Part shown: positions 1-64,000 of the stretch, piece by piece
Layout of the letters: every line of letters starts with the position of its first letter
Numbering within the stretch: position 1 is the stretch's first letter
Source of the DNA: Propionispora sp. 2/2-37
GTDB taxonomy: Bacteria > Bacillota > Negativicutes > Propionisporales > Propionisporaceae
Reading direction: 5' to 3'
Length of the DNA: 64,000 nucleotides
Assembly (NCBI RefSeq): GCF_001298735.1
Contig: NZ_CYSP01000014.1
Span: 62,001-126,000, forward strand
Translations under genes and position numbers: made by a program
Notes under the pieces: generated by a model
Told to the model about the DNA's origin: nothing
The model's database searches: none
The model's input: the letters and a program-made list of their open reading frames with translations, nothing else

Positions 1-127
1 TTTTGCCGTAGCAATATTTGCGGACGGGTTTTCCCGTCTCGGCGTCGCGGCCGATGATGACGGCCGTCATCCAGAGGCCGTCTTTGCGTTTGCAAATAGT
101 TCCTTCGCCATTGGCCCGTTTAGCCAT
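1..127 (-). CDS. Tyrosine integrase, N-terminal part (runs off left edge)
   Basis: The first 42 codons of a leftward gene are visible, starting at ATG 127-125 behind an AAAGGTGG ribosome-binding site. They encode a basic N-terminal segment with the pattern GEGTICKRKDGLW...GRDAETGKPVRKY, which is the AP2-like arm-type DNA-binding domain found at the start of Tn916/phage-type tyrosine integrases. The catalytic part lies outside the window. Its position at the edge, next to a repressor and an excisionase-like gene, fits an integrase at the end of an integrative element or prophage. The related 71-residue protein encoded just upstream (232-447) carries the same domain. Confidence 0.7.
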   Translation of the reverse strand, partial: MAKRANGEGTICKRKDGLWMTAVIIGRDAETGKPVRKYCYGK

Positions 128-231
128 GAGCACACACCACCTTTTTGATGTCGGTGGCAAGGGCGGCTGCACGCTGTTGTTGTATAACCCGTTGCCACCG
201 CATGCGGTTTGCAACGAATTACAGGCGCAGC

Positions 232-447
232 CTAGCTGTGGCTAACAGTCAGGCCGGAAGGGGCAGGGAGTTCTTTGCTGATCGCAAGGAGCTCCATTTT
301 TTTCTGCAACGCTTCCTGTTTGGTTTTGCCGTAGGCATAGGTACGAACGGATTTGCCTGTCACAGGGTCGCGGCTGCAAACGGTAGCCACCCAGCGGCCG
401 TCCTGACGTCGATAGACACTGCCATTGCCATAGATATTTGTTTTCAT
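232..447 (-). CDS. Stand-alone integrase arm-binding (AP2-like) domain protein, 71 aa
   Basis: This leftward ORF starts at ATG 447-445, preceded by a very good AAAGGAGG site at about 455-462; a longer in-frame start at 546 has no comparable signal. The product has the pattern YGNGSVYRRQDGRWVATV...DPVTGKSVRTYAYGKTKQEA, closely like the N-terminus of the integrase at 1-127, but it ends after about 70 residues with no core-binding or catalytic domain. It could be a regulatory protein that competes for arm sites, a duplicated fragment, or one half of a split integrase. The domain call is fairly safe; the role is not known. Confidence 0.6.
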   Translation of the reverse strand: MKTNIYGNGSVYRRQDGRWVATVCSRDPVTGKSVRTYAYGKTKQEALQKKMELLAISKELPAPSGLTVSHS

Positions 448-505
448 GGTCACACACCTCCTTTGCTGGCTGATTACTCCGGTATTGGCCGACAGGGCTT
501 GTCCC

Positions 506-553
506 CTACGGCGGCATCTCGGAGGCACGCAGGCGGTTAGCCTCATGCGCCAT
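506..553 (-). CDS. Possible 15-codon mini-ORF
   Basis: On the minus strand ATG 553-551 follows AAAGGATGGTGTGTG, the same GGTGTGTG-containing ribosome-binding context seen before the two integrase-domain genes and, more weakly, the repressor. It reads 15 codons to TAG at 508-506. It could be a leader peptide or chance. Only the shared start context supports it. Confidence 0.2.
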   Translation of the reverse strand: MAHEANRLRASEMPP

Positions 554-662
554 ATTCACACACCATCCTTTATGTAGGAACTTACAATGGCGGCCGCCAC
601 TTGGCCGCCTGTTTTATTTCCGGCGCTTGCCGCCGGGATAGAGCATATTGCGAATCCACCGG

Positions 663-1007
663 TCAACCAGGGACAACTTTGTCTTTGTCTTCAGCTTTTA
701 AGGCCGTTACGATTTTTTCAATGACGGCGCGCTCGGCGGGCGGCAGGTCGGCAATGTCTTTGGCCAGGTCGGTGACATCGGCCGGCAGCGATAGCACGCC
801 GGCATCGACGCCTAAGAGGTGGTCGGTCGAGACTTTCAAAATGACGGCCAGGCGGGCCAGCGTTTCGCCGTCCGGTTCGGTGCGGCCCCGCTCCCAGCCG
901 GCCACGGTGGACTGATTGCCCGCCCCGATAATGTCCGCTAGGGCGGCCTGGGACATATGGAGCCGTTCGCGGGCAGCGCGGATGCGTTTTCCTATTTCTT
1001 TGCTCAT
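663..1007 (-). CDS. XRE-family (cI/SinR-like) transcriptional regulator
   Basis: The 114-residue protein begins MSKEIGKRIRAARERLHMSQ and has a classic helix-turn-helix of the XRE type over residues 5-65 (GKRIRAARE..MSQAALADIIG..QSTVAGWERGRTEPDGETLARLAVIL). The C-terminal 45 residues are helical and lack a visible LexA-type autoprotease, so repression would have to be relieved in some other way. It is divergent from the excisionase/replication genes that start at 1201, the usual place for the lysogeny or quiescence repressor of an integrative element. The DNA target is not known; the intergenic region 1008-1200 is the obvious candidate. Confidence 0.8.
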   Translation of the reverse strand: MSKEIGKRIRAARERLHMSQAALADIIGAGNQSTVAGWERGRTEPDGETLARLAVILKVSTDHLLGVDAGVLSLPADVTDLAKDIADLPPAERAVIEKIVTALKAEDKDKVVPG

Positions 1008-1115
1008 GTTTTTTCACACACCATCACGTTTAATTTGCACACACTGTAAAAAGTAGTTGCTACCCACATTGTAATTCTTCAATTGCGATTTGTAAATATA
1101 AAAGTGAGAAATGTA

Positions 1116-1144
1116 TTGAAAAAATAGTAAACCACTGCTATGAT
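1116..1144 (+). promoter_or_regulatory. Predicted sigma-A promoter for the xis-like gene
   Basis: TTGAAA (1116-1121) and TATGAT (1139-1144) are separated by 17 bases in the AT-rich gap between the divergent repressor and the excisionase-like gene. An AAAGGGAG ribosome-binding site precedes ATG 1201. Confidence 0.5.
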
Positions 1145-1200
1145 TATTACATAATGCAATATCAAATTGCGTTAATTCACTTAAAGGGAGAAGATGAATT

Positions 1201-1422
1201 ATGACAAACACCAAGCTAGTGGTCACGGTCAAGGAGTTTGCGGCCATGACTGGCATTGGGCAGAACCGGGTGCGGGAGTTTTGCTATCTGTCGGATTTTC
1301 CGGCATCGAAAGAAGGCAATCGTTTTTTAATTCATGTGGAGGCCGCCAATGAGTGGCTGCGGCGGCGGACCAGCGCTAAGACGGGCGTGAATACGGCCGG
1401 GTTGAAGCGTATTCTGCCGTGA
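1201..1422 (+). CDS. Excisionase-like helix-turn-helix protein
   Basis: The 73-residue basic protein has the form VKEFAAMTGIGQNRVREFC.....FPASKEGNRFLIHVEAANEWL, the winged-helix/MerR-like fold of Tn916-type Xis proteins and DNA-binding excisionases. It starts at ATG 1201 behind an AAAGGGAG site and lies divergent from the XRE repressor, as expected for a recombination directionality factor. The C-terminal RRRTSAKTGVNTAG tail is basic. An excisionase role is inferred from fold and position; the same fold also occurs in simple regulators. Confidence 0.6.
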   Translation: MTNTKLVVTVKEFAAMTGIGQNRVREFCYLSDFPASKEGNRFLIHVEAANEWLRRRTSAKTGVNTAGLKRILP

Positions 1423-1477
1423 GTCAGAAGCGCCGGCGATACAAAGAAGCCTTTTACCGGTGGAAGTGGGCGGGGCC

Positions 1478-1837
1478 ATGAATTACATTGCCGAGCTCAA
1501 TGCGTTTTATGCCCGGCTGCTGGTGCGGCCGCTGTCAAGTGAAGCCCAGGCCCTGTGGGGTGTCTTAATGCACCTCTTTAACCGGGCCGGCTGGCCGCCC
1601 CAGCTGACGGTGGCTGCCAGTACTCTGTTAGGTTTTTTGGGCTACAGCTATGCGACGCTGTCGCGGGCCAGAGGCGAACTGGTGGCGGCCGGACTCTTAG
1701 TTCATACGCCCCGCCCGGGGCGACTGGCGCCGTATTATGAACTGCAGCCGTTTAATGGTAAAACTGTGGATAAATCTGTTGATAACCCTGTGGATAAACC
1801 GCGACTGGCATTGGTAAAGCCAATTTGCCAATCATAA
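1478..1837 (+). CDS. Replication-initiation-type winged-helix protein
   Basis: From ATG 1478 the 119-residue product starts MNYIAELNAFYARLL and resembles the N-terminal winged-helix domain of phage replisome organiser and DnaD-like proteins (SSEAQALWGVLMHLFNRAGWP..LTVAASTLLGFLGYSYATLSRARGELVAAGLL). The C-terminal DnaD-type helical part is short or missing. The tail contains repeated VDKSVDNPVDKP. An upstream in-frame GTG at 1460 is possible but lacks a clear site. The neighbouring palindromes and SSB fit a replication or maintenance module. Function is inferred. Confidence 0.5.
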   Translation: MNYIAELNAFYARLLVRPLSSEAQALWGVLMHLFNRAGWPPQLTVAASTLLGFLGYSYATLSRARGELVAAGLLVHTPRPGRLAPYYELQPFNGKTVDKSVDNPVDKPRLALVKPICQS

Positions 1838-1891
1838 TGAATGGCAAGTGGAATTGACAAAACCGGATTTGCCAATCATTATGATTGGCAA
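1825..1891. repeat. Two 23-bp palindromes, 44 bp apart
   Basis: The second copy (1869-1891) has perfect 11-bp arms, TTGCCAATCAT and ATGATTGGCAA, around one central base. The first copy (1825-1847) has one mismatch between its arms. Start-to-start spacing is 44 bp, about four helical turns, so the same face of the DNA would be presented. This looks like a paired operator or an origin-associated binding site. It overlaps the 3' end of the replication-type gene. Confidence 0.6.
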
Positions 1892-1907
1892 CCTGAATAC
1901 ATTATTT

Positions 1908-1936
1908 AAACGTAAACTTTATATATAAACGTAAAC
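1908..1936. repeat. Direct repeat AAACGTAAAC x2
   Basis: AAACGTAAAC occurs at 1908-1917 and 1927-1936 with an AT-rich TTTATATAT spacer. Lying between the palindromes and the SSB gene, it resembles a small iteron/AT-rich unwinding region or an operator pair. No protein partner can be assigned. Confidence 0.4.
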
Positions 1937-1989
1937 CAATAATAGTAGTAGAGCCTGTGACTATGTGGACAACAAGGGGGAGGGCTGGC

Positions 1990-2316
1990 ATGAATAAGGT
2001 CTTTCTGGTGGGAAGCTTGTCCCCGGACCTGGACATGCGCTATACAATGAACGGCAAGGCAGTTTGTTCTTTTTCATTAACGGTAAATTTTAAGACCAAG
2101 GTACGCGAGGAAACTGACGCCATTGATTGCGTGGCCTGGGATAACCTGGCGGAGCAGATTGGGCAGGCGGGGGAAGGCGGCCGCCGGGTGGCGATTGAAG
2201 GGCGGCTGCATACGCGGCAGTTTGATGGAGCGGACGGTCAGCGAAAGAAAGTGACCGAAGTAGTGGTCCGGGATATCGAATTTTTGGACAAGCCGGGGCT
2301 GGCCCGGCCAGGATAG
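1990..2316 (+). CDS. ssb: Single-stranded DNA-binding protein, short form
   Basis: The product begins MNKVFLVGSLSPDLDMRYT and has the OB-fold pattern of bacterial SSB (NGKAVCSFSLTVN...DAIDCVAWDNLAEQ...GRRVAIEGRLHTR..). ATG 1990 is preceded by GGGGGAGGG; a longer frame back to 1957 has no better signal. At 108 residues it ends in FLDKPGLARPG and lacks the Gly/Gln-rich linker and the acidic DDDIPF-type C-terminal tip through which housekeeping SSBs recruit partners. It is therefore probably the element's own SSB, covering single-stranded DNA without the usual recruitment role. Confidence 0.85.
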   Translation: MNKVFLVGSLSPDLDMRYTMNGKAVCSFSLTVNFKTKVREETDAIDCVAWDNLAEQIGQAGEGGRRVAIEGRLHTRQFDGADGQRKKVTEVVVRDIEFLDKPGLARPG

Positions 2317-2336
2317 CGAAATTCGGGCAGAGGGGT

Positions 2337-2570
2337 GTGGTGTCGGTGGCAGGGAAAACGGTGACGGTGGTTATGACGGAGCGGATGTACGGACAACTGG
2401 CGAAGTGTGCTGCCGTCTTGTCGGCCAAGCCGCGGCGGAATGGCAAAACGCGGGAGGTTAGTGTGGAGGACGCGCTGCTGCTGGCGGCCATGCTGTACAT
2501 TGAGGAGTATCTGTACCGGCAGGAAGACGGTCGGTCGGGCCCAGCCGTTTCTTGTTCCCCTCCCGGTTGA
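2337..2570 (+). CDS. Small uncharacterised protein
   Basis: The 77-residue ORF starts with GTG 21 bases after ssb and reads VSVAGKTVTVVMTERMYGQLAKCAAVLSAK, then a basic loop and an amphipathic helix (VSVEDALLLAAMLYIEEYLYRQ). The start is uncertain because several GTG codons follow one another behind GAGGGG. I do not recognise the family. Tight spacing to ssb suggests co-expression. The last 15 codons run into the GC-rich repeat region and look non-native. Confidence 0.4.
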   Translation: MVSVAGKTVTVVMTERMYGQLAKCAAVLSAKPRRNGKTREVSVEDALLLAAMLYIEEYLYRQEDGRSGPAVSCSPPG

Positions 2571-2789
2571 CGGGAGGGGTTAGGGGTGGGTTCATATACC
2601 CTGAGCCAGGGCAAAGGTCTGCGACAGCAGCGGTGGACGTCCGCTAATGTCCTCTTTATGTCCAGCGGCAGCGGTAGCCCGGCGCAGCGGACCCACAGGG
2701 CGGGCGTGGACATAAAAGCCATTAGCGGATGGCCGCCTCCCCTTCCCTAAGACAGGGAAGGGTTAGGGATAGGTGGACGTTCCCCTAGT
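2571..2789. other. GC-rich intergenic stretch with short inverted repeats
   Basis: No gene is supported here. It contains two small GC-rich inverted repeats: CCCTCCCGGTTGACGGGAGGG at about 2557-2577, and CCCTTCCCTAAGACAGGGAAGGG at about 2739-2762. Their arms and composition resemble the GC-rich fillers at 14.1-14.8 kb and 21.1-21.3 kb. They are probably repeat-derived spacer DNA. Confidence 0.4.
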
Positions 2790-3075
2790 TACCCCCGGCA
2801 GGCCGGAGTGCGAGTGATAAGGAGCGTTCGGGCCTGCTCCCCCTGCCCAGACTGCCGAGTTGTCGCCCAGCAGGATACGGTTCTAAGCGTCAGCGGTGGC
2901 CGGACGGGAGCGGATGAGGAGAGTGGAGCGTTAGCGAAACGCCGCAAGGAGCGGATGGCCGGACATAGAGCGGTATCCGTGTTATTGGCACTGAGCGGAG
3001 CAGCCCGAGGACGGCAGGCGGAAGACGCGGCAGCGGCTGCAGCGCCGCCCGCAGGGATGCGGAGCGGGCTTACGT
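2790..3075 (+). repeat. Long GC-rich repeat, copy A (inverted relative to 13781-14065)
   Basis: The reverse complement of this stretch matches 13781-14065 with only scattered substitutions and small indels. Shared anchors include AAGCCCGCTCCGCATCCCTG, GTCCTCGGGCTGCTCCGCTC and CACTCTCCTCATCCGCTCCC. Indels break all reading frames between the copies, so it is not conserved as protein, although an open frame happens to run through copy A into the amidase gene. Confidence 0.8.
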
Positions 3076-3146
3076 GTGTGGAGGTGTTATCCTACTTGGC
3101 AGCGGGTGGAATTGTGAAGACGATACGACAACGGGAGGGGATTTTT

Positions 3147-3683
3147 ATGAAAATTGTCATTGACCCCGGCCATTCCGGGCCGGTGGAACCAGGGGCCTGC
3201 GCCACCGGCGTGCGGGAGTGCGATGTGGCGCTGGCCATTGCCAAGCTGCTAACCGAACTGTTGTATGAGGCAGGCCATGATGTTTTACTGACCCGGACCG
3301 GCAATATTGCAAATGACGGGTTGGCGTTCCGGGCAGAGCTGGCCAATGCTAACGAGGCGGACGTGTTTATCAGCCTTCACGCCAACAGCGTCGAGAGCCC
3401 GGCCGCCCATGGCACGGAGGTCTATCATTATCCTGGCAGCGTGCGGGGCAAGCGACTGGCGTCCTGCCTGCAGAGCCGGCTGGTGGCCGAAATGGAGACG
3501 GCCGACCGGGGCGTCAAGGAGGCCAATTTCCAGATGCTTAGGGAAACGGACTGCCCGGCGGCACTAGTGGAGGTAGCCTTTATCTCAAATGAGGCTGACC
3601 GGCGGCTGTTGACCGGTTATGCCGGCCAACTGGCGGCGGCGGTAGCCATAGCTGCTGGGCTGGCGGACTATTTTGCCAGCTAA
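3147..3683 (+). CDS. N-acetylmuramoyl-L-alanine amidase (Amidase_3)
   Basis: The zinc amidase cleaves the bond between muramic acid and L-alanine in peptidoglycan. The 178-residue product is a bare catalytic domain: DPGHSG (first zinc His), a Glu in GVREC, SLHANS (second zinc His) and the catalytic Glu in ALVEVAFISN. ATG 3147 follows GGGAGGGG; the open frame extends to 2808 but only through repeat DNA. There is no signal peptide and no cell-wall-binding domain, as in small phage endolysins. Its place after ssb-like genes and before the DUF1659 cluster suggests phage ancestry, with release of a remnant prophage or spore-related lysis as alternatives. Confidence 0.85.
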   Translation: MKIVIDPGHSGPVEPGACATGVRECDVALAIAKLLTELLYEAGHDVLLTRTGNIANDGLAFRAELANANEADVFISLHANSVESPAAHGTEVYHYPGSVRGKRLASCLQSRLVAEMETADRGVKEANFQMLRETDCPAALVEVAFISNEADRRLLTGYAGQLAAAVAIAAGLADYFAS

Positions 3684-3776
3684 TAGCCGCCCGGGTTGGG
3701 CACTGCGCTGGTCCTGCCGCTATGGGATGGTCTGTTCTGTCGGCTGCAGCCGACCAGGGGCGTTGCAAGAAGGTAC

Positions 3777-3805
3777 TTTACAACATTGCAGAATGAATGT
3801 ATAAT
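3777..3805 (+). promoter_or_regulatory. Predicted sigma-A promoter
   Basis: TTTACA (3777-3782) and a perfect TATAAT (3800-3805) are 17 bases apart. Transcription would begin near 3812 and run straight into the structured leader ahead of the DUF1659 cluster. Confidence 0.65.
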
Positions 3806-3828
3806 AATTACAAAATACAATAATCGCT

Positions 3829-3929
3829 CCTGGAACGGGCGAAACGTGGTGACCCGCGCGAGTTTTACCCCGCGCTTGTCATAATCCGTTCCAGGCGCAG
3901 ACAGGCACACCTCCCGGGGTGTGCCTTTT
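3829..3929 (+). promoter_or_regulatory. Structured leader RNA with terminator-like hairpin, class unknown
   Basis: A 10-bp closing stem (CCTGGAACGG 3829-3838 with CCGTTCCAGG 3886-3895) encloses nested TGAC/GTCA and GCGCG/CGCGC pairings. It is followed by the hairpin GGCACACC...GGTGTGCC (3904-3925) and TTTT. A promoter lies just upstream and a GGAGG site and ATG 3966 just downstream. This is the layout of a riboswitch or attenuator, but it matches no class I know. Confidence 0.5.
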
Positions 3930-3965
3930 GCGTTGGAAATCGTAGAAGAAAGGAGGCACACAATA

Positions 3966-4187
3966 ATGGCTGTAGTAAAAATGCCGCAGAGCAGCACCAT
4001 TGCCATTAAGTTGCAAAAGGGCGTAACAACCTCCGGCAGTCCGGCGTATGTAACCCGGAATTACACCGGCAAGGCAACGGCGACTGACCAGGATTTGTTC
4101 GATGTGGCGCAAGCGCTGATGGGGCTGCAGTCCTATCCGGTGGCGGATATTGCCCGGGTGGATAATGCCTATCTGGTTAATCAGTAA
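3966..4187 (+). CDS. DUF1659 family protein
   Basis: The 73-residue protein reads MAVVKMPQSSTIAIKLQKGV...TRNYTGKATATDQDLFDVAQALMGLQSYPV, matching the DUF1659 pattern of small Firmicute proteins that usually sit next to DUF2922 and YvrJ genes. ATG 3966 lies behind AAAGGAGG. The family has no known biochemical role. It is the first gene of a small cluster under the structured leader at 3829-3929. Confidence 0.8.
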   Translation: MAVVKMPQSSTIAIKLQKGVTTSGSPAYVTRNYTGKATATDQDLFDVAQALMGLQSYPVADIARVDNAYLVNQ

Positions 4188-4236
4188 GGATAAGGACGCT
4201 TAAACAGCAACAAGAAAAGGAAAGGAGGACAGACCG

Positions 4237-4461
4237 ATGGCTGATACTAATACGAAGACGCTAGAAATGGTTTTTACGACAGCTGGCGCTAAGGAAGTGA
4301 CAGTGGTTGTGAAAGATCCGAAGGACGGTCTGACACTAGCTGCCGTGCAGGCAGTGATGGCCACTATCATTGCCAAAAACGTGTTTTCCAGCACCAGCGG
4401 CGATCTGATGGCTGCCAAGGAAGCGCAAATTCGCCAGTTGGCCATTACCGAGTTAACCTAA
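4237..4461 (+). CDS. DUF2922 family protein
   Basis: The 74-residue product contains KTLEMVFTTAGAKEVTVVVKDPKDGLT...VQAVMATIIAKNVFSSTSGDL, the DUF2922 pattern. ATG 4237 follows GGAAAGGAGG. It lies 49 bases after the DUF1659 gene and 22 before the YvrJ gene, the usual trio in spore-forming Firmicutes. Function unknown. Confidence 0.8.
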   Translation: MADTNTKTLEMVFTTAGAKEVTVVVKDPKDGLTLAAVQAVMATIIAKNVFSSTSGDLMAAKEAQIRQLAITELT

Positions 4462-4483
4462 AACAGGAGAGGAGGCCCTGCAA

Positions 4484-4639
4484 ATGGAAGAGCTGGCCCG
4501 CCTGACGGCGACCTATGGTTTTCCTATGGTAGTGGCCTTCTATCTTTTGGTCAGACTGGAAAAGCGCCTGACCGAACTGACCAGCGCGATCAACAAAATG
4601 TGTTATTGCGTCGAAAGGATGGAGGTCATGAAAAAATAA
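4484..4639 (+). CDS. yvrJ: YvrJ family small membrane protein
   Basis: This 51-codon gene starts at ATG 4484 behind GGAGAGGAGG. It encodes MEELARLTATYGFPMVVAFYLLVRLEKRL followed by an amphipathic tail, the YvrJ pattern of one short transmembrane helix with FPxxVAxYLL. Its stop overlaps the next start (TAATG at 4637-4641), implying coupled translation. Confidence 0.75.
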   Translation: MEELARLTATYGFPMVVAFYLLVRLEKRLTELTSAINKMCYCVERMEVMKK

Positions 4640-4818
4640 TGCTGAAAACAGTCTATGGTCCGCCACCGGTTGATGCGGAACGGATTGAGGCGGCAGAAGC
4701 AGAGTTGGAGAGCGCTTTGGTGCGCGAGGAGGATTTAACAGCTGAGGCAATGACTGCATCTCTAAAAAGACGAACAAACGCAAACCCGGACAAGGAGGCG
4801 CGTGCTCATGACGCTTGA
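4639..4818 (+). CDS. Small acidic uncharacterised protein
   Basis: The 59-residue product begins MLKTVYGPPPVDAERIEAAEAELE and is rich in Glu and Ala with a charged C-terminus. Its ATG overlaps the yvrJ stop and a GGAGG lies 14-18 bases upstream, so translation is probably coupled. No family recognised. Confidence 0.5.
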   Translation: MLKTVYGPPPVDAERIEAAEAELESALVREEDLTAEAMTASLKRRTNANPDKEARAHDA

Positions 4819-4954
4819 CGTCCTGCTTACTACCATTGATGCGGTGTTGGAAGCTTTGCCGGAGGATATCGATAAAGAACATCCCGAACGGCTGAAAATT
4901 ATCCGGGATATTCTCGGACTAGTGATTACCGCCCGAAAACTGCATGCCTTATAA
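4808..4954 (+). CDS. Small uncharacterised protein, 48 aa
   Basis: ATG 4808 is preceded by ACAAGGAGG and overlaps the end of the previous gene by 11 bases. The product (MTLDVLLTTIDAVLEALPED...IIRDILGLVITARKLHAL) is predicted to be mostly helical. It is the last gene of the DUF1659/DUF2922/YvrJ cluster, ahead of the terminator at 4961-4994. Family not recognised. Confidence 0.55.
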   Translation: MTLDVLLTTIDAVLEALPEDIDKEHPERLKIIRDILGLVITARKLHAL

Positions 4955-4960
4955 ACGACG

Positions 4961-4994
4961 GAAGCACGCCGAAACGGTGTGCTTCTATATTTTT
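4961..4994 (+). terminator. Rho-independent terminator of the DUF cluster
   Basis: The stem GAAGCAC...GTGTGCTTC (4961-4985) with a GAAA loop is followed by TATATTTTT. Confidence 0.7.
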
Positions 4995-5029
4995 AATTGC
5001 AGCAGTAGTAAAGTGAGTGATTGGTACGA

Positions 5030-5062
5030 CAAAACCCTCCCTGAACTTGCAAAGGGAGGGTT
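5030..5062 (-). terminator. Terminator, minus strand
   Basis: CCCTCCCT (5035-5042) pairs with AGGGAGGG (5053-5060). Read on the minus strand the stem is followed by TTTTGTC. It lies beyond the terminator at 5087-5117, so the leftward riboswitch transcript would meet two stops. Confidence 0.55.
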
Positions 5063-5086
5063 ACGCTATAAGAGGACTCAGTCCGA

Positions 5087-5117
5087 ATAAAAATCCCGGC
5101 ATAAATAATAGCCGGGA
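5087..5117 (-). terminator. Terminator of the leftward cobalamin riboswitch
   Basis: On the minus strand CCCGGC...GCCGGG is followed by ATTTTTATT. It is the likely expression platform of the riboswitch at 5160-5325. Confidence 0.65.
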
Positions 5118-5159
5118 AAAATGATTACTCTCATAATCGCCTTCCCATCGCTCGTGGGT

Positions 5160-5325
5160 CAAACGGTGACTTTTAAATAGGCAGTTCTTCTGACTTAGGG
5201 TCATTGCTTACCTGCGCCTTCCCGGGATATCCAGTGGCATTATGCAGGTTTGCTCTCCGTCACAGCGGCGGGACCGTGTTGGTTTTACACCAAACTTCCC
5301 TATTAAGCCCGTAGGGCACCTATTT
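5160..5325 (-). promoter_or_regulatory. Adenosylcobalamin riboswitch, orphan, leftward
   Basis: Read on the minus strand the sequence shows the cobalamin aptamer signatures in order: AGGTGCC, GGGCTTAATAGGGAAG, GGTG..AAACC, CGGTCCCGCCGCTGTGA, AATGCCACTGG, GGGAAGGCGCAGGTAAGCAA and CAGAAGAACTGCCT. A promoter precedes it and two terminators follow. No leftward gene lies between it and the convergent cluster ending at 4954, so it regulates nothing visible here. Confidence 0.85.
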
Positions 5326-5360
5326 CGATCATATGCAATTGTATTTTCTAAATTGCAATC

Positions 5361-5390
5361 ATAATAGCACTTTTGTTTATTGAATGTCAA
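5361..5390 (-). promoter_or_regulatory. Promoter of the leftward riboswitch
   Basis: On the minus strand TTGACA (5390-5385) and TATTAT (5366-5361) are separated by 18 bases. The rightward promoter at 5524 has the same two hexamers and spacing. Confidence 0.65.
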
Positions 5391-5523
5391 TTGTTGAAGA
5401 TTTTGGCGATTATTGATTTTTAAAATGTAAATTGATGCGGCATCAGGATTTATACCGGTTGAATCAGTACTTAAGCATCAGTACTTAAGCGACGCTCAAA
5501 AAATGTAAAAACTACAAAAGAAA

Positions 5524-5553
5524 TTGACACATCATTACAAAAAATGCTATTAT
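5524..5553 (+). promoter_or_regulatory. Promoter of the rightward cobalamin riboswitch
   Basis: TTGACA (5524-5529), an 18-base spacer and TATTAT (5548-5553) lie 50 bases ahead of the aptamer. Confidence 0.7.
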
Positions 5554-5602
5554 GAAACGAATAATGGAGTATTAACCTTTCAGGATAATTAAATAGCGTT
5601 AA

Positions 5603-5795
5603 GATAGGTGCCCGCAAGGGCTTAATAGGGAAGACCGGTGTAACGCCGGCGCGGTCCCGCCACTGTAATAGGGAGCGAATCCAAAGTATGCCACTGAGAC
5701 ACGCGTCTTGGGAAGGTTTGGACAAGCGATGATCTAGAGCCAGGAGAACTGCCTGTCTGTCAATCACCGTTTTACCTACGAGCGATAGGGAGGGG
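5603..5795 (+). promoter_or_regulatory. Adenosylcobalamin riboswitch upstream of porin/Nif-like cluster
   Basis: The cobalamin aptamer motifs appear in order: ATAGGTGCCC, GGGCTTAATAGGGAAG, CCGGTGTAACGCCGG, CGGTCCCGCCACTGTAATAGGG, TATGCCACTGAGAC, TTGGGAAGGTTTGGACAAGCG and GAGCCAGGAGAACTGCCT. It would switch expression of the downstream genes off at high adenosylcobalamin through the terminators at 5827-5907. Confidence 0.9.
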
Positions 5796-5826
5796 GTTAA
5801 GTACATACATGTTGTATTGTATTTCT

Positions 5827-5907
5827 TCCCGGCGTTTTGCGCCGGGATTTTTTAATACAACAAGGGGTACTCTTTCTATCTCCCGCCGATGGCCGGGAGA
5901 TTTTTTT
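5827..5907 (+). terminator. Two consecutive intrinsic terminators
   Basis: First hairpin: CCCGGCG-TTTT-GCGCCGGG followed by ATTTTTT (5827-5853). Second hairpin: ATCTCCC...GGGAGAT followed by TTTTTTT (5878-5907). The first or both probably form the riboswitch expression platform; a double stop suggests tight control. Confidence 0.7.
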
Positions 5908-6063
5908 ATTTGTAGTAGGTATGGATGTTGTCCAGTTAAGGTGGAAGGTTTAAGAGAGGTGGTTATTGACACAAGAAGGGCGCTTACGAAAAACTGAAGT
6001 TACGTCTGTGGAAAATATGGCTTGTTGTAGCAGTATCAAGAAACAAGGGAGAGAAATAGCAGA

Positions 6064-7164
6064 ATGAAAAAGAGTGTTTTGTTGTTGACGGTGATGGTTG
6101 CCTTAGGGACAGGAGCCACGGCTTTTGCAGCGGAAAATGATTCTTTAACTGTAAATGGCGACATCAGGTTACGGTTTGATAAACAAACGAACTATAATCA
6201 ACCAGACTTTAACGCGAATAAATACCGTATCCGTTTAAATTTAGGATATAAGCTGAGCCCGGAATGGTCATTCAATACAAGGGTGGTAGCTGGTGATTCA
6301 CTGTTTGGAGATGCTCCGCCTAATGTCGATGACGTGCAGATTTCCGTTGCCAGCTTAACATACAAGCAACCGGACTGGAATGCTACGATTGGTCGCCAGG
6401 TGTTTAGTATGTTTGAAGGACTTGCGGTTAGCATGGATGATGGCCACACGCCTGGCGATGCTGGTTATCCAGCGGCGGGAAACCGCCCGGATGGTGGTAA
6501 CGCAAAGAATTTCCCGTCTTTACAAGGGGCTAAATTCCAAAACAAAATTGGTAAAACAAACGTGACTTCCTTTTATGGGAATTTAAACGCTCGTACTGAC
6601 GATGGCGCGAATTACAATGTAAAAGGGATTGCGGCTATTGGACCGGTTGGCGCTTTCAAAGTCGGGGGAATGGTCTATACTACCGATTCTTATGTATCTG
6701 CTGCTGATGTAAGCAAGTATGGTGTGAAAAACGGCAGCAAAACGGGTTATTCCGTGACAGCCAACACGAAATTATTCAATAATTATTTATATACCGGCGT
6801 TGAGTATATCTGGGGTCTTGCCGATACGCACGATAAAGCCTATAAACTGATTGCTAAGACTCCGGAAACAAAAAAGGTCGGCGATATGCAGTATGCGGTC
6901 GAGTATCGAAATATAGAGCAAAATGCGCTGGACTATAACTCTTGCACGAATACGGCGCGTGGAATATCGACGATGCGTACCAAAAATATTAATATCGGCG
7001 ACTTTACCTACTGGGCGCTTAGCGCCAAGCGCCAGTTAACTCCCGAGCTAACAGCAACGTTATTCTATGAAAAATATAATCCGCAAAACCATGGGAAAAC
7101 AACCCCGTCAAGCGCACAAGTGGAAGATCAGGTCTATCGTCTGCAATTAGATTACAAATTCTAA
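6064..7164 (+). CDS. Outer-membrane beta-barrel porin-like protein
   Basis: The 366-residue protein starts with a signal peptide (MKKSVLLLTVMVALGTGATAFA, cleavage probably before AEN) and continues with repeated amphipathic strands rich in Tyr, Asn and Gly, such as INGDIRLRF-, YRIRLNLGY- and SWSFNTRVV-like segments. It ends in LQLDYKF, whose terminal Phe is the outer-membrane insertion signal. It resembles the putative porins of Negativicutes. It stands first behind the cobalamin riboswitch, so it may pass corrinoids or related tetrapyrroles or metal complexes across the outer membrane. Substrate is inferred from context only. Confidence 0.8.
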   Translation: MKKSVLLLTVMVALGTGATAFAAENDSLTVNGDIRLRFDKQTNYNQPDFNANKYRIRLNLGYKLSPEWSFNTRVVAGDSLFGDAPPNVDDVQISVASLTYKQPDWNATIGRQVFSMFEGLAVSMDDGHTPGDAGYPAAGNRPDGGNAKNFPSLQGAKFQNKIGKTNVTSFYGNLNARTDDGANYNVKGIAAIGPVGAFKVGGMVYTTDSYVSAADVSKYGVKNGSKTGYSVTANTKLFNNYLYTGVEYIWGLADTHDKAYKLIAKTPETKKVGDMQYAVEYRNIEQNALDYNSCTNTARGISTMRTKNINIGDFTYWALSAKRQLTPELTATLFYEKYNPQNHGKTTPSSAQVEDQVYRLQLDYKF

Positions 7165-7280
7165 CGGGAAATTACCGGATGTAAACGTGTAATTTTTACA
7201 AGCGAAAATTTCTAGTTGATGCGTAGTTTGCGTTGTCAGTGATATTGTTTGTACGCAATGAATTCCGGCTGCAGTGGGGG

Positions 7281-7315
7281 TTGCCAAACGGCTGACTGTT
7301 GCAGCCGTTTGGCAA
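7281..7315 (+). promoter_or_regulatory. Perfect 14-bp hairpin just upstream of the nifH-like gene
   Basis: TTGCCAAACGGCTG (7281-7294) and CAGCCGTTTGGCAA (7302-7315) form a perfect stem with a 7-base loop. No U-run follows; instead GAAAGGA starts 3 bases later. It looks like an mRNA-processing or stabilising hairpin, or a protein or sRNA target, rather than a terminator. Confidence 0.6.
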
Positions 7316-7330
7316 TAGAAAGGAATGTGC

Positions 7331-8185
7331 ATGAATCCACAAAATGAGAAAGACTGTTTAAAGATTGCGTTTTATGGCAAAGGCGGAATTGGCAAATCCA
7401 CAGTTTCCGCCAATGTTTCCGCAGCGCTGGCGATCCAAGGCTGTAAGACTTTACATATCGGATGCGATCCGAAGGCGGATTCCGCACGCTGCCTGGTGGG
7501 GCGTAAAATTCCTACCGTGTTGCAACAATTGCAGATAAAACCAGAGGGGATTGACAGGAACGATATTGTTTTTCCGGGTTTTGGCGGTGTTGACTGCATC
7601 GAGGCGGGAGGGCCTGAGGCTGGCATTGGCTGCGCCGGTAGGGGGATCATCACCATGATGGAGGAATTGAAGTACCTGGAGCTCTGGCGGGAGGAATGGG
7701 ACGCTGTTATCTATGACGTGCTGGGCGATGTTGTGTGTGGCGGCTTTTCAGTTCCGATGCGCGAACGATATGCAGATACCGTTTATATTGTGACATCAGC
7801 GGAGTTTATGTCGCTATATGCTGCCAATAACATCATGAAAGCGATTAGCAGAAGCCAGGGGGCACGGTCCGTGACGCTGGGGGGATTAATTCACAATTGC
7901 AGAAACGGTGAGTCGAAGCGGGCGGCAGTGGAACAATTTGCTCTATTGACGGGTACTCAGGTAGTAGCTGAAGTCCCGTTCAGCCGGGAAATAACCCTGG
8001 CGGAACTGGCAGGCAAGACTGTGCTGGAAAAGTATCCGGATTCAGAAGCCGCTGGTTTCTTTAAAGAACTGGCGGGGGTCATTGCTAAACATCAGGGTCA
8101 AACGCACATAAGAGCGCTGAATGATGATGAACTGGAAACATTCAGTCACTATATGCTTGATCTGGAATTGGAAAAGCATAAATAG
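7331..8185 (+). CDS. NifH/BchL/CfbC-like iron protein (nitrogenase-like reductase ATPase)
   Basis: The 284-residue product is a dimeric [4Fe-4S] P-loop ATPase of the NifH superfamily, which feeds electrons to component-1-type partners. Visible features are Walker A GKGGIGKST (residues 16-24), GCDPKADS (44-51), the cluster ligands Cys101 in GIGCAGRG and Cys136 in DVVCGGFSVP, and the NifH-type Arg104. ATG 7331 is preferred over ATG 7325 because the GAAAGGA site abuts the latter. The component-1-like genes follow directly. There are no nifENB-type assembly genes, so it is not a classical nitrogenase. The substrate is unknown; a tetrapyrrole or metal-ligand role is inferred from the cobalamin riboswitch. 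Confidence 0.85.
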   Translation: MNPQNEKDCLKIAFYGKGGIGKSTVSANVSAALAIQGCKTLHIGCDPKADSARCLVGRKIPTVLQQLQIKPEGIDRNDIVFPGFGGVDCIEAGGPEAGIGCAGRGIITMMEELKYLELWREEWDAVIYDVLGDVVCGGFSVPMRERYADTVYIVTSAEFMSLYAANNIMKAISRSQGARSVTLGGLIHNCRNGESKRAAVEQFALLTGTQVVAEVPFSREITLAELAGKTVLEKYPDSEAAGFFKELAGVIAKHQGQTHIRALNDDELETFSHYMLDLELEKHK

Positions 8186-8206
8186 CGGGGCCGGGAATGG
8201 GAGGAA

Positions 8207-9457
8207 ATGAAATTGTCTTGTGCGGGTTATAAACAGGGAAGCAACAGTGTTGAAAAAATCAGTCTTTCGGCTGTGACAGATACAATACCGCTTGATAGCT
8301 TTTTTGACCGGGGCATAGCGGATGACGACTGTGGAGAGTTGGTTAATCTGGCTTTGGCTGTGCCGGGCATTGACGTAGTAGCGGCCGGTCCTGCATCCTG
8401 TTCACGGGTGCTATACTTCAGAGCTGCGAAAAAAAGCTTGCAAGAACGCTTATTTTTGCTCCCCATATCCAGCAATGATTTTACTGCCGGCAATCATCTG
8501 CAAAATTTGGAAGAATCGCTTACAGACCTGGCGGCTTCGCGCCGATCAAGAGCGATCATTGTGTATGTTACCTGTGCCGATATTCTTGCAGGCACTGATT
8601 TTGCCAGTATAACCGAACGCGTAGAATGTCAACACGGGATACCGGTGAAGGTCTTTGAGCGGGGGCCGCTTTCCCGGCGACGGACGCTGCCTAAAGAACG
8701 CCTGTGTGATATTTTTATTGATTTGTTGCAACGAGGCAATCGGAGCGGAAGCAATAACTGCATTCAATTGTTGGGAGATGCAGGGAAGCTTGCTGAAACT
8801 TCCGGACTAAGAAAAATGCTTATGCACTACTGTTCCGACGGGGAAATCAGAGAATTTGCCGCGCTGGACTCTTACGAACAATTTGAGGAAATGACAACAG
8901 GTAAACTGAACATTGCCTTAGATCGTTTTGGTTATGACATGGCAGTGGGCATACAGAAAAAATGGAACATACCTTTCGTATTTCTGCCTGCCTGCTACAA
9001 TATGAAAGAGATTAAAGGCAGCTATGGGGCATTGATGGAGGCGCTACATACAACCTGGGATTTCAGCCAGGATTCGAAAGCGTATCATCAGTTGGCGGCA
9101 CAAACTGCTGCAACATTAGCGGGCAAACAAATTGCGGTGGGGATTGGAGCAAGGTCTTTCGAACTCGCCTATGCTTTGATGTTGGCTGGCTTTTCTGTTT
9201 CTACCATATTTGCGGATATCGTGAATAAAAACGATAGGGCGTACATCAATGCGCTTCTTGCCATAGGAAGCCAGGCGCAGGTATATCTGATTTCAAACGT
9301 GACCGGCGAAACACAGGCGGGCGGGTTTACTGAAATCGATGTCGCCATTGGCGAAAAAGCAGCGTTTTACTGTGCGAAAGCAAAAGAAATTCTGGTGAGT
9401 GCCGACTATCGTTTCGGTTATGAGGGAATCACGGAAATTATGGAGGCGATGAGATGA
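8207..9457 (+). CDS. Nitrogenase component-1-like protein, NifD/BchN-type
   Basis: The 416-residue protein belongs to the oxidoreductase/nitrogenase component 1 superfamily. Three Cys residues fit the N-terminal cluster ligands: Cys42 (DDCGEL), Cys65 (GPASC) and Cys123 (VTCADILAGTDF). Their spacing (23 and 58) is like BchN-type proteins. The middle contains FVFLPACYNMKEIKGSYGAL, the usual P..G...T-like segment, and the last third has a Rossmann-type repeat (GKQIAVGIGARSFELAYAL). It overlaps the next component-1 gene by 4 bases (ATGA), implying a complex made in equal amounts. Reaction and substrate are unknown. Confidence 0.8.
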   Translation: MKLSCAGYKQGSNSVEKISLSAVTDTIPLDSFFDRGIADDDCGELVNLALAVPGIDVVAAGPASCSRVLYFRAAKKSLQERLFLLPISSNDFTAGNHLQNLEESLTDLAASRRSRAIIVYVTCADILAGTDFASITERVECQHGIPVKVFERGPLSRRRTLPKERLCDIFIDLLQRGNRSGSNNCIQLLGDAGKLAETSGLRKMLMHYCSDGEIREFAALDSYEQFEEMTTGKLNIALDRFGYDMAVGIQKKWNIPFVFLPACYNMKEIKGSYGALMEALHTTWDFSQDSKAYHQLAAQTAATLAGKQIAVGIGARSFELAYALMLAGFSVSTIFADIVNKNDRAYINALLAIGSQAQVYLISNVTGETQAGGFTEIDVAIGEKAAFYCAKAKEILVSADYRFGYEGITEIMEAMR

Positions 9458-10653
9458 CAATGAAATTAACTCGCCTTCCTTCGCTGGCAAGCGACTATTC
9501 AGGCGCATGTTCGGTTCTGTATGCGATGCAGGCGCTTACCCTTTTGTACTCGCCAGGCGGATGCAGCAGCGCAATCATCGAATGCGATGAGATCAGGGAT
9601 TTGCGGCAGACCTTGTTTTTCTGTTCCAAGCTGGGGGAGTTGGAAGCCGTCATGGGCGCGGCGGATGAATTCCTGCTGCAGGCACAAACTCTTTGGGCGC
9701 ACAACCGCCAGACGGAATTTACCGCCATTATTGGTACGCCTGTACCGGCGTTGACCGGGATCGACATTGGGGCAGTTGCCGATGAGTTGAGCCGGCAGAC
9801 AGGCTTGCCGGCTATGGCGCTCTCTACGGAGGGATTCAGGGACTACTACTCCGGTGTTCATCAGACGCTGTTGGACTTGGGGAAGCGTTTTCTGGAGAAA
9901 CGGGAGAAAAAGAATAACCAGGTCAATATCATCGGGTATACGCCGCTCAGTCTTGGCAGCCCGGCGCATCTAGCTGAACTGATAGATGAACTGGAAGCGT
10001 GTGGTCTTACCATCAACGGTTCGCCGCTGGCAAAGAAGAATTTGGGCGACTTTAAGAACATGTCCGCCGCCGCGTTGAATATTGTCGTATCGCATGAAGG
10101 CGCGGGGCTGGCTCAATATATGCAGCAAGAATATGCAATTCCTTACGTTTTACATGTGCCAATAGGAATGTGGGGTATGCGGCGGTTGTTTAAAACATTG
10201 GAGGCGGTGACAGACATCTCGCTCGGCCGTACAAGCCGGAACCAATATGACCAAACTGGCAAGGCACTGTCGGCACGACGCGCCGTGGTGATCGGCGAAC
10301 CGCTGTTTGCTTCTTGTATAGCCGCCTGTTTGCAAAATGATTTTGGGCTTGCCTCTGTTGAACCAGTCAGCCTGATAAAAACCGATAGGCGTATGAAAAG
10401 TGTCTATCAAGAAGAATCGCTTTCCAGTGTCCGCTTTTTTACATGCGAGCATTCACTGGCTCAGTGGCTAGGGGAAGGGCAGCCGGATATAGTTATTGGG
10501 GACCCTTTGTATCAAACACTGGTACGCCAAAAGAATATCCAGTATGTGCCGCTGCCGCATGTCGGCTTGAGCGGTTCAATGCACGCTGATTTGAATTATG
10601 AGTTCATTGGTAAGAAAGGCTATGATTATTTAGCAGGATTTATCGGGTCATGA
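9454..10653 (+). CDS. Nitrogenase component-1-like protein, NifK/BchB-type
   Basis: The 399-residue partner subunit starts MTMKLTRLPSLASDYSGACS. Cys19 (SDYSGAC) and Cys37 (SPGGCS) match the first two NifK cluster ligands. The third is missing: the place of the usual TxC...GDD reads GTPVPALTGID, with Pro96 where Cys is expected. Extra Cys44 and Cys57 might substitute. The C-terminal Rossmann-like region includes ARRAVVIGEPLFASCIAACL and ends PHVGLSGSMHADLNYEFIGKKGYDYLA, a NifK-type end. Translation is coupled to the NifD-like gene (ATGA overlap). Confidence 0.8.
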   Translation: MTMKLTRLPSLASDYSGACSVLYAMQALTLLYSPGGCSSAIIECDEIRDLRQTLFFCSKLGELEAVMGAADEFLLQAQTLWAHNRQTEFTAIIGTPVPALTGIDIGAVADELSRQTGLPAMALSTEGFRDYYSGVHQTLLDLGKRFLEKREKKNNQVNIIGYTPLSLGSPAHLAELIDELEACGLTINGSPLAKKNLGDFKNMSAAALNIVVSHEGAGLAQYMQQEYAIPYVLHVPIGMWGMRRLFKTLEAVTDISLGRTSRNQYDQTGKALSARRAVVIGEPLFASCIAACLQNDFGLASVEPVSLIKTDRRMKSVYQEESLSSVRFFTCEHSLAQWLGEGQPDIVIGDPLYQTLVRQKNIQYVPLPHVGLSGSMHADLNYEFIGKKGYDYLAGFIGS

Positions 10654-10683
10654 CATTCAAGTAACATAACGGAGGGGATTTTT

Positions 10684-11802
10684 ATGCTGGAGCATCGTAA
10701 AAAATGGTTGCAAGGGGTAGCACTGCTGTTGGCTGTGTTCTTTATGTTAAGTCTCGCAGGCTGTCAATCCGGGGGGAGCGGAAAGAAACCGCCAACCGGA
10801 CAAACGTCTGAAACAAAAATTGTCACCGACTTAGTGGGAAACCAAGTGAAACTCAAGGCTAATGTGGAAAAAATCGCCGTTGTGCCTGTTCCTTGGGCTA
10901 CGATTGTTTATGCGGTAGATGGGACGGGTAAAAAAATCGCTGGCATGCATCCGTCGGCGATGAAGGCCTATCAGAGTAACATATTGAAGGCTATGGCACC
11001 GGAAATGGCTAACGCGAATTCGACGTTTGTAGACAACAATTTCAACGTGAATTATGAAGAAGTCGCCAAGCTGAAGCCGGATGTGGTCGTTATCTGGGAT
11101 TATCAGCCGGAGATTGGCAAAAAGCTGGCAGAACTCGGCATTCCGTCTGTAGCGATCAAATATGGCACGCTTGAGGATGTACAGAAAGGCATCAAGCTGG
11201 TCGGGGAAATCATTAATCAGCAAGAGCGGGCCAATGCGCTGATTCAGTATCATCAGGATACAAACGGCTATCTCAAGTCCAAGGAGAGCGCACTGGCGGG
11301 CAAGAACAAGCCTAAAGTGTTATATTTACGGGATGAGCAACTGCAAGTCGCGGTAGGCGACTCGGTGAACCGAATCATGATTGAAACGGCAGGCGGTACA
11401 AATGTCGCTAATGAGGGTAGCGGCCAATGGTCAAAAATAACCATGGAGCAGGTTATGGCGTCGAACCCAGATGTCATTGTTATCAGTAATTTCTCCAATG
11501 TGTTGCCGGAAGATTTGTACACGAATAAGTTTCCCGGGCAGGATTGGAGTAAAATTGACGCCGTAAAAAATAAACGAGTGTATAAAGCGCCGATGGGAAT
11601 TTATCGCTGGGATGCACCCTGCGTGGAAACGCCTTTAATGATAAAGTGGCTCGGCAAAGTTCTTCAGCCGGCAGTTTTCAACGATTACGACATGAGGGCT
11701 GATCTGAAAAGCTTTTACCAGACATTCTTCAACTATAAGCTCAGTGATGCGGAACTTGATCAAATCCTAAACAGTAAGCAGAACCCTGGCCTGAAAATCT
11801 AA
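10684..11802 (+). CDS. ABC transporter substrate-binding lipoprotein (BtuF/FepB type)
   Basis: The 372-residue protein has a lipoprotein signal with lipobox LSLAGC (Cys at about residue 22) and the two-lobed Peripla_BP_2 fold: TDLVGNQVKLKANVEKIAVVP at the start, NYEEVAKLKPDVVVIW in lobe 1, and TMEQVMASNPDVIVISNFS in lobe 2. This family binds cobalamin, haem, siderophores or other metal complexes. ATG 10684 follows GGAGGGG, 30 bases after the NifK-like gene, so uptake and reduction are probably expressed together. The cobalamin riboswitch favours a corrinoid-type ligand, but ligand identity cannot be read from sequence. Confidence 0.85.
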   Translation: MLEHRKKWLQGVALLLAVFFMLSLAGCQSGGSGKKPPTGQTSETKIVTDLVGNQVKLKANVEKIAVVPVPWATIVYAVDGTGKKIAGMHPSAMKAYQSNILKAMAPEMANANSTFVDNNFNVNYEEVAKLKPDVVVIWDYQPEIGKKLAELGIPSVAIKYGTLEDVQKGIKLVGEIINQQERANALIQYHQDTNGYLKSKESALAGKNKPKVLYLRDEQLQVAVGDSVNRIMIETAGGTNVANEGSGQWSKITMEQVMASNPDVIVISNFSNVLPEDLYTNKFPGQDWSKIDAVKNKRVYKAPMGIYRWDAPCVETPLMIKWLGKVLQPAVFNDYDMRADLKSFYQTFFNYKLSDAELDQILNSKQNPGLKI

Positions 11803-11874
11803 CACTAAAGAGTGTGATTGATGAATAAATAAGGTCAGTTGTTGTTTTGATTGGAGGAGCGAGGGAAGCGAAGC

Positions 11875-12888
11875 ATGATGTGTAAACAACAGAATTTGAA
11901 GTTTGTGTGGATGGCTGTATTGGCTGTGCTGCTGATTGCCTTTTTCGTATCTCTTTTTGGGGGCCGTTATGTAATTCCTCCCCATGAGGTCGGCAGCATA
12001 CTGCTTGATGGAATGCGCGGTGAAGAAGGGGACGGCATGGCGTTTTCCGTTGTCTGGAATCTCCGGCTGCCACGGACCTTGTTGAATAGTTTTGTCGGTG
12101 CGGGACTGGCTGTTGCCGGAGCAGCGTTCCAGGGGATTTTTAGAAATCCCCTGGTCAGCCCTGATGTGCTGGGCGTCAGTTCGGGAGCGGCCTTTGGGGC
12201 GGCGTTCGGTATCTTGCTCTCAGGAATGAATCATCTTGCTACAGCTATGGCGCTCTTTTTTGGCATTGTGAGTGTTTTTATGACCTATACGCTTTCCAAG
12301 CTGCGCGGCGAATCGTCTACGTTGTCCCTGGTGCTGTCCGGCATGATCATTTCTGCGGTATTCAGCGCACTCATCTCTTTGATTAAATACGTCGCCGATC
12401 CCTATGACAAGCTGCCAGCTATTACGTATTGGCTGATGGGCAGCTTTGCCAGCGCCTCGTACAGCAATTTACAATTGGTCGGGGTTCCCATTTTACTGGG
12501 GACGATTGCGCTGCTCATGCTGAGGTGGCGTATCAACATTCTGTCATTGGGGGATGAAGATGCCTATTCTTTGGGAGTTAATCCAGTAAAGACCCGGCTG
12601 GTTATTATTGTCATGGCGACGCTGATTACCGCCGCCTGTGTGACCGTTACGGGTGTGATCGGCTGGGTCGGTTTGGTCATACCGCATATCTGCCGTATGC
12701 TGAGCGGAGTGGATCATAAAAATCTGCTGCCTGTTTCCTGTGTTGTCGGGGCAGCGTTTATGATTCTTGTTGATCTGATGGCCCGGACGGTAACTGCGGC
12801 GGAAATCCCCATTGGCATATTGACAGCCCTGGTCGGTGCGCCGTTTTTTGCCTTACTATTTAAGCAAGCGAAAGGTGATTGGCAATGA
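11875..12888 (+). CDS. FecCD/BtuC-type ABC permease
   Basis: The protein (337 residues from ATG 11875) has 9-10 hydrophobic segments and typical BtuC-family motifs: NLRLPRTL (residues about 62-69), GAGLAVAGAAFQGIFRNPLVSPDVLGVSSGAAFG, and the coupling region GVIGWVGLVIPHICRMLSGVDHKNLLP. It forms the inner-membrane channel with the ATPase gene that it overlaps by 4 bases. A TTG at 11851 is an alternative start but gives a charged, atypical extension. Confidence 0.9.
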   Translation: MMCKQQNLKFVWMAVLAVLLIAFFVSLFGGRYVIPPHEVGSILLDGMRGEEGDGMAFSVVWNLRLPRTLLNSFVGAGLAVAGAAFQGIFRNPLVSPDVLGVSSGAAFGAAFGILLSGMNHLATAMALFFGIVSVFMTYTLSKLRGESSTLSLVLSGMIISAVFSALISLIKYVADPYDKLPAITYWLMGSFASASYSNLQLVGVPILLGTIALLMLRWRINILSLGDEDAYSLGVNPVKTRLVIIVMATLITAACVTVTGVIGWVGLVIPHICRMLSGVDHKNLLPVSCVVGAAFMILVDLMARTVTAAEIPIGILTALVGAPFFALLFKQAKGDWQ

Positions 12889-13700
12889 TACTGGAAGTGA
12901 AGCACGGCTATTTCGGATATACAAAAGACAGTGACATACTGCGGGATATCTCTTTTGCTCTTGGCGAACAAGAGATTATGACCATACTCGGACCCAATGG
13001 TATTGGCAAAACGACGATGTTAAAGTGTATGACAGGGATATTGCAATGGACCCAGGGGCAGACGCTGATCAACGGAATCCCTATGGGAACTTCGCGGGAA
13101 GCACAAAAACATTATCCTATCGGGTATGTGCCGCAGGCCCACAGTCTTTCTTTTCCCTATACCGTCAGAGAAGTAGTAACCATGGGCCGCGCACGTCATA
13201 TTGGCGTTTGCTCCGTGCCCTCCCGGCATGACAAGGAAACGGTGGATAAGGCAATGGACCAGGTAGGTATAGGCTCTATTCAGGATAAGCCATGCACACA
13301 ATTAAGCGGCGGGCAATTGCAACTGGTCTTTATTGCGAGGGCTCTAGCCGGTGAGCCAAAGGTGCTGGTGCTTGATGAACCCGAGTCTCATCTTGACTTT
13401 AAAAACCAGTTTATGATACTGCATCTTATTAAGACGCTGGTAAAGGAACGTGGTATATCCTGCATTATGAATACCCATTATCCGGAACATGCGTTGCGTC
13501 TGTCGGATACGACGCTGCTGCTTGGCAAAAATTCGTATCTGTTCGGAAGAACGCAGGAGATTATTACCGAACAGCGGGTTAAAGAATATTTTGATATCGA
13601 GGCTAAAATTTTGTCGGTTCCCTATCATGATGAGAGTATCAAAGCTTTTGTTGTGCTAGAAAGCTTTGATCGTGCAGAAGAAGCATACAGTAGTTCTTAA
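12885..13700 (+). CDS. ABC transporter ATPase (BtuD/FecE type)
   Basis: The 271-residue ATPase carries Walker A GPNGIGKTT, the Q-loop VPQAH, the signature LSGGQLQL, Walker B VLVLDEPESHLD and the H-loop NTHYPEH. ATG 12885 overlaps the permease stop (ATGA). It ends the cluster that begins with the porin. The signature has LQL in place of the more usual QQR/QR. A terminator follows at 13709-13744. Confidence 0.9.
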   Translation: MILEVKHGYFGYTKDSDILRDISFALGEQEIMTILGPNGIGKTTMLKCMTGILQWTQGQTLINGIPMGTSREAQKHYPIGYVPQAHSLSFPYTVREVVTMGRARHIGVCSVPSRHDKETVDKAMDQVGIGSIQDKPCTQLSGGQLQLVFIARALAGEPKVLVLDEPESHLDFKNQFMILHLIKTLVKERGISCIMNTHYPEHALRLSDTTLLLGKNSYLFGRTQEIITEQRVKEYFDIEAKILSVPYHDESIKAFVVLESFDRAEEAYSSS

Positions 13701-13708
13701 CAATTTTT

Positions 13709-13744
13709 GCTCGCGATTGTATTTCGCGGGCTTTGCTTTTTTGT
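13709..13744 (+). terminator. Terminator of the Nif-like/ABC cluster
   Basis: GCTCGCGA...TTCGCGGGC (13709-13731) is followed by TTTGCTTTTTTG. Confidence 0.65.
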
Positions 13745-13780
13745 GGAGACTGATTTAGGTGCAAGGAAAATATGTCGTGC

Positions 13781-14065
13781 AAAGCCCGCTCCGCATCCCT
13801 GCGGGCGGCGCTGCAGACGCTGACGCGTCTTCCGCCTGCCGTCCTCGGGCTGCTCCGCTCAGTGCCAACCAAAACGCAAAAAGACGGATACCGCTCTATG
13901 TCCGGCCGTCCGCTCCTTGCGGCGTTCCGCTGACGCTGCACTCTCCTCATCCGCTCCCGTCCGGACACCGCTGTCGCTTAGAGCCGTATCCTGCCGGGTG
14001 GCCATTCATTAGTCTGGGCAGGGGCAGACCGTAGCACTCCCTGACGCTCGCACTCGGACTGCCAG
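13781..14065 (-). repeat. Long GC-rich repeat, copy B (inverted relative to 2790-3075)
   Basis: This is the reverse-complement partner of copy A, with the same sequence order and scattered mismatches and indels. Together the copies bracket 3.1-13.8 kb, that is the amidase, DUF cluster and the whole cobalamin/Nif-like module. Open frames in it are unconserved and are not called genes. Confidence 0.8.
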
Positions 14066-14560
14066 GGGAACGAAGTACGTCGGCTGGCCCCGCACGCTGC
14101 GCGGGGCCTCGGCAAGCCACTCCGGCCGGACCGCCCGCAAAACCACCGGCCGACCCAGCCGGGCGCCCTGCCGACCGCCGGGAACGAAAACAAAGCCCGG
14201 AGAACGGGGGCAACCAAACCGCTCCACCGGGCCACCTGCCGCCACTCGCCTGGCCGGGTGGTAGCAGTCCGTTCGTTCCCTGCCGCGGCCGCGCCCGTCC
14301 CGCCCCGTGGACACCAAAAGCGCGTGTCCACTCTCCGTCCTCCCTTCCCCCCAAGCCCCCCATCCCACCTGATTGGCGTTGCCGGTAAGCGGTGGGCCGC
14401 AATTGAAATTCGGGGGGAAGGGAGGACTACGGGCGCCCTAACGGGAAGGACTACCCCCCAAACCCCCCGCTGAGGAGCGGCCAAACAAATTGGGGGGTAC
14501 GCGGCCGCGGCAGGGCCCTTCACTAGCTGGGAGGCAATCAGACGGCGGCACCAGACGGCC
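14066..14560. other. GC-rich gene-free stretch
   Basis: Several long open frames exist on both strands because stop codons are rare at this GC content. None has a ribosome-binding site, recognisable domain or consistent codon use. It joins copy B of the inverted repeat to the first direct repeat at 14561 and is probably repeat-derived spacer. Confidence 0.5.
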
Positions 14561-14826
14561 CGGTTCCGCTCTAAAGGACCCACCCCCTTAATCCTCCCTC
14601 CCGAGCGAATAAACGGGAGGGGGAAGTCGCAGCCCGGTGTCTACAGCCTATAAGACGGCTTACCATGAGCAGCCACGAACCCCCTGTGGCCGCACATCGT
14701 AAGCCAGTTTTGTTTGTATTAAGCTGCTGGGCAGTGGGAGCGCACCGGCCACGGCGGCCCAACCCATGCCGCCGCATCCCGTGCAAACGGGCCTGCCGTC
14801 AGCAAGGGAGCCGCGAACTGCGCGGC
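14561..14826 (+). repeat. Direct repeat R1 (about 266 bp), partner of 21070-21328
   Basis: The stretch shares with 21070-21328, in the same orientation and order: CGGTTCCGCT, a CCTCCC...GGGAGGGG hairpin, AAGACGGCTTACCATGAGCA, CCCTGTGGCCGCACATCGTA, GGGAGCGCACC/GGGGAGCGCACC, CCACGGCGGCC and GCCGCGAACTGCGCGGC. No frame is conserved. It contains several hairpins, so a structured RNA or a miniature repeat element are both possible. Confidence 0.8.
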
Positions 14827-15148
14827 GGGAAATAAAAGGCCGCCTTTGAAACCGCGGGGACAGATACTGACTATTAGACTACTGTAAGATATAAACACAC
14901 AAAGCATCAGCATTCTTGTCAATACCCAAAAGTGGTGATAAAATTTAATATAGTGAAACATAAAATGGTTTTACATAACTTGATTAGATAAAGTGGGGTC
15001 TTACGCATTTTTGATAAATAGTGCACAGTGAAGATGTTCGCTCATTTATGAATGTGGCCTTGATAATTGTTTTGGAAACCAATAGCCTCTCGGTTAGTAT
15101 CACCGGGAGGTTTTTTACTAGCATTAGTAATTAGGAAGGAATGGAATC
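14827..15148 (+). other. AT-rich gap before the type III R-M genes
   Basis: No gene is seen between repeat R1 and mod. The composition drops sharply from GC-rich to AT-rich at about 14860, a module boundary. The stretch holds the terminator-like hairpin listed at 15086-15116 and the GGAAGGAA ribosome-binding site of mod. No good promoter was identified with confidence. Confidence 0.4.
15086..15116 (+). terminator. Intrinsic terminator just upstream of mod
   Basis: CCTCTCGGT...CACCGGGAGG (15086-15110) is followed by TTTTTT. It ends only 32 bases before the mod start, so it either insulates the restriction genes from upstream transcription or is part of an attenuator that controls them. Confidence 0.6.
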
Positions 15149-16780
15149 ATGAGTAAACAAAAACTGGAGCTAACCTGGGTTGGTAAAGAGGAACAGCCAC
15201 GACTGGAACCTCGCATTTTGCTGGAAGACCCGGAAAAATCCTATCATGCAAAGTTTCGGATAAGTGATAACGATATTTTTGATAACCGGCTGATTTTTGG
15301 AGACAACCTTTTGGCGCTGAAAGCTCTGGAACAGGAGTATACGGGTAAAGTGAAATGTGTGTTTATTGACCCACCCTATAACACGGGAAGTGCCTTTGAG
15401 CATTACGACGACGGGGTCGAGCACTCACTCTGGCTAAGTATGATGAAAAATAGGCTTCAATTGTTACATACTTTATTGGCAAAAGATGGGTCAATTTGGA
15501 TTACTGTTGATGATAATGAAGCCCATTATTTAAAAGTGTTATGTGATGAAATCTTTGGCCGTCAAAACTTCGTAGCAAATTGTATTTGGCAAAAGGTGTA
15601 TAGTGAAAGAATGGATGCTAGCGGATTTAGTACAAGTCACGATCATATATTGGTTTATAGAAAATCAGACGCTTTTCAAGTGAAACAGGTACCCAAAGAA
15701 CAAAATCAGCAACAATTTAACTTTTTTGATTCATTTGCTAATAAATATTATCGGCGCCGATCTTTACGTAAAGAAGGATCCGAGTCATTACGAACTGATC
15801 GGCCCTCCATGTGGTTCCCAATTGAGGCCCCGGATGGCTCACAAGTCTGGCCTATAAAGCCTGATGGGACTGAAGGACGTTGGCGTTGGAAAAGAGAGAA
15901 TGTAGAAGAAAAGAAGAATGAACTAGAATTTATTGATAGAGACGGACGTTGGGAAATTTACGTAAAACAGTATTTAGAAGAGAACCCAACACGCCCTCCT
16001 GGTACGATATGGATGCAAGATGAAGTGGGTCACAATCATGAAGCTAAGTTGGAGGTAAAAGTATTTAATAGCGATTCAGTTTTTGGTACTCCAAAACCTG
16101 AAAGACTTATTAAACGTGTATTGGAGCTGTGTACCGAGGAACGTGACCTCGTATTGGACTCCTTTGCCGGCTCCGGTACCACCGGCGCAGTTGCCCATAA
16201 AATGGGCCGACGCTGGATCATGATTGAACTGGGAGAACATTGCCACACCCATATCATACCGCGCCTGCAAAAAGTGATTGACGGCGCCGATCAAGGCGGC
16301 ATATCAAAGACTGTCAACTGGCAAGGCGGCGGGGGATTCCGTTATTATAAACTGGCTCCCAGCCTGTTGCAAAAGGACAAGTACGGTAATTGGATCATTA
16401 GCAAGGAATATAATGCCGAGATGCTGGCAGAGGCGATGTGCAAGCACGAAGGCTTTACGTACGCTCCTAATGAGACAGTATTCTGGAAACAAGGGCAGTC
16501 GACAGAACATGATTTTATTTATACGACCACCGTTCCGGTCACGGCGGCGTTGTTGGAAACAATCGCTGATCAAATGGGCGGCCGGGAAACATTACTGATT
16601 TGCTGCACCGCGTTTCTGTGCCGGGAAGAAGACTATCCCCAGATTACGTTGAAACGGATTCCTGCTGCGGTACTGGCCCGCTGTGAATTTGGCCGCGATG
16701 ATTACAGTTTGCAGGTCAGTCAGCTGGAATACCAGGCAGAAACCGGTCAGACTGAATTGTGGGGTGGAGAAGATGAATGA
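15149..16780 (+). CDS. mod: Type III restriction-modification methyltransferase (Mod)
   Basis: The 543-residue enzyme methylates adenine (N6) in a short asymmetric site and also supplies specificity to the restriction partner. Motif IV DPPYNTGS lies near residue 74 and the AdoMet motif I (DSFAGSGTTGAV) near 337; this order is that of beta-class type III Mod proteins, with the variable target-recognition region between them. Full length for the family, intact. Its last 8 bases overlap res. Confidence 0.92.
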   Translation: MSKQKLELTWVGKEEQPRLEPRILLEDPEKSYHAKFRISDNDIFDNRLIFGDNLLALKALEQEYTGKVKCVFIDPPYNTGSAFEHYDDGVEHSLWLSMMKNRLQLLHTLLAKDGSIWITVDDNEAHYLKVLCDEIFGRQNFVANCIWQKVYSERMDASGFSTSHDHILVYRKSDAFQVKQVPKEQNQQQFNFFDSFANKYYRRRSLRKEGSESLRTDRPSMWFPIEAPDGSQVWPIKPDGTEGRWRWKRENVEEKKNELEFIDRDGRWEIYVKQYLEENPTRPPGTIWMQDEVGHNHEAKLEVKVFNSDSVFGTPKPERLIKRVLELCTEERDLVLDSFAGSGTTGAVAHKMGRRWIMIELGEHCHTHIIPRLQKVIDGADQGGISKTVNWQGGGGFRYYKLAPSLLQKDKYGNWIISKEYNAEMLAEAMCKHEGFTYAPNETVFWKQGQSTEHDFIYTTTVPVTAALLETIADQMGGRETLLICCTAFLCREEDYPQITLKRIPAAVLARCEFGRDDYSLQVSQLEYQAETGQTELWGGEDE

Positions 16781-19460
16781 GAAGTTAGTTCGATCCATTA
16801 GTGCCCGTATGAGTCTTAGAACACCGCAGGCAGATTCATTAGGCATATTGGCAGATGTTGCGGATACAGTAACATTGAATAAGACGACGGACGTAATGGC
16901 GGCACTGGAGCAGATCAAAGCGCTTTACCCTCATGTTGAAGAGTTTGAGCGGGAGTTTCCTTCACTTTGTTTCGCCCTGGCTACCGGGGTTGGCAAAACC
17001 CGTCTGATGGGGGCCTTTATTGCTTATTTGCATTTGGCCAAGGGTATGAATAATTTTTTTGTACTGGCCCCGAATTTAACCATTTACAATAAATTGATTA
17101 CCGATTTCACACCGAATACCCCCAAATACGTGTTTCAAGGCATTGGGGAGTTTGTCCATCAATATCCGAACATTATTACAGGTGATAACTACAATCAAGG
17201 GCAGCATCTGCAAAGCGGCGCATTATTTGAAGGCATCAACGTAAATATTTTTAACATATCCAAGATCAATTCGGAAGTCCGGGGCGGCAAAACGCCACGC
17301 ATCAAGCGGCTTTCGGAATACATCGGTCAGAGCTACTTCGATTATTTGGTATCTTTGCCTGATTTGACCTTGATTATGGATGAATCTCATCGTTACCGGG
17401 CGACAGCCGGTGTGCGGGTGCTTAACGAGCTTAAGCCGGTACTGGGACTGGAACTTACCGCCACACCCCAAGTGGAAGCGGGAGCAAAGTCGGTGCCCTT
17501 TAAAAATGTTATCTACAGCTATCCTTTATACCAGGCTATGCAGGACGGATTTGTCAAAGAACCGGCTGTTGCGACACGGGAAAACTTTAATGCCGATAAT
17601 TACACCGAGGGGCAGTTGGAACGGCTCAAACTGGAAGACGGCATTCTGGTGCATGAAGAGACTAAAGTAGAACTGGAAGTGTACGCCCGCGAGCATCATT
17701 TGCCGATTATCAAGCCCTTTGTACTTATTGTTGCGGTTGATACCGAACATGCTAATGCCTTGCTGGCAACGATGGAAGATGCCGCCTTTTTTGGCGGCAA
17801 GTATAAGGGTAAGGTGATTACAGTCCATTCCAATCAGCGCGGGGAGGAAAAAGACGAAACGATTGAGCAGCTCATGAGCGTGGAAAAGGCAGACAATCCG
17901 GTGGAGATTGTTATTCATGTCAACATGCTGAAAGAGGGCTGGGATGTCACTAATTTGTATACCATTATTCCCCTGCGGGCGGCCAATTCCCGGACTTTGG
18001 TGGAACAGTCCATCGGGCGGGGGTTGCGTTTGCCTTATGGCAAGCGCACAGGCGTGGAGGCAGTAGACCGCTTGACAATTATTGCTCACGATCATTTCCA
18101 GGCGATTATTGATGAGGCCCGTGATCCGAATTCAATTATCCGTCGGGGCGTATTGATCGGCCGGGATGTGGCCCGCGCAGCGAAGCAGGTGGTTACGGCC
18201 CAGCCGGTGATCTTACAAACCCTTGCCGGTACCGCGGGCAACGAAGCAAACAGTGCCGGCACTACCCGTCTGGTTGCAACACCACTGTTTCAGCCGGAGG
18301 AAACGCAAACGGCCCGGGTTGTGTACGATATTGTCCGGGAATTGGAACATTTGCCTTCATCCAGACAACTGGCCAAGGAAGAGGTTCGTCAATATATTGT
18401 AACAAGAGCGACGGACATAACCCATGCGTCACCACAGGGTACATTAATTGATGATCCCAATGCATTGACAATGGAGAAAGAGCAGTTGGAAAGTGTCGTG
18501 GAGCGAGTGGTACAAGCGGTCATAGAGAAAACCATCGACATTCCGCGTATTGTCGTTCAGCCCAAGGGAGAAGTAACCTGGGGATATGAAGATTTTGAAC
18601 TTGAAGTCAGCGGCATTCAATTGCAGCCGGTGTCGGAAGAATTGTTAGTCCAGCATTTACGTACCGATCAGCGCTTGCGTATTCATCTGGGCTCAGGTGT
18701 TACAGCCGTTCAAAGATTGGAAGATTATTTAGTATTTGCCCTAATGGAGTATCCTGATATATCTTACGATGACCACGCGGATTTGTTGTACAAGCTATCC
18801 GGAGAGGTGGTGCGGCATTTACAGTCGTATTTGTCTACTCCGGAAGATGTGGCCAATGTCCTGCAATATAACCAACAGCGACTGGCGGAACTCATTCACA
18901 TCCAGATGAAGCAGCACTATTATGAACGGGCTACCGAATATGAGGTGCGAATAATCAAAGGGTTTACTACGCTAAAGAGCAATACCTATGCTGCCAGCGA
19001 AGCCGTACGGGATTTTCGCCAGCCGCCGGCAGATTTGCGAAACATGAGCAGTCTGGTGTTTGGTGGTTTCCTGAAATGTTTGTACCCGCAGCAGAAATTT
19101 GATTCCGATGCCGAACGGCGCTTCGCCGTCATTTGTGAAAATGATCCATCAGTCAGGAAATGGTTCAAGCCCGCTAAAGGGCAATTGCAAATTCACTATC
19201 GCAGTGACCAATCCTATGAGCCGGATTTCGTTGTCGAAACAGAAGCTGAAAAAATCTTAGCGGAAACCAAGGCGGCCAATGAAGTAGCGTCGCAGGATGT
19301 GCAGGACAAAGCTGCTGCCGCTATACAGTGGTGTAAACATGCCACTGCCCATGAATTGGCGGTGGGTGGAAAACCGTGGCGGTATGTTCTTGTACCGCAT
19401 ACTAGTGTGCAGGAGAATATGACGATGCAAGGGTTAGCGGCAACGTTTACGGTGAAGTAA
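16773..19460 (+). CDS. res: Type III restriction endonuclease subunit (Res)
   Basis: The 895-residue protein is an SF2 helicase/translocase with a nuclease end. Visible motifs are ATGVGKTRLMG (Walker A, about residue 69), DESHRYRA (motif II, about 203), ELTATPQ (motif III, about 230), QSIGRGLRLPYG (motif VI, about 411), and the C-terminal nuclease PDFV...EKILAETKA (PD...ExK, about 816-832). ATG 16773 follows GGAGAAG and overlaps mod, so the two are co-translated; the ORF extends to 16683 only inside mod. It appears intact and needs Mod for DNA recognition. Confidence 0.92.
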   Translation: MNEKLVRSISARMSLRTPQADSLGILADVADTVTLNKTTDVMAALEQIKALYPHVEEFEREFPSLCFALATGVGKTRLMGAFIAYLHLAKGMNNFFVLAPNLTIYNKLITDFTPNTPKYVFQGIGEFVHQYPNIITGDNYNQGQHLQSGALFEGINVNIFNISKINSEVRGGKTPRIKRLSEYIGQSYFDYLVSLPDLTLIMDESHRYRATAGVRVLNELKPVLGLELTATPQVEAGAKSVPFKNVIYSYPLYQAMQDGFVKEPAVATRENFNADNYTEGQLERLKLEDGILVHEETKVELEVYAREHHLPIIKPFVLIVAVDTEHANALLATMEDAAFFGGKYKGKVITVHSNQRGEEKDETIEQLMSVEKADNPVEIVIHVNMLKEGWDVTNLYTIIPLRAANSRTLVEQSIGRGLRLPYGKRTGVEAVDRLTIIAHDHFQAIIDEARDPNSIIRRGVLIGRDVARAAKQVVTAQPVILQTLAGTAGNEANSAGTTRLVATPLFQPEETQTARVVYDIVRELEHLPSSRQLAKEEVRQYIVTRATDITHASPQGTLIDDPNALTMEKEQLESVVERVVQAVIEKTIDIPRIVVQPKGEVTWGYEDFELEVSGIQLQPVSEELLVQHLRTDQRLRIHLGSGVTAVQRLEDYLVFALMEYPDISYDDHADLLYKLSGEVVRHLQSYLSTPEDVANVLQYNQQRLAELIHIQMKQHYYERATEYEVRIIKGFTTLKSNTYAASEAVRDFRQPPADLRNMSSLVFGGFLKCLYPQQKFDSDAERRFAVICENDPSVRKWFKPAKGQLQIHYRSDQSYEPDFVVETEAEKILAETKAANEVASQDVQDKAAAAIQWCKHATAHELAVGGKPWRYVLVPHTSVQENMTMQGLAATFTVK

Positions 19461-19487
19461 CATGTATTTGACTGGGGGTGAGACTTA

Positions 19488-20900
19488 ATGACGCTTGATG
19501 AGATACATAACCTTATTAAAAATGGCGAGTCTGAAGTTTTAGAGTTAAAAAAATCTACCGGCCAGCTCACCAGGGCCGCTGAATCGTTATGTGCATTCTT
19601 GAACGGTCATGGAGGCAAGGTCATTATCGGTGTGACGCCCGAAGGAAAGATGGTTGGACAAAATATAACGGACAAAACTCTTCAGGATATTGCTAATACC
19701 ATCCGTAATATAGAGCCAACAACTCATATTGCAATGACTCAGGTGGCACTAGAAAATTCTGCTCTGGAAATATTAGTTTTAGAAGCCATACCAGTGCCGG
19801 AAGCACGTCCCTACATTTTTGACGGCCGGCCTTATTACCGTACGGGAACAACTACTGCTGTTATGCCGCAAGATATGTATCAGCAGCTATTATTGAACCG
19901 GGCTCATAGCCAAAGTCGCTGGGAAAATGCAGCGGCTGCCGGCGTTGATTTAACTGATCTGGATCGGGAAGAAATCCTTAAAACTGTTCGGACGGGAATC
20001 GCTGCTGGCCGGCTTCCGGAAAGTACGGGCATTGATCCTGCCGATATTTTGGATCGGCTAGGCCTACGTTCAAACGGTACGATTATCAATGCCGCCGTTG
20101 TATTGTTTGGCAAAGTTTTTCTGCCCAATTATACACAATGCCAGATTCGATTGGCCCGGTTTAAAGGGACGAATAAAACCGAGTTTCTGGATAACAAGCA
20201 GCTTTATGGGCATGCGTTTAGTCTTTTGGATGAAGCGATGTTTTTTATTCAACGGCATTTACCTGTTGCCGGTAAGATTACACCGGGTGTAATTGAGCGG
20301 ATTGATGAACCGATCTTCCCGCCACTGGCGTTACGCGAGGCATTGGTAAATGCCTTTTGCCACCGGGATTATGCTAACCCTGGCGGAGCAGTCAGTGTGG
20401 CCATATTTGATGATCGGCTGGAAATCTGGAGCGAAGGAGTATTGCCTTTTGGGCTAAAGGTTGAAGATTTAAAGCGTGACCATCCTTCCCGTCCACGAAA
20501 TCCACTCATTGCGGATGTGTTTTTCCGTCGTGGATTGGTGGAACGATGGGGCAGAGGCACGCAGACGATTGTTGAACTTTGTGTGAAGGCAGGGCATCCA
20601 GAACCTGAGTTTATCGAGCAAGCCGGGTCGGTAGGAGTGAGATTTCTTCCCCGAGCGTATGTTGCGCCGCACCGTATTGGCCATGATTTGACGACACGGC
20701 AGCGAGAAATTTTGCAGATATTGGCGGAAGAGTCATTGCCATTACGGAAAATTATGGCGAGAATGACGAAGCCGCCCGCTGAGACTACGGTGCGTGATGA
20801 TTTATATCATCTAAAAAAATTGGGAATGGTCGTGCTAGAAGGTTATGGACGCGGTGCAAAATGGTTTCTTATGCGTGAAGAAAATAATGAGCCGGAATAA
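19488..20900 (+). CDS. AlbA_2 (Schlafen-type) ATP-binding regulator
   Basis: The 470-residue protein begins with an AlbA_2 domain (ESEVLELKKSTGQL...LCAFLNGHGGKVIIGVTPEGKMVGQ), continues with a GHKL-like ATP-binding C-terminal region (ALREALVNAFCHRDYA..GGAVSVAIFDDRLEIWSEG) and ends in a helix-turn-helix (LTTRQREILQILAEESLPLRKIMARM). Such proteins are common next to restriction systems and are annotated as transcriptional regulators; some have defence roles. It lies 27 bases after res. It may control the operon or act with it; neither is shown here. Confidence 0.8.
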   Translation: MTLDEIHNLIKNGESEVLELKKSTGQLTRAAESLCAFLNGHGGKVIIGVTPEGKMVGQNITDKTLQDIANTIRNIEPTTHIAMTQVALENSALEILVLEAIPVPEARPYIFDGRPYYRTGTTTAVMPQDMYQQLLLNRAHSQSRWENAAAAGVDLTDLDREEILKTVRTGIAAGRLPESTGIDPADILDRLGLRSNGTIINAAVVLFGKVFLPNYTQCQIRLARFKGTNKTEFLDNKQLYGHAFSLLDEAMFFIQRHLPVAGKITPGVIERIDEPIFPPLALREALVNAFCHRDYANPGGAVSVAIFDDRLEIWSEGVLPFGLKVEDLKRDHPSRPRNPLIADVFFRRGLVERWGRGTQTIVELCVKAGHPEPEFIEQAGSVGVRFLPRAYVAPHRIGHDLTTRQREILQILAEESLPLRKIMARMTKPPAETTVRDDLYHLKKLGMVVLEGYGRGAKWFLMREENNEPE

Positions 20901-20938
20901 GCCGAAAAATAAGCCGGAATAAGCCGGGAAATAAGCTG
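20890..20938 (+). repeat. Short tandem AATAAGCCGG repeats at the gene end
   Basis: About five imperfect copies of AATAAGCCGG span the stop codon of the AlbA_2 gene. In the +1 frame they read NKPKNKPE-like. Repeat slippage could change the C-terminus of the protein. Confidence 0.5.
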
Positions 20939-21069
20939 GCAGTGTGCAAATAAAAATTACGTTGAATTTAGATTTATATGGAGTTTCAGCAATGACATTG
21001 GTGCTCCTATAATTATCAAATGCCCTGCCTGACCCAAGAAAGTTTTGTCAACCAATATAACTATATCGA

Positions 21070-21328
21070 CGGTTCCGCTTTAGGAACCTACCCTGCCCCC
21101 CTCCCGAAGAACAAACGGGAGGGGAAGTCGCCACTACAATGCCGAGCGGCTAATAAGACGGCTTACCATGAGCAGCCACAAACTCCCTGTGGCCGCACAT
21201 CGTAAGCCTGTTTTATTTGCAACAGTCTGCCTGGCAGGGGAGCGCACCAGCCACGGCGGCCAAACCCGCGCCGCCGCGTCCCGTGCGGACGGGCCTGCCG
21301 GCAGCAAGGAAGCCGCGAACTGCGCGGC
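21070..21328 (+). repeat. Direct repeat R2 (about 259 bp), partner of 14561-14826
   Basis: This has the same order and orientation of anchors as R1. R1 and R2 bracket the type III R-M/AlbA_2 cassette, and R2 directly precedes the GIY-YIG/ATPase cassette. The hairpin CTCCCGAAGAACAAACGGGAG at about 21101-21121 is kept with a changed loop. The stretch from 20939 to 21069 holds no gene. Confidence 0.8.
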
Positions 21329-21421
21329 TTTAACAATATTGATATGGAAGAAAAATGCAGGATTATGGCGATGCGATGCGGAACGTATCAATAAAAACAA
21401 CGCGAGGAGAAAATTTTTCTC

Positions 21422-21880
21422 ATGGGTCAAGTTCAAATCTATTTTGAAAAATGCAATCGGTTCGAGCCGTTTTATATCCGGCCGCTTAGCGGCATCGTCG
21501 GCCTGTATTTCATCGCGCTCACGTCCGGCGACATCATGTACCCGTTTAATCGGTCGCGCTTGCTTTATATCGGCATGAGCGAAAAAAAGACCAACAGCAT
21601 AGGCAGCCGCTTGCAAGGGCATTACGACGGACAATCCGGCAACGCCGGGCTGTTCAATTATCGCTCCGCGCAGCCGCTAGAGTTTACCTTTATTAATTTT
21701 GAAATGGTGAAGTCCATGTGGCCGCATAGGATTGAAGACCTGGAAAGCTATTTTATTTTGGACTTTGTCGCCAAATTTGGGGTTTACCCCATTTGCAACA
21801 ATAAAACCGGCTTTGAAATCCAACAAAAAGAGGTTGACGTTGAGTTTCAAATCGACTGGAAACATTTTGGAGGAGGATGA
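21422..21880 (+). CDS. GIY-YIG-like nuclease domain protein
   Basis: The 152-residue protein has GLYFIAL (residues 27-33, the GIY element), LLYIGMSE (47-54, the YIG element), SRLQGH (62-67, the catalytic Arg and a His), and IEDLESYFILDF.AKFG.YPICN towards the end, which carries the usual catalytic Glu and Asn of GIY-YIG nucleases. ATG 21422 follows GAGGAG. It is the first of three tightly packed genes, 4 bases before the next start. A nuclease effector in a defence module is the simplest reading. Confidence 0.7.
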   Translation: MGQVQIYFEKCNRFEPFYIRPLSGIVGLYFIALTSGDIMYPFNRSRLLYIGMSEKKTNSIGSRLQGHYDGQSGNAGLFNYRSAQPLEFTFINFEMVKSMWPHRIEDLESYFILDFVAKFGVYPICNNKTGFEIQQKEVDVEFQIDWKHFGGG

Positions 21881-21884
21881 GCAA

Positions 21885-22073
21885 ATGAGTGACAGCCCAT
21901 TGAGCGGAGACGCGATTGTCGATGCGTTCTTCGCGGAATTGCAGGACATGGAAGGCGTGGACAAGGCATTGGCGGAGAAGCTGTCGTCTTTGCATCGAGA
22001 CAAAAAGTTCACACAGAAGGAAGTGGCTGCTTCGCTGCAGTCGCTACGGGAGGAGGCGCTGAAAAATGGTTAA
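21885..22073 (+). CDS. Small helical protein of the GIY-YIG/ATPase module
   Basis: From ATG 21885 (behind GGAGGAGG) the 62-residue product reads MSDSPLSGDAIVDAFFAELQDMEGVDKALAEKLSSL..., predicted helical and acidic in its first half. It overlaps the ATPase gene by 8 bases. No family recognised; it could be an adaptor between nuclease and ATPase or an inhibitor. Confidence 0.6.
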   Translation: MSDSPLSGDAIVDAFFAELQDMEGVDKALAEKLSSLHRDKKFTQKEVAASLQSLREEALKNG

Positions 22074-24564
22074 GATTGAAGCCATGACCATCGCCGGCCT
22101 TCGCGGGGTGAAAGAGCCGATGACGTTGCAGTTCGGCGGCAAGTCAGCCATCGTCTACGGCGACAACGGCTCGGGCAAAAGCAGCCTCGCCGACGCGCTG
22201 GAGTGGTACTACTCCGATAAAATCGAGCGGCTAAGCTGTCAGGAGATCGGGAACAACGGCATTGACGCCTTGCGCAATGTGCGCATAGACAAGAACGAAA
22301 GGGCGTTTATGACGCTGGCCATGACCGATAAGTCCTTAAATGCGGAAAAGGAAATCATTTATAAGAGAGACAAACTGTCGGCGAAATTTAGCAACGCCGC
22401 TGCGGAGTTTCAAGAATACATCAAAGCTTCACAAGGGGAAAACTTTATTGTCCGGCACGACAAGCTGACGAAGTTCGTATTGGATACGAAAACCGATAAA
22501 TTAAAGTCGCTGTCTGAAATTATCGGCTTTTCTTCCGTTACAGCGGTGCGCGACACGCTGAAAAAGGCGGTCAACGAATTAGGCCGGGAAGTGAAAAACA
22601 AGGGATATGAAAACCAGATCGCCCAGTTTCAACGCAGCCTGATGGAGTACCTAGGGCGCAACGTTCCCGACGATGAAAAGTTCATTGAAGCCGTTCGCGA
22701 GCAGTTGGCCCCTTTTGGCTTAGGGGAGGCGGTCAAGAGCGTCGGCGACGCGCCGGCCGCGCTGGCGTCGCTGCAAGCGTCCGGCGACGAAAAGGCCATT
22801 GCCGCGTTGGCGGCGTTGGAGAAGATTAAAGGCGTCGCGGCGGGAATGGATGGGAAGATCGACTTGCTGGCCGCCGATTACCAGTCCTACGCTTCGCAAT
22901 TTGCGCAATTACTCGCCGACACGGGCAGCATTGCCAAGCTTGCGCTTTTGGATTTGCTGAAAGCCGGAGCTGGTGTACTTACGGGCGGCTCATACGCCGA
23001 GCCTAAATGCCCGTTGTGCCTGCAAGACAAAAATCTTAACGATTTGCAGAACGAATTGCAAGGCCGCATAGCCAGCCTGTCCGAACTGCAGGGCAAACTG
23101 TCGAAGCTGGAAGCGGGCCGAGCTAAGGCGAAGCAGTCGGCGGCAAGCTTGCGGCAAACGGTGGCCGCGCTGTTGAGCGACGTGGTTTTCAAAGGCGAAG
23201 AAAAGGTTTTCAGCGAGTTGAAAAAGCGATTGGAAGACTGGGCGGCGGGGATTACTCCCTTCGAAGTCGAAGCCGGCAAGGCTGTAATTGACGGCGCAGC
23301 TCCCGACGCTTCGCTTGCATTAGATAAAAAAGCGTTGGTGGAAATATCTAGACAGTGCGACGAACGCATCCAGGCGATTAGAGCGGCGGAGGCGGGAAAC
23401 GCCAGAACCGCCGCGCATACCAATCTTTCCATGGCTGTCAAGGCGTACGAACAGCTTACAGCCATGAAAAAAGAGCGCGACGTCATTGTCGAGCAACAGG
23501 CCGCGCTAAGCAAGATTTACGACGCGTTCGTCCAACGCCAGAAGGAAGGTCTGGAGGCTTTCCTCGCCGGCTTTTCGAACGCTATCGACGAATATTATGA
23601 ATATATGAATCCGGGAGAGCCCATAAAGGACTTGCGCATTGTGCCGATGACCGATGACGACGAATTGAAGGGCCTAGCCATTGAATATCAATTTAACGGC
23701 CAAGTGCTTGGCGCGCCGCTGCGCTGTTTCAGCGAATCGCATCTGAACTGCTTCGGGCTGGCGTTTTTTCTCGCCTCGGTCCGGGCGTTCAACCCGCGCA
23801 ACGGCTTCATTGTGTTGGATGACGTTATTTCGAGCTTTGACAGCAATCATCGGACGCGCTTCGCCAACTTGTTGATCGACAAGTTGAAAGATTATCAAAT
23901 CATCGCTTTGACCCATGAAAAACAATGGTTCGAGTATTTTTCCAAAGCGGTCAAGGGAAATCCGCATTGGGCGGTTAAAAATATTTATTGGGACGATAAC
24001 AAGGGTACGTACGCCGACGAGGCTCACGAGGACAAGCGCGCGAAGATCGAGACGCTGCTGGCCGCGGGCAAGCTGGAGGGGCTGGGCAACGAAATGCGCG
24101 TGTACCTGGAACAGTTTCTTAAAGAAATCGCCGAGCGGCTGGAAGTTCCGGTAAAATTTATGTTCAACGACAGAAACGAGGATAGGATGGCACCGGAATT
24201 ATTAGCCGCCTTGAAAGCTCGGGTCGATAAAAAAAGCAAAGTCGACTTCGCGGCGGCTCACGGCGACTTGTTCAACAGCTTGCAGCGTTCCAACTTTATT
24301 GGCAACAAAGGTTCGCACGACAGCTCCTACGTTCCGACAAGAGGCGATTTGAACGGGCTATGGGACGAGATTAAAAGTTTGGAAAACGCGCTGTATTGCA
24401 GCGGCTGCAAGCAGTCGATAGCGACGAGATATGCATCGGAGACGGAGAAAAAATATCTTGCCGCTGCGGGACTCTGTCTTACGCGTGGAAGTAAGCGCGT
24501 CGATCAGCTGCGCGCTTTATTGCGAACATGCAAAGTCCGCCTAAGAAAATGTATTTTCGTTTAA
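22066..24564 (+). CDS. SMC/RecF-like AAA ATPase with zinc-hook-like Cys pair
   Basis: The 832-residue protein starts MVKIEAMTIAGLRGVKEPMT and has Walker A GDNGSGKSS (residues 33-41), a long alpha-helical middle, a CPLC pair near residue 315 resembling a Rad50-type hook, and Walker B FIVLDDVISSFDSNHR near 580, followed by a D-loop-like LTHEKQW. A second CSGC lies near residue 783. This is an ABC-type SMC-like ATPase as used in OLD, Rad50, RloC and several defence systems. It overlaps the small upstream gene. The extreme C-terminus is basic and Cys-containing and may be slightly altered. Confidence 0.75.
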   Translation: MVKIEAMTIAGLRGVKEPMTLQFGGKSAIVYGDNGSGKSSLADALEWYYSDKIERLSCQEIGNNGIDALRNVRIDKNERAFMTLAMTDKSLNAEKEIIYKRDKLSAKFSNAAAEFQEYIKASQGENFIVRHDKLTKFVLDTKTDKLKSLSEIIGFSSVTAVRDTLKKAVNELGREVKNKGYENQIAQFQRSLMEYLGRNVPDDEKFIEAVREQLAPFGLGEAVKSVGDAPAALASLQASGDEKAIAALAALEKIKGVAAGMDGKIDLLAADYQSYASQFAQLLADTGSIAKLALLDLLKAGAGVLTGGSYAEPKCPLCLQDKNLNDLQNELQGRIASLSELQGKLSKLEAGRAKAKQSAASLRQTVAALLSDVVFKGEEKVFSELKKRLEDWAAGITPFEVEAGKAVIDGAAPDASLALDKKALVEISRQCDERIQAIRAAEAGNARTAAHTNLSMAVKAYEQLTAMKKERDVIVEQQAALSKIYDAFVQRQKEGLEAFLAGFSNAIDEYYEYMNPGEPIKDLRIVPMTDDDELKGLAIEYQFNGQVLGAPLRCFSESHLNCFGLAFFLASVRAFNPRNGFIVLDDVISSFDSNHRTRFANLLIDKLKDYQIIALTHEKQWFEYFSKAVKGNPHWAVKNIYWDDNKGTYADEAHEDKRAKIETLLAAGKLEGLGNEMRVYLEQFLKEIAERLEVPVKFMFNDRNEDRMAPELLAALKARVDKKSKVDFAAAHGDLFNSLQRSNFIGNKGSHDSSYVPTRGDLNGLWDEIKSLENALYCSGCKQSIATRYASETEKKYLAAAGLCLTRGSKRVDQLRALLRTCKVRLRKCIFV

Positions 24565-25070
24565 GCCTAGCGGCTTGCAATTCATTTGAAATGAGCTATA
24601 ATTAAGATTAGGTGGAAATTAAAAGTCGCCGTGACCTGAAAGTGTTGGAGCACTTCCGAGGCACGCGCAGGTGGTATCAGCACCTACACGTAACAGTCAA
24701 GCTGTCCACGACGACATTTCTATTATACAATGCCGCCCGCTTGAACACAAGCGAGGCACTGCGTGTAACAGTGATGCCGACAGGAGAGGAGCAGGCTGTG
24801 CGACTTCATGCAGCAGGAGACTAAGCCTATTCCTAATACACTCAACGGAAGGGCAAGCATTCGTTTACATATTTTATTGACCGCTTTTCTGTTGGAGGCT
24901 AGGTATATCCTGGCTTGTTAGTATTGGGATTTAGCATACAATGAAGCAAAGCGCATGTGTAGGGTATAAACCTCGCATGCGCTTTTAATTTCCCCCTATA
25001 AAAAAGCTGTCCGGCAAGTGCTTGGCTATGACCGAGGGCCTGGCTGCAGCTTGTGATAGGGGGTATATAA
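24565..25070 (+). other. Gene-poor stretch with hairpins
   Basis: No gene is supported. From 24600 to 24835 the DNA has several hairpins (AGGTG-GTATCAG-CACCT; CGCTTG-AACA-CAAGCG) and two related motifs (CACGTAACAGT and GTGTAACAGT), suggesting a structured RNA or a recombination-associated element. A 70-codon open frame (24612-24824) has no ribosome-binding site. Confidence 0.35.
24948..24990 (+). terminator. Probable intrinsic terminator
   Basis: AAAGCGCATG...CATGCGCTTTT forms a 9-10-bp stem ending in a short U-run and TTTTAATTT. Confidence 0.55.
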
Positions 25071-25286
25071 TTGTCCAGTGAAAGGGAAACCTCACGTATT
25101 TTGACAGTCTATTATACATACCTCAATGGTAAAGACCGGCGTCCGCTTATCCGGTTACAAGGAAAATGGCTCCAGGACCTTGGCTTTCAGAGCGGTGATA
25201 AAGTTGTGATCGAAGAGCACAGCGGGGCTTTGCTCATAAAAGCTGTAACCGATGATATAACCGTAAAAGTAAAAGGCGAGGTCTAG
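25071..25286 (+). CDS. SymE-family toxin-like protein
   Basis: The 71-residue product contains RILTVYYTYLNGKDRRPLIRLQGKWLQDLGFQSGDKVVIEEHSGALLI, the SymE core (AbrB-like swapped-hairpin fold; in E. coli a type I toxin with a nucleic-acid-damaging role). The start is TTG 25071 behind GGGGGT, which is unusual. No antitoxin protein lies beside it. SymE in E. coli is controlled by an antisense RNA, and none can be proved here. It may be a solitary toxin of the island. Confidence 0.6.
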   Translation: MSSERETSRILTVYYTYLNGKDRRPLIRLQGKWLQDLGFQSGDKVVIEEHSGALLIKAVTDDITVKVKGEV

Positions 25287-25483
25287 CCACTGAAACGCCC
25301 CGCCGCCGGTCTTCTGATTGTATCACACCGGTCAAGGCTGCGCCTGCTCCGCTTTCGCTGCGCCCCTCCGGGTGACACAGTGTGCCGCGTCAGAATCTTA
25401 GCACAATAGGAAGTTTACTCCCGCGCTCTTTTGGAGAGTGACGGCGGCGGGGAGCCGCTGCCGATGAGCGGGAGGTGTGGGGT

Positions 25484-25690
25484 ATGTGGGACTTTCTGGT
25501 GAGACGGTGGCGGGTGGAAGCTGCACTGTGGGTGTGCTACTGGAACGCGATAGGCCGGGATGACCGGCCGAGCATCCGGTACTGTGCCGATCATAGCCTG
25601 CTGCTGTCGGTCTTCTGGCTGATGGCGCTGGTCGGCGGGTTGATGGCTTTGGGTACGGTTGTACAGTTCTTGCAGGGAGGCTGCCGGTGA
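25484..25690 (+). CDS. Small membrane protein, uncharacterised
   Basis: ATG 25484 is preceded by GGGAGGTG. The 68-residue product has a Trp-rich amphipathic start (MWDFLVRRWRVEAALWVCYW) and one strong transmembrane helix (SLLLSVFWLMALVGGLMALG). It is followed by a short GCCGGTGATGCCGGC hairpin and a T-run. No family recognised; a small toxin-like peptide is one possibility. Confidence 0.4.
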   Translation: MWDFLVRRWRVEAALWVCYWNAIGRDDRPSIRYCADHSLLLSVFWLMALVGGLMALGTVVQFLQGGCR

Positions 25691-25885
25691 TGCCGGCGGC
25701 TTTTTTTGCCAATAGAATAACATAATTTAATGTATTTATAGTTTGCACCTAGAAGCCCAAAGGATAATTGTTGGTTAATATTGAAAATTAAATTTATATG
25801 TCGAATACAATAGAAAATATCAATAAATCAAGTCTTTTAGCATCTTGAGAAATTAACTTGAGAAATTAACTTATTGGAGGAAATA

Positions 25886-28800
25886 ATGAACGAGGATTAT
25901 CATGATTTTTTGGACATGCTTGCTTCAATGACCCCAAGCCGAGAAATTTCTCACACCATACAAGATCGGCCAAGTATCAAAAAGAAGCTTAGGCCATTTC
26001 ATCCAATTAAAGCAGCAGCATTAATTTCAGGTTTGTTAACTTTACCGGCGTTGCAGGCAAATACTCTTCGCCTTGAAATGTTAATTCATCTTATTCTATC
26101 ACATTCCTTGGGAAAGAAAGAACCGATGGCACAGCACCTTCACTTATGGTTGAATAAGGAATTAGGTGCGACTTCTTTCGTTCATTTAGAAGATCCGGTG
26201 GAGGATGTGTTTATATCTAATGTGATTACTGACATCGGTAACATCCGAATTTTTGAAGGAATTTGGGAAAGTAGTGACTTTTATCTTCAAAGGATGTTGA
26301 ACATAATTAAAACACTACCGGATGGTCCGAGCACACGGCAATTGAAACGTGAGGTATACGGAATCTTAATGCTTAGTGAAGAAATTGCCGAGCGACGCCA
26401 TCTTAACCGCTTTTTGCCAGGAGGAGGTAATGACAAAGCCGCTGTCAGAATCCCTTCTGATAAGGAATTGAAAGCGCTTAGTAAAACTATCGTATTTACA
26501 TTAGAGGATTTGCAACGTCTTGAAATCTTGCCTGCAGATATTGAGCCTTTTATTTTTGATTTGCAACATACAAATAAATTGAAGGAGCAGTCCTTAGAGG
26601 AGAGTGATCTTCAGCAGCACCCAATAGTAAAGGATTGTGATAAGTGGTTTATTCTATTACCTAATAGCATAAGCTTTGCTGTGCGGACGCATATTTTAAA
26701 TTGGATGATACAGCATGGTTGTCAAGAGAGTTTTGATAAACACCTTGTTATGGAATATCAAGAATTTTTGCAGGAGAATCCTATTATGGGAGCGTCCTTT
26801 CCTCGGCAGAGTATTCCAGTACAAGATGTCCAGGATAAATATTTGATGACTCTTACCAGAGAATTTGATACAGGCCGTTATATACAGGTCATTGTAATAA
26901 TTGATCGCATTTCCGGGTATCAGCAACATGGCCTTTTGTCATTTGAATCTGAAATCATGGATGAATATAATGACCAAATTAATATACATATCAAAGATGC
27001 TCGTTCCTATTTCCGAAAGCAAGAAGGTTTTAAGCAAGGTTTAACATTGGTGGTTGGGTGTGGCTATGGGCGTCCGAATGGATTTCGAGCAGTACAAGAA
27101 ACGCCGGATTGGTTGGTTGAATTCATATCCGCGCCAGACTTTCAAACGCTTGCGTGGACATCTGAAACTTCGCCTTTATTTTTATGGAAACTAATTAATC
27201 AGGTAAGGCACCTAAAAAAACAAGGTGTGTCAATTGCTAACGCTAACGGTTTATTGAACCTTTATGGTTGGTGGGTAGATACAAACTATTTAATGATACC
27301 GGCAGACGTTGAGTTTGGTGATAAACCAATTCATATGATGATTCCCACCGATTCTCTTGCTGAGATCCGGAGAAAAATTCGTCAAGGTTGGGATTTGCAT
27401 GTTTTACCATTACCTAATGGCAAGTTGGTTCGAGTGCGGAGAAAAGATATTGATAGTTATTTTCCCGATGATGTCAATCAACCTCTTTATGCTTGTATAG
27501 ATGCCGTACGCCAAGGGCAGTTATTGGGAGCATGGGTCGGTAAACAATCTATTTGGTGGGTTTCAACTGAGAGTGGAGAAACAGGACTATCGCGTGATAT
27601 GGTTTTCAAAGTCTGGGATGCTGTCCACAACTGGCTCGGACGAGCCGTCCCCGTTTTTGAACGTCGCTTACATAAGGTTGCCAATAAAGTAGTACAAGTT
27701 ATTTTGAATTTCGATGATGTGAAGCAAGAATATACAAACGTTTTTACAAAACAAGTGCTTCCTTCGCGCAATGCAATTTTGATAGAACAATCAGAAGATA
27801 CTATACGTATTAATTTCCAAGATTCATTTTTTGCAAACTTTCACAATCCCCAAAATATTGCTGAGCGTATGCTTATGCGAGCCGTTGCAAACGGAGCGCT
27901 TCAGCTTACAGGTGAAATACCCTGCGAGGAGTTATTAGATATATTTGAAAACGAAATAGTTCCTAACGATGACGCTCGATATTTTCATATGTTTGAGGCA
28001 ATTCGTTTTCGTGATAACATTAATTACTATGACCGGTCAAGTAAGCTATTTATTGATGGTGCAGATGAAGCAATGAGCAAATTAGGCTTAGGTTGGTTAG
28101 TGCAGGATCGGAGTAAAGGAGAAAGATTTAGTACAGCAGAAGAAAGTACTCGTTTTTTGAATAAAGTTATAGAGAAACTTTGGGAACGGATGCAAGCAAA
28201 TCTTCATACTTTAAATCGTGTACAGTTCATTGAACAAGCACTTCGATATATAGAAGGTGTTGAAAATCAAAGATTACTGTGGCAACGTACCATTAGAGCG
28301 GTGATCGCATTGCGCGATAACCCGGAATCTACCAAGGCAGTAGCGGTTGAACAGCTTGCACGTTGTAACGCCTCAACGATAGCTTTGCGGTTACTGGTAG
28401 AAATGGCCATTTCAGAATGTCCTTTAGATGGTGGAGAACATGTTGGTATACTTGATCTGACGCCTCTGATGAGTGACATGCTTTTTATATTCAATTTTGG
28501 CGGGCTATCAGATGCCATTATAAAAGGGGTAATGAAGCCGGAAATTAAAATCGCACCTAATGGGGATATTTTGTCCCATACCGGTTTTCGCGATGAAGTG
28601 GTTGATCCATTTGGTCAAGAGTTTGAGTCGGTACGACTCGATCATGAGAATGCTCGATATGAGAAACATTTTGAATCTTCTCAGCCACTACCTACTGTAC
28701 AAGGAGTATTTCCTGCTGATTTTTTAACCGCATTCAAGGCTGAATTTGGTTTATCAATTGATTCAATGCGCGGGACACGGGATGCGTTAGAAAACTTAGC

Positions 28801-29653
28801 AATTGAAAAAGAACGTTGTGTTTTTATCGCATATAAGGATGAACTTCTTGCTTATTGCGGCAATAGTGAATTTACAACTCAAGAAGACACTCAGATATTT
28901 TTGGAACGTTTTTCGCTTTGGCCCCGTGAAGCTTGGGATAAAGCACCGAAAGGTTTTACCAATAGGGATTGGTATCCTTGGCTATTTGGGCGAGCATTGT
29001 CTTTAGTTGCGCGACCTGTCATTCAATTGGAAAATAGCGATAATCCCCGATACGTCATCTCGCCTGGTTTGATATCAGATGGAACTACACATACAATTTC
29101 CCAATACTATGAGGCTGAAATTGCTACCTCTAAATGTAAATCATTAGCAATGAAACGTTGGATAGATGATGAGAAGGCTCGACAGAGTCACGCATTTGTT
29201 ACCGAAGTTGCGGATGTTATGAAAGGGGCAGGCTATGAAATTCGTATTGAAATACAAGTAACTGAATTGCTGAACGAAAAGACTCCTGATAGAGATTATG
29301 GTGATGTTGATGTCCTTGCGTGGAAACCAGGACAAGATGACATTTTAGCTATCGAATGCAAGGATCTAAAGCTTACTAAAACCCCAAATGAAATTGCAGA
29401 GCAGATGAATCATTTTAGCGGCCAGATATTACCGAGCGGGAAGAGGGATGAATTGAGAAAACATTTGGATCGTTGTGCATTTTTAAATGAAAAGGCTCAA
29501 CGGGTTGCCAAAACTCTCGGGATAGGTGATCGCAATATTCATATTCGAAATATTGTTTGTTTCAGTAAACCGAACCCAACGAAGTATATGGCAAGTCGAT
29601 TCCCGGATGTCACGTTTCTAACAATAGAAGAGTTATCTCGGTCAGTAAAATAG
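25886..29653 (+). CDS. Very large uncharacterised protein with C-terminal PD-(D/E)XK-like nuclease domain
   Basis: The product has 1255 residues from ATG 25886 (GGAGG 7 bases upstream). It is AT-rich, unlike the GC-rich spacers around it. The first 1100 residues are a mixed helical/strand region that I do not recognise. The last 130 residues hold a restriction-endonuclease-like pattern: DYGDVDVLAWKPG...ILAIECKDLKLTKTP, i.e. D-x(n)-ExK with a following helix (EIAEQMNHFSG). It stands alone with its own upstream gap. Its setting among restriction genes suggests a single-gene defence system or a nuclease-coupled effector. Confidence 0.65.
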   Translation: MNEDYHDFLDMLASMTPSREISHTIQDRPSIKKKLRPFHPIKAAALISGLLTLPALQANTLRLEMLIHLILSHSLGKKEPMAQHLHLWLNKELGATSFVHLEDPVEDVFISNVITDIGNIRIFEGIWESSDFYLQRMLNIIKTLPDGPSTRQLKREVYGILMLSEEIAERRHLNRFLPGGGNDKAAVRIPSDKELKALSKTIVFTLEDLQRLEILPADIEPFIFDLQHTNKLKEQSLEESDLQQHPIVKDCDKWFILLPNSISFAVRTHILNWMIQHGCQESFDKHLVMEYQEFLQENPIMGASFPRQSIPVQDVQDKYLMTLTREFDTGRYIQVIVIIDRISGYQQHGLLSFESEIMDEYNDQINIHIKDARSYFRKQEGFKQGLTLVVGCGYGRPNGFRAVQETPDWLVEFISAPDFQTLAWTSETSPLFLWKLINQVRHLKKQGVSIANANGLLNLYGWWVDTNYLMIPADVEFGDKPIHMMIPTDSLAEIRRKIRQGWDLHVLPLPNGKLVRVRRKDIDSYFPDDVNQPLYACIDAVRQGQLLGAWVGKQSIWWVSTESGETGLSRDMVFKVWDAVHNWLGRAVPVFERRLHKVANKVVQVILNFDDVKQEYTNVFTKQVLPSRNAILIEQSEDTIRINFQDSFFANFHNPQNIAERMLMRAVANGALQLTGEIPCEELLDIFENEIVPNDDARYFHMFEAIRFRDNINYYDRSSKLFIDGADEAMSKLGLGWLVQDRSKGERFSTAEESTRFLNKVIEKLWERMQANLHTLNRVQFIEQALRYIEGVENQRLLWQRTIRAVIALRDNPESTKAVAVEQLARCNASTIALRLLVEMAISECPLDGGEHVGILDLTPLMSDMLFIFNFGGLSDAIIKGVMKPEIKIAPNGDILSHTGFRDEVVDPFGQEFESVRLDHENARYEKHFESSQPLPTVQGVFPADFLTAFKAEFGLSIDSMRGTRDALENLAIEKERCVFIAYKDELLAYCGNSEFTTQEDTQIFLERFSLWPREAWDKAPKGFTNRDWYPWLFGRALSLVARPVIQLENSDNPRYVISPGLISDGTTHTISQYYEAEIATSKCKSLAMKRWIDDEKARQSHAFVTEVADVMKGAGYEIRIEIQVTELLNEKTPDRDYGDVDVLAWKPGQDDILAIECKDLKLTKTPNEIAEQMNHFSGQILPSGKRDELRKHLDRCAFLNEKAQRVAKTLGIGDRNIHIRNIVCFSKPNPTKYMASRFPDVTFLTIEELSRSVK

Positions 29654-29866
29654 GGAAGCTTTAAAATCAGATTTAGAAAGAGGTGCGCTAGTATCCACAC
29701 TCTATTTTAAGTTAAGGGATACTTTCAAGCTTTTTTCTAAAGACTTGCAAATAAGTTAGAACAATGTCTCAGGGGAAAGTAGTCAATCTAATCTATAGGT
29801 CTTTTCAAGTTCAGTTAAAAAGAGAAAGGAAAACTTATTTGAAAATATTGGAGTGAATTCTAAAAT
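29654..29866 (+). other. AT-rich gap
   Basis: No gene seen; an imperfect repeat around AAGCTTT/AAGCTTTTTT. An AGAAAGGAAA site lies about 40 bases before the next ATG. Confidence 0.3.
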
Positions 29867-30709
29867 ATGAAAAATAAGCCTCTATTGTCCCTGAATGATA
29901 TGGAAAAGGAGATTTTAATTTTAAAAGCTTCTTTAGATATTATTGATTCGATTGTGAACTATAACGTCTTAGATATTCATCATTATGAGTATGGTTCAGT
30001 TGTGAGCTTTAAAACAAGCATTCATCAAGAATATTTTAGTATTTATCTTGTTGATTTTTTATCGGCCCCAGCAAGCGACTTTGGGCTGAAAAGAGGAAGC
30101 TATATTTCATTATTAAAAGACGTTTGTTCATCACCAGTGTTTGACAAAGATAATTCAATAGCCTATCTTATAAAACCCGTTACGGAATTCTGCAATTGGC
30201 TTGAAACTGAGGTTACGATAAAGCAATTGTGGTTTCCATCAATTCATCTAAATATTGACTTAAAGGTTACATATTCAGATTTCTTGTACATAGGCGGAAA
30301 TATCTCAAAACATAATTTTACTCGTCTCTCAGCTTGTGCAACAAAGATGCAAAGAATTTTCAAAGATAATAATGTGCACAAAGAAACAATGGAATGCCTT
30401 TTAGCTTTGGAAGATTACCAAAACTGGTTTCATGGAGATGGAAATATACTGGGGTATCTTAGTAGTTCAATTGCAGAATTTCTAAACAACATTAGGTGGG
30501 GAATTCATCGTTATTTACAAACAGAGTTTTCTCGCTCATATACTATCGGCAAAGAGAACACATACAGCTATGAATACCCAAGTACGATTTCTAATCCAAC
30601 GATTAAATTTTACTATTGGGATTTAATGAATAGCATAAGAAGTACCCCTTATATTCCAGAGTTTGAAGTTTCGAGACACTTTAGAAATCATCCATTGCTC
30701 GCCCAATAA
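29867..30709 (+). CDS. Uncharacterised protein, 280 aa
   Basis: The protein is AT-rich and starts MKNKPLLSLNDMEKEILILK. It has an N-terminal helical region, a strand-rich middle (VVSFKTSIHQEYFSIYLVDFL) and a helical C-terminal half with GDGNILGYLSSSIAEFLNNIRWG. No signal peptide or membrane span is seen. I recognise no domain. Its codon usage matches the large gene upstream, so both may have arrived together. Confidence 0.5.
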   Translation: MKNKPLLSLNDMEKEILILKASLDIIDSIVNYNVLDIHHYEYGSVVSFKTSIHQEYFSIYLVDFLSAPASDFGLKRGSYISLLKDVCSSPVFDKDNSIAYLIKPVTEFCNWLETEVTIKQLWFPSIHLNIDLKVTYSDFLYIGGNISKHNFTRLSACATKMQRIFKDNNVHKETMECLLALEDYQNWFHGDGNILGYLSSSIAEFLNNIRWGIHRYLQTEFSRSYTIGKENTYSYEYPSTISNPTIKFYYWDLMNSIRSTPYIPEFEVSRHFRNHPLLAQ

Positions 30710-30810
30710 AAGAGCTATATTGTAAAGAAGCTATACACGATTAAATGCGAATATGATGATTAATACTTCATTTCCAGAGAATGACGAATCCGACTTTTAA
30801 ATAAATCTAT

Positions 30811-30840
30811 AAAAAAACCACCACAGCAAGGTGGTGGTAA
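30811..30840 (-). terminator. Intrinsic terminator, minus strand
   Basis: On the minus strand ACCACCACC-TTGC-TGTGGTGGT is followed by TTTTTTTATAG. It could end leftward transcription from the integrase remnant region. Confidence 0.5.
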
Positions 30841-30982
30841 ATGGCAGACCTTCCAGAATGTTTTTTGTCGGAAGACACTTGCAAAGTTGCCCGGATTGCG
30901 TTATACTAACTAAGCGTCCGGTGAGCGGCTCCCAAAACGGAGCAGGAAGCGTAAGCTCACTAGTACCCAGCCGTTACCGTAC

Positions 30983-31008
30983 TACAACAACCGTACAACA
31001 ACGCGGCG
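30983..31008 (+). repeat. 26-bp direct repeat, left copy
   Basis: TACAACAACCGTACAACAAC followed by GCGGCG, identical to 31205-31230. The two copies flank the tRNA fragment and may be arm-type integrase sites. Confidence 0.7.
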
Positions 31009-31093
31009 AAAAAGTTCTGTGACGGTCTGTGATGAAAATCCAGTATTATCAAGCATTCATGACATTTTGAAAACGAAAAATGATGGCGAAATT

Positions 31094-31141
31094 TGACTAC
31101 GAATCAAAAGGTCGGGGGTTCGAATCCCTCCGGGGTCGCCA
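31094..31141 (+). other. tRNA-Arg(ACG) 3' half: probable attachment site
   Basis: From the anticodon stem onward the sequence is a clean tRNA 3' half: stem TTTGA/TCAAA around loop CTACGAA (anticodon ACG), variable loop AGGTC, T-arm GGGGG-TTCGAAT-CCCTC, acceptor CGGGGTC, G and CCA. The matching 5' half (GACCCCG...) is absent upstream. This is the footprint left when an integrative element inserts at a tRNA 3' end and duplicates it; the complete gene is expected left of the window. Confidence 0.75.
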
Positions 31142-31204
31142 TAGATATTTCAAGGGTTTTACGAGGTTTTCGTAAAGCTCTTTTTTTCGTTTTCATAGCA
31201 GTTT

Positions 31205-31230
31205 TACAACAACCGTACAACAACGCGGCG
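31205..31230 (+). repeat. 26-bp direct repeat, right copy
   Basis: Identical to 30983-31008, 222 bp away and on the other side of the tRNA fragment. Confidence 0.7.
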
Positions 31231-31251
31231 GAAGCTGCATTTTCTAAACGG

Positions 31252-32097
31252 TCAGTTAAGTGGTGTCTCATGATTGATCGGTGCGACCGGAAAGGAAGAA
31301 TTCAGCCATGAGGCGATTTTTTCCTGGCCGCCGGATATCCTGTGGGTGTAGACATTGAGAAGCATTTGCGTGGTACTATGGCCCAGTCTGTACTGGGCGT
31401 CTTTGATGCCGAAGTCGTTGGCTGAAAGCCGGCTGGCATGATCATGCCGGAGTTTATGAAAGGTGACAGTAAGGCCGGACGCTTTGACCAGGCGTTGAAA
31501 TCGTTTGGACCAACTTCGGGGGTCCTGGAGTTTGCCGAGTGGGTTGGGGAATACCAGATCGCTATCCTCCCAGGGCAGGCCATTGGCCTTATTGGCGACG
31601 ATGGCTGCCGTCTGGCGTGCTTGGTGCTGTTTGATCTCAAGTATCGTGACTTCCGGCAGCGGCAGGACGCGCTGACGGGCGGTGGTTTTGGTGTCGTCCA
31701 GTTCCAGGCCGTTGTCGGTGATGATGACGGCCCGCTGGATGCCGACGCTGTCGGTGGTGAAATTGAAGTCTATCCACTTCAATCCTAAGAGTTCGGAGCG
31801 GCTGATGCCGGTGGCCCATTCCAGGGATAGGGCGGTGTACATTTCGGCGTCGGCCTCGGCTGTCGTGAAGAGGCGCGCCCATTCGGCGCTGCTTAAGGGC
31901 ACAAATTCCTTGCGGCGCTTCTTCTTGGGCAGAGACACGGTTTTGAATGGCAGCCGGTGCAGGATTTCTTCGTTAAAGGCTTTGTTTAAGGCGGCTCGCA
32001 GGACGGCAAAGGCCAGTTCGGCCAGGCGCAGCCCTAAGTGTTCGGCTGATTTGTGCGTGGCAATGGAGGAATAGGTAAAATACCATCCTATTCTGTT
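31252..32097 (-). pseudogene. Tyrosine integrase lacking its N-terminus
   Basis: A complete catalytic domain is present: Arg I in GISRSELLGLKW, HKLRHDHASRL (HxxR), LGH and the nucleophile in NVYTHR. Upstream, in the same frame, only the last helix of the core-binding domain remains (LAELAFAVLRAALNKAFNEE), and reading continues without a start to a stop at 32098-32100. The arm-binding domain and most of the core-binding domain are lost. A GTG at 31938 could yield a 228-residue catalytic fragment. It points leftward to the tRNA fragment, the same arrangement as the integrase at the left edge, and abuts the fluoride locus. Confidence 0.8.
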
Positions 32098-32122
32098 TCA
32101 AAGTACTTTTATGGCCGGACTC

Positions 32123-32151
32123 TTGACGGCAGAGTCCGGTCTTGCTACAAT
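32123..32151 (+). promoter_or_regulatory. Promoter of the first fluoride riboswitch
   Basis: TTGACG (32123-32128), 17-base spacer, TACAAT (32146-32151). Confidence 0.65.
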
Positions 32152-32164
32152 TAAAGTAACGAAA

Positions 32165-32240
32165 AGAGCGATGGAGTTCGCTCGAATCCTGGCTGGCCAG
32201 GTGATGACTCCTACCGTATGAGCGGTGGGAGTTTTTGTTT
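32165..32240 (+). promoter_or_regulatory. Fluoride riboswitch 1 with terminator
   Basis: The crcB-motif signature is clear: GAGCGATGGAGTTCGCTC, then GGCTGGCCAGGTGATGACTCCTACC. ACTCCTACC...GGTGGGAGT followed by TTTTTGTTTTTT is the terminator whose left arm overlaps the aptamer end, so fluoride binding should prevent termination. Confidence 0.9.
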
Positions 32241-32269
32241 TTTAAACGTACGGGAAGGGAGGAAGCATC

Positions 32270-33133
32270 ATGCCGTCACTGGCGGACGCCTGGGCCCGAC
32301 AACTGAGCACTTGGGAGGAGATACCCGGACCGTTCCGGCCGTTTGTGCCTGCTGACCGGCCGCTGCCGTATCTTATTTATTCGCCGCCCGATGCCTGGGG
32401 CAGCCGCAGGGTGAACGCCCGGCTGACCATGATGTTCGGGCGGGGAATTACTGTGTTGGAAAATACCGCGGACGGCGTCCGGGAAAGTGCGTGGTCGTTT
32501 GCCGACATGGACTATGTGGAACAGGGGGCGGTGCACTTATATTCCTGGCTGCGGTTAAACGGCGTCGTGGCTGATAGGCCGGCGGCGGTGCAGGTGGAGT
32601 ATAATGCGGTGGTGGCGTCACTGTTTACGCAGGTGGTGCGGGCTGTGCGCCAGGCATGGACCGGGCCCGACAGCGCGGTCCTGACAGAGGAGCAGGGCAA
32701 ATTGGCGAGTTTGGTCGCGGTGGATTATAAGTTGGGGAATTATGCCAGGGAGAGCATTCTGCCGGGGGAACGGGTGCTGGCCACGGTCCATCAGCCAGAA
32801 ATAACCGTACCGGGTTTTCTGTTTTTCCGCCGCCGGTTGACGGCTACTTATGTGTGCGTATTGACCGACAGGGAACTGATCTTCATAAGCGACGACGGCA
32901 GCGGCGGAGATACGGGCCGCTACGGCGTGGTACGCCGCTATATTCCGCTGACGAAAATCAAGGATTGGCAACTGGCGTCGGTGGCCTGTGACAAGACCGG
33001 CGTTTGGCGGCTGCAACTGCCGGGAGAGACCGTAGTCCTGCATTTTTCGGTCCCGGCGCAATCGGCCCTGCTGGTCTTGACCGTCTTGCTGGACGAAGCG
33101 AGAGGAAGAGGAAAAGGAAAAGGGTTGACTTGA
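32270..33133 (+). CDS. Uncharacterised protein of a fluoride regulon
   Basis: The 287-residue protein starts at ATG 32270 behind GGGAGG and directly follows a fluoride riboswitch. The C-terminal half (LPGERVLATVHQPEITVPGFLFFRRRLTATYVCVLTDRELIFIS...) resembles a bacterial PH-like/YvbH-type domain that displays strands around a lipid- or protein-binding surface; the N-terminal half is unrecognised. There is no signal peptide or membrane helix. Its control by fluoride suggests a role in fluoride tolerance, but none is known to me. Confidence 0.7.
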   Translation: MPSLADAWARQLSTWEEIPGPFRPFVPADRPLPYLIYSPPDAWGSRRVNARLTMMFGRGITVLENTADGVRESAWSFADMDYVEQGAVHLYSWLRLNGVVADRPAAVQVEYNAVVASLFTQVVRAVRQAWTGPDSAVLTEEQGKLASLVAVDYKLGNYARESILPGERVLATVHQPEITVPGFLFFRRRLTATYVCVLTDRELIFISDDGSGGDTGRYGVVRRYIPLTKIKDWQLASVACDKTGVWRLQLPGETVVLHFSVPAQSALLVLTVLLDEARGRGKGKGLT

Positions 33134-33305
33134 AAGGTATAATCTGGTAAAAGATGAGCAAGGTAAAAAGATAACATGAATTCTCAGCGGCCGACCTTTG
33201 GAAATCAGCACCGCCAGCCGTTCCGGCCGGCTATTGGCCGCGCTCTATCAACTACTGGTCTGCTGGCAGAGCTATTCACCGGGTTCGGTGTAAAACAGGT
33301 TTTTA
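33134..33305 (+). other. Gap between fluoride-responsive genes
   Basis: No gene seen. The sequence is moderately GC-rich and contains no clear terminator for the upstream gene. Confidence 0.3.
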
Positions 33306-33335
33306 TTGACGCTGAATCCGGCGTTCTGGTATAAT
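33306..33335 (+). promoter_or_regulatory. Promoter of the enolase fluoride riboswitch
   Basis: TTGACG (33306-33311), 18-base spacer and TATAAT (33330-33335). Confidence 0.65.
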
Positions 33336-33352
33336 AAAGCCATATTTCAATA

Positions 33353-33430
33353 ACGGCGATGGAGTTCGCCCTGAACCCCGTGAAAACGGTAATGACTCCT
33401 ACCACGTAAGTGGTAGGAGTCTATTTTTTT
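33353..33430 (+). promoter_or_regulatory. Fluoride riboswitch 2 with terminator
   Basis: GGCGATGGAGTTCGCC, CTGAACCCCG and CGGTAATGACTCCTACC are the aptamer. ACTCCTACCAC-GTAA-GTGGTAGGAGT then CTATTTTTTTT is the terminator. It precedes enolase. Confidence 0.92.
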
Positions 33431-33505
33431 TAATGGCGCGGTTGCTGGCTTAGCAATAAGCTTTGTACATAAACTAGCTGGAAGAAAGCAAAGGAGGAAT
33501 TGATC

Positions 33506-34786
33506 ATGAGCAGTAAGATTGTCAATGTTAACGCATTAGAAATTTTGGACTCGCGCGGCAATCCGACTATCCGGGTGAATGTGGAACTCGCCAGCGGTGT
33601 CCGGGCGTCGGCTTCGGTGCCGTCAGGAGCGTCCACCGGCGAGAATGAGGCGCTGGAGCTTAGAGACGGCGACAGGGCCCGCTATGGCGGAAAGGGCGTA
33701 CTGCAGGCGGTCGCCAATGTCAATAACCGCATTGCGCCCAAACTCACCGGGCAGGATGCCAGCGACCAGGCAAGGATTGACCGCTTTCTGATCGACCTGG
33801 ACGGCACGCCGACCAAAGCTAATTTTGGGGCCAATGCCATTCTGGGAGTTTCCATGGCGGTGGCCCGGGCGGCGGCTATCGACCAGGGATTGCCGCTCTA
33901 TGCCTATCTGGGCGGCGCGGCGGCGGTGCGCCTGCCGGTGCCAATGATGAATATTTTAAACGGCGGCAAGCATGCCGACAACAGCGTGGACTTCCAGGAG
34001 TTTATGGTCATGCCGGTTGGCGCGCCAACCTTTGCCAAGGCGCTGCAGTACGGCGTGGAAACCTTCCATGCCTTAAAGAAAATTCTGGGTAAAGAAGGCT
34101 ACACCACCAGTGTCGGCGACGAAGGCGGTTTTGCTCCCAATTTAAAGAACAATGAAGAAGCTTGCGAACTGATTATTGCCGCCATCCAGGCGGCCGGCTA
34201 TGTGCCGGGCGTGGATATTGCCCTGGCTCTCGACCCGGCCGCCAGTTCGTTTTATGAAAATGGTCAATACCATTTAACCAAGTCCGGGCAAGGCGTAAAG
34301 AGCAGCAGCGAAATGACGGCGCTATACGAAACGTGGGCGAAAAAGTATTACCTGGTTTCCTTAGAGGACGGCCTGGCGGAAACCGACTGGGCAGGGTTCC
34401 GCGAGCACACGGCCGCATTAGGCCATTATCTTCAAATTGTAGGCGACGATATTTTTGTCACCAATACCAAATTCATTGCCCACGGCATTGAAGAAAAGAG
34501 CACCAATGCAGTCCTCATTAAGCTCAATCAGATCGGCACGGTGACCGAGACCATTGAGGCCATTAAGCTGTGCCGCCAGGCCGGCTGGAATTATGTTATT
34601 TCCCACCGTTCCGGTGAGACGGAGGACACCTTCCTGGCCGACTTTGCTGTGGCGATGGGCGGCGGTCAGATCAAGACCGGTTCGGCCTGCCGCAGCGAGC
34701 GTATTGCTAAATACAACCGTCTGTTGGAGATTGAGGCCGAACTGGGCGACAAAGCCGTATTTCAAAATCCCTTTGCCGCTAAATAA
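33506..34786 (+). CDS. eno: Enolase (fluoride-responsive copy)
   Basis: Enolase interconverts 2-phosphoglycerate and phosphoenolpyruvate and is inhibited by fluoride with Mg and phosphate. The 426-residue product has all family marks: [83 protein letters not shown] and [20 protein letters not shown] 33506 lies behind AAAGGAGG; a TTG at 33500 is less likely. An enolase under fluoride control probably compensates for inhibition during fluoride stress; the housekeeping copy is expected elsewhere. Confidence 0.95.
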
Positions 34787-34824
34787 CAACCGGTCATCTT
34801 GGCAGGCATTGCAGCAACGACAAT

Positions 34825-34878
34825 CGGGCGATGGAGTTCGCCGTAACCCCGCAGTGAAAGCGGTAATAACTCCTACCT
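34825..34878 (+). promoter_or_regulatory. Fluoride riboswitch 3, probably translational
   Basis: GGGCGATGGAGTTCGCC, GTAACCCCGCAG and GCGGTAATAACTCCTACC form the aptamer. No terminator follows. Instead CTCCT (34870-34874) or the adjoining TACCTT can pair with the AAGGAGGT ribosome-binding site at 34910-34917. Confidence 0.85.
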
Positions 34879-34925
34879 TCCCCATTATGATTGGCCACAG
34901 GCCGACAACAAGGAGGTAATCGCAA

Positions 34926-36101
34926 ATGGAACAAAACTTTGCCATAGCCGCCCAGTGGGTGCTGCTGGCCCTCGTTGCCACCATGCTGTCCATCCGGTTG
35001 GGCATTTCGGTGGCGCTCATAGAAATTGCCGTAGGCGTGATCGGCGGCAATGCCATTCAGCTTGAAATTACGCCCTGGGTCACTTTTCTGGCCGGGTTCG
35101 GAGCGGTGCTGCTAACCTTTCTCGCCGGGGCCGAGATCGACCCGGACAGTCTTAAAGGCAACCTGAAACAAAGCCTGGTCATTGGGTTTGTATCCTTTTT
35201 ACTGCCGTTTCTGGGCGGTATGCTGTTTGCCGAGTATGTGTTCGGCTGGGACAGCAATGCGGCCAAGATTGCCGGCATTGCCCTATCCACCACGTCGGTG
35301 GCGGTAGTGTACGCCGTCATGGTGGAAAGCGGCCTATCAGCCAGCCGCCTGGGGCAGGCCATTTTGGCCGCCTGCTTTGTCACCGACCTAGGAACGGTGC
35401 TGGCGCTGGGTCTGTTGTTTACCGGTTTTTCGCTGAAAGTAGTCTGGTTCACGGCGGTCATGATTGTGGCCGTATTCGCCATCACGCCATTGGCCGTCAG
35501 GGTGTTTACCTGGTATGGCGGGAGGGTCAGCGAGCCGGAAATCAAGTTTATTTTCCTGGTGCTGTTGACCCTGGCCTATTTGGCGGTCATCAGCGGCAGC
35601 GAGGCGGTGCTGCCGGCCTATATCATCGGCATGGCCATGGCCCGGTTTTTCAAGCAGTATAAAGAAACGCTGACCAAGATGCGGACCATTGTGTTTACGA
35701 TGTTTACGCCGCTTTACTTCATCAAGGCCGGCGTGCTGGTGTCGGTGAGCGCTCTGTACACCATGTCCGGTGCCATTCTGGTCTTTTTGCTGGTCAAGAT
35801 GGCAGCCAAGTTTATCGGCGTGCTGCCGGCCACCCGCTGGTTTCAGTATGAGCCGCGCACCGGCATTTATACCACGCTGTTAATGAGCACCGGCCTAACG
35901 TTTGGTACTATTTCGGCTTTGTATGGATTGACTAACCGCTATATTGATGGCAGCCAGTACAGCGTGCTGGTGGCAACGGTCATTTTGAGCGCCGTAGTGC
36001 CGACGATGATCGCCCAGAAATGTTTTTTTCCGCTGGAGGCGGCAAGCAAGCCGCCGAGGGCGATGGTGACAATGGTCATCAAAGAGAGAGAGGCCGATTA
36101 G
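34926..36101 (+). CDS. Cation:proton antiporter (CPA2/KefB-like)
   Basis: The 391-residue protein has about 12 hydrophobic spans with CPA2 features: STTSVAVVYAVMVE and FVTDLGTVLALGLL, which holds the conserved membrane Asp, and GSEAVLPAYIIGMAMA. No C-terminal TrkA/RCK domain follows, so it is a bare transporter. It follows a fluoride riboswitch; sodium/proton antiporters of this superfamily are known members of fluoride regulons. It probably supports ion or pH balance under fluoride stress. Confidence 0.88.
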   Translation: MEQNFAIAAQWVLLALVATMLSIRLGISVALIEIAVGVIGGNAIQLEITPWVTFLAGFGAVLLTFLAGAEIDPDSLKGNLKQSLVIGFVSFLLPFLGGMLFAEYVFGWDSNAAKIAGIALSTTSVAVVYAVMVESGLSASRLGQAILAACFVTDLGTVLALGLLFTGFSLKVVWFTAVMIVAVFAITPLAVRVFTWYGGRVSEPEIKFIFLVLLTLAYLAVISGSEAVLPAYIIGMAMARFFKQYKETLTKMRTIVFTMFTPLYFIKAGVLVSVSALYTMSGAILVFLLVKMAAKFIGVLPATRWFQYEPRTGIYTTLLMSTGLTFGTISALYGLTNRYIDGSQYSVLVATVILSAVVPTMIAQKCFFPLEAASKPPRAMVTMVIKEREAD

Positions 36102-36102
36102 C

Positions 36103-36255
36103 ATGGATGTTAAGAAATTGGTCGTGGCGTACGACTGTTCGGCGGGCAGCCACAAGGCGCTGGCCTGGGCGGTGAACCTGGCTGTCAAGCTCGGAGCGGT
36201 CAGTGTCGTCAAGCTGCCTGGATTTATTTCCAGCATTGACGCATTGACGAAGTGG
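36103..36255 (+). pseudogene. UspA (universal stress protein) N-terminal remnant
   Basis: ATG 36104-area codons give MDVKKLVVAYDCSAGSHKALAWAVNLAVKLGAVSVVKLP, the first strand-helix-strand of a UspA protein. After about 50 residues the match ends, and the frame runs on through unrelated sequence into the DUF190 gene. UspA genes occur in fluoride regulons, so this is probably a decayed member with its middle and end deleted. Confidence 0.6.
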
Positions 36256-36343
36256 ATGAATGGTCGCCGCGGGGAAAAACAGTACCGGCCGCTCTTGGAG
36301 CAGAAAAGGTTGATTCGTATACCAAGTCGAAGGAGGAATCTCT

Positions 36344-36691
36344 GTGCCCAAAATTGCAAGTCAAGCCAAACGATTACGGATTTATATCGGGGAAAGCGAT
36401 CACTGGAAACGGCGGTCTTTGTATCACGCCATTGTGGAAAAGGCCAAAGAACTGGATATGGCGGGAGCGACGGTGTTTCGCGGCATTGTGGGCTATGGGG
36501 CCAACAGCCGGATACATACGGCCAGCATTGTGGACTTATCTAGCGATTTACCCATTTTAGTCGAGATCATCGACAGCGAGGAATATATTGCCAAGCTGTT
36601 GCCGTTCTTGGATGACATGCTGGAAGAAGGCATGGTCACAATCGACGATGTGGAGGTTATCAAATACGGCCGCAAGCCGCCGAAACGATAA
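36344..36691 (+). CDS. DUF190 protein
   Basis: The 115-residue product starts with GTG 36344 behind AGGAGG and has the DUF190 pattern (AKRLRIYIGESDHWKRRSLYHAIVEKAKE..MAGATVFRGIVGYGANSRIHTA..VDLSSDLPILVEIIDSEE). It is a small PII-like ferredoxin-fold protein that very often lies next to crcB, as here, and presumably regulates or assists the fluoride channel. Confidence 0.9.
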   Translation: MPKIASQAKRLRIYIGESDHWKRRSLYHAIVEKAKELDMAGATVFRGIVGYGANSRIHTASIVDLSSDLPILVEIIDSEEYIAKLLPFLDDMLEEGMVTIDDVEVIKYGRKPPKR

Positions 36692-36728
36692 ATAGGGAAA
36701 ACAGATGAGGCAAGAGAGGTGAAAGGAT

Positions 36729-37102
36729 ATGCTGGAAATCATCTTAGTAGCGGTTGGCGGTGGGATTGCGCGACTACCCGGTATCTGACGTCCAACTGGG
36801 CGGCGGTGCGGTTTGGTACGGAGTTTCCCATGGGGACTTTGCTGGTCAATGTGGTGGGGGATTTTATCATCGGTTTGTTTATGGCGCTGATAACCGAGCG
36901 TCTGAGTGTCAGCCCCTACTGGCGGCTGTTTATCGCCGTGGGATTTTTGGGCGGGCTGACCACCTTTTCGTCCTTTAGTTATGAGGCGCTGCACCTCTTG
37001 CAGAATGTGGACGTCCTGCGGACGTTTTATAATGTCGGGCTCAATGTCCTAGTCGGGTTTTTGGCTACATGGCTGGGAATGGGTGTCGCCAAACTGTTCT
37101 AA
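36729..37102 (+). pseudogene. crcB: Fluoride channel CrcB/Fluc, frameshifted
   Basis: ATG 36729 reads MLEIILVAVGGGI and then goes out of frame at about 36768. The rest of a normal CrcB follows in the +1 frame: TTRYLTSNWAAV, FPMGTLLVNVVGDFIIG, GFLGGLTTFSSFSYE. Inserting one G (ATTGGCGCGACT in place of ATTGCGCGACT) restores the expected GGIGATTRY. So either one base was lost (pseudogene, phase variation in the cell) or it is a sequencing error. With the shift, no full-length channel is made from this copy. Confidence 0.85.
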
Positions 37103-37142
37103 CAACAGTAAATGATTTTCGGGATAAAGGGGAGTGGAGACA

Positions 37143-37616
37143 GTGATTTCCGTACAGTTGCCCAATGGCAGACAGTATGAATTCCGCCATGTTGTGTTTG
37201 ATTATGACGGGACGCTGGCCGAGGAAGGGCGTATGTCCGACGAGGCACGGCAGTTGCTGGCCGAACTGGCGGCCAAGACACATGTGGCGGTGATTACGGC
37301 GGATACCTTCGGCCTGGCGCATCAGGAACTGGCGGCCGTGCCGGAAGTGGAACTGATAATATTAGCGGCTGGTCAGGACGGCACGGAAAAAGCCCGGTGC
37401 ATCCAGGAGTGGGGAGCCGAGCATACCGTGGTCGTCGGCAATGGCGTCAACGATCAGCCCATGTTTTTTATTGCCGGGCTGAAAATTTGTGTGCTAGGCC
37501 CGGAAGGCGCCAGCACCGGCGTATTGGCGGCGGCCAACATCGTGGTGCGGTCGCCGGCGGACGCCATCCGGCTGCTCTTAAATTCCAAGCGGCTGATTGC
37601 AATCTTAAGGACCTAA
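37143..37616 (+). CDS. HAD-family phosphatase-like protein
   Basis: The product (157 residues from GTG 37143, 8 bases after GGGGAG; GTG 37134 is an alternative) has the HAD motifs FDYDGTLAEEG (nucleophile and acid/base Asp), VITADT (motif II), a Lys in EKARCIQEW (motif III) and VVGNGVNDQPMF (motif IV). There is no cap insertion to speak of, as in soluble P-type-ATPase-like HADs. It ends the fluoride locus; phosphatases of this kind occur in fluoride regulons. Substrate unknown. Confidence 0.8.
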   Translation: MISVQLPNGRQYEFRHVVFDYDGTLAEEGRMSDEARQLLAELAAKTHVAVITADTFGLAHQELAAVPEVELIILAAGQDGTEKARCIQEWGAEHTVVVGNGVNDQPMFFIAGLKICVLGPEGASTGVLAAANIVVRSPADAIRLLLNSKRLIAILRT

Positions 37617-37638
37617 AGGCTGGCCACAAGCCCGGTTG

Positions 37639-38202
37639 ATGGCTTACGTACCTCTGGATGGCTGTTTTGCGAAAGCTCAAGTCAATATAGAGGCGCTGAA
37701 TGTTCTCCAGTCCATCTGGGTGCTGCACCAGACCGATCAATTGGCAGAAGAGTTCAAAGCACTGGTCGCATATGTTAAGGGCAATGGTGGGTCGGAACTA
37801 TTAAGCAAATGCCGCGATTTTTTCGACCGAGATGGAACGGGAAACCCAGGCAGAGAACTTTATCTTTGCCGAGTTGGAAGAGATGAACAGGAACTGGAGA
37901 AACTGAATGGCTGAAAAAAATTGAGAAAAAAGATTTTTTCATTGCGAGTTTAAACAGACGATTATCGAGGTGTTAGCAAAGTGCTCGGTATTGCTGATGA
38001 GTTTAGCGACAAGGTGTACGAGAGGGAGGCAAAAACTTTACTGCATGCGGGTCTCTATCGTCCCGGCGCTTCATGGGACAAAATAAGAACTTCAAAAAAT
38101 GGCTTGATTTTTTCGTTATCAAAAGGCTCTCGCTGCGTGTTGCATTTAATATTGCAATTTATCGATCCGTTATTAAGACTGAAAGGTAATAATTTGTCTT
38201 GA
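37639..38202 (+). pseudogene. Unrecognised gene remnants
   Basis: Two short frames, 37639-37914 (92 aa) and 37981-38202 (73 aa), lack ribosome-binding sites. Alternative frames of the same DNA give equally protein-like fragments, which suggests broken coding sequence. Neither resembles a family I know. Confidence 0.3.
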
Positions 38203-38227
38203 CATGGAGAATTTTAATTGATATACT
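38199..38227 (+). promoter_or_regulatory. Promoter of the His-Gln-Lys-Leu tRNA cluster
   Basis: TTGACA (38199-38204), 17-base spacer, TATACT (38222-38227). Confidence 0.7.
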
Positions 38228-38270
38228 AAACTTCGTTGTTAGGGGCTTACGTTTTTAGCAACTTATTGTG

Positions 38271-38346
38271 GTGGCTGTGGTGAAGCGGTTAACACGCCGG
38301 ATTGTGGCTCCGGTATTCGAGGGTTCGAGACCCTCCAGTCACCCCA
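38271..38346 (+). tRNA. tRNA-His (GTG)
   Basis: Full cloverleaf with acceptor GTGGCTG/CAGTCAC, loop TTGTGGC with anticodon GTG, T-arm GAGGG-TTCGAGA-CCCTC and encoded CCA. Confidence 0.95.
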
Positions 38347-38363
38347 CCAAATAGTTTATATAT

Positions 38364-38439
38364 TGGGGCGTAGCCAAGTCGGTAAGGCACGGGACTTTGA
38401 CTCCCGCATGCGTTGGTTCGAGTCCAGCCGCCCCAGCCA
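38364..38439 (+). tRNA. tRNA-Gln (TTG)
   Basis: Acceptor TGGGGCG/CGCCCCA, anticodon loop CTTTGAC with anticodon TTG, G discriminator and encoded CCA. Confidence 0.95.
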
Positions 38440-38442
38440 TGT

Positions 38443-38518
38443 GATCCACTAGCTCAGTCGGTAGAGCACCTGACTTTTAATCAGGGTGTCCCGCGTTCGA
38501 GTCGCGGGTGGATCACCA
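38443..38518 (+). tRNA. tRNA-Lys (TTT)
   Basis: Acceptor GATCCAC/GTGGATC, anticodon loop CTTTTAA with anticodon TTT, T-arm CCGCG-TTCGAGT-CGCGG, encoded CCA. Confidence 0.95.
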
Positions 38519-38529
38519 TTTAATTTATT

Positions 38530-38612
38530 GCGGGAGTGGCGGAATTGGCAGACGCACCAGACTTAGGATCTGGCGGGTAACCGTGGGGGTTCAAGTCCCT
38601 TCTCCCGCACCA
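38530..38612 (+). tRNA. tRNA-Leu (TAG)
   Basis: Acceptor GCGGGAG/CTCCCGC, anticodon TAG in ACTTAGGAT, long class II variable arm, encoded CCA. Confidence 0.95.
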
Positions 38613-38625
38613 TAATTTTGAAATG

Positions 38626-38660
38626 AAAGCTTTTAGGATTTCTATCCTGAAAGCTTTTTG
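38626..38660 (+). terminator. Terminator of the tRNA cluster
   Basis: AAAGCTTTTAGGAT...ATCCTGAAAGCTTTTT forms a long stem ending in a U-run. Confidence 0.8.
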
Positions 38661-38735
38661 TTATTTTTTATATGCAATTATAAGTGGAAAGCATATAATA
38701 TATTATATTACATAATGTGAATAGGGAGGTAAACT

Positions 38736-38879
38736 ATGGATACCGGTAAAGTGGTGTTCTGGGGAATTGCAGCCCTAGCACTGATAATATTGATATGGGG
38801 ATTTCCAATTCTGCTGATTATCGGTTTTATACTGGGGATAGCAGCATGCTGGTTGTATGAGAAGTATGTTCCTTTTTAA
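38736..38879 (+). CDS. Small membrane protein, 47 aa
   Basis: ATG 38736 follows AGGGAGGT. The product is almost entirely two hydrophobic helices (VVFWGIAALALIILIWGFP and ILLIIGFILGIAACWLY) with a short acidic start and basic end. It is too short for the usual gene callers. Function unknown. Confidence 0.6.
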   Translation: MDTGKVVFWGIAALALIILIWGFPILLIIGFILGIAACWLYEKYVPF

Positions 38880-38998
38880 TAATGGAAATTAGGTATAAAA
38901 TGCATAAAAATTCAAACTCAAGGAACGGAAAAGACTACATTGAGTTAAATCTGATTATGTCGGGAAGAATAAAATCAAAATACCGGGAGGCGATTTTG

Positions 38999-39184
38999 AT
39001 GTCGTATACGAATAAGGTTTATCATTTTTGGAATGGGAAAAATATCGATGGCAAACCCTATGTAGGTGATCCTAATTTATTAAAAAAGACAAACTTAAAT
39101 TCCAGTAACACCTTAATAAAATATCAGATTGGGGTAGATACCTTTTCAGCCAACGATTTGCAAGAAGGAATCGAGTATGAATAG
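38999..39184 (+). CDS. Small uncharacterised protein, 61 aa
   Basis: ATG 38999 has a good GGGAGG eight bases upstream, better supported than the ATG at 38882, which has none. The product reads MSYTNKVYHFWNGKNIDGKP..., soluble and polar. No family recognised. It ends 38 bases before the first pyr promoter. Confidence 0.4.
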   Translation: MSYTNKVYHFWNGKNIDGKPYVGDPNLLKKTNLNSSNTLIKYQIGVDTFSANDLQEGIEYE

Positions 39185-39222
39185 TGAGGCGATAGGGATA
39201 AAGGAATATTTCCGAGCTTCTA

Positions 39223-39251
39223 TTGACGAATATATATTTTAAGAGTATAAT
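39223..39251 (+). promoter_or_regulatory. Pyrimidine operon promoter 1
   Basis: TTGACG (39223-39228), 17 bases, TATAAT (39246-39251). Confidence 0.7.
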
Positions 39252-39263
39252 AATTAAAAATAA

Positions 39264-39348
39264 CCTTTAAACTGGTTCTGTGAGACTGGTAAGGGGATAT
39301 GATTCATGTTTAATTCCTTTCTGTGTACTCACATGCAGAAAGGTTTTT
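39264..39348 (+). promoter_or_regulatory. PyrR attenuator 1
   Basis: The PyrR-binding loop CTTTAAACTGGTTCTGTGAG continues with ACTGGTAAGG. It is followed by the terminator CCTTTCTG...CAGAAAGG-TTTTTG (39316-39348). Confidence 0.75.
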
Positions 39349-39355
39349 GTTTGAC

Positions 39356-39385
39356 TTGACAATGCCTGATAAAATTTGCTAGTAT
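39356..39385 (+). promoter_or_regulatory. Pyrimidine operon promoter 2
   Basis: TTGACA (39356-39361) with TAGTAT (39380-39385) after an 18-base spacer, located just after attenuator 1's terminator. Confidence 0.55.
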
Positions 39386-39417
39386 ATATATAAATAAATA
39401 CTGCATAAATAAACAAT

Positions 39418-39448
39418 GACTTTAAACTGGTTCTGTGAAACCGGTAAG
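39418..39448 (+). promoter_or_regulatory. PyrR-binding site 2
   Basis: GACTTTAAACTGGTTCTGTG continues with AAACCGGTAAG, nearly the same as site 1. No convincing terminator lies between it and site 3. Confidence 0.6.
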
Positions 39449-39520
39449 ACTGTTGCGGAGTTAGATTTATACTAGATCGCTAGCAAAAAGGCTTATTTCA
39501 CCGAAAAAAACAAATACTAT

Positions 39521-39630
39521 CCTTTAAGTTAATCCAGAGAGGTTGGCAAGGATGTTAATGTTTTACTGGTAATAGTCATGCCGGAATGTTTTTTAACATA
39601 ACTCCTTGCCGCCTGGGGCAGGGAGTTTTC
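39521..39630 (+). promoter_or_regulatory. PyrR attenuator 3 ahead of pyrB
   Basis: The PyrR loop (CCTTTAAGTTAATCCAGAGA, then GGTTGGCAAGG, 39521-39551) is closest to the Bacillus consensus. The terminator ACTCC..GCC...GGC.GGGAGT-TTTC lies at 39601-39630, 25 bases before pyrB. UMP-bound PyrR should favour termination. Confidence 0.85.
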
Positions 39631-39654
39631 AATTTATAAGGAGGATTTTGCATT

Positions 39655-40617
39655 ATGGGTTTGACTAAAAAACAGGTTACACTGCGAGGAAAAGATATTT
39701 TAGGTTTGCAGCATATGACAACCCAGGAAATGTTGCTGGTACTAGATACGGCACGGGAAATGAAAGGGATTATCGGGCGTGATATTAAGAAGGTTCCCAC
39801 GCTTCGTGGTAAGTCTATTATCAATTTGTTCTTTGAACCCAGTACAAGGACCAGGACGTCTTTTGAACTTGCAGGGAAATATTTGGGGGCGGATGTTGTT
39901 AATATTACTACCAGTGCAAGTAGTGTAGTAAAAGGCGAAAGCTTGCGGGATACGTTAATGACGGTTGAAGCTATGGGAGTAGATATCATTGTTATGAGGC
40001 ATGAAGCCGAGGGGGCGGCGCAATATGCGTCGCAGGCTGTCAGCCCAGTTATTATTAATGCCGGTGATGGCGCTCATGAGCACCCTAGTCAAGGGTTGTT
40101 GGACTTGTTTAGCATTAGGGAACGAAAAGGAGATTTGGCGAGCCTTAAAGTTGCGATTATTGGAGATATTTTACATAGTCGGGTGGCTCGTTCGAATATA
40201 TGGGGCTTACAGAAAATGGGTGCCGAGATCCATCTGGCAGGGCCCCAGACATTAATGCCCCGTGATATTGATAAGGTTGGCGTATTTGTTCACAATAAAG
40301 TGGAAGAGGCGCTGGAGGGAGCCGATGTCGTGAATATTCTGCGCATTCAGCGTGAACGTCAGCAAAAGGGGTTGTTTCCTTCCGCGCGGGAATATGCCCG
40401 TATTTTTGGTATCAATAAAGAACGATTGGCTTTGGCCAAACCGGATGCCCTAGTTATGCATCCGGGACCGATGAACCGTGGTTTGGAAATTGCACCGGAT
40501 ATAGCGTATAGTGATCAGTCGGTCATTCAAGAACAGGTAAAAAACGGACTTGCTGTAAGAATGGCCCTGCTGTTTTTGGTGTTGATGGGAGGTAAGGACT
40601 TTGAAGCTACTGCTTAA
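39655..40617 (+). CDS. pyrB: Aspartate carbamoyltransferase catalytic chain
   Basis: PyrB joins carbamoyl phosphate and aspartate to give N-carbamoyl-aspartate. The 320-residue product has [17 protein letters not shown] (carbamoyl phosphate loop), [14 protein letters not shown] and MHPGPMNRG. There is no pyrI gene in the operon, so the enzyme is probably an unregulated trimer. ATG 39655 follows AAGGAGG; it heads the operon and overlaps pyrC by 17 bases. Confidence 0.96.
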
Positions 40618-41890
40618 GGGCGGAAGGATAATCAATCCTGCTAAACAATTTGATGACATCGGTGATATTTTGATTGAAAATGGACGTATTACTAAATTAG
40701 GCGGTATTATCGAGGCTGAGGAGGCGGAGGTTTTTTTCGTTCAAGGACTGGTAGTGGCTCCCGGACTGATAGATATGCATGTCCATTTACGGGAACCGGG
40801 TCTGGAGGCAAAAGAAGATATTGCTTCAGGTACCAGAGCGGCAGCAGCGGGCGGCATTACGACTGTTGCTTGTATGGCGAATACCAGCCCTGTTATTGAT
40901 AGTGCCATCCTGGTAGCCGGCCTGCAGCAGCGCGCACAGGCAGAAGGCGTTGTGCATGTGAAAGTTATTGGTGCTTTAAGCAAGGGACTAGAAGGAAAGG
41001 AATTGGCAGAGATCGGGGATATGATTTTAAATGGTGCAGTGGCCATTTCTGACGACGGACACTATATAGACAGTGCCAAATTGCTAAAGACGGGTCTTGA
41101 ATATACGGGGATGTTTGGTAAAGCGGTTATATCCCATGCAGAGGATGATTCCTTGGTACACGAGGGACATATGCATGAAGGCAGTGTCTCCGCAATGCTG
41201 GGCATTAAGGGCCGTCCTTCGGTTGCTGAGGATATTGCGGTTGGAAGGGACATCATGCTGGCAGAATATACAGGATCGGCAATCCATATTGCTCATATCA
41301 GTTCAAAGGGGGCAGTAGAATTGGTTCGTCAGGCTAAAAAACGCGGTGTTAAAGTGACTGCTGAAGTCACACCACAGCATCTGGTTCTCACCGACGAAGT
41401 GGTCTCGGGGTTTGATCCGGCAACCAAAGTTAATCCGCCCTTACGTTCGACGGAGCATCAGGAAGCCCTCCTTGCAGGTCTCAAAGATGGTACGATTGAT
41501 GCGATTGCCACTGATCATGCTCCGCATGCATTTGAAGAAAAGGACCGGGAATATCGGTTTGCACCCAGCGGCTTTTGTGGTTTGGAGACTTCTGTTGGTC
41601 TTATATTAACTAATCTTTATCATACCGGTAAGTTTTCTCTTGCAGAGATTATTGAACGTATGTCTCTTAATCCTGCCCGTATCCTCGGAATTGAGGGGGG
41701 GATTTTGGAAGTGGGGAATGTTGCCGATATCACCATAATTGATCCGGACCTTCAGTGGACGGTCGAGAGTAAACGATTTTACACCCGTGGAAAACTTACT
41801 CCTTTTGAAGGGGTAAAACTTACCGGCAAAGCGGTAGTCACAATCGTTAATGGAAAAATTATTATGAAAAATGGTGAGGTGTTGGAATGA
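40601..41890 (+). CDS. pyrC: Dihydroorotase
   Basis: PyrC cyclises carbamoyl-aspartate to dihydroorotate. The 429-residue class I enzyme shows HVHLREPG (zinc ligands), the bridging-metal and His residues in SHAEDD and HIAHIS, and the catalytic ATDHAPHA. The start is TTG 40601 ([12 protein letters not shown]) behind GGAGGTAA inside pyrB, implying coupled translation. It overlaps carA by 4 bases. Confidence 0.95.
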
Positions 41891-42951
41891 GCGGTAAACT
41901 GATACTGGAAGATGGCAGTGTTTTTTGGGGAGAACTTTTAACAAATAGCCTGGCCTCAGGTGAAGTTGTATTTAATACAGGTATGACCGGTTATCAAGAA
42001 ATGTTGACAGATCCTTCTTATTGTGGGCAAATCGTCACGTTAACCTATCCGCTGATTGGGAACTATGGAACCGCAACCATATTTGAGCAAGCGCGACAGT
42101 CTTATGTACGTGGGTTCGTTATCAGCGAGCTGTGTGATACTCCCAGCAACTGTCGACTGGAGGAAAGTTTGGCTGCTTATCTTACCACGCGTAATATTCC
42201 TTGCATACATGGTGTAGATACAAGGGCTATTACCAGGAGAATACGCTCAAACGGAACGATGAAGGGGATAATTGCACCCAGTGATGTTCCTGAAGCTGAA
42301 ATCAAACGGCTTTTTGCCGCTTCGTTGGCAACTGACATGGTTCAGGAAGTGACAACACCCGAAGTTTATAAGATTTCAGGAAATGGACCTAAAGTAGTAG
42401 TCATGGATTTTGGCATTAAACGAAATATATTAAATTCTCTTAGTCATATTGGCTGCGATTTAGTGGTTGTACCGGCACGAACATCGGCACAGGAAATTAT
42501 GGCACTTAATCCGGACGGAATATTTTTGTCCAATGGACCTGGTGATCCCAAAGATGTGCCCTTTGCTGTCGCAACAGTAAAAAATTTGCTTGGAAAGAGG
42601 CCTATTTTTGGTATTTGTTTGGGGCACCAGCTGCTGGCCTTAGCTTTTGGCGGGGATACGTATAAACTGAAATTCGGTCATCGAGGCTCAAATCAGCCGG
42701 TTAAAAATCTTGCCATGAACAGGATACATATTACCTCGCAAAATCATGGCTATGCAGTTGATGAAGCCTCGCTGGCCGGCAAAAATTTGATTGTTACGCA
42801 TCGTGCAGTCAATGATGGTACGATTGAAGGTATGCGCCATGAGCAACTGCCGGTGTTTTCCGTACAATATCATCCGGAGGCGGCACCGGGGCCTGATGAC
42901 AATACCTATCTGTTTGATGAATTTTTGACGCTGCTGAACGGAGGAAACTAA
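41887..42951 (+). CDS. carA: Carbamoyl phosphate synthase small subunit
   Basis: The subunit releases ammonia from glutamine for CarB. The 354-residue product carries the class I amidotransferase triad: Cys in [16 protein letters not shown], with His and Glu in [10 protein letters not shown]. Typical length; ATGA overlap with pyrC. It ends 2 bases before carB. Confidence 0.96.
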
Positions 42952-42953
42952 TC

Positions 42954-45900
42954 ATGCCCAAAAAGACGAATTTGCATAAGGTTCTGGTCATTGGTTCGGG
43001 GCCGATTATCATAGGACAAGCGGCAGAATTTGATTATGCTGGTACACAGGCCTGCCGTGCGCTAAAAGATGAAGGATTAGAGGTTGTACTGGTAAACAGT
43101 AATCCGGCTACCATTATGACTGATGCCAATGTAGCCGACCGGGTATATATTGAACCTTTGACTCCGGAATTTGTGGAAGAGGTCATTTCCAAGGAACGAC
43201 CGGACGGTCTATTGGCAACCCTTGGCGGTCAGGCCGGTTTAAACCTAGCGGTAAAACTTGCTGAACGGGGTGTTTTGGAAAAATACAAGGTGGAATTACT
43301 TGGTACGTCCCTGGAGGCGATAAAAAAGGCAGAAGATCGTGAACTGTTCAAAATGACTATGCAGAAAATTGGTGAACCTATTCCAGAAAGCACGATTGTG
43401 GAAGATGTTACCGGTGCCAGGAAATTTGCCGAAAAGATCGGTTACCCCATTATTGTCCGCCCGGCATATACTCTGGGTGGTACAGGCGGCGGTATTGTTG
43501 ATAATGACGAAGAACTGGTTGAGGTTGTAACACGTGGGTTAAAATACAGCATGATTGGTCAGGTATTAATTGAAAGAAGTGTGGCCGGCTGGAAAGAGAT
43601 TGAATATGAAGTTATGCGTGATGCCGCTAATAACTGTATTACGGTATGTAACATGGAAAACTTTGACCCTGTAGGTATTCATACCGGCGACAGTATTGTT
43701 GTTGCGCCGTCCCAGACTTTGACGGATCACGAATATCAGATGCTGCGTAGTGCGTCGCTACGTATTATCCGGGAACTGGGAATTGAGGGGGGCTGTAACG
43801 CCCAGTATGCACTCGATCCAAATAGCAGCCGTTATTATGTTATTGAAGTAAATCCGCGTGTGAGCCGTTCCAGCGCGCTGGCATCGAAAGCAACGGGGTA
43901 CCCGATAGCCAAAGTGGCAACCCAAATAGCAATCGGCTATCATTTAGATGAAATTGAAAATGCGGTTACGCAAAAGACCATGGCCTGTTTTGAACCAACC
44001 CTCGATTATGTAGTCGTGAAATTCCCACGCTGGCCGTTTGATAAATTTATCTCAGCCGACCGTAACTTAGGGACCCAGATGAAGGCTACCGGAGAAGTCA
44101 TGTCCATTGATCGCACTTTTGAGGCCGCATTGTTAAAGGCGGTTCGTTCTCTGGAAATTGGCCTGCACTATATCAGTGCGCCTGAGATTGCCAAACTTTC
44201 GCTAGAAGAGGTACATGAACGGCTGAAACTGGCCAATGATGAGCGGCTGTTTGCTATAGCCGAAGCGCTACGCCGCGGAATTACCGTTGCTGATATTCAT
44301 GAGATTACTAAAATAGATATATTCTTTTTGTCTAAACTTGCTAATATCATTGCTGTGGAAACTCGGATAAAAACAGAAGATTTGTCTACGGAGCTGGTCC
44401 TGGCAGCTAAGAAACTCGGGATACCAGATAGGGCCATTGCCGAATTCTCAGGCCGTACTTTAGATGAAATACGCATTTGGCGTAAGGAACGAAAAATTAT
44501 ACCCTGTTATAAAATGGTTGACACCTGTGCGGCTGAGTTTGAAGCCGCTACACCGTACTACTATTCGACTTATGCACAGGAAGACGAGGTCAGTACCAGT
44601 AACCGCAAAAAAATTCTAGTGCTTGGTTCCGGTCCAATCCGTATTGGGCAAGGTGTGGAATTTGACTATTGTTCGGTGCATTCGGTATGGGCCCTTAAAG
44701 AATTGGGAATGGAATCTATTATTATTAATAATAATCCAGAGACTGTCAGTACCGACTTTGACACATCGGACCGGTTGTATTTTGAACCGTTAACTCCGGA
44801 AGACGTGCTTAACGTAATTGATAAGGAAAAGCCGGAAGGTGTTATTGTTCAATTTGGTGGTCAAACAGCCATTAATTTGGCAGAGCCCTTGGCTAAGGCC
44901 GGTGTTAAAATTATGGGAACCAGTGTGGAAGATATTGACCGTGCGGAAGACCGTGAAAAATTTGATGAAGTATTAGAGGCAAGCGGTATTCCGCGTCCGA
45001 GGGGAACGACGGTCACCAACACTCCTGACGCGGTGAGCGCAGCCAGAGAAATCGGTTATCCGGTGGTTGTTCGTCCTTCCTATGTTCTAGGCGGGCGGGC
45101 TATGGAGATCGTTTATAATGAAGTGGAACTGACTGACTATATGGGACGGGCGGTTAAGGCATCGCCGGAACATCCTGTACTGGTTGACCGTTATATGCAG
45201 GGGACCGAGGTAGAGGTTGATGCTGTTTCTGACGGTGTTGATGTCTTCATTCCGGGAATAATGGAACATGTAGAACGAGCCGGAGTACATTCCGGTGACA
45301 GTATTGCCGTATATCCGGCTCAGACTTTGTCACAAAAGGTCTTGGATACCATTGTTGACTATACTCAGCGCTTGGCGGTTAATTTGAGGGTTAAGGGTCT
45401 GATCAATATTCAATACGTTGTTGTTGATGATGAGGTCTATGTGATTGAGGTCAATCCACGTTCCAGCCGCACCATCCCTTTCCTTAGCAAGGTAACCAAT
45501 ATTCCGATGGTTAATGTAGCCACCCGGGTAGCAATGGGTCAAAGCCTGGCTTCGCAGGGATATCAGTCCGGATTATTACCTTCTAAACCTTATATAGCAG
45601 TTAAAGCCCCGGTGTTTTCCTTTGCGAAAATGCAGCAGGTGGATATTTCACTGGGGCCGGAAATGAAATCGACCGGCGAGGTTATGGGAACTGATTATCA
45701 TTATGCCCGTGCGCTCTATAAGGCATTAACCGGTGCCGGTATGAATGTTCCTGAATTTGGCACCATTCTTTTCACTGTGGCCGATAAGGATAAACAAGAA
45801 GCCGGCGATTTGGCTAAAGGTTTTTATGAACTGGGTTATCGTCTGGTTGCCACAACCGGTACTGCAAAATATTTGCAGTCGCTGGGTTTACAGGTTAAAA

Positions 45901-46175
45901 CCGTACAGAAAGTGCATGAGCATTCTGCCGATATCATTCAAATGATTAAGACCGGAAAAATCAATATGGTTATTAACACAATTACCAGCGGTAAACATTC
46001 AGAAGGAGACGGTTTTAAAATCCGTCGGGCTACGGTAGAGCATGCTATTCCTTGCCTGACCTCAATGGATACCGCACAGGAAGTCCTCTCCATGATGGAC
46101 TTTATGCGTGAACGCCGCCTTGTATATGCTCTTGCTTTACAGGATTACGTAGGCGGAGGCGACGATCTTGCCTAA
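42954..46175 (+). CDS. carB: Carbamoyl phosphate synthase large subunit
   Basis: The 1073-residue subunit makes carbamoyl phosphate from bicarbonate, ammonia and two ATP. It contains two homologous ATP-grasp halves (residues about 1-400 and 550-930, each starting with a [28 protein letters not shown] motif), a central oligomerisation part, and a C-terminal MGS-like allosteric domain (about 935-1073, [11 protein letters not shown]). Full length and intact. It overlaps pyrK by 8 bases. Confidence 0.97.
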
Positions 46176-46935
46176 ATTAGTGGAAAAGACCGTTATAATT
46201 GAACAACGGGTTCTTGCTGCTGAAGTTCGGGAGCTTGTCCTGGATGCACCAGTGATTGCGGCGCAGGTCCGTCCAGGACAGTTCGTACATGTTCGGGTCG
46301 CAAATGGAGTGGAACCGTTACTTAGAAGGCCGTTCAGCATTGCGAAAGCAGATGCCGGGCGGGGTGTATTGCATATCATATACCGTATAGTAGGCAAGGG
46401 GACAGCCGGATTGTCCCTGCTTGAATCCGGTGACCATTTGGACTGTATGGGGCCTTTGGGTAACGGTTTTATCTTTCAGGGGGAACATCCGCTTTTGGTC
46501 GGCGGAGGAATGGGACTGGCACCGCTGGCTTATTTAGCGCAGCAACTCTGCCCCAAGCCGGTGGAAATCCTGATGGGGGGGCGTAGCCGAGAAGAAATGT
46601 TTTGGATTTCTGTCTTTGAAAAGCTGTGTCGAAACATCCATATCACTACCGATGACGGTAGCCTTGGCACTCAGGGCGTGACACTGGATCAACTGCCGAA
46701 ACTGCTGGATAGCCAATCTTTTGATATGGTCTACACCTGCGGTCCAAAAGTCATGATGGCTGGAGTCGTCCGCTTGGCAGGCATTCATAATATACCCAGT
46801 CAAATATCTTTGGAGGACTTCATGGCTTGCGGAGTCGGAGCTTGCTTATCTTGTACCTGCGCAGGCAGCGATGGTAAGCGACGCAAGGTATGCAGTGAGG
46901 GGCCGGTGTTTTGGGGCGGGGAGGTGTCTTTGTGA
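46168..46935 (+). CDS. pyrK: Dihydroorotate dehydrogenase electron-transfer subunit
   Basis: PyrK passes electrons from PyrD to NAD. The 255-residue product has a flavin-binding part (PLLRRPFSI), NAD-binding GGGMGLAPL and the C-terminal [2Fe-2S] cysteines [11 protein letters not shown]...[10 protein letters not shown]. The start is TTG 46168 with GGAGG upstream inside carB. Its stop overlaps the pyrD start. Presence of PyrK makes the dehydrogenase type 1B. Confidence 0.95.
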
Positions 46936-47858
46936 ATGAATCTAACCGTCTTACCGTGGAGCTTGCCGGTATCTTGATGAAAAATCCGGTCATGGCTGCT
47001 TCCGGTACTTTTGGTTTCGGTTTGGAATATTCGGATTTTGTGAACCTTAATGAAGTTGGTGCCATTGTTGTCAAAGGTACGACCTTAAAACCGCGTAGTG
47101 GTAATGTCGGACGGCGTATTGCGGAAACACCGGCGGGGATGCTTAATAGTATCGGATTGGAAAACCCTGGTGTTGATAATTTTTTACGCGATATATTACC
47201 GGAACTTGCATGTTACGAGGTGCCGGTTATTGTTAATATTTCGGGCAATACGGTGGAAGAATATGGGGAACTGGCAGCAAAACTTAACCATTCGGGTATT
47301 GCCGGAATTGAACTGAATATATCTTGTCCTAATGTAAAGGAAGGCGGAATTGCTTTCGGAACCAACTGTGATAGTGCCGTTGCTGTCGTCAGGGAAGTAA
47401 AGAAATATACGGATCTTCCCGTGATTACCAAATTATCGCCCAATGTGACGGATATTGTGGCTATGGCGCTGGCGGTAGAGGCGGCGGGCTCGGACGCAAT
47501 ATCCCTAATCAATACTCTGTTGGGCATGGCTGTTGATCTTCGTACCCGACGTCCGGTGCTGGGCAATGTTGTCGGCGGTCTATCCGGTCCGGCCGTAAAA
47601 CCGGTAGCTCTGCGGATGGTCTGGCAAGTTGCCCGGTCGGTAAAGGTGCCTGTTATTGGAATGGGTGGTATTATGACTGCGGAAGATGCTCTGGAATTTA
47701 TGCTGGTAGGAGCCAGCGCTGTGATGGTGGGAACTGCCAATTTTATCGATCCGAAGTCGGTGCCTTCGATAATAGGAGGAATGCAAGATTACGTAAAAGA
47801 ACAAAAGCTGGGGAATCTGCAGGATATCGTCGGCCGGTTACAAACAGAAAATGAGTGA
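46932..47858 (+). CDS. pyrD: Dihydroorotate dehydrogenase, type 1B catalytic subunit
   Basis: PyrD oxidises dihydroorotate to orotate with FMN. From GTG 46932 (GGGGAGGTG upstream) the 308-residue enzyme shows [22 protein letters not shown], the catalytic loop [13 protein letters not shown] with Cys as base (type 1B), and [27 protein letters not shown]. It overlaps pyrK by 4 bases. Confidence 0.95.
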
Positions 47859-47877
47859 TAACGACGGGGGTAATGCA

Positions 47878-48597
47878 ATGCAGGGGGATAAACGCCTGAT
47901 TGTGGCGCTTGATGCACCGGACATGGACAGGGTTGCCTGTTTGGTGGAAACTATCGGTGATGCAGTAAGTTATTATAAAGTGGGTATGGAACTTTACTAC
48001 AGTGAAGGCAGCAAAGTAATTTCCTATCTACGCGGTCTGGACAAAGAGATATTTTTGGATTTAAAGCTTCATGATATTCCCAATACGGTGGCACGAGGAC
48101 TTAGCTCATTGACAACACTCGGTGCCTCTATGCTTAATGTTCATGCATCGGGCGGTTTGAGAATGATGGAAGCCGCCAGACGGTCTGTGGCCGAAAAAGC
48201 TGCCGAGTTGGGCATAGCCCGACCTAAGCTGATAGCTGTTACCATACTAACAAGTATTGATGAAACGGAATGGGTAAATTTACGTCATGATAAGAATATT
48301 GCTGAATATGTAGTCCATTTGGCGCAGCTAGCGCAGTGTGCGGGTATTGACGGTGTGGTGGCTTCACCACAGGAAGCCGCTGCTATCCGTGCTGCATGTG
48401 GTGATAACTTTATTATTGTGACGCCCGGTGTCAGACCGCAGGGAGCTGCTGTCAACGATCAGAGCCGTATTGCGACACCGGCCGGTGCGTTAAAAAACGG
48501 AGCTCATCATTTGGTGGTAGGGAGACCCATCACCGCTGCGACTGACCCACGTTCTGCTGCTTTGGCAATTTTGCGAGAAATGAGGGAGAAAGGCTAA
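47878..48597 (+). CDS. pyrF: Orotidine 5'-phosphate decarboxylase
   Basis: PyrF converts OMP to UMP. From ATG 47878 (GGGGGTAA upstream; an in-frame ATG at 47851 overlaps pyrD) the 239-residue protein has IVALDAPD, the catalytic set DLKLHDIPNTV and the phosphate loop TPGVRPQG. pyrE starts at the very next base. Confidence 0.94.
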   Translation: MQGDKRLIVALDAPDMDRVACLVETIGDAVSYYKVGMELYYSEGSKVISYLRGLDKEIFLDLKLHDIPNTVARGLSSLTTLGASMLNVHASGGLRMMEAARRSVAEKAAELGIARPKLIAVTILTSIDETEWVNLRHDKNIAEYVVHLAQLAQCAGIDGVVASPQEAAAIRAACGDNFIIVTPGVRPQGAAVNDQSRIATPAGALKNGAHHLVVGRPITAATDPRSAALAILREMREKG

Positions 48598-49170
48598 ATG
48601 AATGAAGCGGAAGTAAAACAATTGTTTATCGATACAGGGGCTATTCTGGAAGGACACTTTCTTTTAACTTCCGGATTACATAGTCCGTTTTATGTGGAAA
48701 AATTTCAAGTTCTTCAATATCCGGAACATACGGCTAGGCTTTGTGCTGAACTGGCAAAGAAATTTAACGAAGATAATATTGAACTTGTTGTCGGGCCAGT
48801 TACCGGAGGAGTACTCCTGGCACATGAAGTAGGTAAAAATTTGGGAACACGGGCAATTTTTACGGAGCGCGAAAATGGGAAAATGACACTTCGCCGTGGT
48901 TTTGTAATTAAACCTGGTGAAAGAGTTCTCATAGTGGAAGATATTGTTACTACCGGTGGTTCGGTAGATGAGGTTATTGCGGTTGTACGCGAACATGGCG
49001 GTAATCCGGTTGCAGTAGGGCTGCTTGTTGACCGCAGTGGCGGTAAAGCTGATTTTGGAATCCCGTCACAGGCCCTCTTGCATTTATCTGTAACTACCTA
49101 TAAGCCTGAAGAATGTCCCTTGTGTGCTTCCGGTATTTCTATCACGAAACGCGGGAGCCGGAAAATATAA
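48598..49170 (+). CDS. pyrE: Orotate phosphoribosyltransferase
   Basis: PyrE adds PRPP to orotate. The 190-residue product has LTSGLHSPFYVEKF, VGPVTGGVLLAHEV and the PRPP loop VLIVEDIVTTGGSVDEV, with a C-terminal CPLCASG pair typical of the longer Firmicute form. It is the last gene; tRNA-Asp follows at 49254 with no clear terminator between. Confidence 0.95.
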   Translation: MNEAEVKQLFIDTGAILEGHFLLTSGLHSPFYVEKFQVLQYPEHTARLCAELAKKFNEDNIELVVGPVTGGVLLAHEVGKNLGTRAIFTERENGKMTLRRGFVIKPGERVLIVEDIVTTGGSVDEVIAVVREHGGNPVAVGLLVDRSGGKADFGIPSQALLHLSVTTYKPEECPLCASGISITKRGSRKI

Positions 49171-49253
49171 ATCTTAATGTAAGAACTAAAAATACTTGAA
49201 ATGTTGCAGCATACATGATATTATATATTTCGCAGTTGTTATCTGCTGCGGAT

Positions 49254-49329
49254 GGCCCGGTGGTGTAGTGGTTAACATGCCGCCCTGTCACGGCGGAGAT
49301 CGAGGGTTCAAGTCCCTTCCGGGTCGCCA
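49254..49329 (+). tRNA. tRNA-Asp (GTC), copy 1
   Basis: Acceptor GGCCCGG/CCGGGTC, anticodon GTC in CCTGTCACG, encoded CCA. Identical to the gene at 53677-53752. Confidence 0.95.
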
Positions 49330-49356
49330 AATTGGTTTTGACAGCAAAAAAAGTAC

Positions 49357-49385
49357 TTGACCAATTATGAAGAGTATTATATAAT
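49357..49385 (+). promoter_or_regulatory. Promoter for tRNA-Gly/Trp
   Basis: TTGACC (49357-49362), 17-base spacer, TATAAT (49380-49385). Confidence 0.65.
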
Positions 49386-49409
49386 AATATGCGTGATTAG
49401 GGAATAAAT

Positions 49410-49484
49410 GCGGAAGTAGCTCAGTGGTAGAGCATCGCCTTGCCAAGGCGAGGGTCGCGAGTTCGAATCTCGTTTTCCGCTCCA
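49410..49484 (+). tRNA. tRNA-Gly (GCC), copy 1
   Basis: Acceptor GCGGAAG/TTTCCGC, loop TTGCCAA with anticodon GCC, encoded CCA. Identical to 53849-53923. Confidence 0.95.
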
Positions 49485-49487
49485 TAC

Positions 49488-49563
49488 AGGGGTATAGCTC
49501 AATTGGTAGAGTAGCGGTCTCCAAAACCGTTGGTTGAGGGTTCAAGTCCTTCTGCCCCTGCCA
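49488..49563 (+). tRNA. tRNA-Trp (CCA)
   Basis: Acceptor AGGGGTA/TGCCCCT, anticodon CCA in CTCCAAA, encoded CCA. The tRNA is also the ligand expected for the T-box at 58850-59148. Confidence 0.95.
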
Positions 49564-49571
49564 GAAAAAAT

Positions 49572-49604
49572 AAAGCTTTCAGCCAATCGCTGAAAGCTTT
49601 TCTT
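49572..49604 (+). terminator. Terminator, probably bidirectional
   Basis: AAAGCTTTCAGC-CAATC-GCTGAAAGCTTTTC; A-run before and U-run after the stem, so it can also serve the convergent ABC operon. Confidence 0.8.
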
Positions 49605-49630
49605 AATATTTATATACATAGAAATTTTGT

Positions 49631-50413
49631 CTATATTTTTCCTTTTAAAACTTCTTCACGTAAACTAATCCATACATTTTGATAAAGTGTATTGTATTCA
49701 GGGGTAGTTCGGATATTGATAATATCACGGGGGCGGGATAAACTGACTGGAATTATACTTTTAAGCGATCCGGGCTGCGCTGACATGATCATAATCCGAT
49801 CGCTCAGGCATATAGCCTCATCAAGGCTATGTGTTATAAATACCGTTGTTTTTTTTGTACTTTCCCAAATACGCAATAGTTCTTCCTGTAAAATAATTCG
49901 ATTTTGTTCATCTAAAGCACCAAATGGTTCATCCATCAATAGGATTTCCGGATCGTTGGCAAATGCACGGGCTACACTAACCCGCTGCTTCATGCCGCCT
50001 GAAAGCTGGCAGGGATATGCATTGATAAATTTGGTGAGGCCTATCATTTCAATATAATGTTCAGCGATTTGATTACGTTCTTTCTTTGTTATGCCTCGCA
50101 TACGCAAGCCATAGCTTACATTATCTAATACCGTCATCCAAGGAAAGATCGACTGTTCCTGAAATACCATGGAATTCAGCGGCCGATTCTGGCTGGAAGG
50201 GTTAATGGTAATGGTTCCGCTGGAGGCTGTTTCCAGACCGGCTAAAATACGCAATAATGTGCTTTTGCCGCAGCCGCTGGGACCGACGATACTAAAAAAT
50301 TCATTAGTTTTAATATCGATACTGATATTGCATAATGCAGTTACAGACCCGGAACCAGTGGAGAAAGTTTTGCTTATCCTATTGATTTGGATGCGATTGG
50401 AATTTGTTTCCAT
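49631..50413 (-). CDS. ABC transporter ATPase (SsuB/TauB family)
   Basis: The 260-residue ATPase has Walker A GPSGCGKST, signature LSGGMKQRVSVARA, Walker B ILLMDEPFGALD and H-loop ITHSLDEA. It belongs to the nitrate/sulfonate/taurine importer class. The third gene of a leftward operon, after the permease. Substrate may be a sulfonate, thiamine precursor or other small organic molecule. Confidence 0.9.
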   Translation of the reverse strand: METNSNRIQINRISKTFSTGSGSVTALCNISIDIKTNEFFSIVGPSGCGKSTLLRILAGLETASSGTITINPSSQNRPLNSMVFQEQSIFPWMTVLDNVSYGLRMRGITKKERNQIAEHYIEMIGLTKFINAYPCQLSGGMKQRVSVARAFANDPEILLMDEPFGALDEQNRIILQEELLRIWESTKKTTVFITHSLDEAICLSDRIMIMSAQPGSLKSIIPVSLSRPRDIINIRTTPEYNTLYQNVWISLREEVLKGKI

Positions 50414-50428
50414 TCGTAAATTCCACCT

Positions 50429-51196
50429 TTACGTCTGTTTCCAGGGAAGTGCCCAGCGTTCGATCATATCCAATAGCAGCGAGAATATATAACCTAGTAC
50501 GGAAAGGGTAATCAACGCCGCAAACATTTGTTCAATATCGAACATATCATAGGCGCGCCAAATCATCCAGCCAATGCCTGCTTGGGCAGCCGATAATTCA
50601 GCGGCAACTATCAGAATCAGAGCCATTCCCATACCTAACTTTAAGCCGGCAAAAATCATGGGCAGTGCGCCGGGCAATGCTACAGTCAGATAAAAGTGCT
50701 TGCGGCTGGCGCCGAAATTTTTGGCGACATCCAGGTAGATCTTATCAATGGTAAGTACTCCAACCATAGTATTCATAACTACCAAGTAAAAAACGCCGAT
50801 GGCAATGGTAAAAATTTTTGATGTTTCTCCTAGTCCGAAAATGAGGAGAATCAGTGGCATAAGGGCCAGTTTGGGAATGGGGTAGGTTGCGCTGATCAAT
50901 GGTTCAATAGTTGAACGTACGATCGGGGAAAGCCCCATACTTATGCCGAGTAGAACTCCTGGTATTGCTCCTGCAATAAAGCCCAAAAGAATTCTTTGTA
51001 CGCTGACTAATGTATTATAAGGCAGATTGCCGGATAACAACAGGGGAATGAAAGATTGGATGATATGGCTTGGGCTGGAAAAAAGCCGGGTATCGATGAT
51101 TTGCAGTGAAGCGCCTATCTCCCACAAAAGCAGAAGACTAAAGGGCGACAGTATGGAAAGCATTTTGAAGAGTATTTTTTTAGTTGCTATATTCAT
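50429..51196 (-). CDS. ABC transporter permease (SsuC/TauC family)
   Basis: From ATG 51196-51194 (GGAGG upstream; the frame extends to 51220 without a site) the 255-residue protein has six hydrophobic spans and the coupling-loop motif GASRKHFYLTVALPGALPMIFAGLK. Partner of the ATPase 15 bases downstream. Confidence 0.9.
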   Translation of the reverse strand: MNIATKKILFKMLSILSPFSLLLLWEIGASLQIIDTRLFSSPSHIIQSFIPLLLSGNLPYNTLVSVQRILLGFIAGAIPGVLLGISMGLSPIVRSTIEPLISATYPIPKLALMPLILLIFGLGETSKIFTIAIGVFYLVVMNTMVGVLTIDKIYLDVAKNFGASRKHFYLTVALPGALPMIFAGLKLGMGMALILIVAAELSAAQAGIGWMIWRAYDMFDIEQMFAALITLSVLGYIFSLLLDMIERWALPWKQT

Positions 51197-51225
51197 AATA
51201 AGCCTCCGTAATGTTAGCAAGTAAA

Positions 51226-52308
51226 CTATTGATATTTTCCTAAAATATGTAAAGCGAAGTCGACATATTGATTATCTACAGCATTTTCCAAGGTAATATC
51301 CGATTTAAGTAAGTGGTGTCTTTGGTACCATTGTAAATCCATTTCAATACCTTTTGTGCGTACATAGCCATCAGGATTTAAGCCGGTGGGGAACATTTTT
51401 TGATAAAGTTCCTGATCTTTTACTACGGAATACTTGGAGAGGAGAGAGACAATTTCAGCTTTTCCAGTATTTTTGAAAAAAGCATCATTATAATCCCGGA
51501 CCGATTTAACATAGGCTGTCATAAAGCGGTTGGCAACTTCCGGATTTTTAGTTAGACTAGTACCAAAAACAAGGAGGGCGGTTTGGGCATCAGGATCATA
51601 TTCTGAGGGATCTTTCCAAGGGTCAAGGAGATCCTTGGAAATTCCCTGTGCAATAAACGGTTCGATAACCATAGCGGCATCAATGCTTTTATTGGCTAAC
51701 GATACCAGCATATCCGGGAAAGAACGAATCACCTGCAAATCAATATCTGCTGTGGTCATGTTGGCTTTTTCCAATACGCGGGATAAAGCTATTTCATCCA
51801 GTGAAGCCGTGCCGACAATAGCGATACGTCTACCACGTAGATCCTCATAATCTTTAACAACTGGGGTCAGGTCTTTGCGAATCACCAGACGGTAATATCC
51901 CTGACCAGGAATATTATTGCCTTTGTCGGCCACGATTTTGACCGGAATATCCCTGCTCATAGCGTTAAACAAACCGGAGGCACTGACAGTTGCGCCCACA
52001 TCGAGCTGACCGGCTGCTAATTGGTTGATCATTTCCTGACCGGAATTAAACTGCACTGGAACAATTTTTATACCTAAATCCTGATAGTACCCTTTAGCCA
52101 TGCCAATTAAGATGCCGGCATCGGACACAGCCTGCTTCATGCCTACTTTGACGGTGGTTTCCTGCGCTAAAGGGTCAAGTTTATTTGCCCAGTGAGGATT
52201 TTGTGGAGCAGGCAAAACTGACCGTTTTTCTGTTGTCTTACCGCAGGCTGTTATAAGCAGCAATGTAACAATGATAACAGATAATTTGATGTAGAAGGCA
52301 CATTTCAT
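51226..52308 (-). CDS. ABC transporter substrate-binding lipoprotein (NMT1/SsuA-like)
   Basis: The 360-residue protein has a lipoprotein signal (LLLITACGK, Cys at residue 22) and the periplasmic-binding type 2 fold: VGMKQAVSDAGILIGMAKGYYQDLGIKIVPVQF...GQEMINQLAAGQLDVGATVSA. That pattern is typical of sulfonate/taurine/thiamine-precursor binding proteins. ATG behind AGGAGG. First gene of the leftward importer operon. Ligand cannot be read from sequence. Confidence 0.9.
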   Translation of the reverse strand: MKCAFYIKLSVIIVTLLLITACGKTTEKRSVLPAPQNPHWANKLDPLAQETTVKVGMKQAVSDAGILIGMAKGYYQDLGIKIVPVQFNSGQEMINQLAAGQLDVGATVSASGLFNAMSRDIPVKIVADKGNNIPGQGYYRLVIRKDLTPVVKDYEDLRGRRIAIVGTASLDEIALSRVLEKANMTTADIDLQVIRSFPDMLVSLANKSIDAAMVIEPFIAQGISKDLLDPWKDPSEYDPDAQTALLVFGTSLTKNPEVANRFMTAYVKSVRDYNDAFFKNTGKAEIVSLLSKYSVVKDQELYQKMFPTGLNPDGYVRTKGIEMDLQWYQRHHLLKSDITLENAVDNQYVDFALHILGKYQ

Positions 52309-52429
52309 CTTTTTTCCTCCTGAAGGTTGATTTAAAAGTACTTTATAATATTCCTAATTCAGGCATTTAGCCACAAGAAGTTGCAGGTTTTTTTTTTGAT
52401 GTATAGAATATCAGAATATAGAGGTGCGT

Positions 52430-53086
52430 ATGGATAAAATCATTGAACAAATTGAAAACTGGGGTTTCCTGCAAGGACTAGCGGTTGAACTGGAAGGCTT
52501 TCGTTTAAATCGTATTTTTAAACAAGAGGGAATGAAGTATTTTTTGTTTTCTTACTGTCATGAAGAACAACATCGTATTTTTACGGTATTATATGATCAT
52601 GCAACCAGAGATTTTATGGGAAGAATTGTGTTTGGGTTAACAGAATTTATTGATACAACTTTTATTGTAAATAATTTGGCTGCTTTAGAGAAAATATTGT
52701 GTGAAAAAATGCAGCAAACCTTACGGCGTTTGCTGCATTTCGATAAAAATACACTGGAAAGTAATTTTATTAATAAAAAAATACTGGAGTGGAAATACGG
52801 ACATAATCTTCCTAAACAAATTGCGGATTTTGACTTGTTTATCTCTCCCTGCGAACCTTTAAGGATCATTAATGGTTCTTATATTATTATTGACTATAGC
52901 AACTTTCGATTAGAAAGTAATTTGATCATATATTATAATATTTACAGGGATGAGTTTTTCGGTGAGATACGGATTAATCGGACGCCGCGGATGACCGCTA
53001 CCTTTGATGCCTTGTCGCTGACGGAGTTGGAAGACAAGTTGGAAGCACATTTAGTGACGGAATTGAATAGCATACGGCATAAATGA
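52430..53086 (+). CDS. Uncharacterised protein, 218 aa
   Basis: ATG 52430 lies behind GAGGTG; a GTG at 52424 overlaps that site. The protein (MDKIIEQIENWGFLQGLAVELEGFRLNRIFKQ) has two similar halves: the segments HEEQHRIFTVLYDHATRDFMGRI and IYYNIYRDEFFGEIRINRTP both form strand pairs, suggesting an internal duplication. No signal peptide. Followed 64 bases later by a CheY-like gene. Function unknown. Confidence 0.6.
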   Translation: MDKIIEQIENWGFLQGLAVELEGFRLNRIFKQEGMKYFLFSYCHEEQHRIFTVLYDHATRDFMGRIVFGLTEFIDTTFIVNNLAALEKILCEKMQQTLRRLLHFDKNTLESNFINKKILEWKYGHNLPKQIADFDLFISPCEPLRIINGSYIIIDYSNFRLESNLIIYYNIYRDEFFGEIRINRTPRMTATFDALSLTELEDKLEAHLVTELNSIRHK

Positions 53087-53150
53087 GCTGACGACAGTTA
53101 ATAGTGGTGCCAATAATAAAAACACATCAGGAATAGGCAGGGATTTATGA

Positions 53151-53525
53151 ATGGCAAGGATTTTAGTTTGTGATGATTCAGCTTTTATGCGAATGATGTT
53201 AAAGCGGCAATTAATTGAAGATGGTCATGAAATCGTGGGGGAGGCCGGTGACGGAAAGCAGGCAGTGCAGATGTATTTGCAGCTTAGACCGGATGTAACG
53301 ACAATGGATATTACTATGCCGGGGATGGATGGTATTCAAGCAGTGAAACATATTCATGAAGAAGATCCTTTGGCCAGGATTATCATGGTCACTGCTTTGG
53401 GGCAGAGGGCGATTATAACCGATGCATTGAAAGCAGGTGCGTCCGATTTTATTATTAAACCTTTTGAACCACAGCAAGTGAAAGCAACCATTGATAAAAT
53501 TTTATCAGAAGGAGTAAGGGAGTAA
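53151..53525 (+). CDS. CheY-like single-domain response regulator
   Basis: The 124-residue receiver domain has the acidic pair in VCDDSAF (Asp8-Asp9), phospho-acceptor Asp in TTMDITMPGMDG (about residue 53), the switch Thr in VTALGQ and Lys in IIKPF. No output domain, so it acts by protein contact, as CheY does on the flagellar motor. No kinase gene lies nearby. Confidence 0.9.
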   Translation: MARILVCDDSAFMRMMLKRQLIEDGHEIVGEAGDGKQAVQMYLQLRPDVTTMDITMPGMDGIQAVKHIHEEDPLARIIMVTALGQRAIITDALKAGASDFIIKPFEPQQVKATIDKILSEGVRE

Positions 53526-53545
53526 CTTTTTCTTTACACAACTAC

Positions 53546-53573
53546 TTGACAATAATAATAAATATGGTATAAT
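53546..53573 (+). promoter_or_regulatory. Possible tRNA promoter, upstream
   Basis: TTGACA (53546-53551), 16-base spacer, TATAAT (53568-53573). Confidence 0.5.
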
Positions 53574-53625
53574 AATTTTCGTGGTTACAGTACGGCTTGT
53601 TCTAACTAAACAAGAGAAAATAGTA

Positions 53626-53655
53626 TTGACAATAATTGATCGTTTGTTATATACT
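53626..53655 (+). promoter_or_regulatory. tRNA cluster promoter
   Basis: TTGACA (53626-53631), 18-base spacer, TATACT (53650-53655), 22 bases before tRNA-Asp. Confidence 0.65.
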
Positions 53656-53676
53656 AGATTATGCGGTTTGAGGTAA

Positions 53677-53752
53677 GGCCCGGTGGTGTAGTGGTTAACA
53701 TGCCGCCCTGTCACGGCGGAGATCGAGGGTTCAAGTCCCTTCCGGGTCGCCA
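53677..53752 (+). tRNA. tRNA-Asp (GTC), copy 2
   Basis: Identical in sequence to 49254-49329; anticodon GTC, encoded CCA. Confidence 0.95.
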
Positions 53753-53764
53753 TTAACTAAAGAT

Positions 53765-53840
<76 letters not shown>

Positions 53841-53848
53841 TTTTTCCT

Positions 53849-53923
53849 GCGGAAGTAGCTCAGTGGTAGAGCATCGCCTTGCCAAGGCGAGGGTCGCGAG
53901 TTCGAATCTCGTTTTCCGCTCCA
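53849..53923 (+). tRNA. tRNA-Gly (GCC), copy 2
   Basis: Identical to 49410-49484; anticodon GCC, encoded CCA. Confidence 0.95.
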
Positions 53924-53930
53924 AGTGTTC

Positions 53931-54005
<75 letters not shown>

Positions 54006-54037
54006 ATTTAAAATACGGTACGGTGTATTGTGATTTT

Positions 54038-54126
54038 GCGAGTGTGGCGGAATCGGCAGACGCAACGGACTTAAAATCCGTCGGGACTTATCTCCCGTAC
54101 CAGTTCAAGTCTGGTCACTCGCACCA
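54038..54126 (+). tRNA. tRNA-Leu (TAA)
   Basis: Acceptor GCGAGTG/CACTCGC, anticodon TAA in CTTAAAA, long variable arm, encoded CCA. Confidence 0.95.
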
Positions 54127-54138
54127 AAAAAACAGCTG

Positions 54139-54166
54139 TCCTAAAGCTTTGGGATGGTTTTTTTTA
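54139..54166 (+). terminator. Terminator of the tRNA cluster
   Basis: TCCTAAAGCTTTGGGA with short loop, followed by TTTTTTTTATTTTT. Confidence 0.65.
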
Positions 54167-54284
54167 TTTTTACAGATCGTTTTTTTGACTTAATTATTGG
54201 GTTTTTTGTGTATTGCGTGATAAAATTGCATTCAGACCAGTTTGTGTATGAGATTTGCTTAGTTAATTGGGTTGACAGGCCGCC

Positions 54285-54422
54285 GACGTTATTGGATATA
54301 CGAAACGTGAAGTCTTGCCTGAAGGGGAAATGGGAGTTGGTATCATCTCTCTGATCAGGGAAGATATTCCTATGCTTCGTTATCGTACTAGAGATCTGTC
54401 CGTTATGGACTGTAGTGCCTAA
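54285..54422 (+). pseudogene. Phenylacetate-CoA ligase (PaaK-like) remnant
   Basis: A 45-codon frame with no start reads DVIGYTKREVLPEGEMGVGI...REDIPMLRYRTRDLSVM. This is the conserved adenylate-forming stretch of PaaK-type ligases (..PEGE.GELV.T...E..P.IRYRTRD). It ends at TAA 54420-54422. Downstream, around 54460, an RSAD-like piece of the next conserved region is out of frame with stops. A decayed gene fragment; the rest of 54167-54758 holds no gene. Confidence 0.7.
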
Positions 54423-54758
54423 ATGATTGACTGAGAGATTTTGAACAACTGGGAAAATCGCCGGAGCGCAGATTAATGTTGAATAGATGTATGCATTTAC
54501 GGGTATACATGATATATGCACCCGTGTTGGCGAGTTAACAAAAGTCGAACAGGTACTTAAAAATACTTAGAATAATGTAATGAATGATTTAGTCCTGTAA
54601 CAAACCGCTACAGGATTTTTTATCATGATTATTATAGAGATGCCTTCTGGCAGAATAAGAATAATAGTGTTATAATAGCTGTTACGAGATAATTTACTGG
54701 ATTATCCATGGCATCATATTCCCATACAAGTCTTGAGTAAGGAGATTCATATATTATA

Positions 54759-56291
54759 ATGAAAAATGTTTATGACCAGGTTCATCTTTTTTATAATAAA
54801 GAAATAACAGATGAAACAATTATAAAGCGTGAATGGGTTGAAGGTTTTTTCCGCTATAAAGCTTGGCAAGGTGTTGTGGATGAAGAATTGCAGACAATTT
54901 GGCAGTCGATACAACTTTTTATTATTTACTTACAATACTCTGATAATGACGAAATAGAGACATTGTCGGTTCAAGATTGCAGTTTACTTATTGAATGGTT
55001 GTCAGTACATGTAAAGGGATTTAAATTGTCTCTGAGTAATGTTCGGAAATTCTTTACGATATTAATTGAGTTCTATAAATATTTAGTTGCCAGACATATC
55101 ATTCGTAGTGCCGCCGAAATAGAACATGCGGCTAATGAAATCGCCGGTGGAGAAACATTACGTTTACTGAAGCCGGCAACTGCTGATCTACCTTTATTTA
55201 TGGAAAATGTGAATGCTGCCAGCGATGAATTGTCATTTAAAAGCAGAGAAACTGCAAAAATGATTGGCGAAACCGTTGAACAATTAATGGGTAAATTAGG
55301 AACTTATTTTCAGCAGGAAAATTTTAATGAGGATTTTGATCGTGCTTTATATCTGTATACCGGGCCACTGGAGACGGTACCGGATGATGAGAGGGAAGAA
55401 TTTTGGCTGGGTTTTTGGGACTATTTTCTTTTTGATTATCATTTATTGCGGGAAGATATCAGCCCTCTTGCTCATTTTTATAAAGCTTTTTCAGACAGTT
55501 TAAATCAAGAGGAACAACAAATTTTACATGATTTACAAAGTTCTCATTTTACAGTATTTTATATCGATCGGGTTATTAACCAAGATTGGGTAGAATGCGT
55601 GGATTTATTTACTGAAGAAAAATTTGAACTGCCTTTTTTATTTGAATATAACTCATTAAAGAAACTTTTGTTTTATGGACATATCTTTTCACAAGGTATG
55701 ATTGTAATTAACTATGTTACTAGTATTGAAGTAAGTGTTAATTTGCGGCGGCGTATACGTGAAGAAATTCTCCGGCAAAAAATGGTATTTAAGCGTCAAC
55801 AAGATACAGCTACACTCGAAGATTTTTTTAAACGTCATGCCTTGGTAGTACGGCATACTATTGATATTCTCGTTACCTTAGCAAAGGTTAACGTAATACC
55901 AGCAACCCAGTTGGAACGGGAGTTTCCTAAAACTAATCAGATTCGAAAAACAAACCAAGCTGTAATGAAAATGATAGAAGAAAAATTTTCGCAGTTTGGC
56001 TTTTCCAAACATGATTGTACTCTAATGCAGAACATGTGGCATGATTATTGTCAATTCACCATCGCTCATGTTCGAAAGCCGGAAGTCTGGGTGGCTGCCA
56101 TATTTTATAGTTATTCCCACGTAAACTATCTTAATAATACCAGTGTTGATAAGCTGGCTAAAATTCTAGAAATTTCGACGAGCAGCATTTATAAATATAA
56201 ATACAGATTGTATAAAATTCTTGAACTAGAAACCTTTGATCCGCGGTATTTAAATGAAGAGGGGTTTGTGATCTCATTATTTTTACCATAA
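54759..56291 (+). CDS. Uncharacterised 510-residue protein with C-terminal helix-turn-helix
   Basis: Residues 1-120 are helical and look like a SAM-like core-binding domain of tyrosine recombinases (LQTIWQSIQLFIIYLQ...VRKFFTILIEFYKYLVARHI). The middle is a helical/strand region with no motif known to me. The C-terminus (NNTSVDKLAKILEISTSSIYKYKYRL) is a clear helix-turn-helix. No catalytic Arg/His/Tyr set is seen, so it is not an active recombinase. It may be a DNA-binding regulator. The nearest AAGGAG lies about 16 bases before ATG 54759. Confidence 0.6.
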   Translation: MKNVYDQVHLFYNKEITDETIIKREWVEGFFRYKAWQGVVDEELQTIWQSIQLFIIYLQYSDNDEIETLSVQDCSLLIEWLSVHVKGFKLSLSNVRKFFTILIEFYKYLVARHIIRSAAEIEHAANEIAGGETLRLLKPATADLPLFMENVNAASDELSFKSRETAKMIGETVEQLMGKLGTYFQQENFNEDFDRALYLYTGPLETVPDDEREEFWLGFWDYFLFDYHLLREDISPLAHFYKAFSDSLNQEEQQILHDLQSSHFTVFYIDRVINQDWVECVDLFTEEKFELPFLFEYNSLKKLLFYGHIFSQGMIVINYVTSIEVSVNLRRRIREEILRQKMVFKRQQDTATLEDFFKRHALVVRHTIDILVTLAKVNVIPATQLEREFPKTNQIRKTNQAVMKMIEEKFSQFGFSKHDCTLMQNMWHDYCQFTIAHVRKPEVWVAAIFYSYSHVNYLNNTSVDKLAKILEISTSSIYKYKYRLYKILELETFDPRYLNEEGFVISLFLP

Positions 56292-56310
56292 CGATTAAAG
56301 CAGGTGAAAA

Positions 56311-56661
56311 ATGATGCAGTGTTATCAATGTAAAAATGAAATACCAGAAGGCTCGCAGGAATGCCCATTTTGTCAAGCTGAATTTCCTAATGTACAGATC
56401 CTTTCCCCTAAAGAACAGCAGGAATTTCAGGGGGTAACCATTGATCAGGGCGGTAGAAAAGAGGAGAGCTACGAACGTCCCGGGAGTGGGCGGATTCACT
56501 ATCGTCAGATCAACTTTAACCTCTTTAAATCGTCAAGCTGGTTAACGAAAATCGTTTGGGGGGTAGTATTTGCTGGTTTATTACTCTTTGCTTTTTCTTC
56601 CCTATTTTTTGTTGCAGTTGTCGGCGCAGTCATTTGGCTGTTGCTACGAATATTTCGGTAG
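56311..56661 (+). CDS. Zinc-ribbon membrane protein
   Basis: The 116-residue protein has an N-terminal zinc ribbon (CYQCKNEIPEGSQECPFC), a polar linker, and two adjacent hydrophobic spans at the C-terminus (IVWGVVFAGLLLFAFSSLFFVAVVG) ending RIFR. It lies 20 bases after the 510-residue gene, so probably the same transcript. Function unknown. Confidence 0.7.
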   Translation: MMQCYQCKNEIPEGSQECPFCQAEFPNVQILSPKEQQEFQGVTIDQGGRKEESYERPGSGRIHYRQINFNLFKSSSWLTKIVWGVVFAGLLLFAFSSLFFVAVVGAVIWLLLRIFR

Positions 56662-56662
56662 A

Positions 56663-56718
56663 GTAAGAGTAAAAGAAGTGGAGGCATTTTTGGCCTTCAC
56701 TTCTTTTACTCTTTTATA
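56663..56718. terminator. Bidirectional terminator
   Basis: AGAGTAAAAGAAGTGGAGGC...GCCTTCACTTCTTTTACTCTTTT, a long stem with A-run and U-run on opposite sides, between convergent genes. Confidence 0.8.
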
Positions 56719-56719
56719 C

Positions 56720-58618
56720 TTATTTCAACAGGTCCGCTTTTTTTGCCAAATATCCGGCGGTATAATATGTGGCATTTTGAGCCTCGCGATGATCAAAACC
56801 ATAAGCCCTGCGGCTGACAGCCAATACGGGAGGCGCCTGGATACGTTTAGCGACGGCCATGCCTGTGTATAGTTTCCACCACCGTTCCAAATCGGTAATA
56901 AAATCGTTGGCGGTTGGAAAAATTCTAGCGACTAAACCTGGTTCACAACCGATGTTTTTTTCTAACGTTCCTGTAATATACCAGGTAAGAATATCTTCCG
57001 GAGTGGCTCTATTCCAGTTTTCCATAAATGCTTTGAACAGATAATCGTGATAGGGATAAATAATTGGATCGCCCTTGCCTTCGTCTACGGCTTGGTCAAA
57101 GGACAGTTCTGCACTGGGGACGATGTCAATTGATTCTTGGGGAATGACTGTACGGCCAAATACATAATCATTTATATACATAGCCAGAGCATACACTTGA
57201 TGTTTCCATAAATCGGATAAGGCAGCCAAAAAACCAGCTTGGTCACCATACAATGTGGAGTAGCCGACACTCATTTCAGTTTTATTGGCGTTGCAGGTGA
57301 ACCCACCGCCGAAAGCAGCGGCTATGCCGGCTAAAATACGGGCAGAACGGTCACGGGCCTGGATATTTTCGGTTACGAATGAAGAAATGGAAAGAGTGAA
57401 TTGTTCACCGGTGGTCAGATTAGTGACCGGAGTTTGTCCGACCTGCTGGATTGTGTAATCCACAACTTCCTGAATCGGCATTACAGTATATAAACAGCCT
57501 AGATTTTGGGCCAGTTTTGCAGCCAGTCCCTTGGTTGTTTCAGAATTAAATTTACTGGGCATATTGACCAGTAGTACTTTGTCAGGACCCAAGATGTCTA
57601 CATATAGGGCAGCGCTTACAGCGGAGTCAATTCCGCCGGAGATGCCGACAACAACTTTGTTAATTCCCGCAGATGCCGTAAATTTATGAATTCCATACCG
57701 GAGCGCTGTATAAATACTTTTCATGTCATTATCATCGGGTGTAACCAGAGGCGAAAGCTGTAAATCTTCAGAGCCGAAATCTAAGTCAAGTATTTCTACT
57801 TTGGTACTGAAGGGAGCGGAGTAAGCGACTACATCTCCTTTTCCGTTATAGACAGTACTGAACCCATCAAAAGTATAGATAGTTTTGCCATTATTTTGTA
57901 GCCCGACATTGTTTACATATACCAGAGGGACGCCAATATTTCTGGCTTGTTCAGAAAAAATACGATTTCGCTTGTTATTTTTGTTTATCGTGTAGGGCGA
58001 ACTGGAAATATTGATTAATAAATCCAAAGGACCGTTTTGCTGTAGAATGGCTATTGGATTAACGGAATAATCATTGCTCCAGCCGTCTTCACATAAAATA
58101 CAACCCAGTTTCAACTTTTTTCCGTTAATAGTAATATGAATTGGCTGAAGTAACTTTTCTATTTTTTCACCGCGTTCCATAGCTAATTTTCGTAAGCTAA
58201 AGAAGTGGCGGGTGTCGTCAAATTCACGGTAATTGGGCAACAGGGTCTTAATCCGATAAGGATAGGGGAAATTGTCCGAACCTAATAATCGGCCATTTTG
58301 AGCGACAAAAGCAGCATTGTATTTCCGGATTCGTCCATCATCGCCGCGTTTTTCCCAATCCACCGCCACATTGCCAAAGACGACGACAATATCCGAAGCG
58401 GCTTTGATAATTTGTTCGCCAAAATATTCGCAGTCTTTGAGAAAAGAAGGTTGTTCCCAGGTGTCACCAAGCAGGTAGCCTGGAATGACCATTTCTGGGA
58501 AAATCACTACATGGCAGTTGGCTCTGCGGGCTTGTTCAATAACCGACAACATCGTATGTGCATTGTCACGAGGACGACCCGGAAGTACTTCTACTTGTCC
58601 AAGGGCTATTTTCAACAT
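56720..58618 (-). CDS. nadE: Glutamine-dependent NAD+ synthase
   Basis: The enzyme amidates nicotinate adenine dinucleotide to NAD+. From ATG 58618-58616 (GAGGTGG upstream; a GTG at 58627 overlaps that site) the 632-residue protein has an N-terminal nitrilase-type glutaminase (Glu in FPEMVIPGYLLGD, Cys in GCILCEDGWSND) and a C-terminal synthetase with the ATP loop GISGGIDSAVSAAL. Single gene, convergent to the zinc-ribbon gene and divergent from the trp operon. Confidence 0.95.
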   Translation of the reverse strand: MLKIALGQVEVLPGRPRDNAHTMLSVIEQARRANCHVVIFPEMVIPGYLLGDTWEQPSFLKDCEYFGEQIIKAASDIVVVFGNVAVDWEKRGDDGRIRKYNAAFVAQNGRLLGSDNFPYPYRIKTLLPNYREFDDTRHFFSLRKLAMERGEKIEKLLQPIHITINGKKLKLGCILCEDGWSNDYSVNPIAILQQNGPLDLLINISSSPYTINKNNKRNRIFSEQARNIGVPLVYVNNVGLQNNGKTIYTFDGFSTVYNGKGDVVAYSAPFSTKVEILDLDFGSEDLQLSPLVTPDDNDMKSIYTALRYGIHKFTASAGINKVVVGISGGIDSAVSAALYVDILGPDKVLLVNMPSKFNSETTKGLAAKLAQNLGCLYTVMPIQEVVDYTIQQVGQTPVTNLTTGEQFTLSISSFVTENIQARDRSARILAGIAAAFGGGFTCNANKTEMSVGYSTLYGDQAGFLAALSDLWKHQVYALAMYINDYVFGRTVIPQESIDIVPSAELSFDQAVDEGKGDPIIYPYHDYLFKAFMENWNRATPEDILTWYITGTLEKNIGCEPGLVARIFPTANDFITDLERWWKLYTGMAVAKRIQAPPVLAVSRRAYGFDHREAQNATYYTAGYLAKKADLLK

Positions 58619-58812
58619 GATATCCACCTCATACAGTAATCATTGCCTTGTTACAGGCTGTCACATATGCATAATTATTCAATTAACCGACAATAACAGT
58701 ATTTCTCTGTCGAATCAAGGATGTCCTTCTTAGAAGAAAAACAGTGCCAGTTTTAAGAATAATTGCAGTTATTATTTTTTACATATTTGTAAACAATATT
58801 TTAAAAAATTTA

Positions 58813-58841
58813 TTGACAGGTAAGTTAAAGAACAATAGAAT
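58813..58841 (+). promoter_or_regulatory. trp operon promoter
   Basis: TTGACA (58813-58818), 17-base spacer, TAGAAT (58836-58841). Confidence 0.7.
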
Positions 58842-58849
58842 ATTATTAA

Positions 58850-59148
58850 ATACTGAATCTGATAATAGCTGTGAACAGGAAGAGTAACTGTGTGTACTGC
58901 AGTTCAGCGAGTCGGTGACCGATTTACGGAGGTGGAATGACCGACCTGGAGAGCATAGTGAATGGTCCTGTGAGCTGCCCACCGAACGATTTCCAGTAGG
59001 CTGGGCCGGCTGCTGCCGTTAACAAGCTAGGGTATCGGAGCCGTATAGGTATCCCGTACCTGAATAAAGAAGAAAAACCTTTCAAGTTTTTCAATTAGGG
59101 TGGTACCGCGAGCTATTTCGCCCCTGTATGGGGGAGATAGCTCTTTTT
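58850..59148 (+). promoter_or_regulatory. T-box leader, tRNA-Trp specific
   Basis: Stem I has GAAGAGTA on its 5' side and GTGAATGGTCC on its 3' side, so the specifier codon is TGG (58963-58965), for Trp. The T-box AGGGTGGTACCGCG (59097-59110) is intact. The terminator GAGCTATTTCGCCCC...GGGGGAGATAGCTC-TTTTTTT ends at 59148. Uncharged tRNA-Trp should promote antitermination. Confidence 0.93.
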
Positions 59149-59177
59149 TTATTTTCATTTTTGAGGAGGAGTACGGC

Positions 59178-60197
59178 ATGTTGAAAAAATTTTTGGCGAT
59201 AGTGGTCAATAAGACTGATCTTACGCGAGAAGAAGCCAAAGAGTCTATGGATATTATTATGTCTGGCAAGGCAAGCGAGGGGCAGATAGGTGCATTTCTT
59301 GCGGCTTTACGTGTAAAGGGTGAAGTTGTGGAAGAAATAACCGGGTTCGCCGAAACCATGCGCGCACATGCTGAAAAGATTTCCTGCAAAAATCATGGTT
59401 TGATTGATACCTGCGGTACCGGCGGTGATAGTAAAGGTACTTTTAATATATCAACCACAGCAGCTTTTGTACTGGCGGGAGCCGGCGTGTCCGTAGCGAA
59501 ACATGGCAACCGGGGAGCGACCAGCCCTTGCGGCAGTGCCGATTTACTGGAAGCCCTGGGGGTACGGATTACATTAGCTCCTGAGATTGTGGCACAATCC
59601 ATTGATAAAATTGGTATTGGTTTTATGTATGCTCCTGCATTTCACGGTGCAATGAAATATGCCGCTAAACCCCGGCGTGATCTGGGGTTCCGCACTGTCT
59701 TTAATATTCTTGGACCTCTGACGAATCCCGCCGGTGCAGAATGTCAACTGATGGGGATATATGACGGGCGCATGACCACTACGATTGCTGAAACACTTGC
59801 AGCTCTGGGCAGCAAACGGGCTATGGTGGTACACAGCCATGACGGCATGGATGAGATATCCACAGCCGTACCTACTACCATTTCTGAGGTTAAAGGAGGG
59901 GATGTTCATACCTATCAAATTGACCCTGAAAAATTGGGTTTTGTTAAACCACCTCGGGAGGCATATCTGGGTGGCTCGGCTCTTGAAAATGCCAAGATTA
60001 CATTGGATATATTGCAAGGGCAAAAAGGGTTTAAACGGGATATTGTACTGCTTAATGCTGCAGCCGGTCTTATTGTCAGCGGCAAGGCGGAGAGTTTTCC
60101 GGAAGGCTTGGAATTGGCAGCCTCAAGTATTGACTGCGGAGCTGCCCTGGCAAAACTGGAGGAATTAAAAAAATTTAGTGTAGTACATGAGAGGTGA
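59178..60197 (+). CDS. trpD: Anthranilate phosphoribosyltransferase
   Basis: TrpD transfers phosphoribose from PRPP to anthranilate. From ATG 59178 (GAGGAGGAG upstream) the 339-residue protein shows DTCGTGGDSKGTFNISTTAA (PRPP loop), KHGNRGATSPCGSADLLEALG, KPRRDLGFRTVFNILGPLTNP and VVHSHDGMDE. No fused TrpG domain. First gene of the operon; its end overlaps trpF by 4 bases. Confidence 0.95.
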   Translation: MLKKFLAIVVNKTDLTREEAKESMDIIMSGKASEGQIGAFLAALRVKGEVVEEITGFAETMRAHAEKISCKNHGLIDTCGTGGDSKGTFNISTTAAFVLAGAGVSVAKHGNRGATSPCGSADLLEALGVRITLAPEIVAQSIDKIGIGFMYAPAFHGAMKYAAKPRRDLGFRTVFNILGPLTNPAGAECQLMGIYDGRMTTTIAETLAALGSKRAMVVHSHDGMDEISTAVPTTISEVKGGDVHTYQIDPEKLGFVKPPREAYLGGSALENAKITLDILQGQKGFKRDIVLLNAAAGLIVSGKAESFPEGLELAASSIDCGAALAKLEELKKFSVVHER

Positions 60198-60829
60198 GTC
60201 GGATTATTATTAAAATCTGCGGTATAAAAACAGCTTCTGCGGCTGCTGCCGTGACAGAAGGAGGAGCGGATCTAGTTGGTTTTGTCTTTGCTCCGAGCCG
60301 GCGGCGTATCAGTGTTACCGACGCGCAGGCTTTGGCACTTACCTTGTCGGGTATCGCCAAGGTAGGAGTATTTGTTAACGAAAAAATTAGCAGGGTCAAT
60401 GAGATTGCGCATTTATGTAACCTGGATTATGTTCAGTTGTCCGGAGATGAATCAGCAGCATATTGCCGTCAGGTTAATCGGCCGGTTATCAAAGCCTTAC
60501 AGGTTGGTAAAGTTGGATTTTGGGATAAAATTACAAACTATAAAGTGAGATATTTGCTTTTAGACACCTTTGTTCCCGGCAGTTACGGCGGCACAGGAAA
60601 GGTCTTTGACTGGCAGATCATCGAGCAAGTACGATCTATATCCGATATTCCGGTTTTCATTGCCGGCGGTCTGAAGGCTGAGAATGTGGCGCTGGCCATG
60701 GCAAAAACGGATTTTCAAGGGGTCGATGTATCCGGTGGTGTAGAGACGGCTGGAGAAAAAGACCCGGCGAAAATTTTAGCTTTTATACAGGTTGTCAGGA
60801 AAGCGGAAAGGGTGAGGAAAAATGCTTAA
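60194..60829 (+). CDS. trpF: Phosphoribosylanthranilate isomerase
   Basis: TrpF is a TIM barrel that isomerises PRA to CdRP. The 211-residue protein starts at GTG 60194 with IIIKICGIKTASAA (catalytic Cys), LVGFVFAPSRRRIS, VQLSGDE, LLLDTFVPGSYGGTGKVFDW (catalytic Asp) and GVDVSGGVE. ATGA-type overlap with trpD and an 8-base overlap with trpC. Confidence 0.94.
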   Translation: MSRIIIKICGIKTASAAAAVTEGGADLVGFVFAPSRRRISVTDAQALALTLSGIAKVGVFVNEKISRVNEIAHLCNLDYVQLSGDESAAYCRQVNRPVIKALQVGKVGFWDKITNYKVRYLLLDTFVPGSYGGTGKVFDWQIIEQVRSISDIPVFIAGGLKAENVALAMAKTDFQGVDVSGGVETAGEKDPAKILAFIQVVRKAERVRKNA

Positions 60830-61604
60830 TAAGATTGTTCAGGCGAAGTATAAAGAAGTCGAAGCAGCGAAAATCAAACTTCCACTCAGCAATATTAGAG
60901 ATAATGTCGAAGCAGGTTCCCATGTCTTTTATAACGTGTTCATGCAAAAAGACTGGTCACTCATTGCGGAATGTAAACTTGCATCTCCTGTCAAGGGAAT
61001 TTTTCATCCAGGGAGAACAGTTGCCGACCTTGCCGCAATTTACAATGCTAATGGTGCCACAGCCCTTTCCGTATTGACCGATTGCCACTTTGAGGGGAGC
61101 CTGGATGATATTGGGGAAGCAAAGAAGGTTAGCAGCCTACCGATATTGAGGAAGGATTTTATTGTTGATATTTATCAAATTTATGAGGCCCGGGCATTGA
61201 AAGCAGATGCAGTGCTGTTAATTGCGGCTGTGCTGGCTGATGATGAAATAATTTCCTGCCTGAAGGTTGCCGATGAATTAGGAATGGATTGCCTGGTTGA
61301 GGTTCATACCCTGGAAGAACTGCAGCGGGTTTTGAAGACGCCAGCCAATATCATCGGGATTAATAATCGTGATTTAACCACTTTTACTACAAGTATCCAT
61401 ACAACGCATGAATTGATGCAGGAATGCGAAACCGGAAAACTGATAATTAGTGAGAGCGGCGTGCGTACGCAAGAGGATGCCTTACTTTTAAAGTCTTGGG
61501 GAGTAAAAGGCATTTTAGTGGGAGAAGGATTGGTAACAGCTCCGAATATTGCCTTGCGTACAAGGGAATTGTCTTTAAGTACCGTCCAAAAAAAACTATG
61601 TTAA
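60822..61604 (+). CDS. trpC: Indole-3-glycerol phosphate synthase
   Basis: TrpC closes the indole ring. The 260-residue barrel shows LIAECKLASPVKG (the family has KxxSPS; here ASP), ALSVLTDCHFEGS, PILRKDFIVDIYQI and NIIGINNRDLTTF, with ISESGV towards the end. A separate protein from TrpF. The gap to trpB is 46 bases. Confidence 0.95.
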   Translation: MLNKIVQAKYKEVEAAKIKLPLSNIRDNVEAGSHVFYNVFMQKDWSLIAECKLASPVKGIFHPGRTVADLAAIYNANGATALSVLTDCHFEGSLDDIGEAKKVSSLPILRKDFIVDIYQIYEARALKADAVLLIAAVLADDEIISCLKVADELGMDCLVEVHTLEELQRVLKTPANIIGINNRDLTTFTTSIHTTHELMQECETGKLIISESGVRTQEDALLLKSWGVKGILVGEGLVTAPNIALRTRELSLSTVQKKLC

Positions 61605-61650
61605 ATTGATTTTATAATTATATAAATTCAATATACTAGGAGGAGTAGAA

Positions 61651-62829
61651 GTGCCTGATAAAAATGGCCGTTTTGGCAAATTCGGCGGACGCTATGTTCC
61701 GGAAACAATTATGCCGGCATTATCTGAACTGGAAAAAAGATATATGGAATTAAAAAATGATGAAGGTTTTCAGCAGGAACTCTCTCAATATTTATCTGAA
61801 TATGCCGGACGCCCGAGCCGTTTATATCTTGCCAAGCGTCTGACAAAACATTATGGCCGTGCAACCATTTATTTGAAAAGAGAAGATCTGAATCATACCG
61901 GTTCCCATAAAATTAATAATGCTTTAGGACAGGCATTACTTGCCCGTTATATGGGGAAGAAATGTGTTATTGCGGAAACCGGTGCAGGGCAACATGGCGT
62001 GGCCACGGCTACCGTCGCTGCTTTATTCGGTTTAAAGTGCCGTGTTTATATGGGGAAAGAAGATGTGGAGCGGCAGGCACTGAATGTGTTCCGGATGCGA
62101 CTGCTGGGAGCCGAGGTTGTCCCGGTAACTAGTGGTACGGCCACATTAAAAGACGCGACTACCGAAGCTTTCCGTGACTGGGTGACAAATGTGCGGGATA
62201 CAAATTATATTATTGGATCGGTTATGGGGCCTCATCCATATCCGATGATGGTGCGCGATTTTCAGTCAGTAATCGGGAAGGAAATTAAGAAACAAATACT
62301 GGAAAGTGCCGGGACTTTGCCGGATTATCTGGTAGCCTGCGTTGGCGGCGGCAGTAATGCTATGGGAACATTTTATGCTTTCAGGAACGATGTTCAGGTC
62401 AAAAAGATTGGTGTGGAGGCGGCAGGCAAGGGTCTGTCAACGGGAATGCATGCCGCTTCGCTTACAGCGGGACGGCCGGGCGTACTACATGGTGCTTTGA
62501 GTTATGTTGTTCAGGATGAAGAAGGGCAGATTATTCCGGCTTACTCTATTTCTGCCGGCCTGGATTATCCGGGAGTTGGAGCTGAGCATTCCTATTTTAA
62601 GGATACCGGTATTGCAACTTACGTTGCAGTGACCGATGAGGAAGCTTTGGCAGCCTTCCAGCGGCTAACGGCATTAGAAGGAATTATTCCGGCTATGGAA
62701 AGTTCCCATGCCCTTGCTTATCTAGAATACTTAATGCCTGAGACATCTTCTGAGCAAAGTGTTGTCGTATGCTTGTCGGGTCGTGGGGATAAGGATGTGC
62801 AGATGGTAGCAGATATTTTGGAGGGATGA
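61651..62829 (+). CDS. trpB: Tryptophan synthase beta chain
   Basis: TrpB condenses indole with serine using PLP. The 392-residue product begins GTG 61651 behind GGAGGAG and shows [14 protein letters not shown], the PLP lysine in [23 protein letters not shown] and the phosphate loop [10 protein letters not shown]. TrpB1-type length. It ends 3 bases before trpA. Confidence 0.96.
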
Positions 62830-62832
62830 ATC

Positions 62833-63627
62833 ATGTCGCGATTAGCTGATAGATTAAATTATATAAAAGATAGCGGAAAAAAAGGATTGATAATTTATAT
62901 TACCGGCGGTTGTCCTGATCTGGATACAACAGTGCAAGCCGTTTTGGCAGCGGAAAAAGCAGGTGCCGATGTTGTGGAAATAGGTATTCCTTTTTCCGAT
63001 CCGATGGCCGATGGCCCGGTGATTCAAAAAGCGGCGGCGCAGGCTTTACAGGCGGGAGTTACTGTATCCGGGATTTTAGAAACCGTAAGAAAAATCCGCA
63101 CACAGTCTAATATTCCGTTGGCACTTATGACCTATTTTAATCCTATTTTGCAATTTGGGACGGATGCGTTTGTTCAAACGGCTAGACAGGCAGGAGTAGA
63201 CGGGCTTATTGTGCCGGATGTACCGTTTGAAGAAAATCAGGAATTATTCGCGCCGTGCCAAAAGTTAGGGGTTAACCTGGTGCAGTTTGTTGCACCGACT
63301 ACCACGATTCAGCGGTTGGCTAACACTTGCCGGGCGGCCAATGGATTTATTTATTGTATTTCCAATACAGGAGTTACCGGTATAAGGGATGTGGATTTTA
63401 GCGGTTTAGAACCTATCATTACCGAAGTTAAATCCCGCACGCCGGTACCTGTGGCCATCGGTTTTGGCATTGCATCACCGGAGGCTGCAGCCAGAGCGGC
63501 ACAATATGCTGATGCGGTTATTGTGGGGAGTGCCGTTGTTGACAGGCTAATGACAGATGGGATCGACGGAGCTGCTGCTTTGATTGCCGGTATACGCAAA
63601 GCACTGGACGGGGAGATTGCATCATGA
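62833..63627 (+). CDS. trpA: Tryptophan synthase alpha chain
   Basis: TrpA cleaves indole-3-glycerol phosphate. The 264-residue barrel shows VVEIGIPFSDPMADGPVIQKA (catalytic Glu and Asp), LMTYFNPI, GLIVPDVPFEE and the phosphate site GFGIASPE. Its stop overlaps the trpE start (ATGA). Confidence 0.96.
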   Translation: MSRLADRLNYIKDSGKKGLIIYITGGCPDLDTTVQAVLAAEKAGADVVEIGIPFSDPMADGPVIQKAAAQALQAGVTVSGILETVRKIRTQSNIPLALMTYFNPILQFGTDAFVQTARQAGVDGLIVPDVPFEENQELFAPCQKLGVNLVQFVAPTTTIQRLANTCRAANGFIYCISNTGVTGIRDVDFSGLEPIITEVKSRTPVPVAIGFGIASPEAAARAAQYADAVIVGSAVVDRLMTDGIDGAAALIAGIRKALDGEIAS

Positions 63628-64000
63628 TGATTCAGCCGAGCTGTGAAGAGTTTGCGCGTTTGGCGGAAAGCTATAATGTGATTCCGGTATATACCGATAT
63701 CGCAACCGATACGGAAACCCCGGTTTCGCTATATTATAAACTGATTGGCGAAGATATCGGTTTTATGCTGGAAAGTGCTGAAACCGGCAAGAACTTTGGC
63801 CGTTACTCCTTTATCGGTGGCGACCCTTTTGCCGTTATAGCTGCGTATGGGCATGGTGTCGGCATTACTCTGGATGAAGAAACTCACTTTATGCCCGGAA
63901 AACCTCTGGAGGTAATACGGTCATTTTTAAAAAGGTTTACTGCAGCTCCGCTTATTCCGCTGCCGCTGGTAGCGGGCGGGGCAGTCGGTTATTTCGCTTA
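63624..64000 (+). CDS. trpE: Anthranilate synthase component I, N-terminal part (runs off right edge)
   Basis: About 125 codons are visible: IQPSCEEFARLAESYNVIPVY, TPVSLYYKLIGED, FMLESAETGKNFGRYSFIGGDP, the Trp-binding N-terminal domain (LLES..GR.S motif). ATG 63624 overlaps the trpA stop; ATG 63627 is an alternative. Being last after trpA is an unusual place for trpE, which usually heads the operon. Confidence 0.9.
   Translation, partial: MMIQPSCEEFARLAESYNVIPVYTDIATDTETPVSLYYKLIGEDIGFMLESAETGKNFGRYSFIGGDPFAVIAAYGHGVGITLDEETHFMPGKPLEVIRSFLKRFTAAPLIPLPLVAGGAVGYFA

Follow-up and report, generated by a model that had tools for sequence, protein, structure and literature searches.

What does a nitrogenase-like enzyme do in an operon that also holds a cobalamin riboswitch and an importer? 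Several branches of nitrogenase-like proteins lack a function, and the conserved riboswitch described here gives one of them a specific, cheaply testable substrate hypothesis. The operon lies in a 64-kb stretch of DNA from Propionispora sp. 2/2-37 (the window, whose coordinates we use unless a contig is named), and Nfl is our name for its nitrogenase-like proteins NflH, NflD and NflK. Tentatively, with a little less than even confidence, we read the locus as a corrinoid salvage operon with ATP-driven reduction of an imported corrinoid.

All elements of the operon are on the + strand. A sigma-70-type promoter (TTGACA-18-TATTAT with an extended -10 TG; 5524..5553, 11/12 matches in a consensus scan) ends 36 nt ahead of a cobalamin riboswitch aptamer, in a region where promoter-like sites are about as frequent as expected by chance. 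The aptamer (RF00174, 5589..5770) is matched over its full length at 111.5 bits (gathering score 31.5; E 4e-27). Two hits of the terminator scan follow, a predicted intrinsic terminator as the expression platform (5827..5847; z-score of the hairpin region -6.6) and a second terminator-like leader hairpin (5878..5901) with a fold z-score of only -1.2. The genes then encode a porin-like outer-membrane beta-barrel protein (6064..7164, 366 aa, signal peptide assigned by eye), the NifH-like Fe protein NflH (7325..8185, 286 aa; Pfam Fer4_NifH, 295 bits), the NifD/E-like and NifK/N-like catalytic subunits NflD (8207..9457, 416 aa) and NflK (9454..10653, 399 aa; Pfam Oxidored_nitro, 62 and 126 bits, respectively), a BtuF-type substrate-binding lipoprotein (10684..11802, 372 aa; Peripla_BP_2, 83 bits), a BtuC-type FecCD permease (11851..12888, ~345 aa; FecCD, 306 bits) and a BtuD-type ABC ATPase (12879..13700, ~273 aa; ABC_tran, 114 bits), the last two with uncertain start codons. 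A terminator called by the scan lies 3' of btuD (13709..13731). The initial annotation had listed the riboswitch, porin, NifH/D/K-like and BtuF/C/D-type genes in one direction with nflD and nflK translationally coupled, and Rfam, the open reading frames and Pfam agree, the start of nflK overlapping the end of nflD by 4 nt. Between the leader terminators and 13709 the scan gives two weak terminator-like + strand sites, both within nflK; judged by its predicted signals, the stretch from promoter through final terminator is a single transcription unit.

The aptamer had been called an adenosylcobalamin riboswitch. It is a cobalamin riboswitch, but "adenosyl" is too specific, as the Rfam match does not settle selectivity; cobalamin riboswitches can have a broad corrinoid response (PMC9600662). 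Counting riboswitches and BtuFCD-type genes beside homologues had been proposed as a check, and both recur. A riboswitch lies directly before nflH or the nflH operon in all three independent lineages with upstream DNA, namely the window together with genome G035, Desulfosporosinus locus L047, which has two tandem copies, and locus L050 of genome G143. This linkage persists at HDK identities down to ~38%, with differing intervening genes, and by our own estimate the chance of a riboswitch <=500 nt upstream is ~1 in 1000 per locus (10-11 riboswitches per 4-Mb genome). Across most of the wider family, Treponema saccharophilum included, nflHDK has BtuFCD-type genes as neighbours. In genome G456 (L180) the riboswitch and an intact BtuFCD set (87-90%) persist, and deletion has removed the porin gene, nflH and the greater part of nflDK, so that there the importer keeps corrinoid control alone.

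Co-regulation is no proof of a corrinoid substrate, because cobalamin riboswitches also control cobalt transport, governing cobalt importers elsewhere (PMC3766115). NflHDK might instead reduce an imported cobalt (or nickel) chelate or metallophore, freeing the metal for cobalamin synthesis. Siderophores are also carried by BtuFCD-type transporters, a NiCo riboswitch lies ~1.8 kb downstream of nflK in L047, and a siderophore-type TonB receptor accompanies relatives with fused D-K proteins. We nonetheless consider this route unlikely, since metal chelates rarely need ATP-driven electrons and the reduced ligand set described below resembles that of ring-reducing tetrapyrrole enzymes.

The importer itself bears out the earlier claim of a complete BtuF/C/D-type system. 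Like the BtuFCD B12 importer, it is a Peripla_BP_2/FecCD/ABC trio behind a cobalamin riboswitch; it differs in sharing its operon with nflHDK and in falling short of the cut-offs of the BtuF, BtuC and BtuD family models. The BtuF-like protein is a full-length homologue of the solved structure 4OVK (456 bits), and the best NCBIfam models for permease and ATPase are BtuC and a corrinoid ABC ATPase, both below cut-off. We count these scores against the corrinoid reading, and likewise the L047 locus, which has no BtuFCD genes within the 2.8 kb up to its contig end. The porin-like protein has neither a Pfam nor a PDB match, so its name is an inferred one.

Which chemistry could the enzyme support? 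The Walker A motif and both cluster cysteines of NflH (C103, C138), the latter already seen in the initial annotation, are conserved in 21/21 family members. Equally invariant are the candidate Fe-S ligands NflD C65, NflD C123 and NflK C37, plus NflK D14, and the same four residues are kept in five fused D-K proteins beside BtuFCD orthologues. Across the alignment of 21 members, the P-cluster ligand set is cut from six cysteines to three; position 96 of NflK, a Cys in Nif and Mar, is Pro in 20/21, and the column of NflD D239, which holds the FeMoco cysteine (alpha-C275) in NifD and MarD, has Cys in 0/21. With neither the P-cluster set nor the FeMoco cysteine present, and only three cysteines plus NflK Asp14 invariant, the ligand pattern argues for one small cluster in NflDK, as in tetrapyrrole reductases. 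AlphaFold models of NflD and NflK are poor (mean pLDDT 39.6 and 42.9).

The single-small-cluster nitrogenase-like enzymes DPOR, COR and CfbCD act on tetrapyrroles; in DPOR, three cysteines of the D type and an aspartate of the K type hold the cluster. DPOR and COR share with Nfl an Fe protein and a heterodimer with few cluster ligands, and NflK Asp14 may be a second-subunit ligand as in BchB. In contrast to DPOR, Nfl has two D cysteines, one K cysteine and K-Asp14, which are analogous but at other positions; it also differs from DPOR and COR in lying outside the Bch clades of the D/K tree and in having an importer and a riboswitch in its operon. A single small cluster acting on tetrapyrroles has been described for DPOR and CfbCD (PMC12552129). 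By analogy with these two enzymes, the imported molecule might be a non-corrin tetrapyrrole (haem, porphyrin or sirohydrochlorin-type) in whose ring NflHDK would reduce a double bond, feeding it into the corrin pathway. CfbC is the nearest curated Fe-protein family model to NflH (324.9 bits, under the cut-off of 402), and the NflK profile matches NifEN best in the PDB, then the DPOR B subunit. Locus L049 of the window's clade has a ChaN haem-binding protein just upstream, together with an SbmA/BacA-like ABC protein and a TonB receptor that matches CirA and BtuB in the PDB, mostly through the plug domain. We still hold this alternative to be rather improbable: a cbiDETFGHJ-like operon that includes a precorrin-6 reductase is present in this genome (names by eye), the proteins fall outside BchNB and BchYZ, and the family-model search gave no CfbD match. 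CfbCD, moreover, has a single homodimeric D subunit where the Nfl operon has separate nflD and nflK.

A nitrogenase or sulphur-compound reductase of the Nif, Mar or Isr type belongs to the same fold family, MarH (9fmg chain D) is the solved Fe protein nearest to NflH, MarHDK and IsrHDK are Group IV-type gene sets as well, and true nitrogenases are plentiful in this genome. Such a function is already contradicted, and highly improbable, given the missing FeMoco cysteine, the halved P-cluster set and the separate clade. Mar has a P-cluster and an [Fe8S9C] cluster (PMC12552129), and the aligned NflDK proteins lack both ligand sets; Isr carries a single cysteine in D and three in K (PMC11423573). 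The initial annotation was thus right that this is not nitrogen fixation, but its argument from missing nifE/N/B genes fails: they are absent inside the window, and a full nifHDKENB operon lies ~8 kb before its start (contig C14:44980-53768).

The D/K tree, built without CfbD, Dhaf and Mlab reference sequences, had also been suggested as a check, and it places the window family outside NifDK, MarDK, BchNB and BchYZ. BchNB and BchYZ, as long branches, are both excluded from the K and D clades of 21 rows (support 100/99), and MarD and MarK cluster with their NifD and NifK counterparts, apart from the window family (one Mar reference, long branches). Desulfosporosinus and other Bacillota have loci whose HDK proteins join those of the window in a clade with full support, and this riboswitch-linked clade nests within a wider transporter-linked nitrogenase-like family. 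A contig search with one single protein gave one locus only, and a repeated phylum search returned the same genomes.

Transporter-linked Group IV clades (Mlab_1039/1040, Dhaf_1539/1540) were reported in 2012 (Dos Santos et al, PMC3464626), and "Nif operon III" of Desulfitobacterium hafniense DCB-2 comprises Dhaf_1537-1545 (PMC3306737). By pattern and description, and not by placement in our tree, Nfl resembles them: two D cysteines (alpha-C88, alpha-C154) and one K cysteine (beta-C95), HDK next to genes for ABC transporters, a lack of FeMoco ligands, and hydrogenase maturases near some relatives. They differ in that no riboswitch is mentioned for them (PMC3464626, PMC3306737). The earlier statement that no described pathway has this make-up therefore holds for riboswitch and function, but not for the transporters and the 2+1 cysteines. 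Nfl may also equal "group VI" of Meheust et al, for which PMC9391474 cites putative tetrapyrrole genes, or a group IV subcluster without assignment. Dos Santos et al proposed metal transport or cofactor assembly for their clades, with an unnamed non-cysteine ligand (PMC3464626). If NflHDK likewise assisted metallocofactor assembly, the riboswitch would merely reflect the importer. Sister clades are without a cobalamin riboswitch and some of their nflHDK sets adjoin HydE/HydF, HypDEF or MoeA, so corrinoids may lie outside the chemistry that the family has in common; the maturase neighbours would suit an assembly role. We judge such a role quite unlikely here, as the riboswitch-linked loci of the window's clade showed no recognisable maturase, either inside or nearby.

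How would corrinoid salvage proceed? Low intracellular corrinoid would let the riboswitch pass transcription beyond the terminators, and the porin and importer would take up external corrinoid. NflHDK, as a single-cluster enzyme, would then reduce it with ATP-driven low-potential electrons from NflH. The likeliest reaction would take the cobalt centre from Co(III)/Co(II) to Co(I) and strip the axial ligand, opening corrinoids in otherwise unusable states to adenosylation or remodelling; ring reduction would be the second option. The MCR activation complex is a precedent for ATP-driven reduction of a tetrapyrrole metal (PMC12176620). The TonB receptor, SbmA/BacA-like ABC protein and ChaN protein upstream of L049 also speak for this reading. 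We infer the corrinoid as ligand, the action of NflDK on it and the atom reduced; the joining of riboswitch, importer and enzyme in one operon makes this branch a likely, putative reductase of B12-type molecules. The initial idea of importing and reducing a corrinoid, tetrapyrrole or metal complex fits the recurring riboswitch and importer linkage and the reduced ligand set. Remodelling as such gained no specific support, the remodelling enzyme CbiZ being encoded elsewhere, beside another importer. The genome also encodes CobT, CbiZ and a cbi operon for de novo synthesis, and other cobalamin riboswitches have more TonB/BtuFCD sets close by or downstream, so the need for the Nfl operon is not obvious.

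Somewhat doubtful, though possible, is the broader claim of a new nitrogenase-like enzyme class, an ATP-driven corrinoid reductase with its own importer and corrinoid-sensing RNA control, carried as integrative-element cargo. If true, it would give a first function to a nitrogenase-like branch that has lacked any from 2012 or earlier, extend nitrogenase-type ATP-driven electron transfer to B12 chemistry, and link nitrogenase, chlorophyll, F430 and cobalamin metabolism. The operon would then be a corrinoid-scavenging trait that moves horizontally.

The initial annotation overlooked another cobalamin riboswitch (RF00174 aptamer at 5163..5338 on the - strand, 111 bits), which diverges from the first. 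It has a predicted promoter (5361..5390, - strand, 11/12 matches in the consensus scan), and the window's list of open reading frames holds none on the - strand downstream of it. Past it lie two terminator-like hairpins (5028..5130, - strand; fold z-scores -3.9 and -3.8) that are absent from the terminator-scan calls.

The operon is carried on an integrative element of ~32.4 kb in tRNA-Arg(ACG), of which positions 1..31142 are in the window and the left end, with an integrase, lies ~1.2 kb ahead of the window start. In this genome, rich in true nitrogenases, we rejected Nfl as part of the nearby nif operon, from which it is separate in clade and element. Contamination from a G035-like organism was also rejected, as the housekeeping DNA on this contig has its closest relatives within the genus to which the window belongs. 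The element has a duplicated tRNA 3' end and 97.5-98% DNA identity to its counterpart in G035; the island has been exchanged between bacterial families in recent times.

The operon picked out by the initial annotation was found complete, with every listed feature in its place. A near-consensus promoter (window 5524, +) precedes a cobalamin riboswitch (5589–5770, +), and two leader terminators (5827–5847 and 5878–5901, +) lie between the riboswitch and the first of seven genes (6064–13700, +), which end at a further terminator (13709–13731, +). The strong hairpin directly 5′ of nflH (z −3.4) has no T-run, so nothing is seen there to halt transcription. The annotated riboswitch has a divergent mirror copy that had been overlooked (5338–5163, −), which is served by a separate promoter and followed by terminator hairpins. 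No gene was found behind it; it may give rise to a short RNA that responds to corrinoid, or be what is left of a lost gene.

In the Fe-protein tree and the joint D/K tree, the window's NifH-, NifD-, and NifK-like proteins (NflHDK; genes at 7325–10653, +) cluster with those of G035, the genome carrying the same element, of Desulfosporosinus sp. (locus L047), and of G028 (L049) and G143 (L050). The Fe proteins support this clade at 100/100, D and K each at 100/99. It joins a wider family, whose members come from Treponema, from Bacillota of the Clostridia type, and from elsewhere in the window's class. Each set of 21 rows, D and K alike, stands apart from NifDK, MarDK, BchNB, and BchYZ at 100/99. 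The tree placement that the initial annotation had proposed as a check puts NflD and NflK outside these four families; with one reference of each, long branches, and CfbD missing, we do not claim the deep branching order. The riboswitch clade occurs in 1 of 398 genomes of the phylum sample, and the wider family or its neighbors in about 18. Within the sample of the window's class, counterparts were counted in 3 of 350 genomes; a degraded fourth, G456, was found via its BtuF.

Nitrogen fixation had been dismissed for lack of nifE, nifN, and nifB. That argument fails, as the genome, in which the window is C14:62001–126000, holds a true nif operon at C14:44980–53768 (nifH, D, K, E, N, and a NifB-like protein, gene names by eye), and two further contigs hold other nitrogenase-type sets; the argument lies in the sequence instead. 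The genome has 14 component-1 type genes (Oxidored_nitro matches, on C14, C15, and C25), among which the two nfl proteins are the weakest by far. Only D-C65, D-C123, and K-C37 are invariant cysteines in the 21 family members, aligning with α-C88, α-C154, and β-C95. K-Asp14, one residue off the β-C70 position, is invariant too, in a column where Asp is absent from all four references. K-P96 replaces β-C153 in 20 of 21 members, and the FeMoco cysteine column, Cys in NifD and MarD, holds Cys in none. The 2+1 cysteine pattern was already reported in 2012 (PMC3464626), along with the guess that one ligand, as in DPOR, is not a cysteine; we infer K-Asp14 to be the natural candidate. The three cysteines and K-Asp14 are all retained in five fused D–K proteins. 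As these proteins keep only the first domain of NflD, and the L050 NflD (273 aa) lacks the C-terminal third, any active site held in common is expected mostly within NflK and at the interface.

The fused proteins (L184–L188), a short NflD part joined to NflK, occur in another group of the class together with a TonB siderophore-type receptor and BtuFCD; the BtuF orthologues there, 48–53% identical to the window's, lie behind the receptor and the fused protein. Since the only full NifH of these genomes is located elsewhere, the fused protein may borrow it. In G456 (L180 7618–11423), the porin, nflH, and most of nflDK are lost, while the cobalamin riboswitch, an NflD fragment, and intact BtuFCD remain, a form known from one draft genome in which an assembly error is possible.

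A riboswitch lies directly 5′ of nflH or its operon in the window and G035, at L047 (as a tandem pair), and at L050, where a weak one (51 bits) adjoins nflH and a strong one precedes the preceding EamA-type gene; L049, whose contig stops just past the TonB receptor gene, was left out of this comparison. G035, a 5-Mb genome, has unusually many cobalamin riboswitches, 31 in all. The window has importer genes next to nflHDK, as do L048, L050, L051, L053–L060, L063 (degraded), and Treponema L107; none were found beside nflHDK at L047 and L049, where contigs end, at L052, or at the HypDEF-linked sets. At L057 (4708–12524), nflHDK and BtuCDF follow a molybdenum-cofactor riboswitch, with MoeA-like genes, and a cobalamin riboswitch lies 1 kb farther upstream. 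Sister nflHDK sets at L062, L064, and L067 (window's class) and at L054 and L056 (other Bacillota) are tied to hydrogenase maturases, either around HypF, HypD, HypE, HydF, and sigma-54 or interleaved with BtuCD, HydF, and HydE; HydE scores above its cut-off there.

How might the operon work? The layout of an aptamer followed by terminators implies, from the usual behavior of this riboswitch family, expression when corrinoid is low. From family knowledge, BtuFCD would import and NflHDK would reduce the substrate, which may be a corrinoid because the regulation is conserved and the importer keeps the riboswitch where nflHDK is lost. As a chemical guess, the cobalt would be reduced instead of the ring, on two grounds. 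An electron donor powered by ATP can reach the very low potential that the Co(II) to Co(I) step demands. In addition, the nickel of F430 is reduced with ATP drive (PMC12176620). Dos Santos et al. (2012) recorded nitrogenase-like genes of Firmicutes that are linked to transporters or to hydrogenase maturases, and mused on "cobalamin reduction" for other NflD homologues (PMC3464626), and Kim et al. (2012) described three extra nifHDK sets in D. hafniense, all with transporter genes and maybe with other functions (PMC3306737). In the open-licence papers searched, none joins "nitrogenase-like", "cobalamin", and "riboswitch" for such a system, the sole match being on methyltransferase clusters; as far as those papers show, the conserved tie to a riboswitch, the aspartate, both the fused and the deleted forms, and the mobile element are new. 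The window genome also encodes a cbi operon, CobT, and CbiZ (gene names by eye), and additional importers and TonB receptors lie near or behind its other cobalamin riboswitches; the nfl operon is therefore accessory, and not the sole corrinoid route.

Finally, the operon is recently transferred cargo. C14:60763–93142 is 97.5–98% identical in DNA to G035, bar a more diverged stretch at about window 13.8–16.1 kb, whereas in housekeeping DNA the two genomes share 66–68% identity, and elsewhere the contig comes nearest to the genus of the window. The operon is absent from two other genomes of that genus. The integrative element of about 32 kb (window about −1236 to 31142) lies inside tRNA-Arg(ACG) in both genomes; in each copy the 3′ end of the tRNA is duplicated, and the left end carries an integrase (by eye). 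It also carries a DNA methyltransferase-like protein (15149–16780) and a helicase-like protein (16683–19460), a pair (15149–19460) that by eye looks like a type III restriction system, as well as an ATPase-like protein (22066–24564; these names also by eye) and a 1259-aa protein (25874–29653). At 31092–32029, an integrase-like ORF and DNA with 87% likeness to the left end of the element are left over from another, related element that stood in tandem with it. Three fluoride riboswitches lie within 2.7 kb at 32158–34882 (+).
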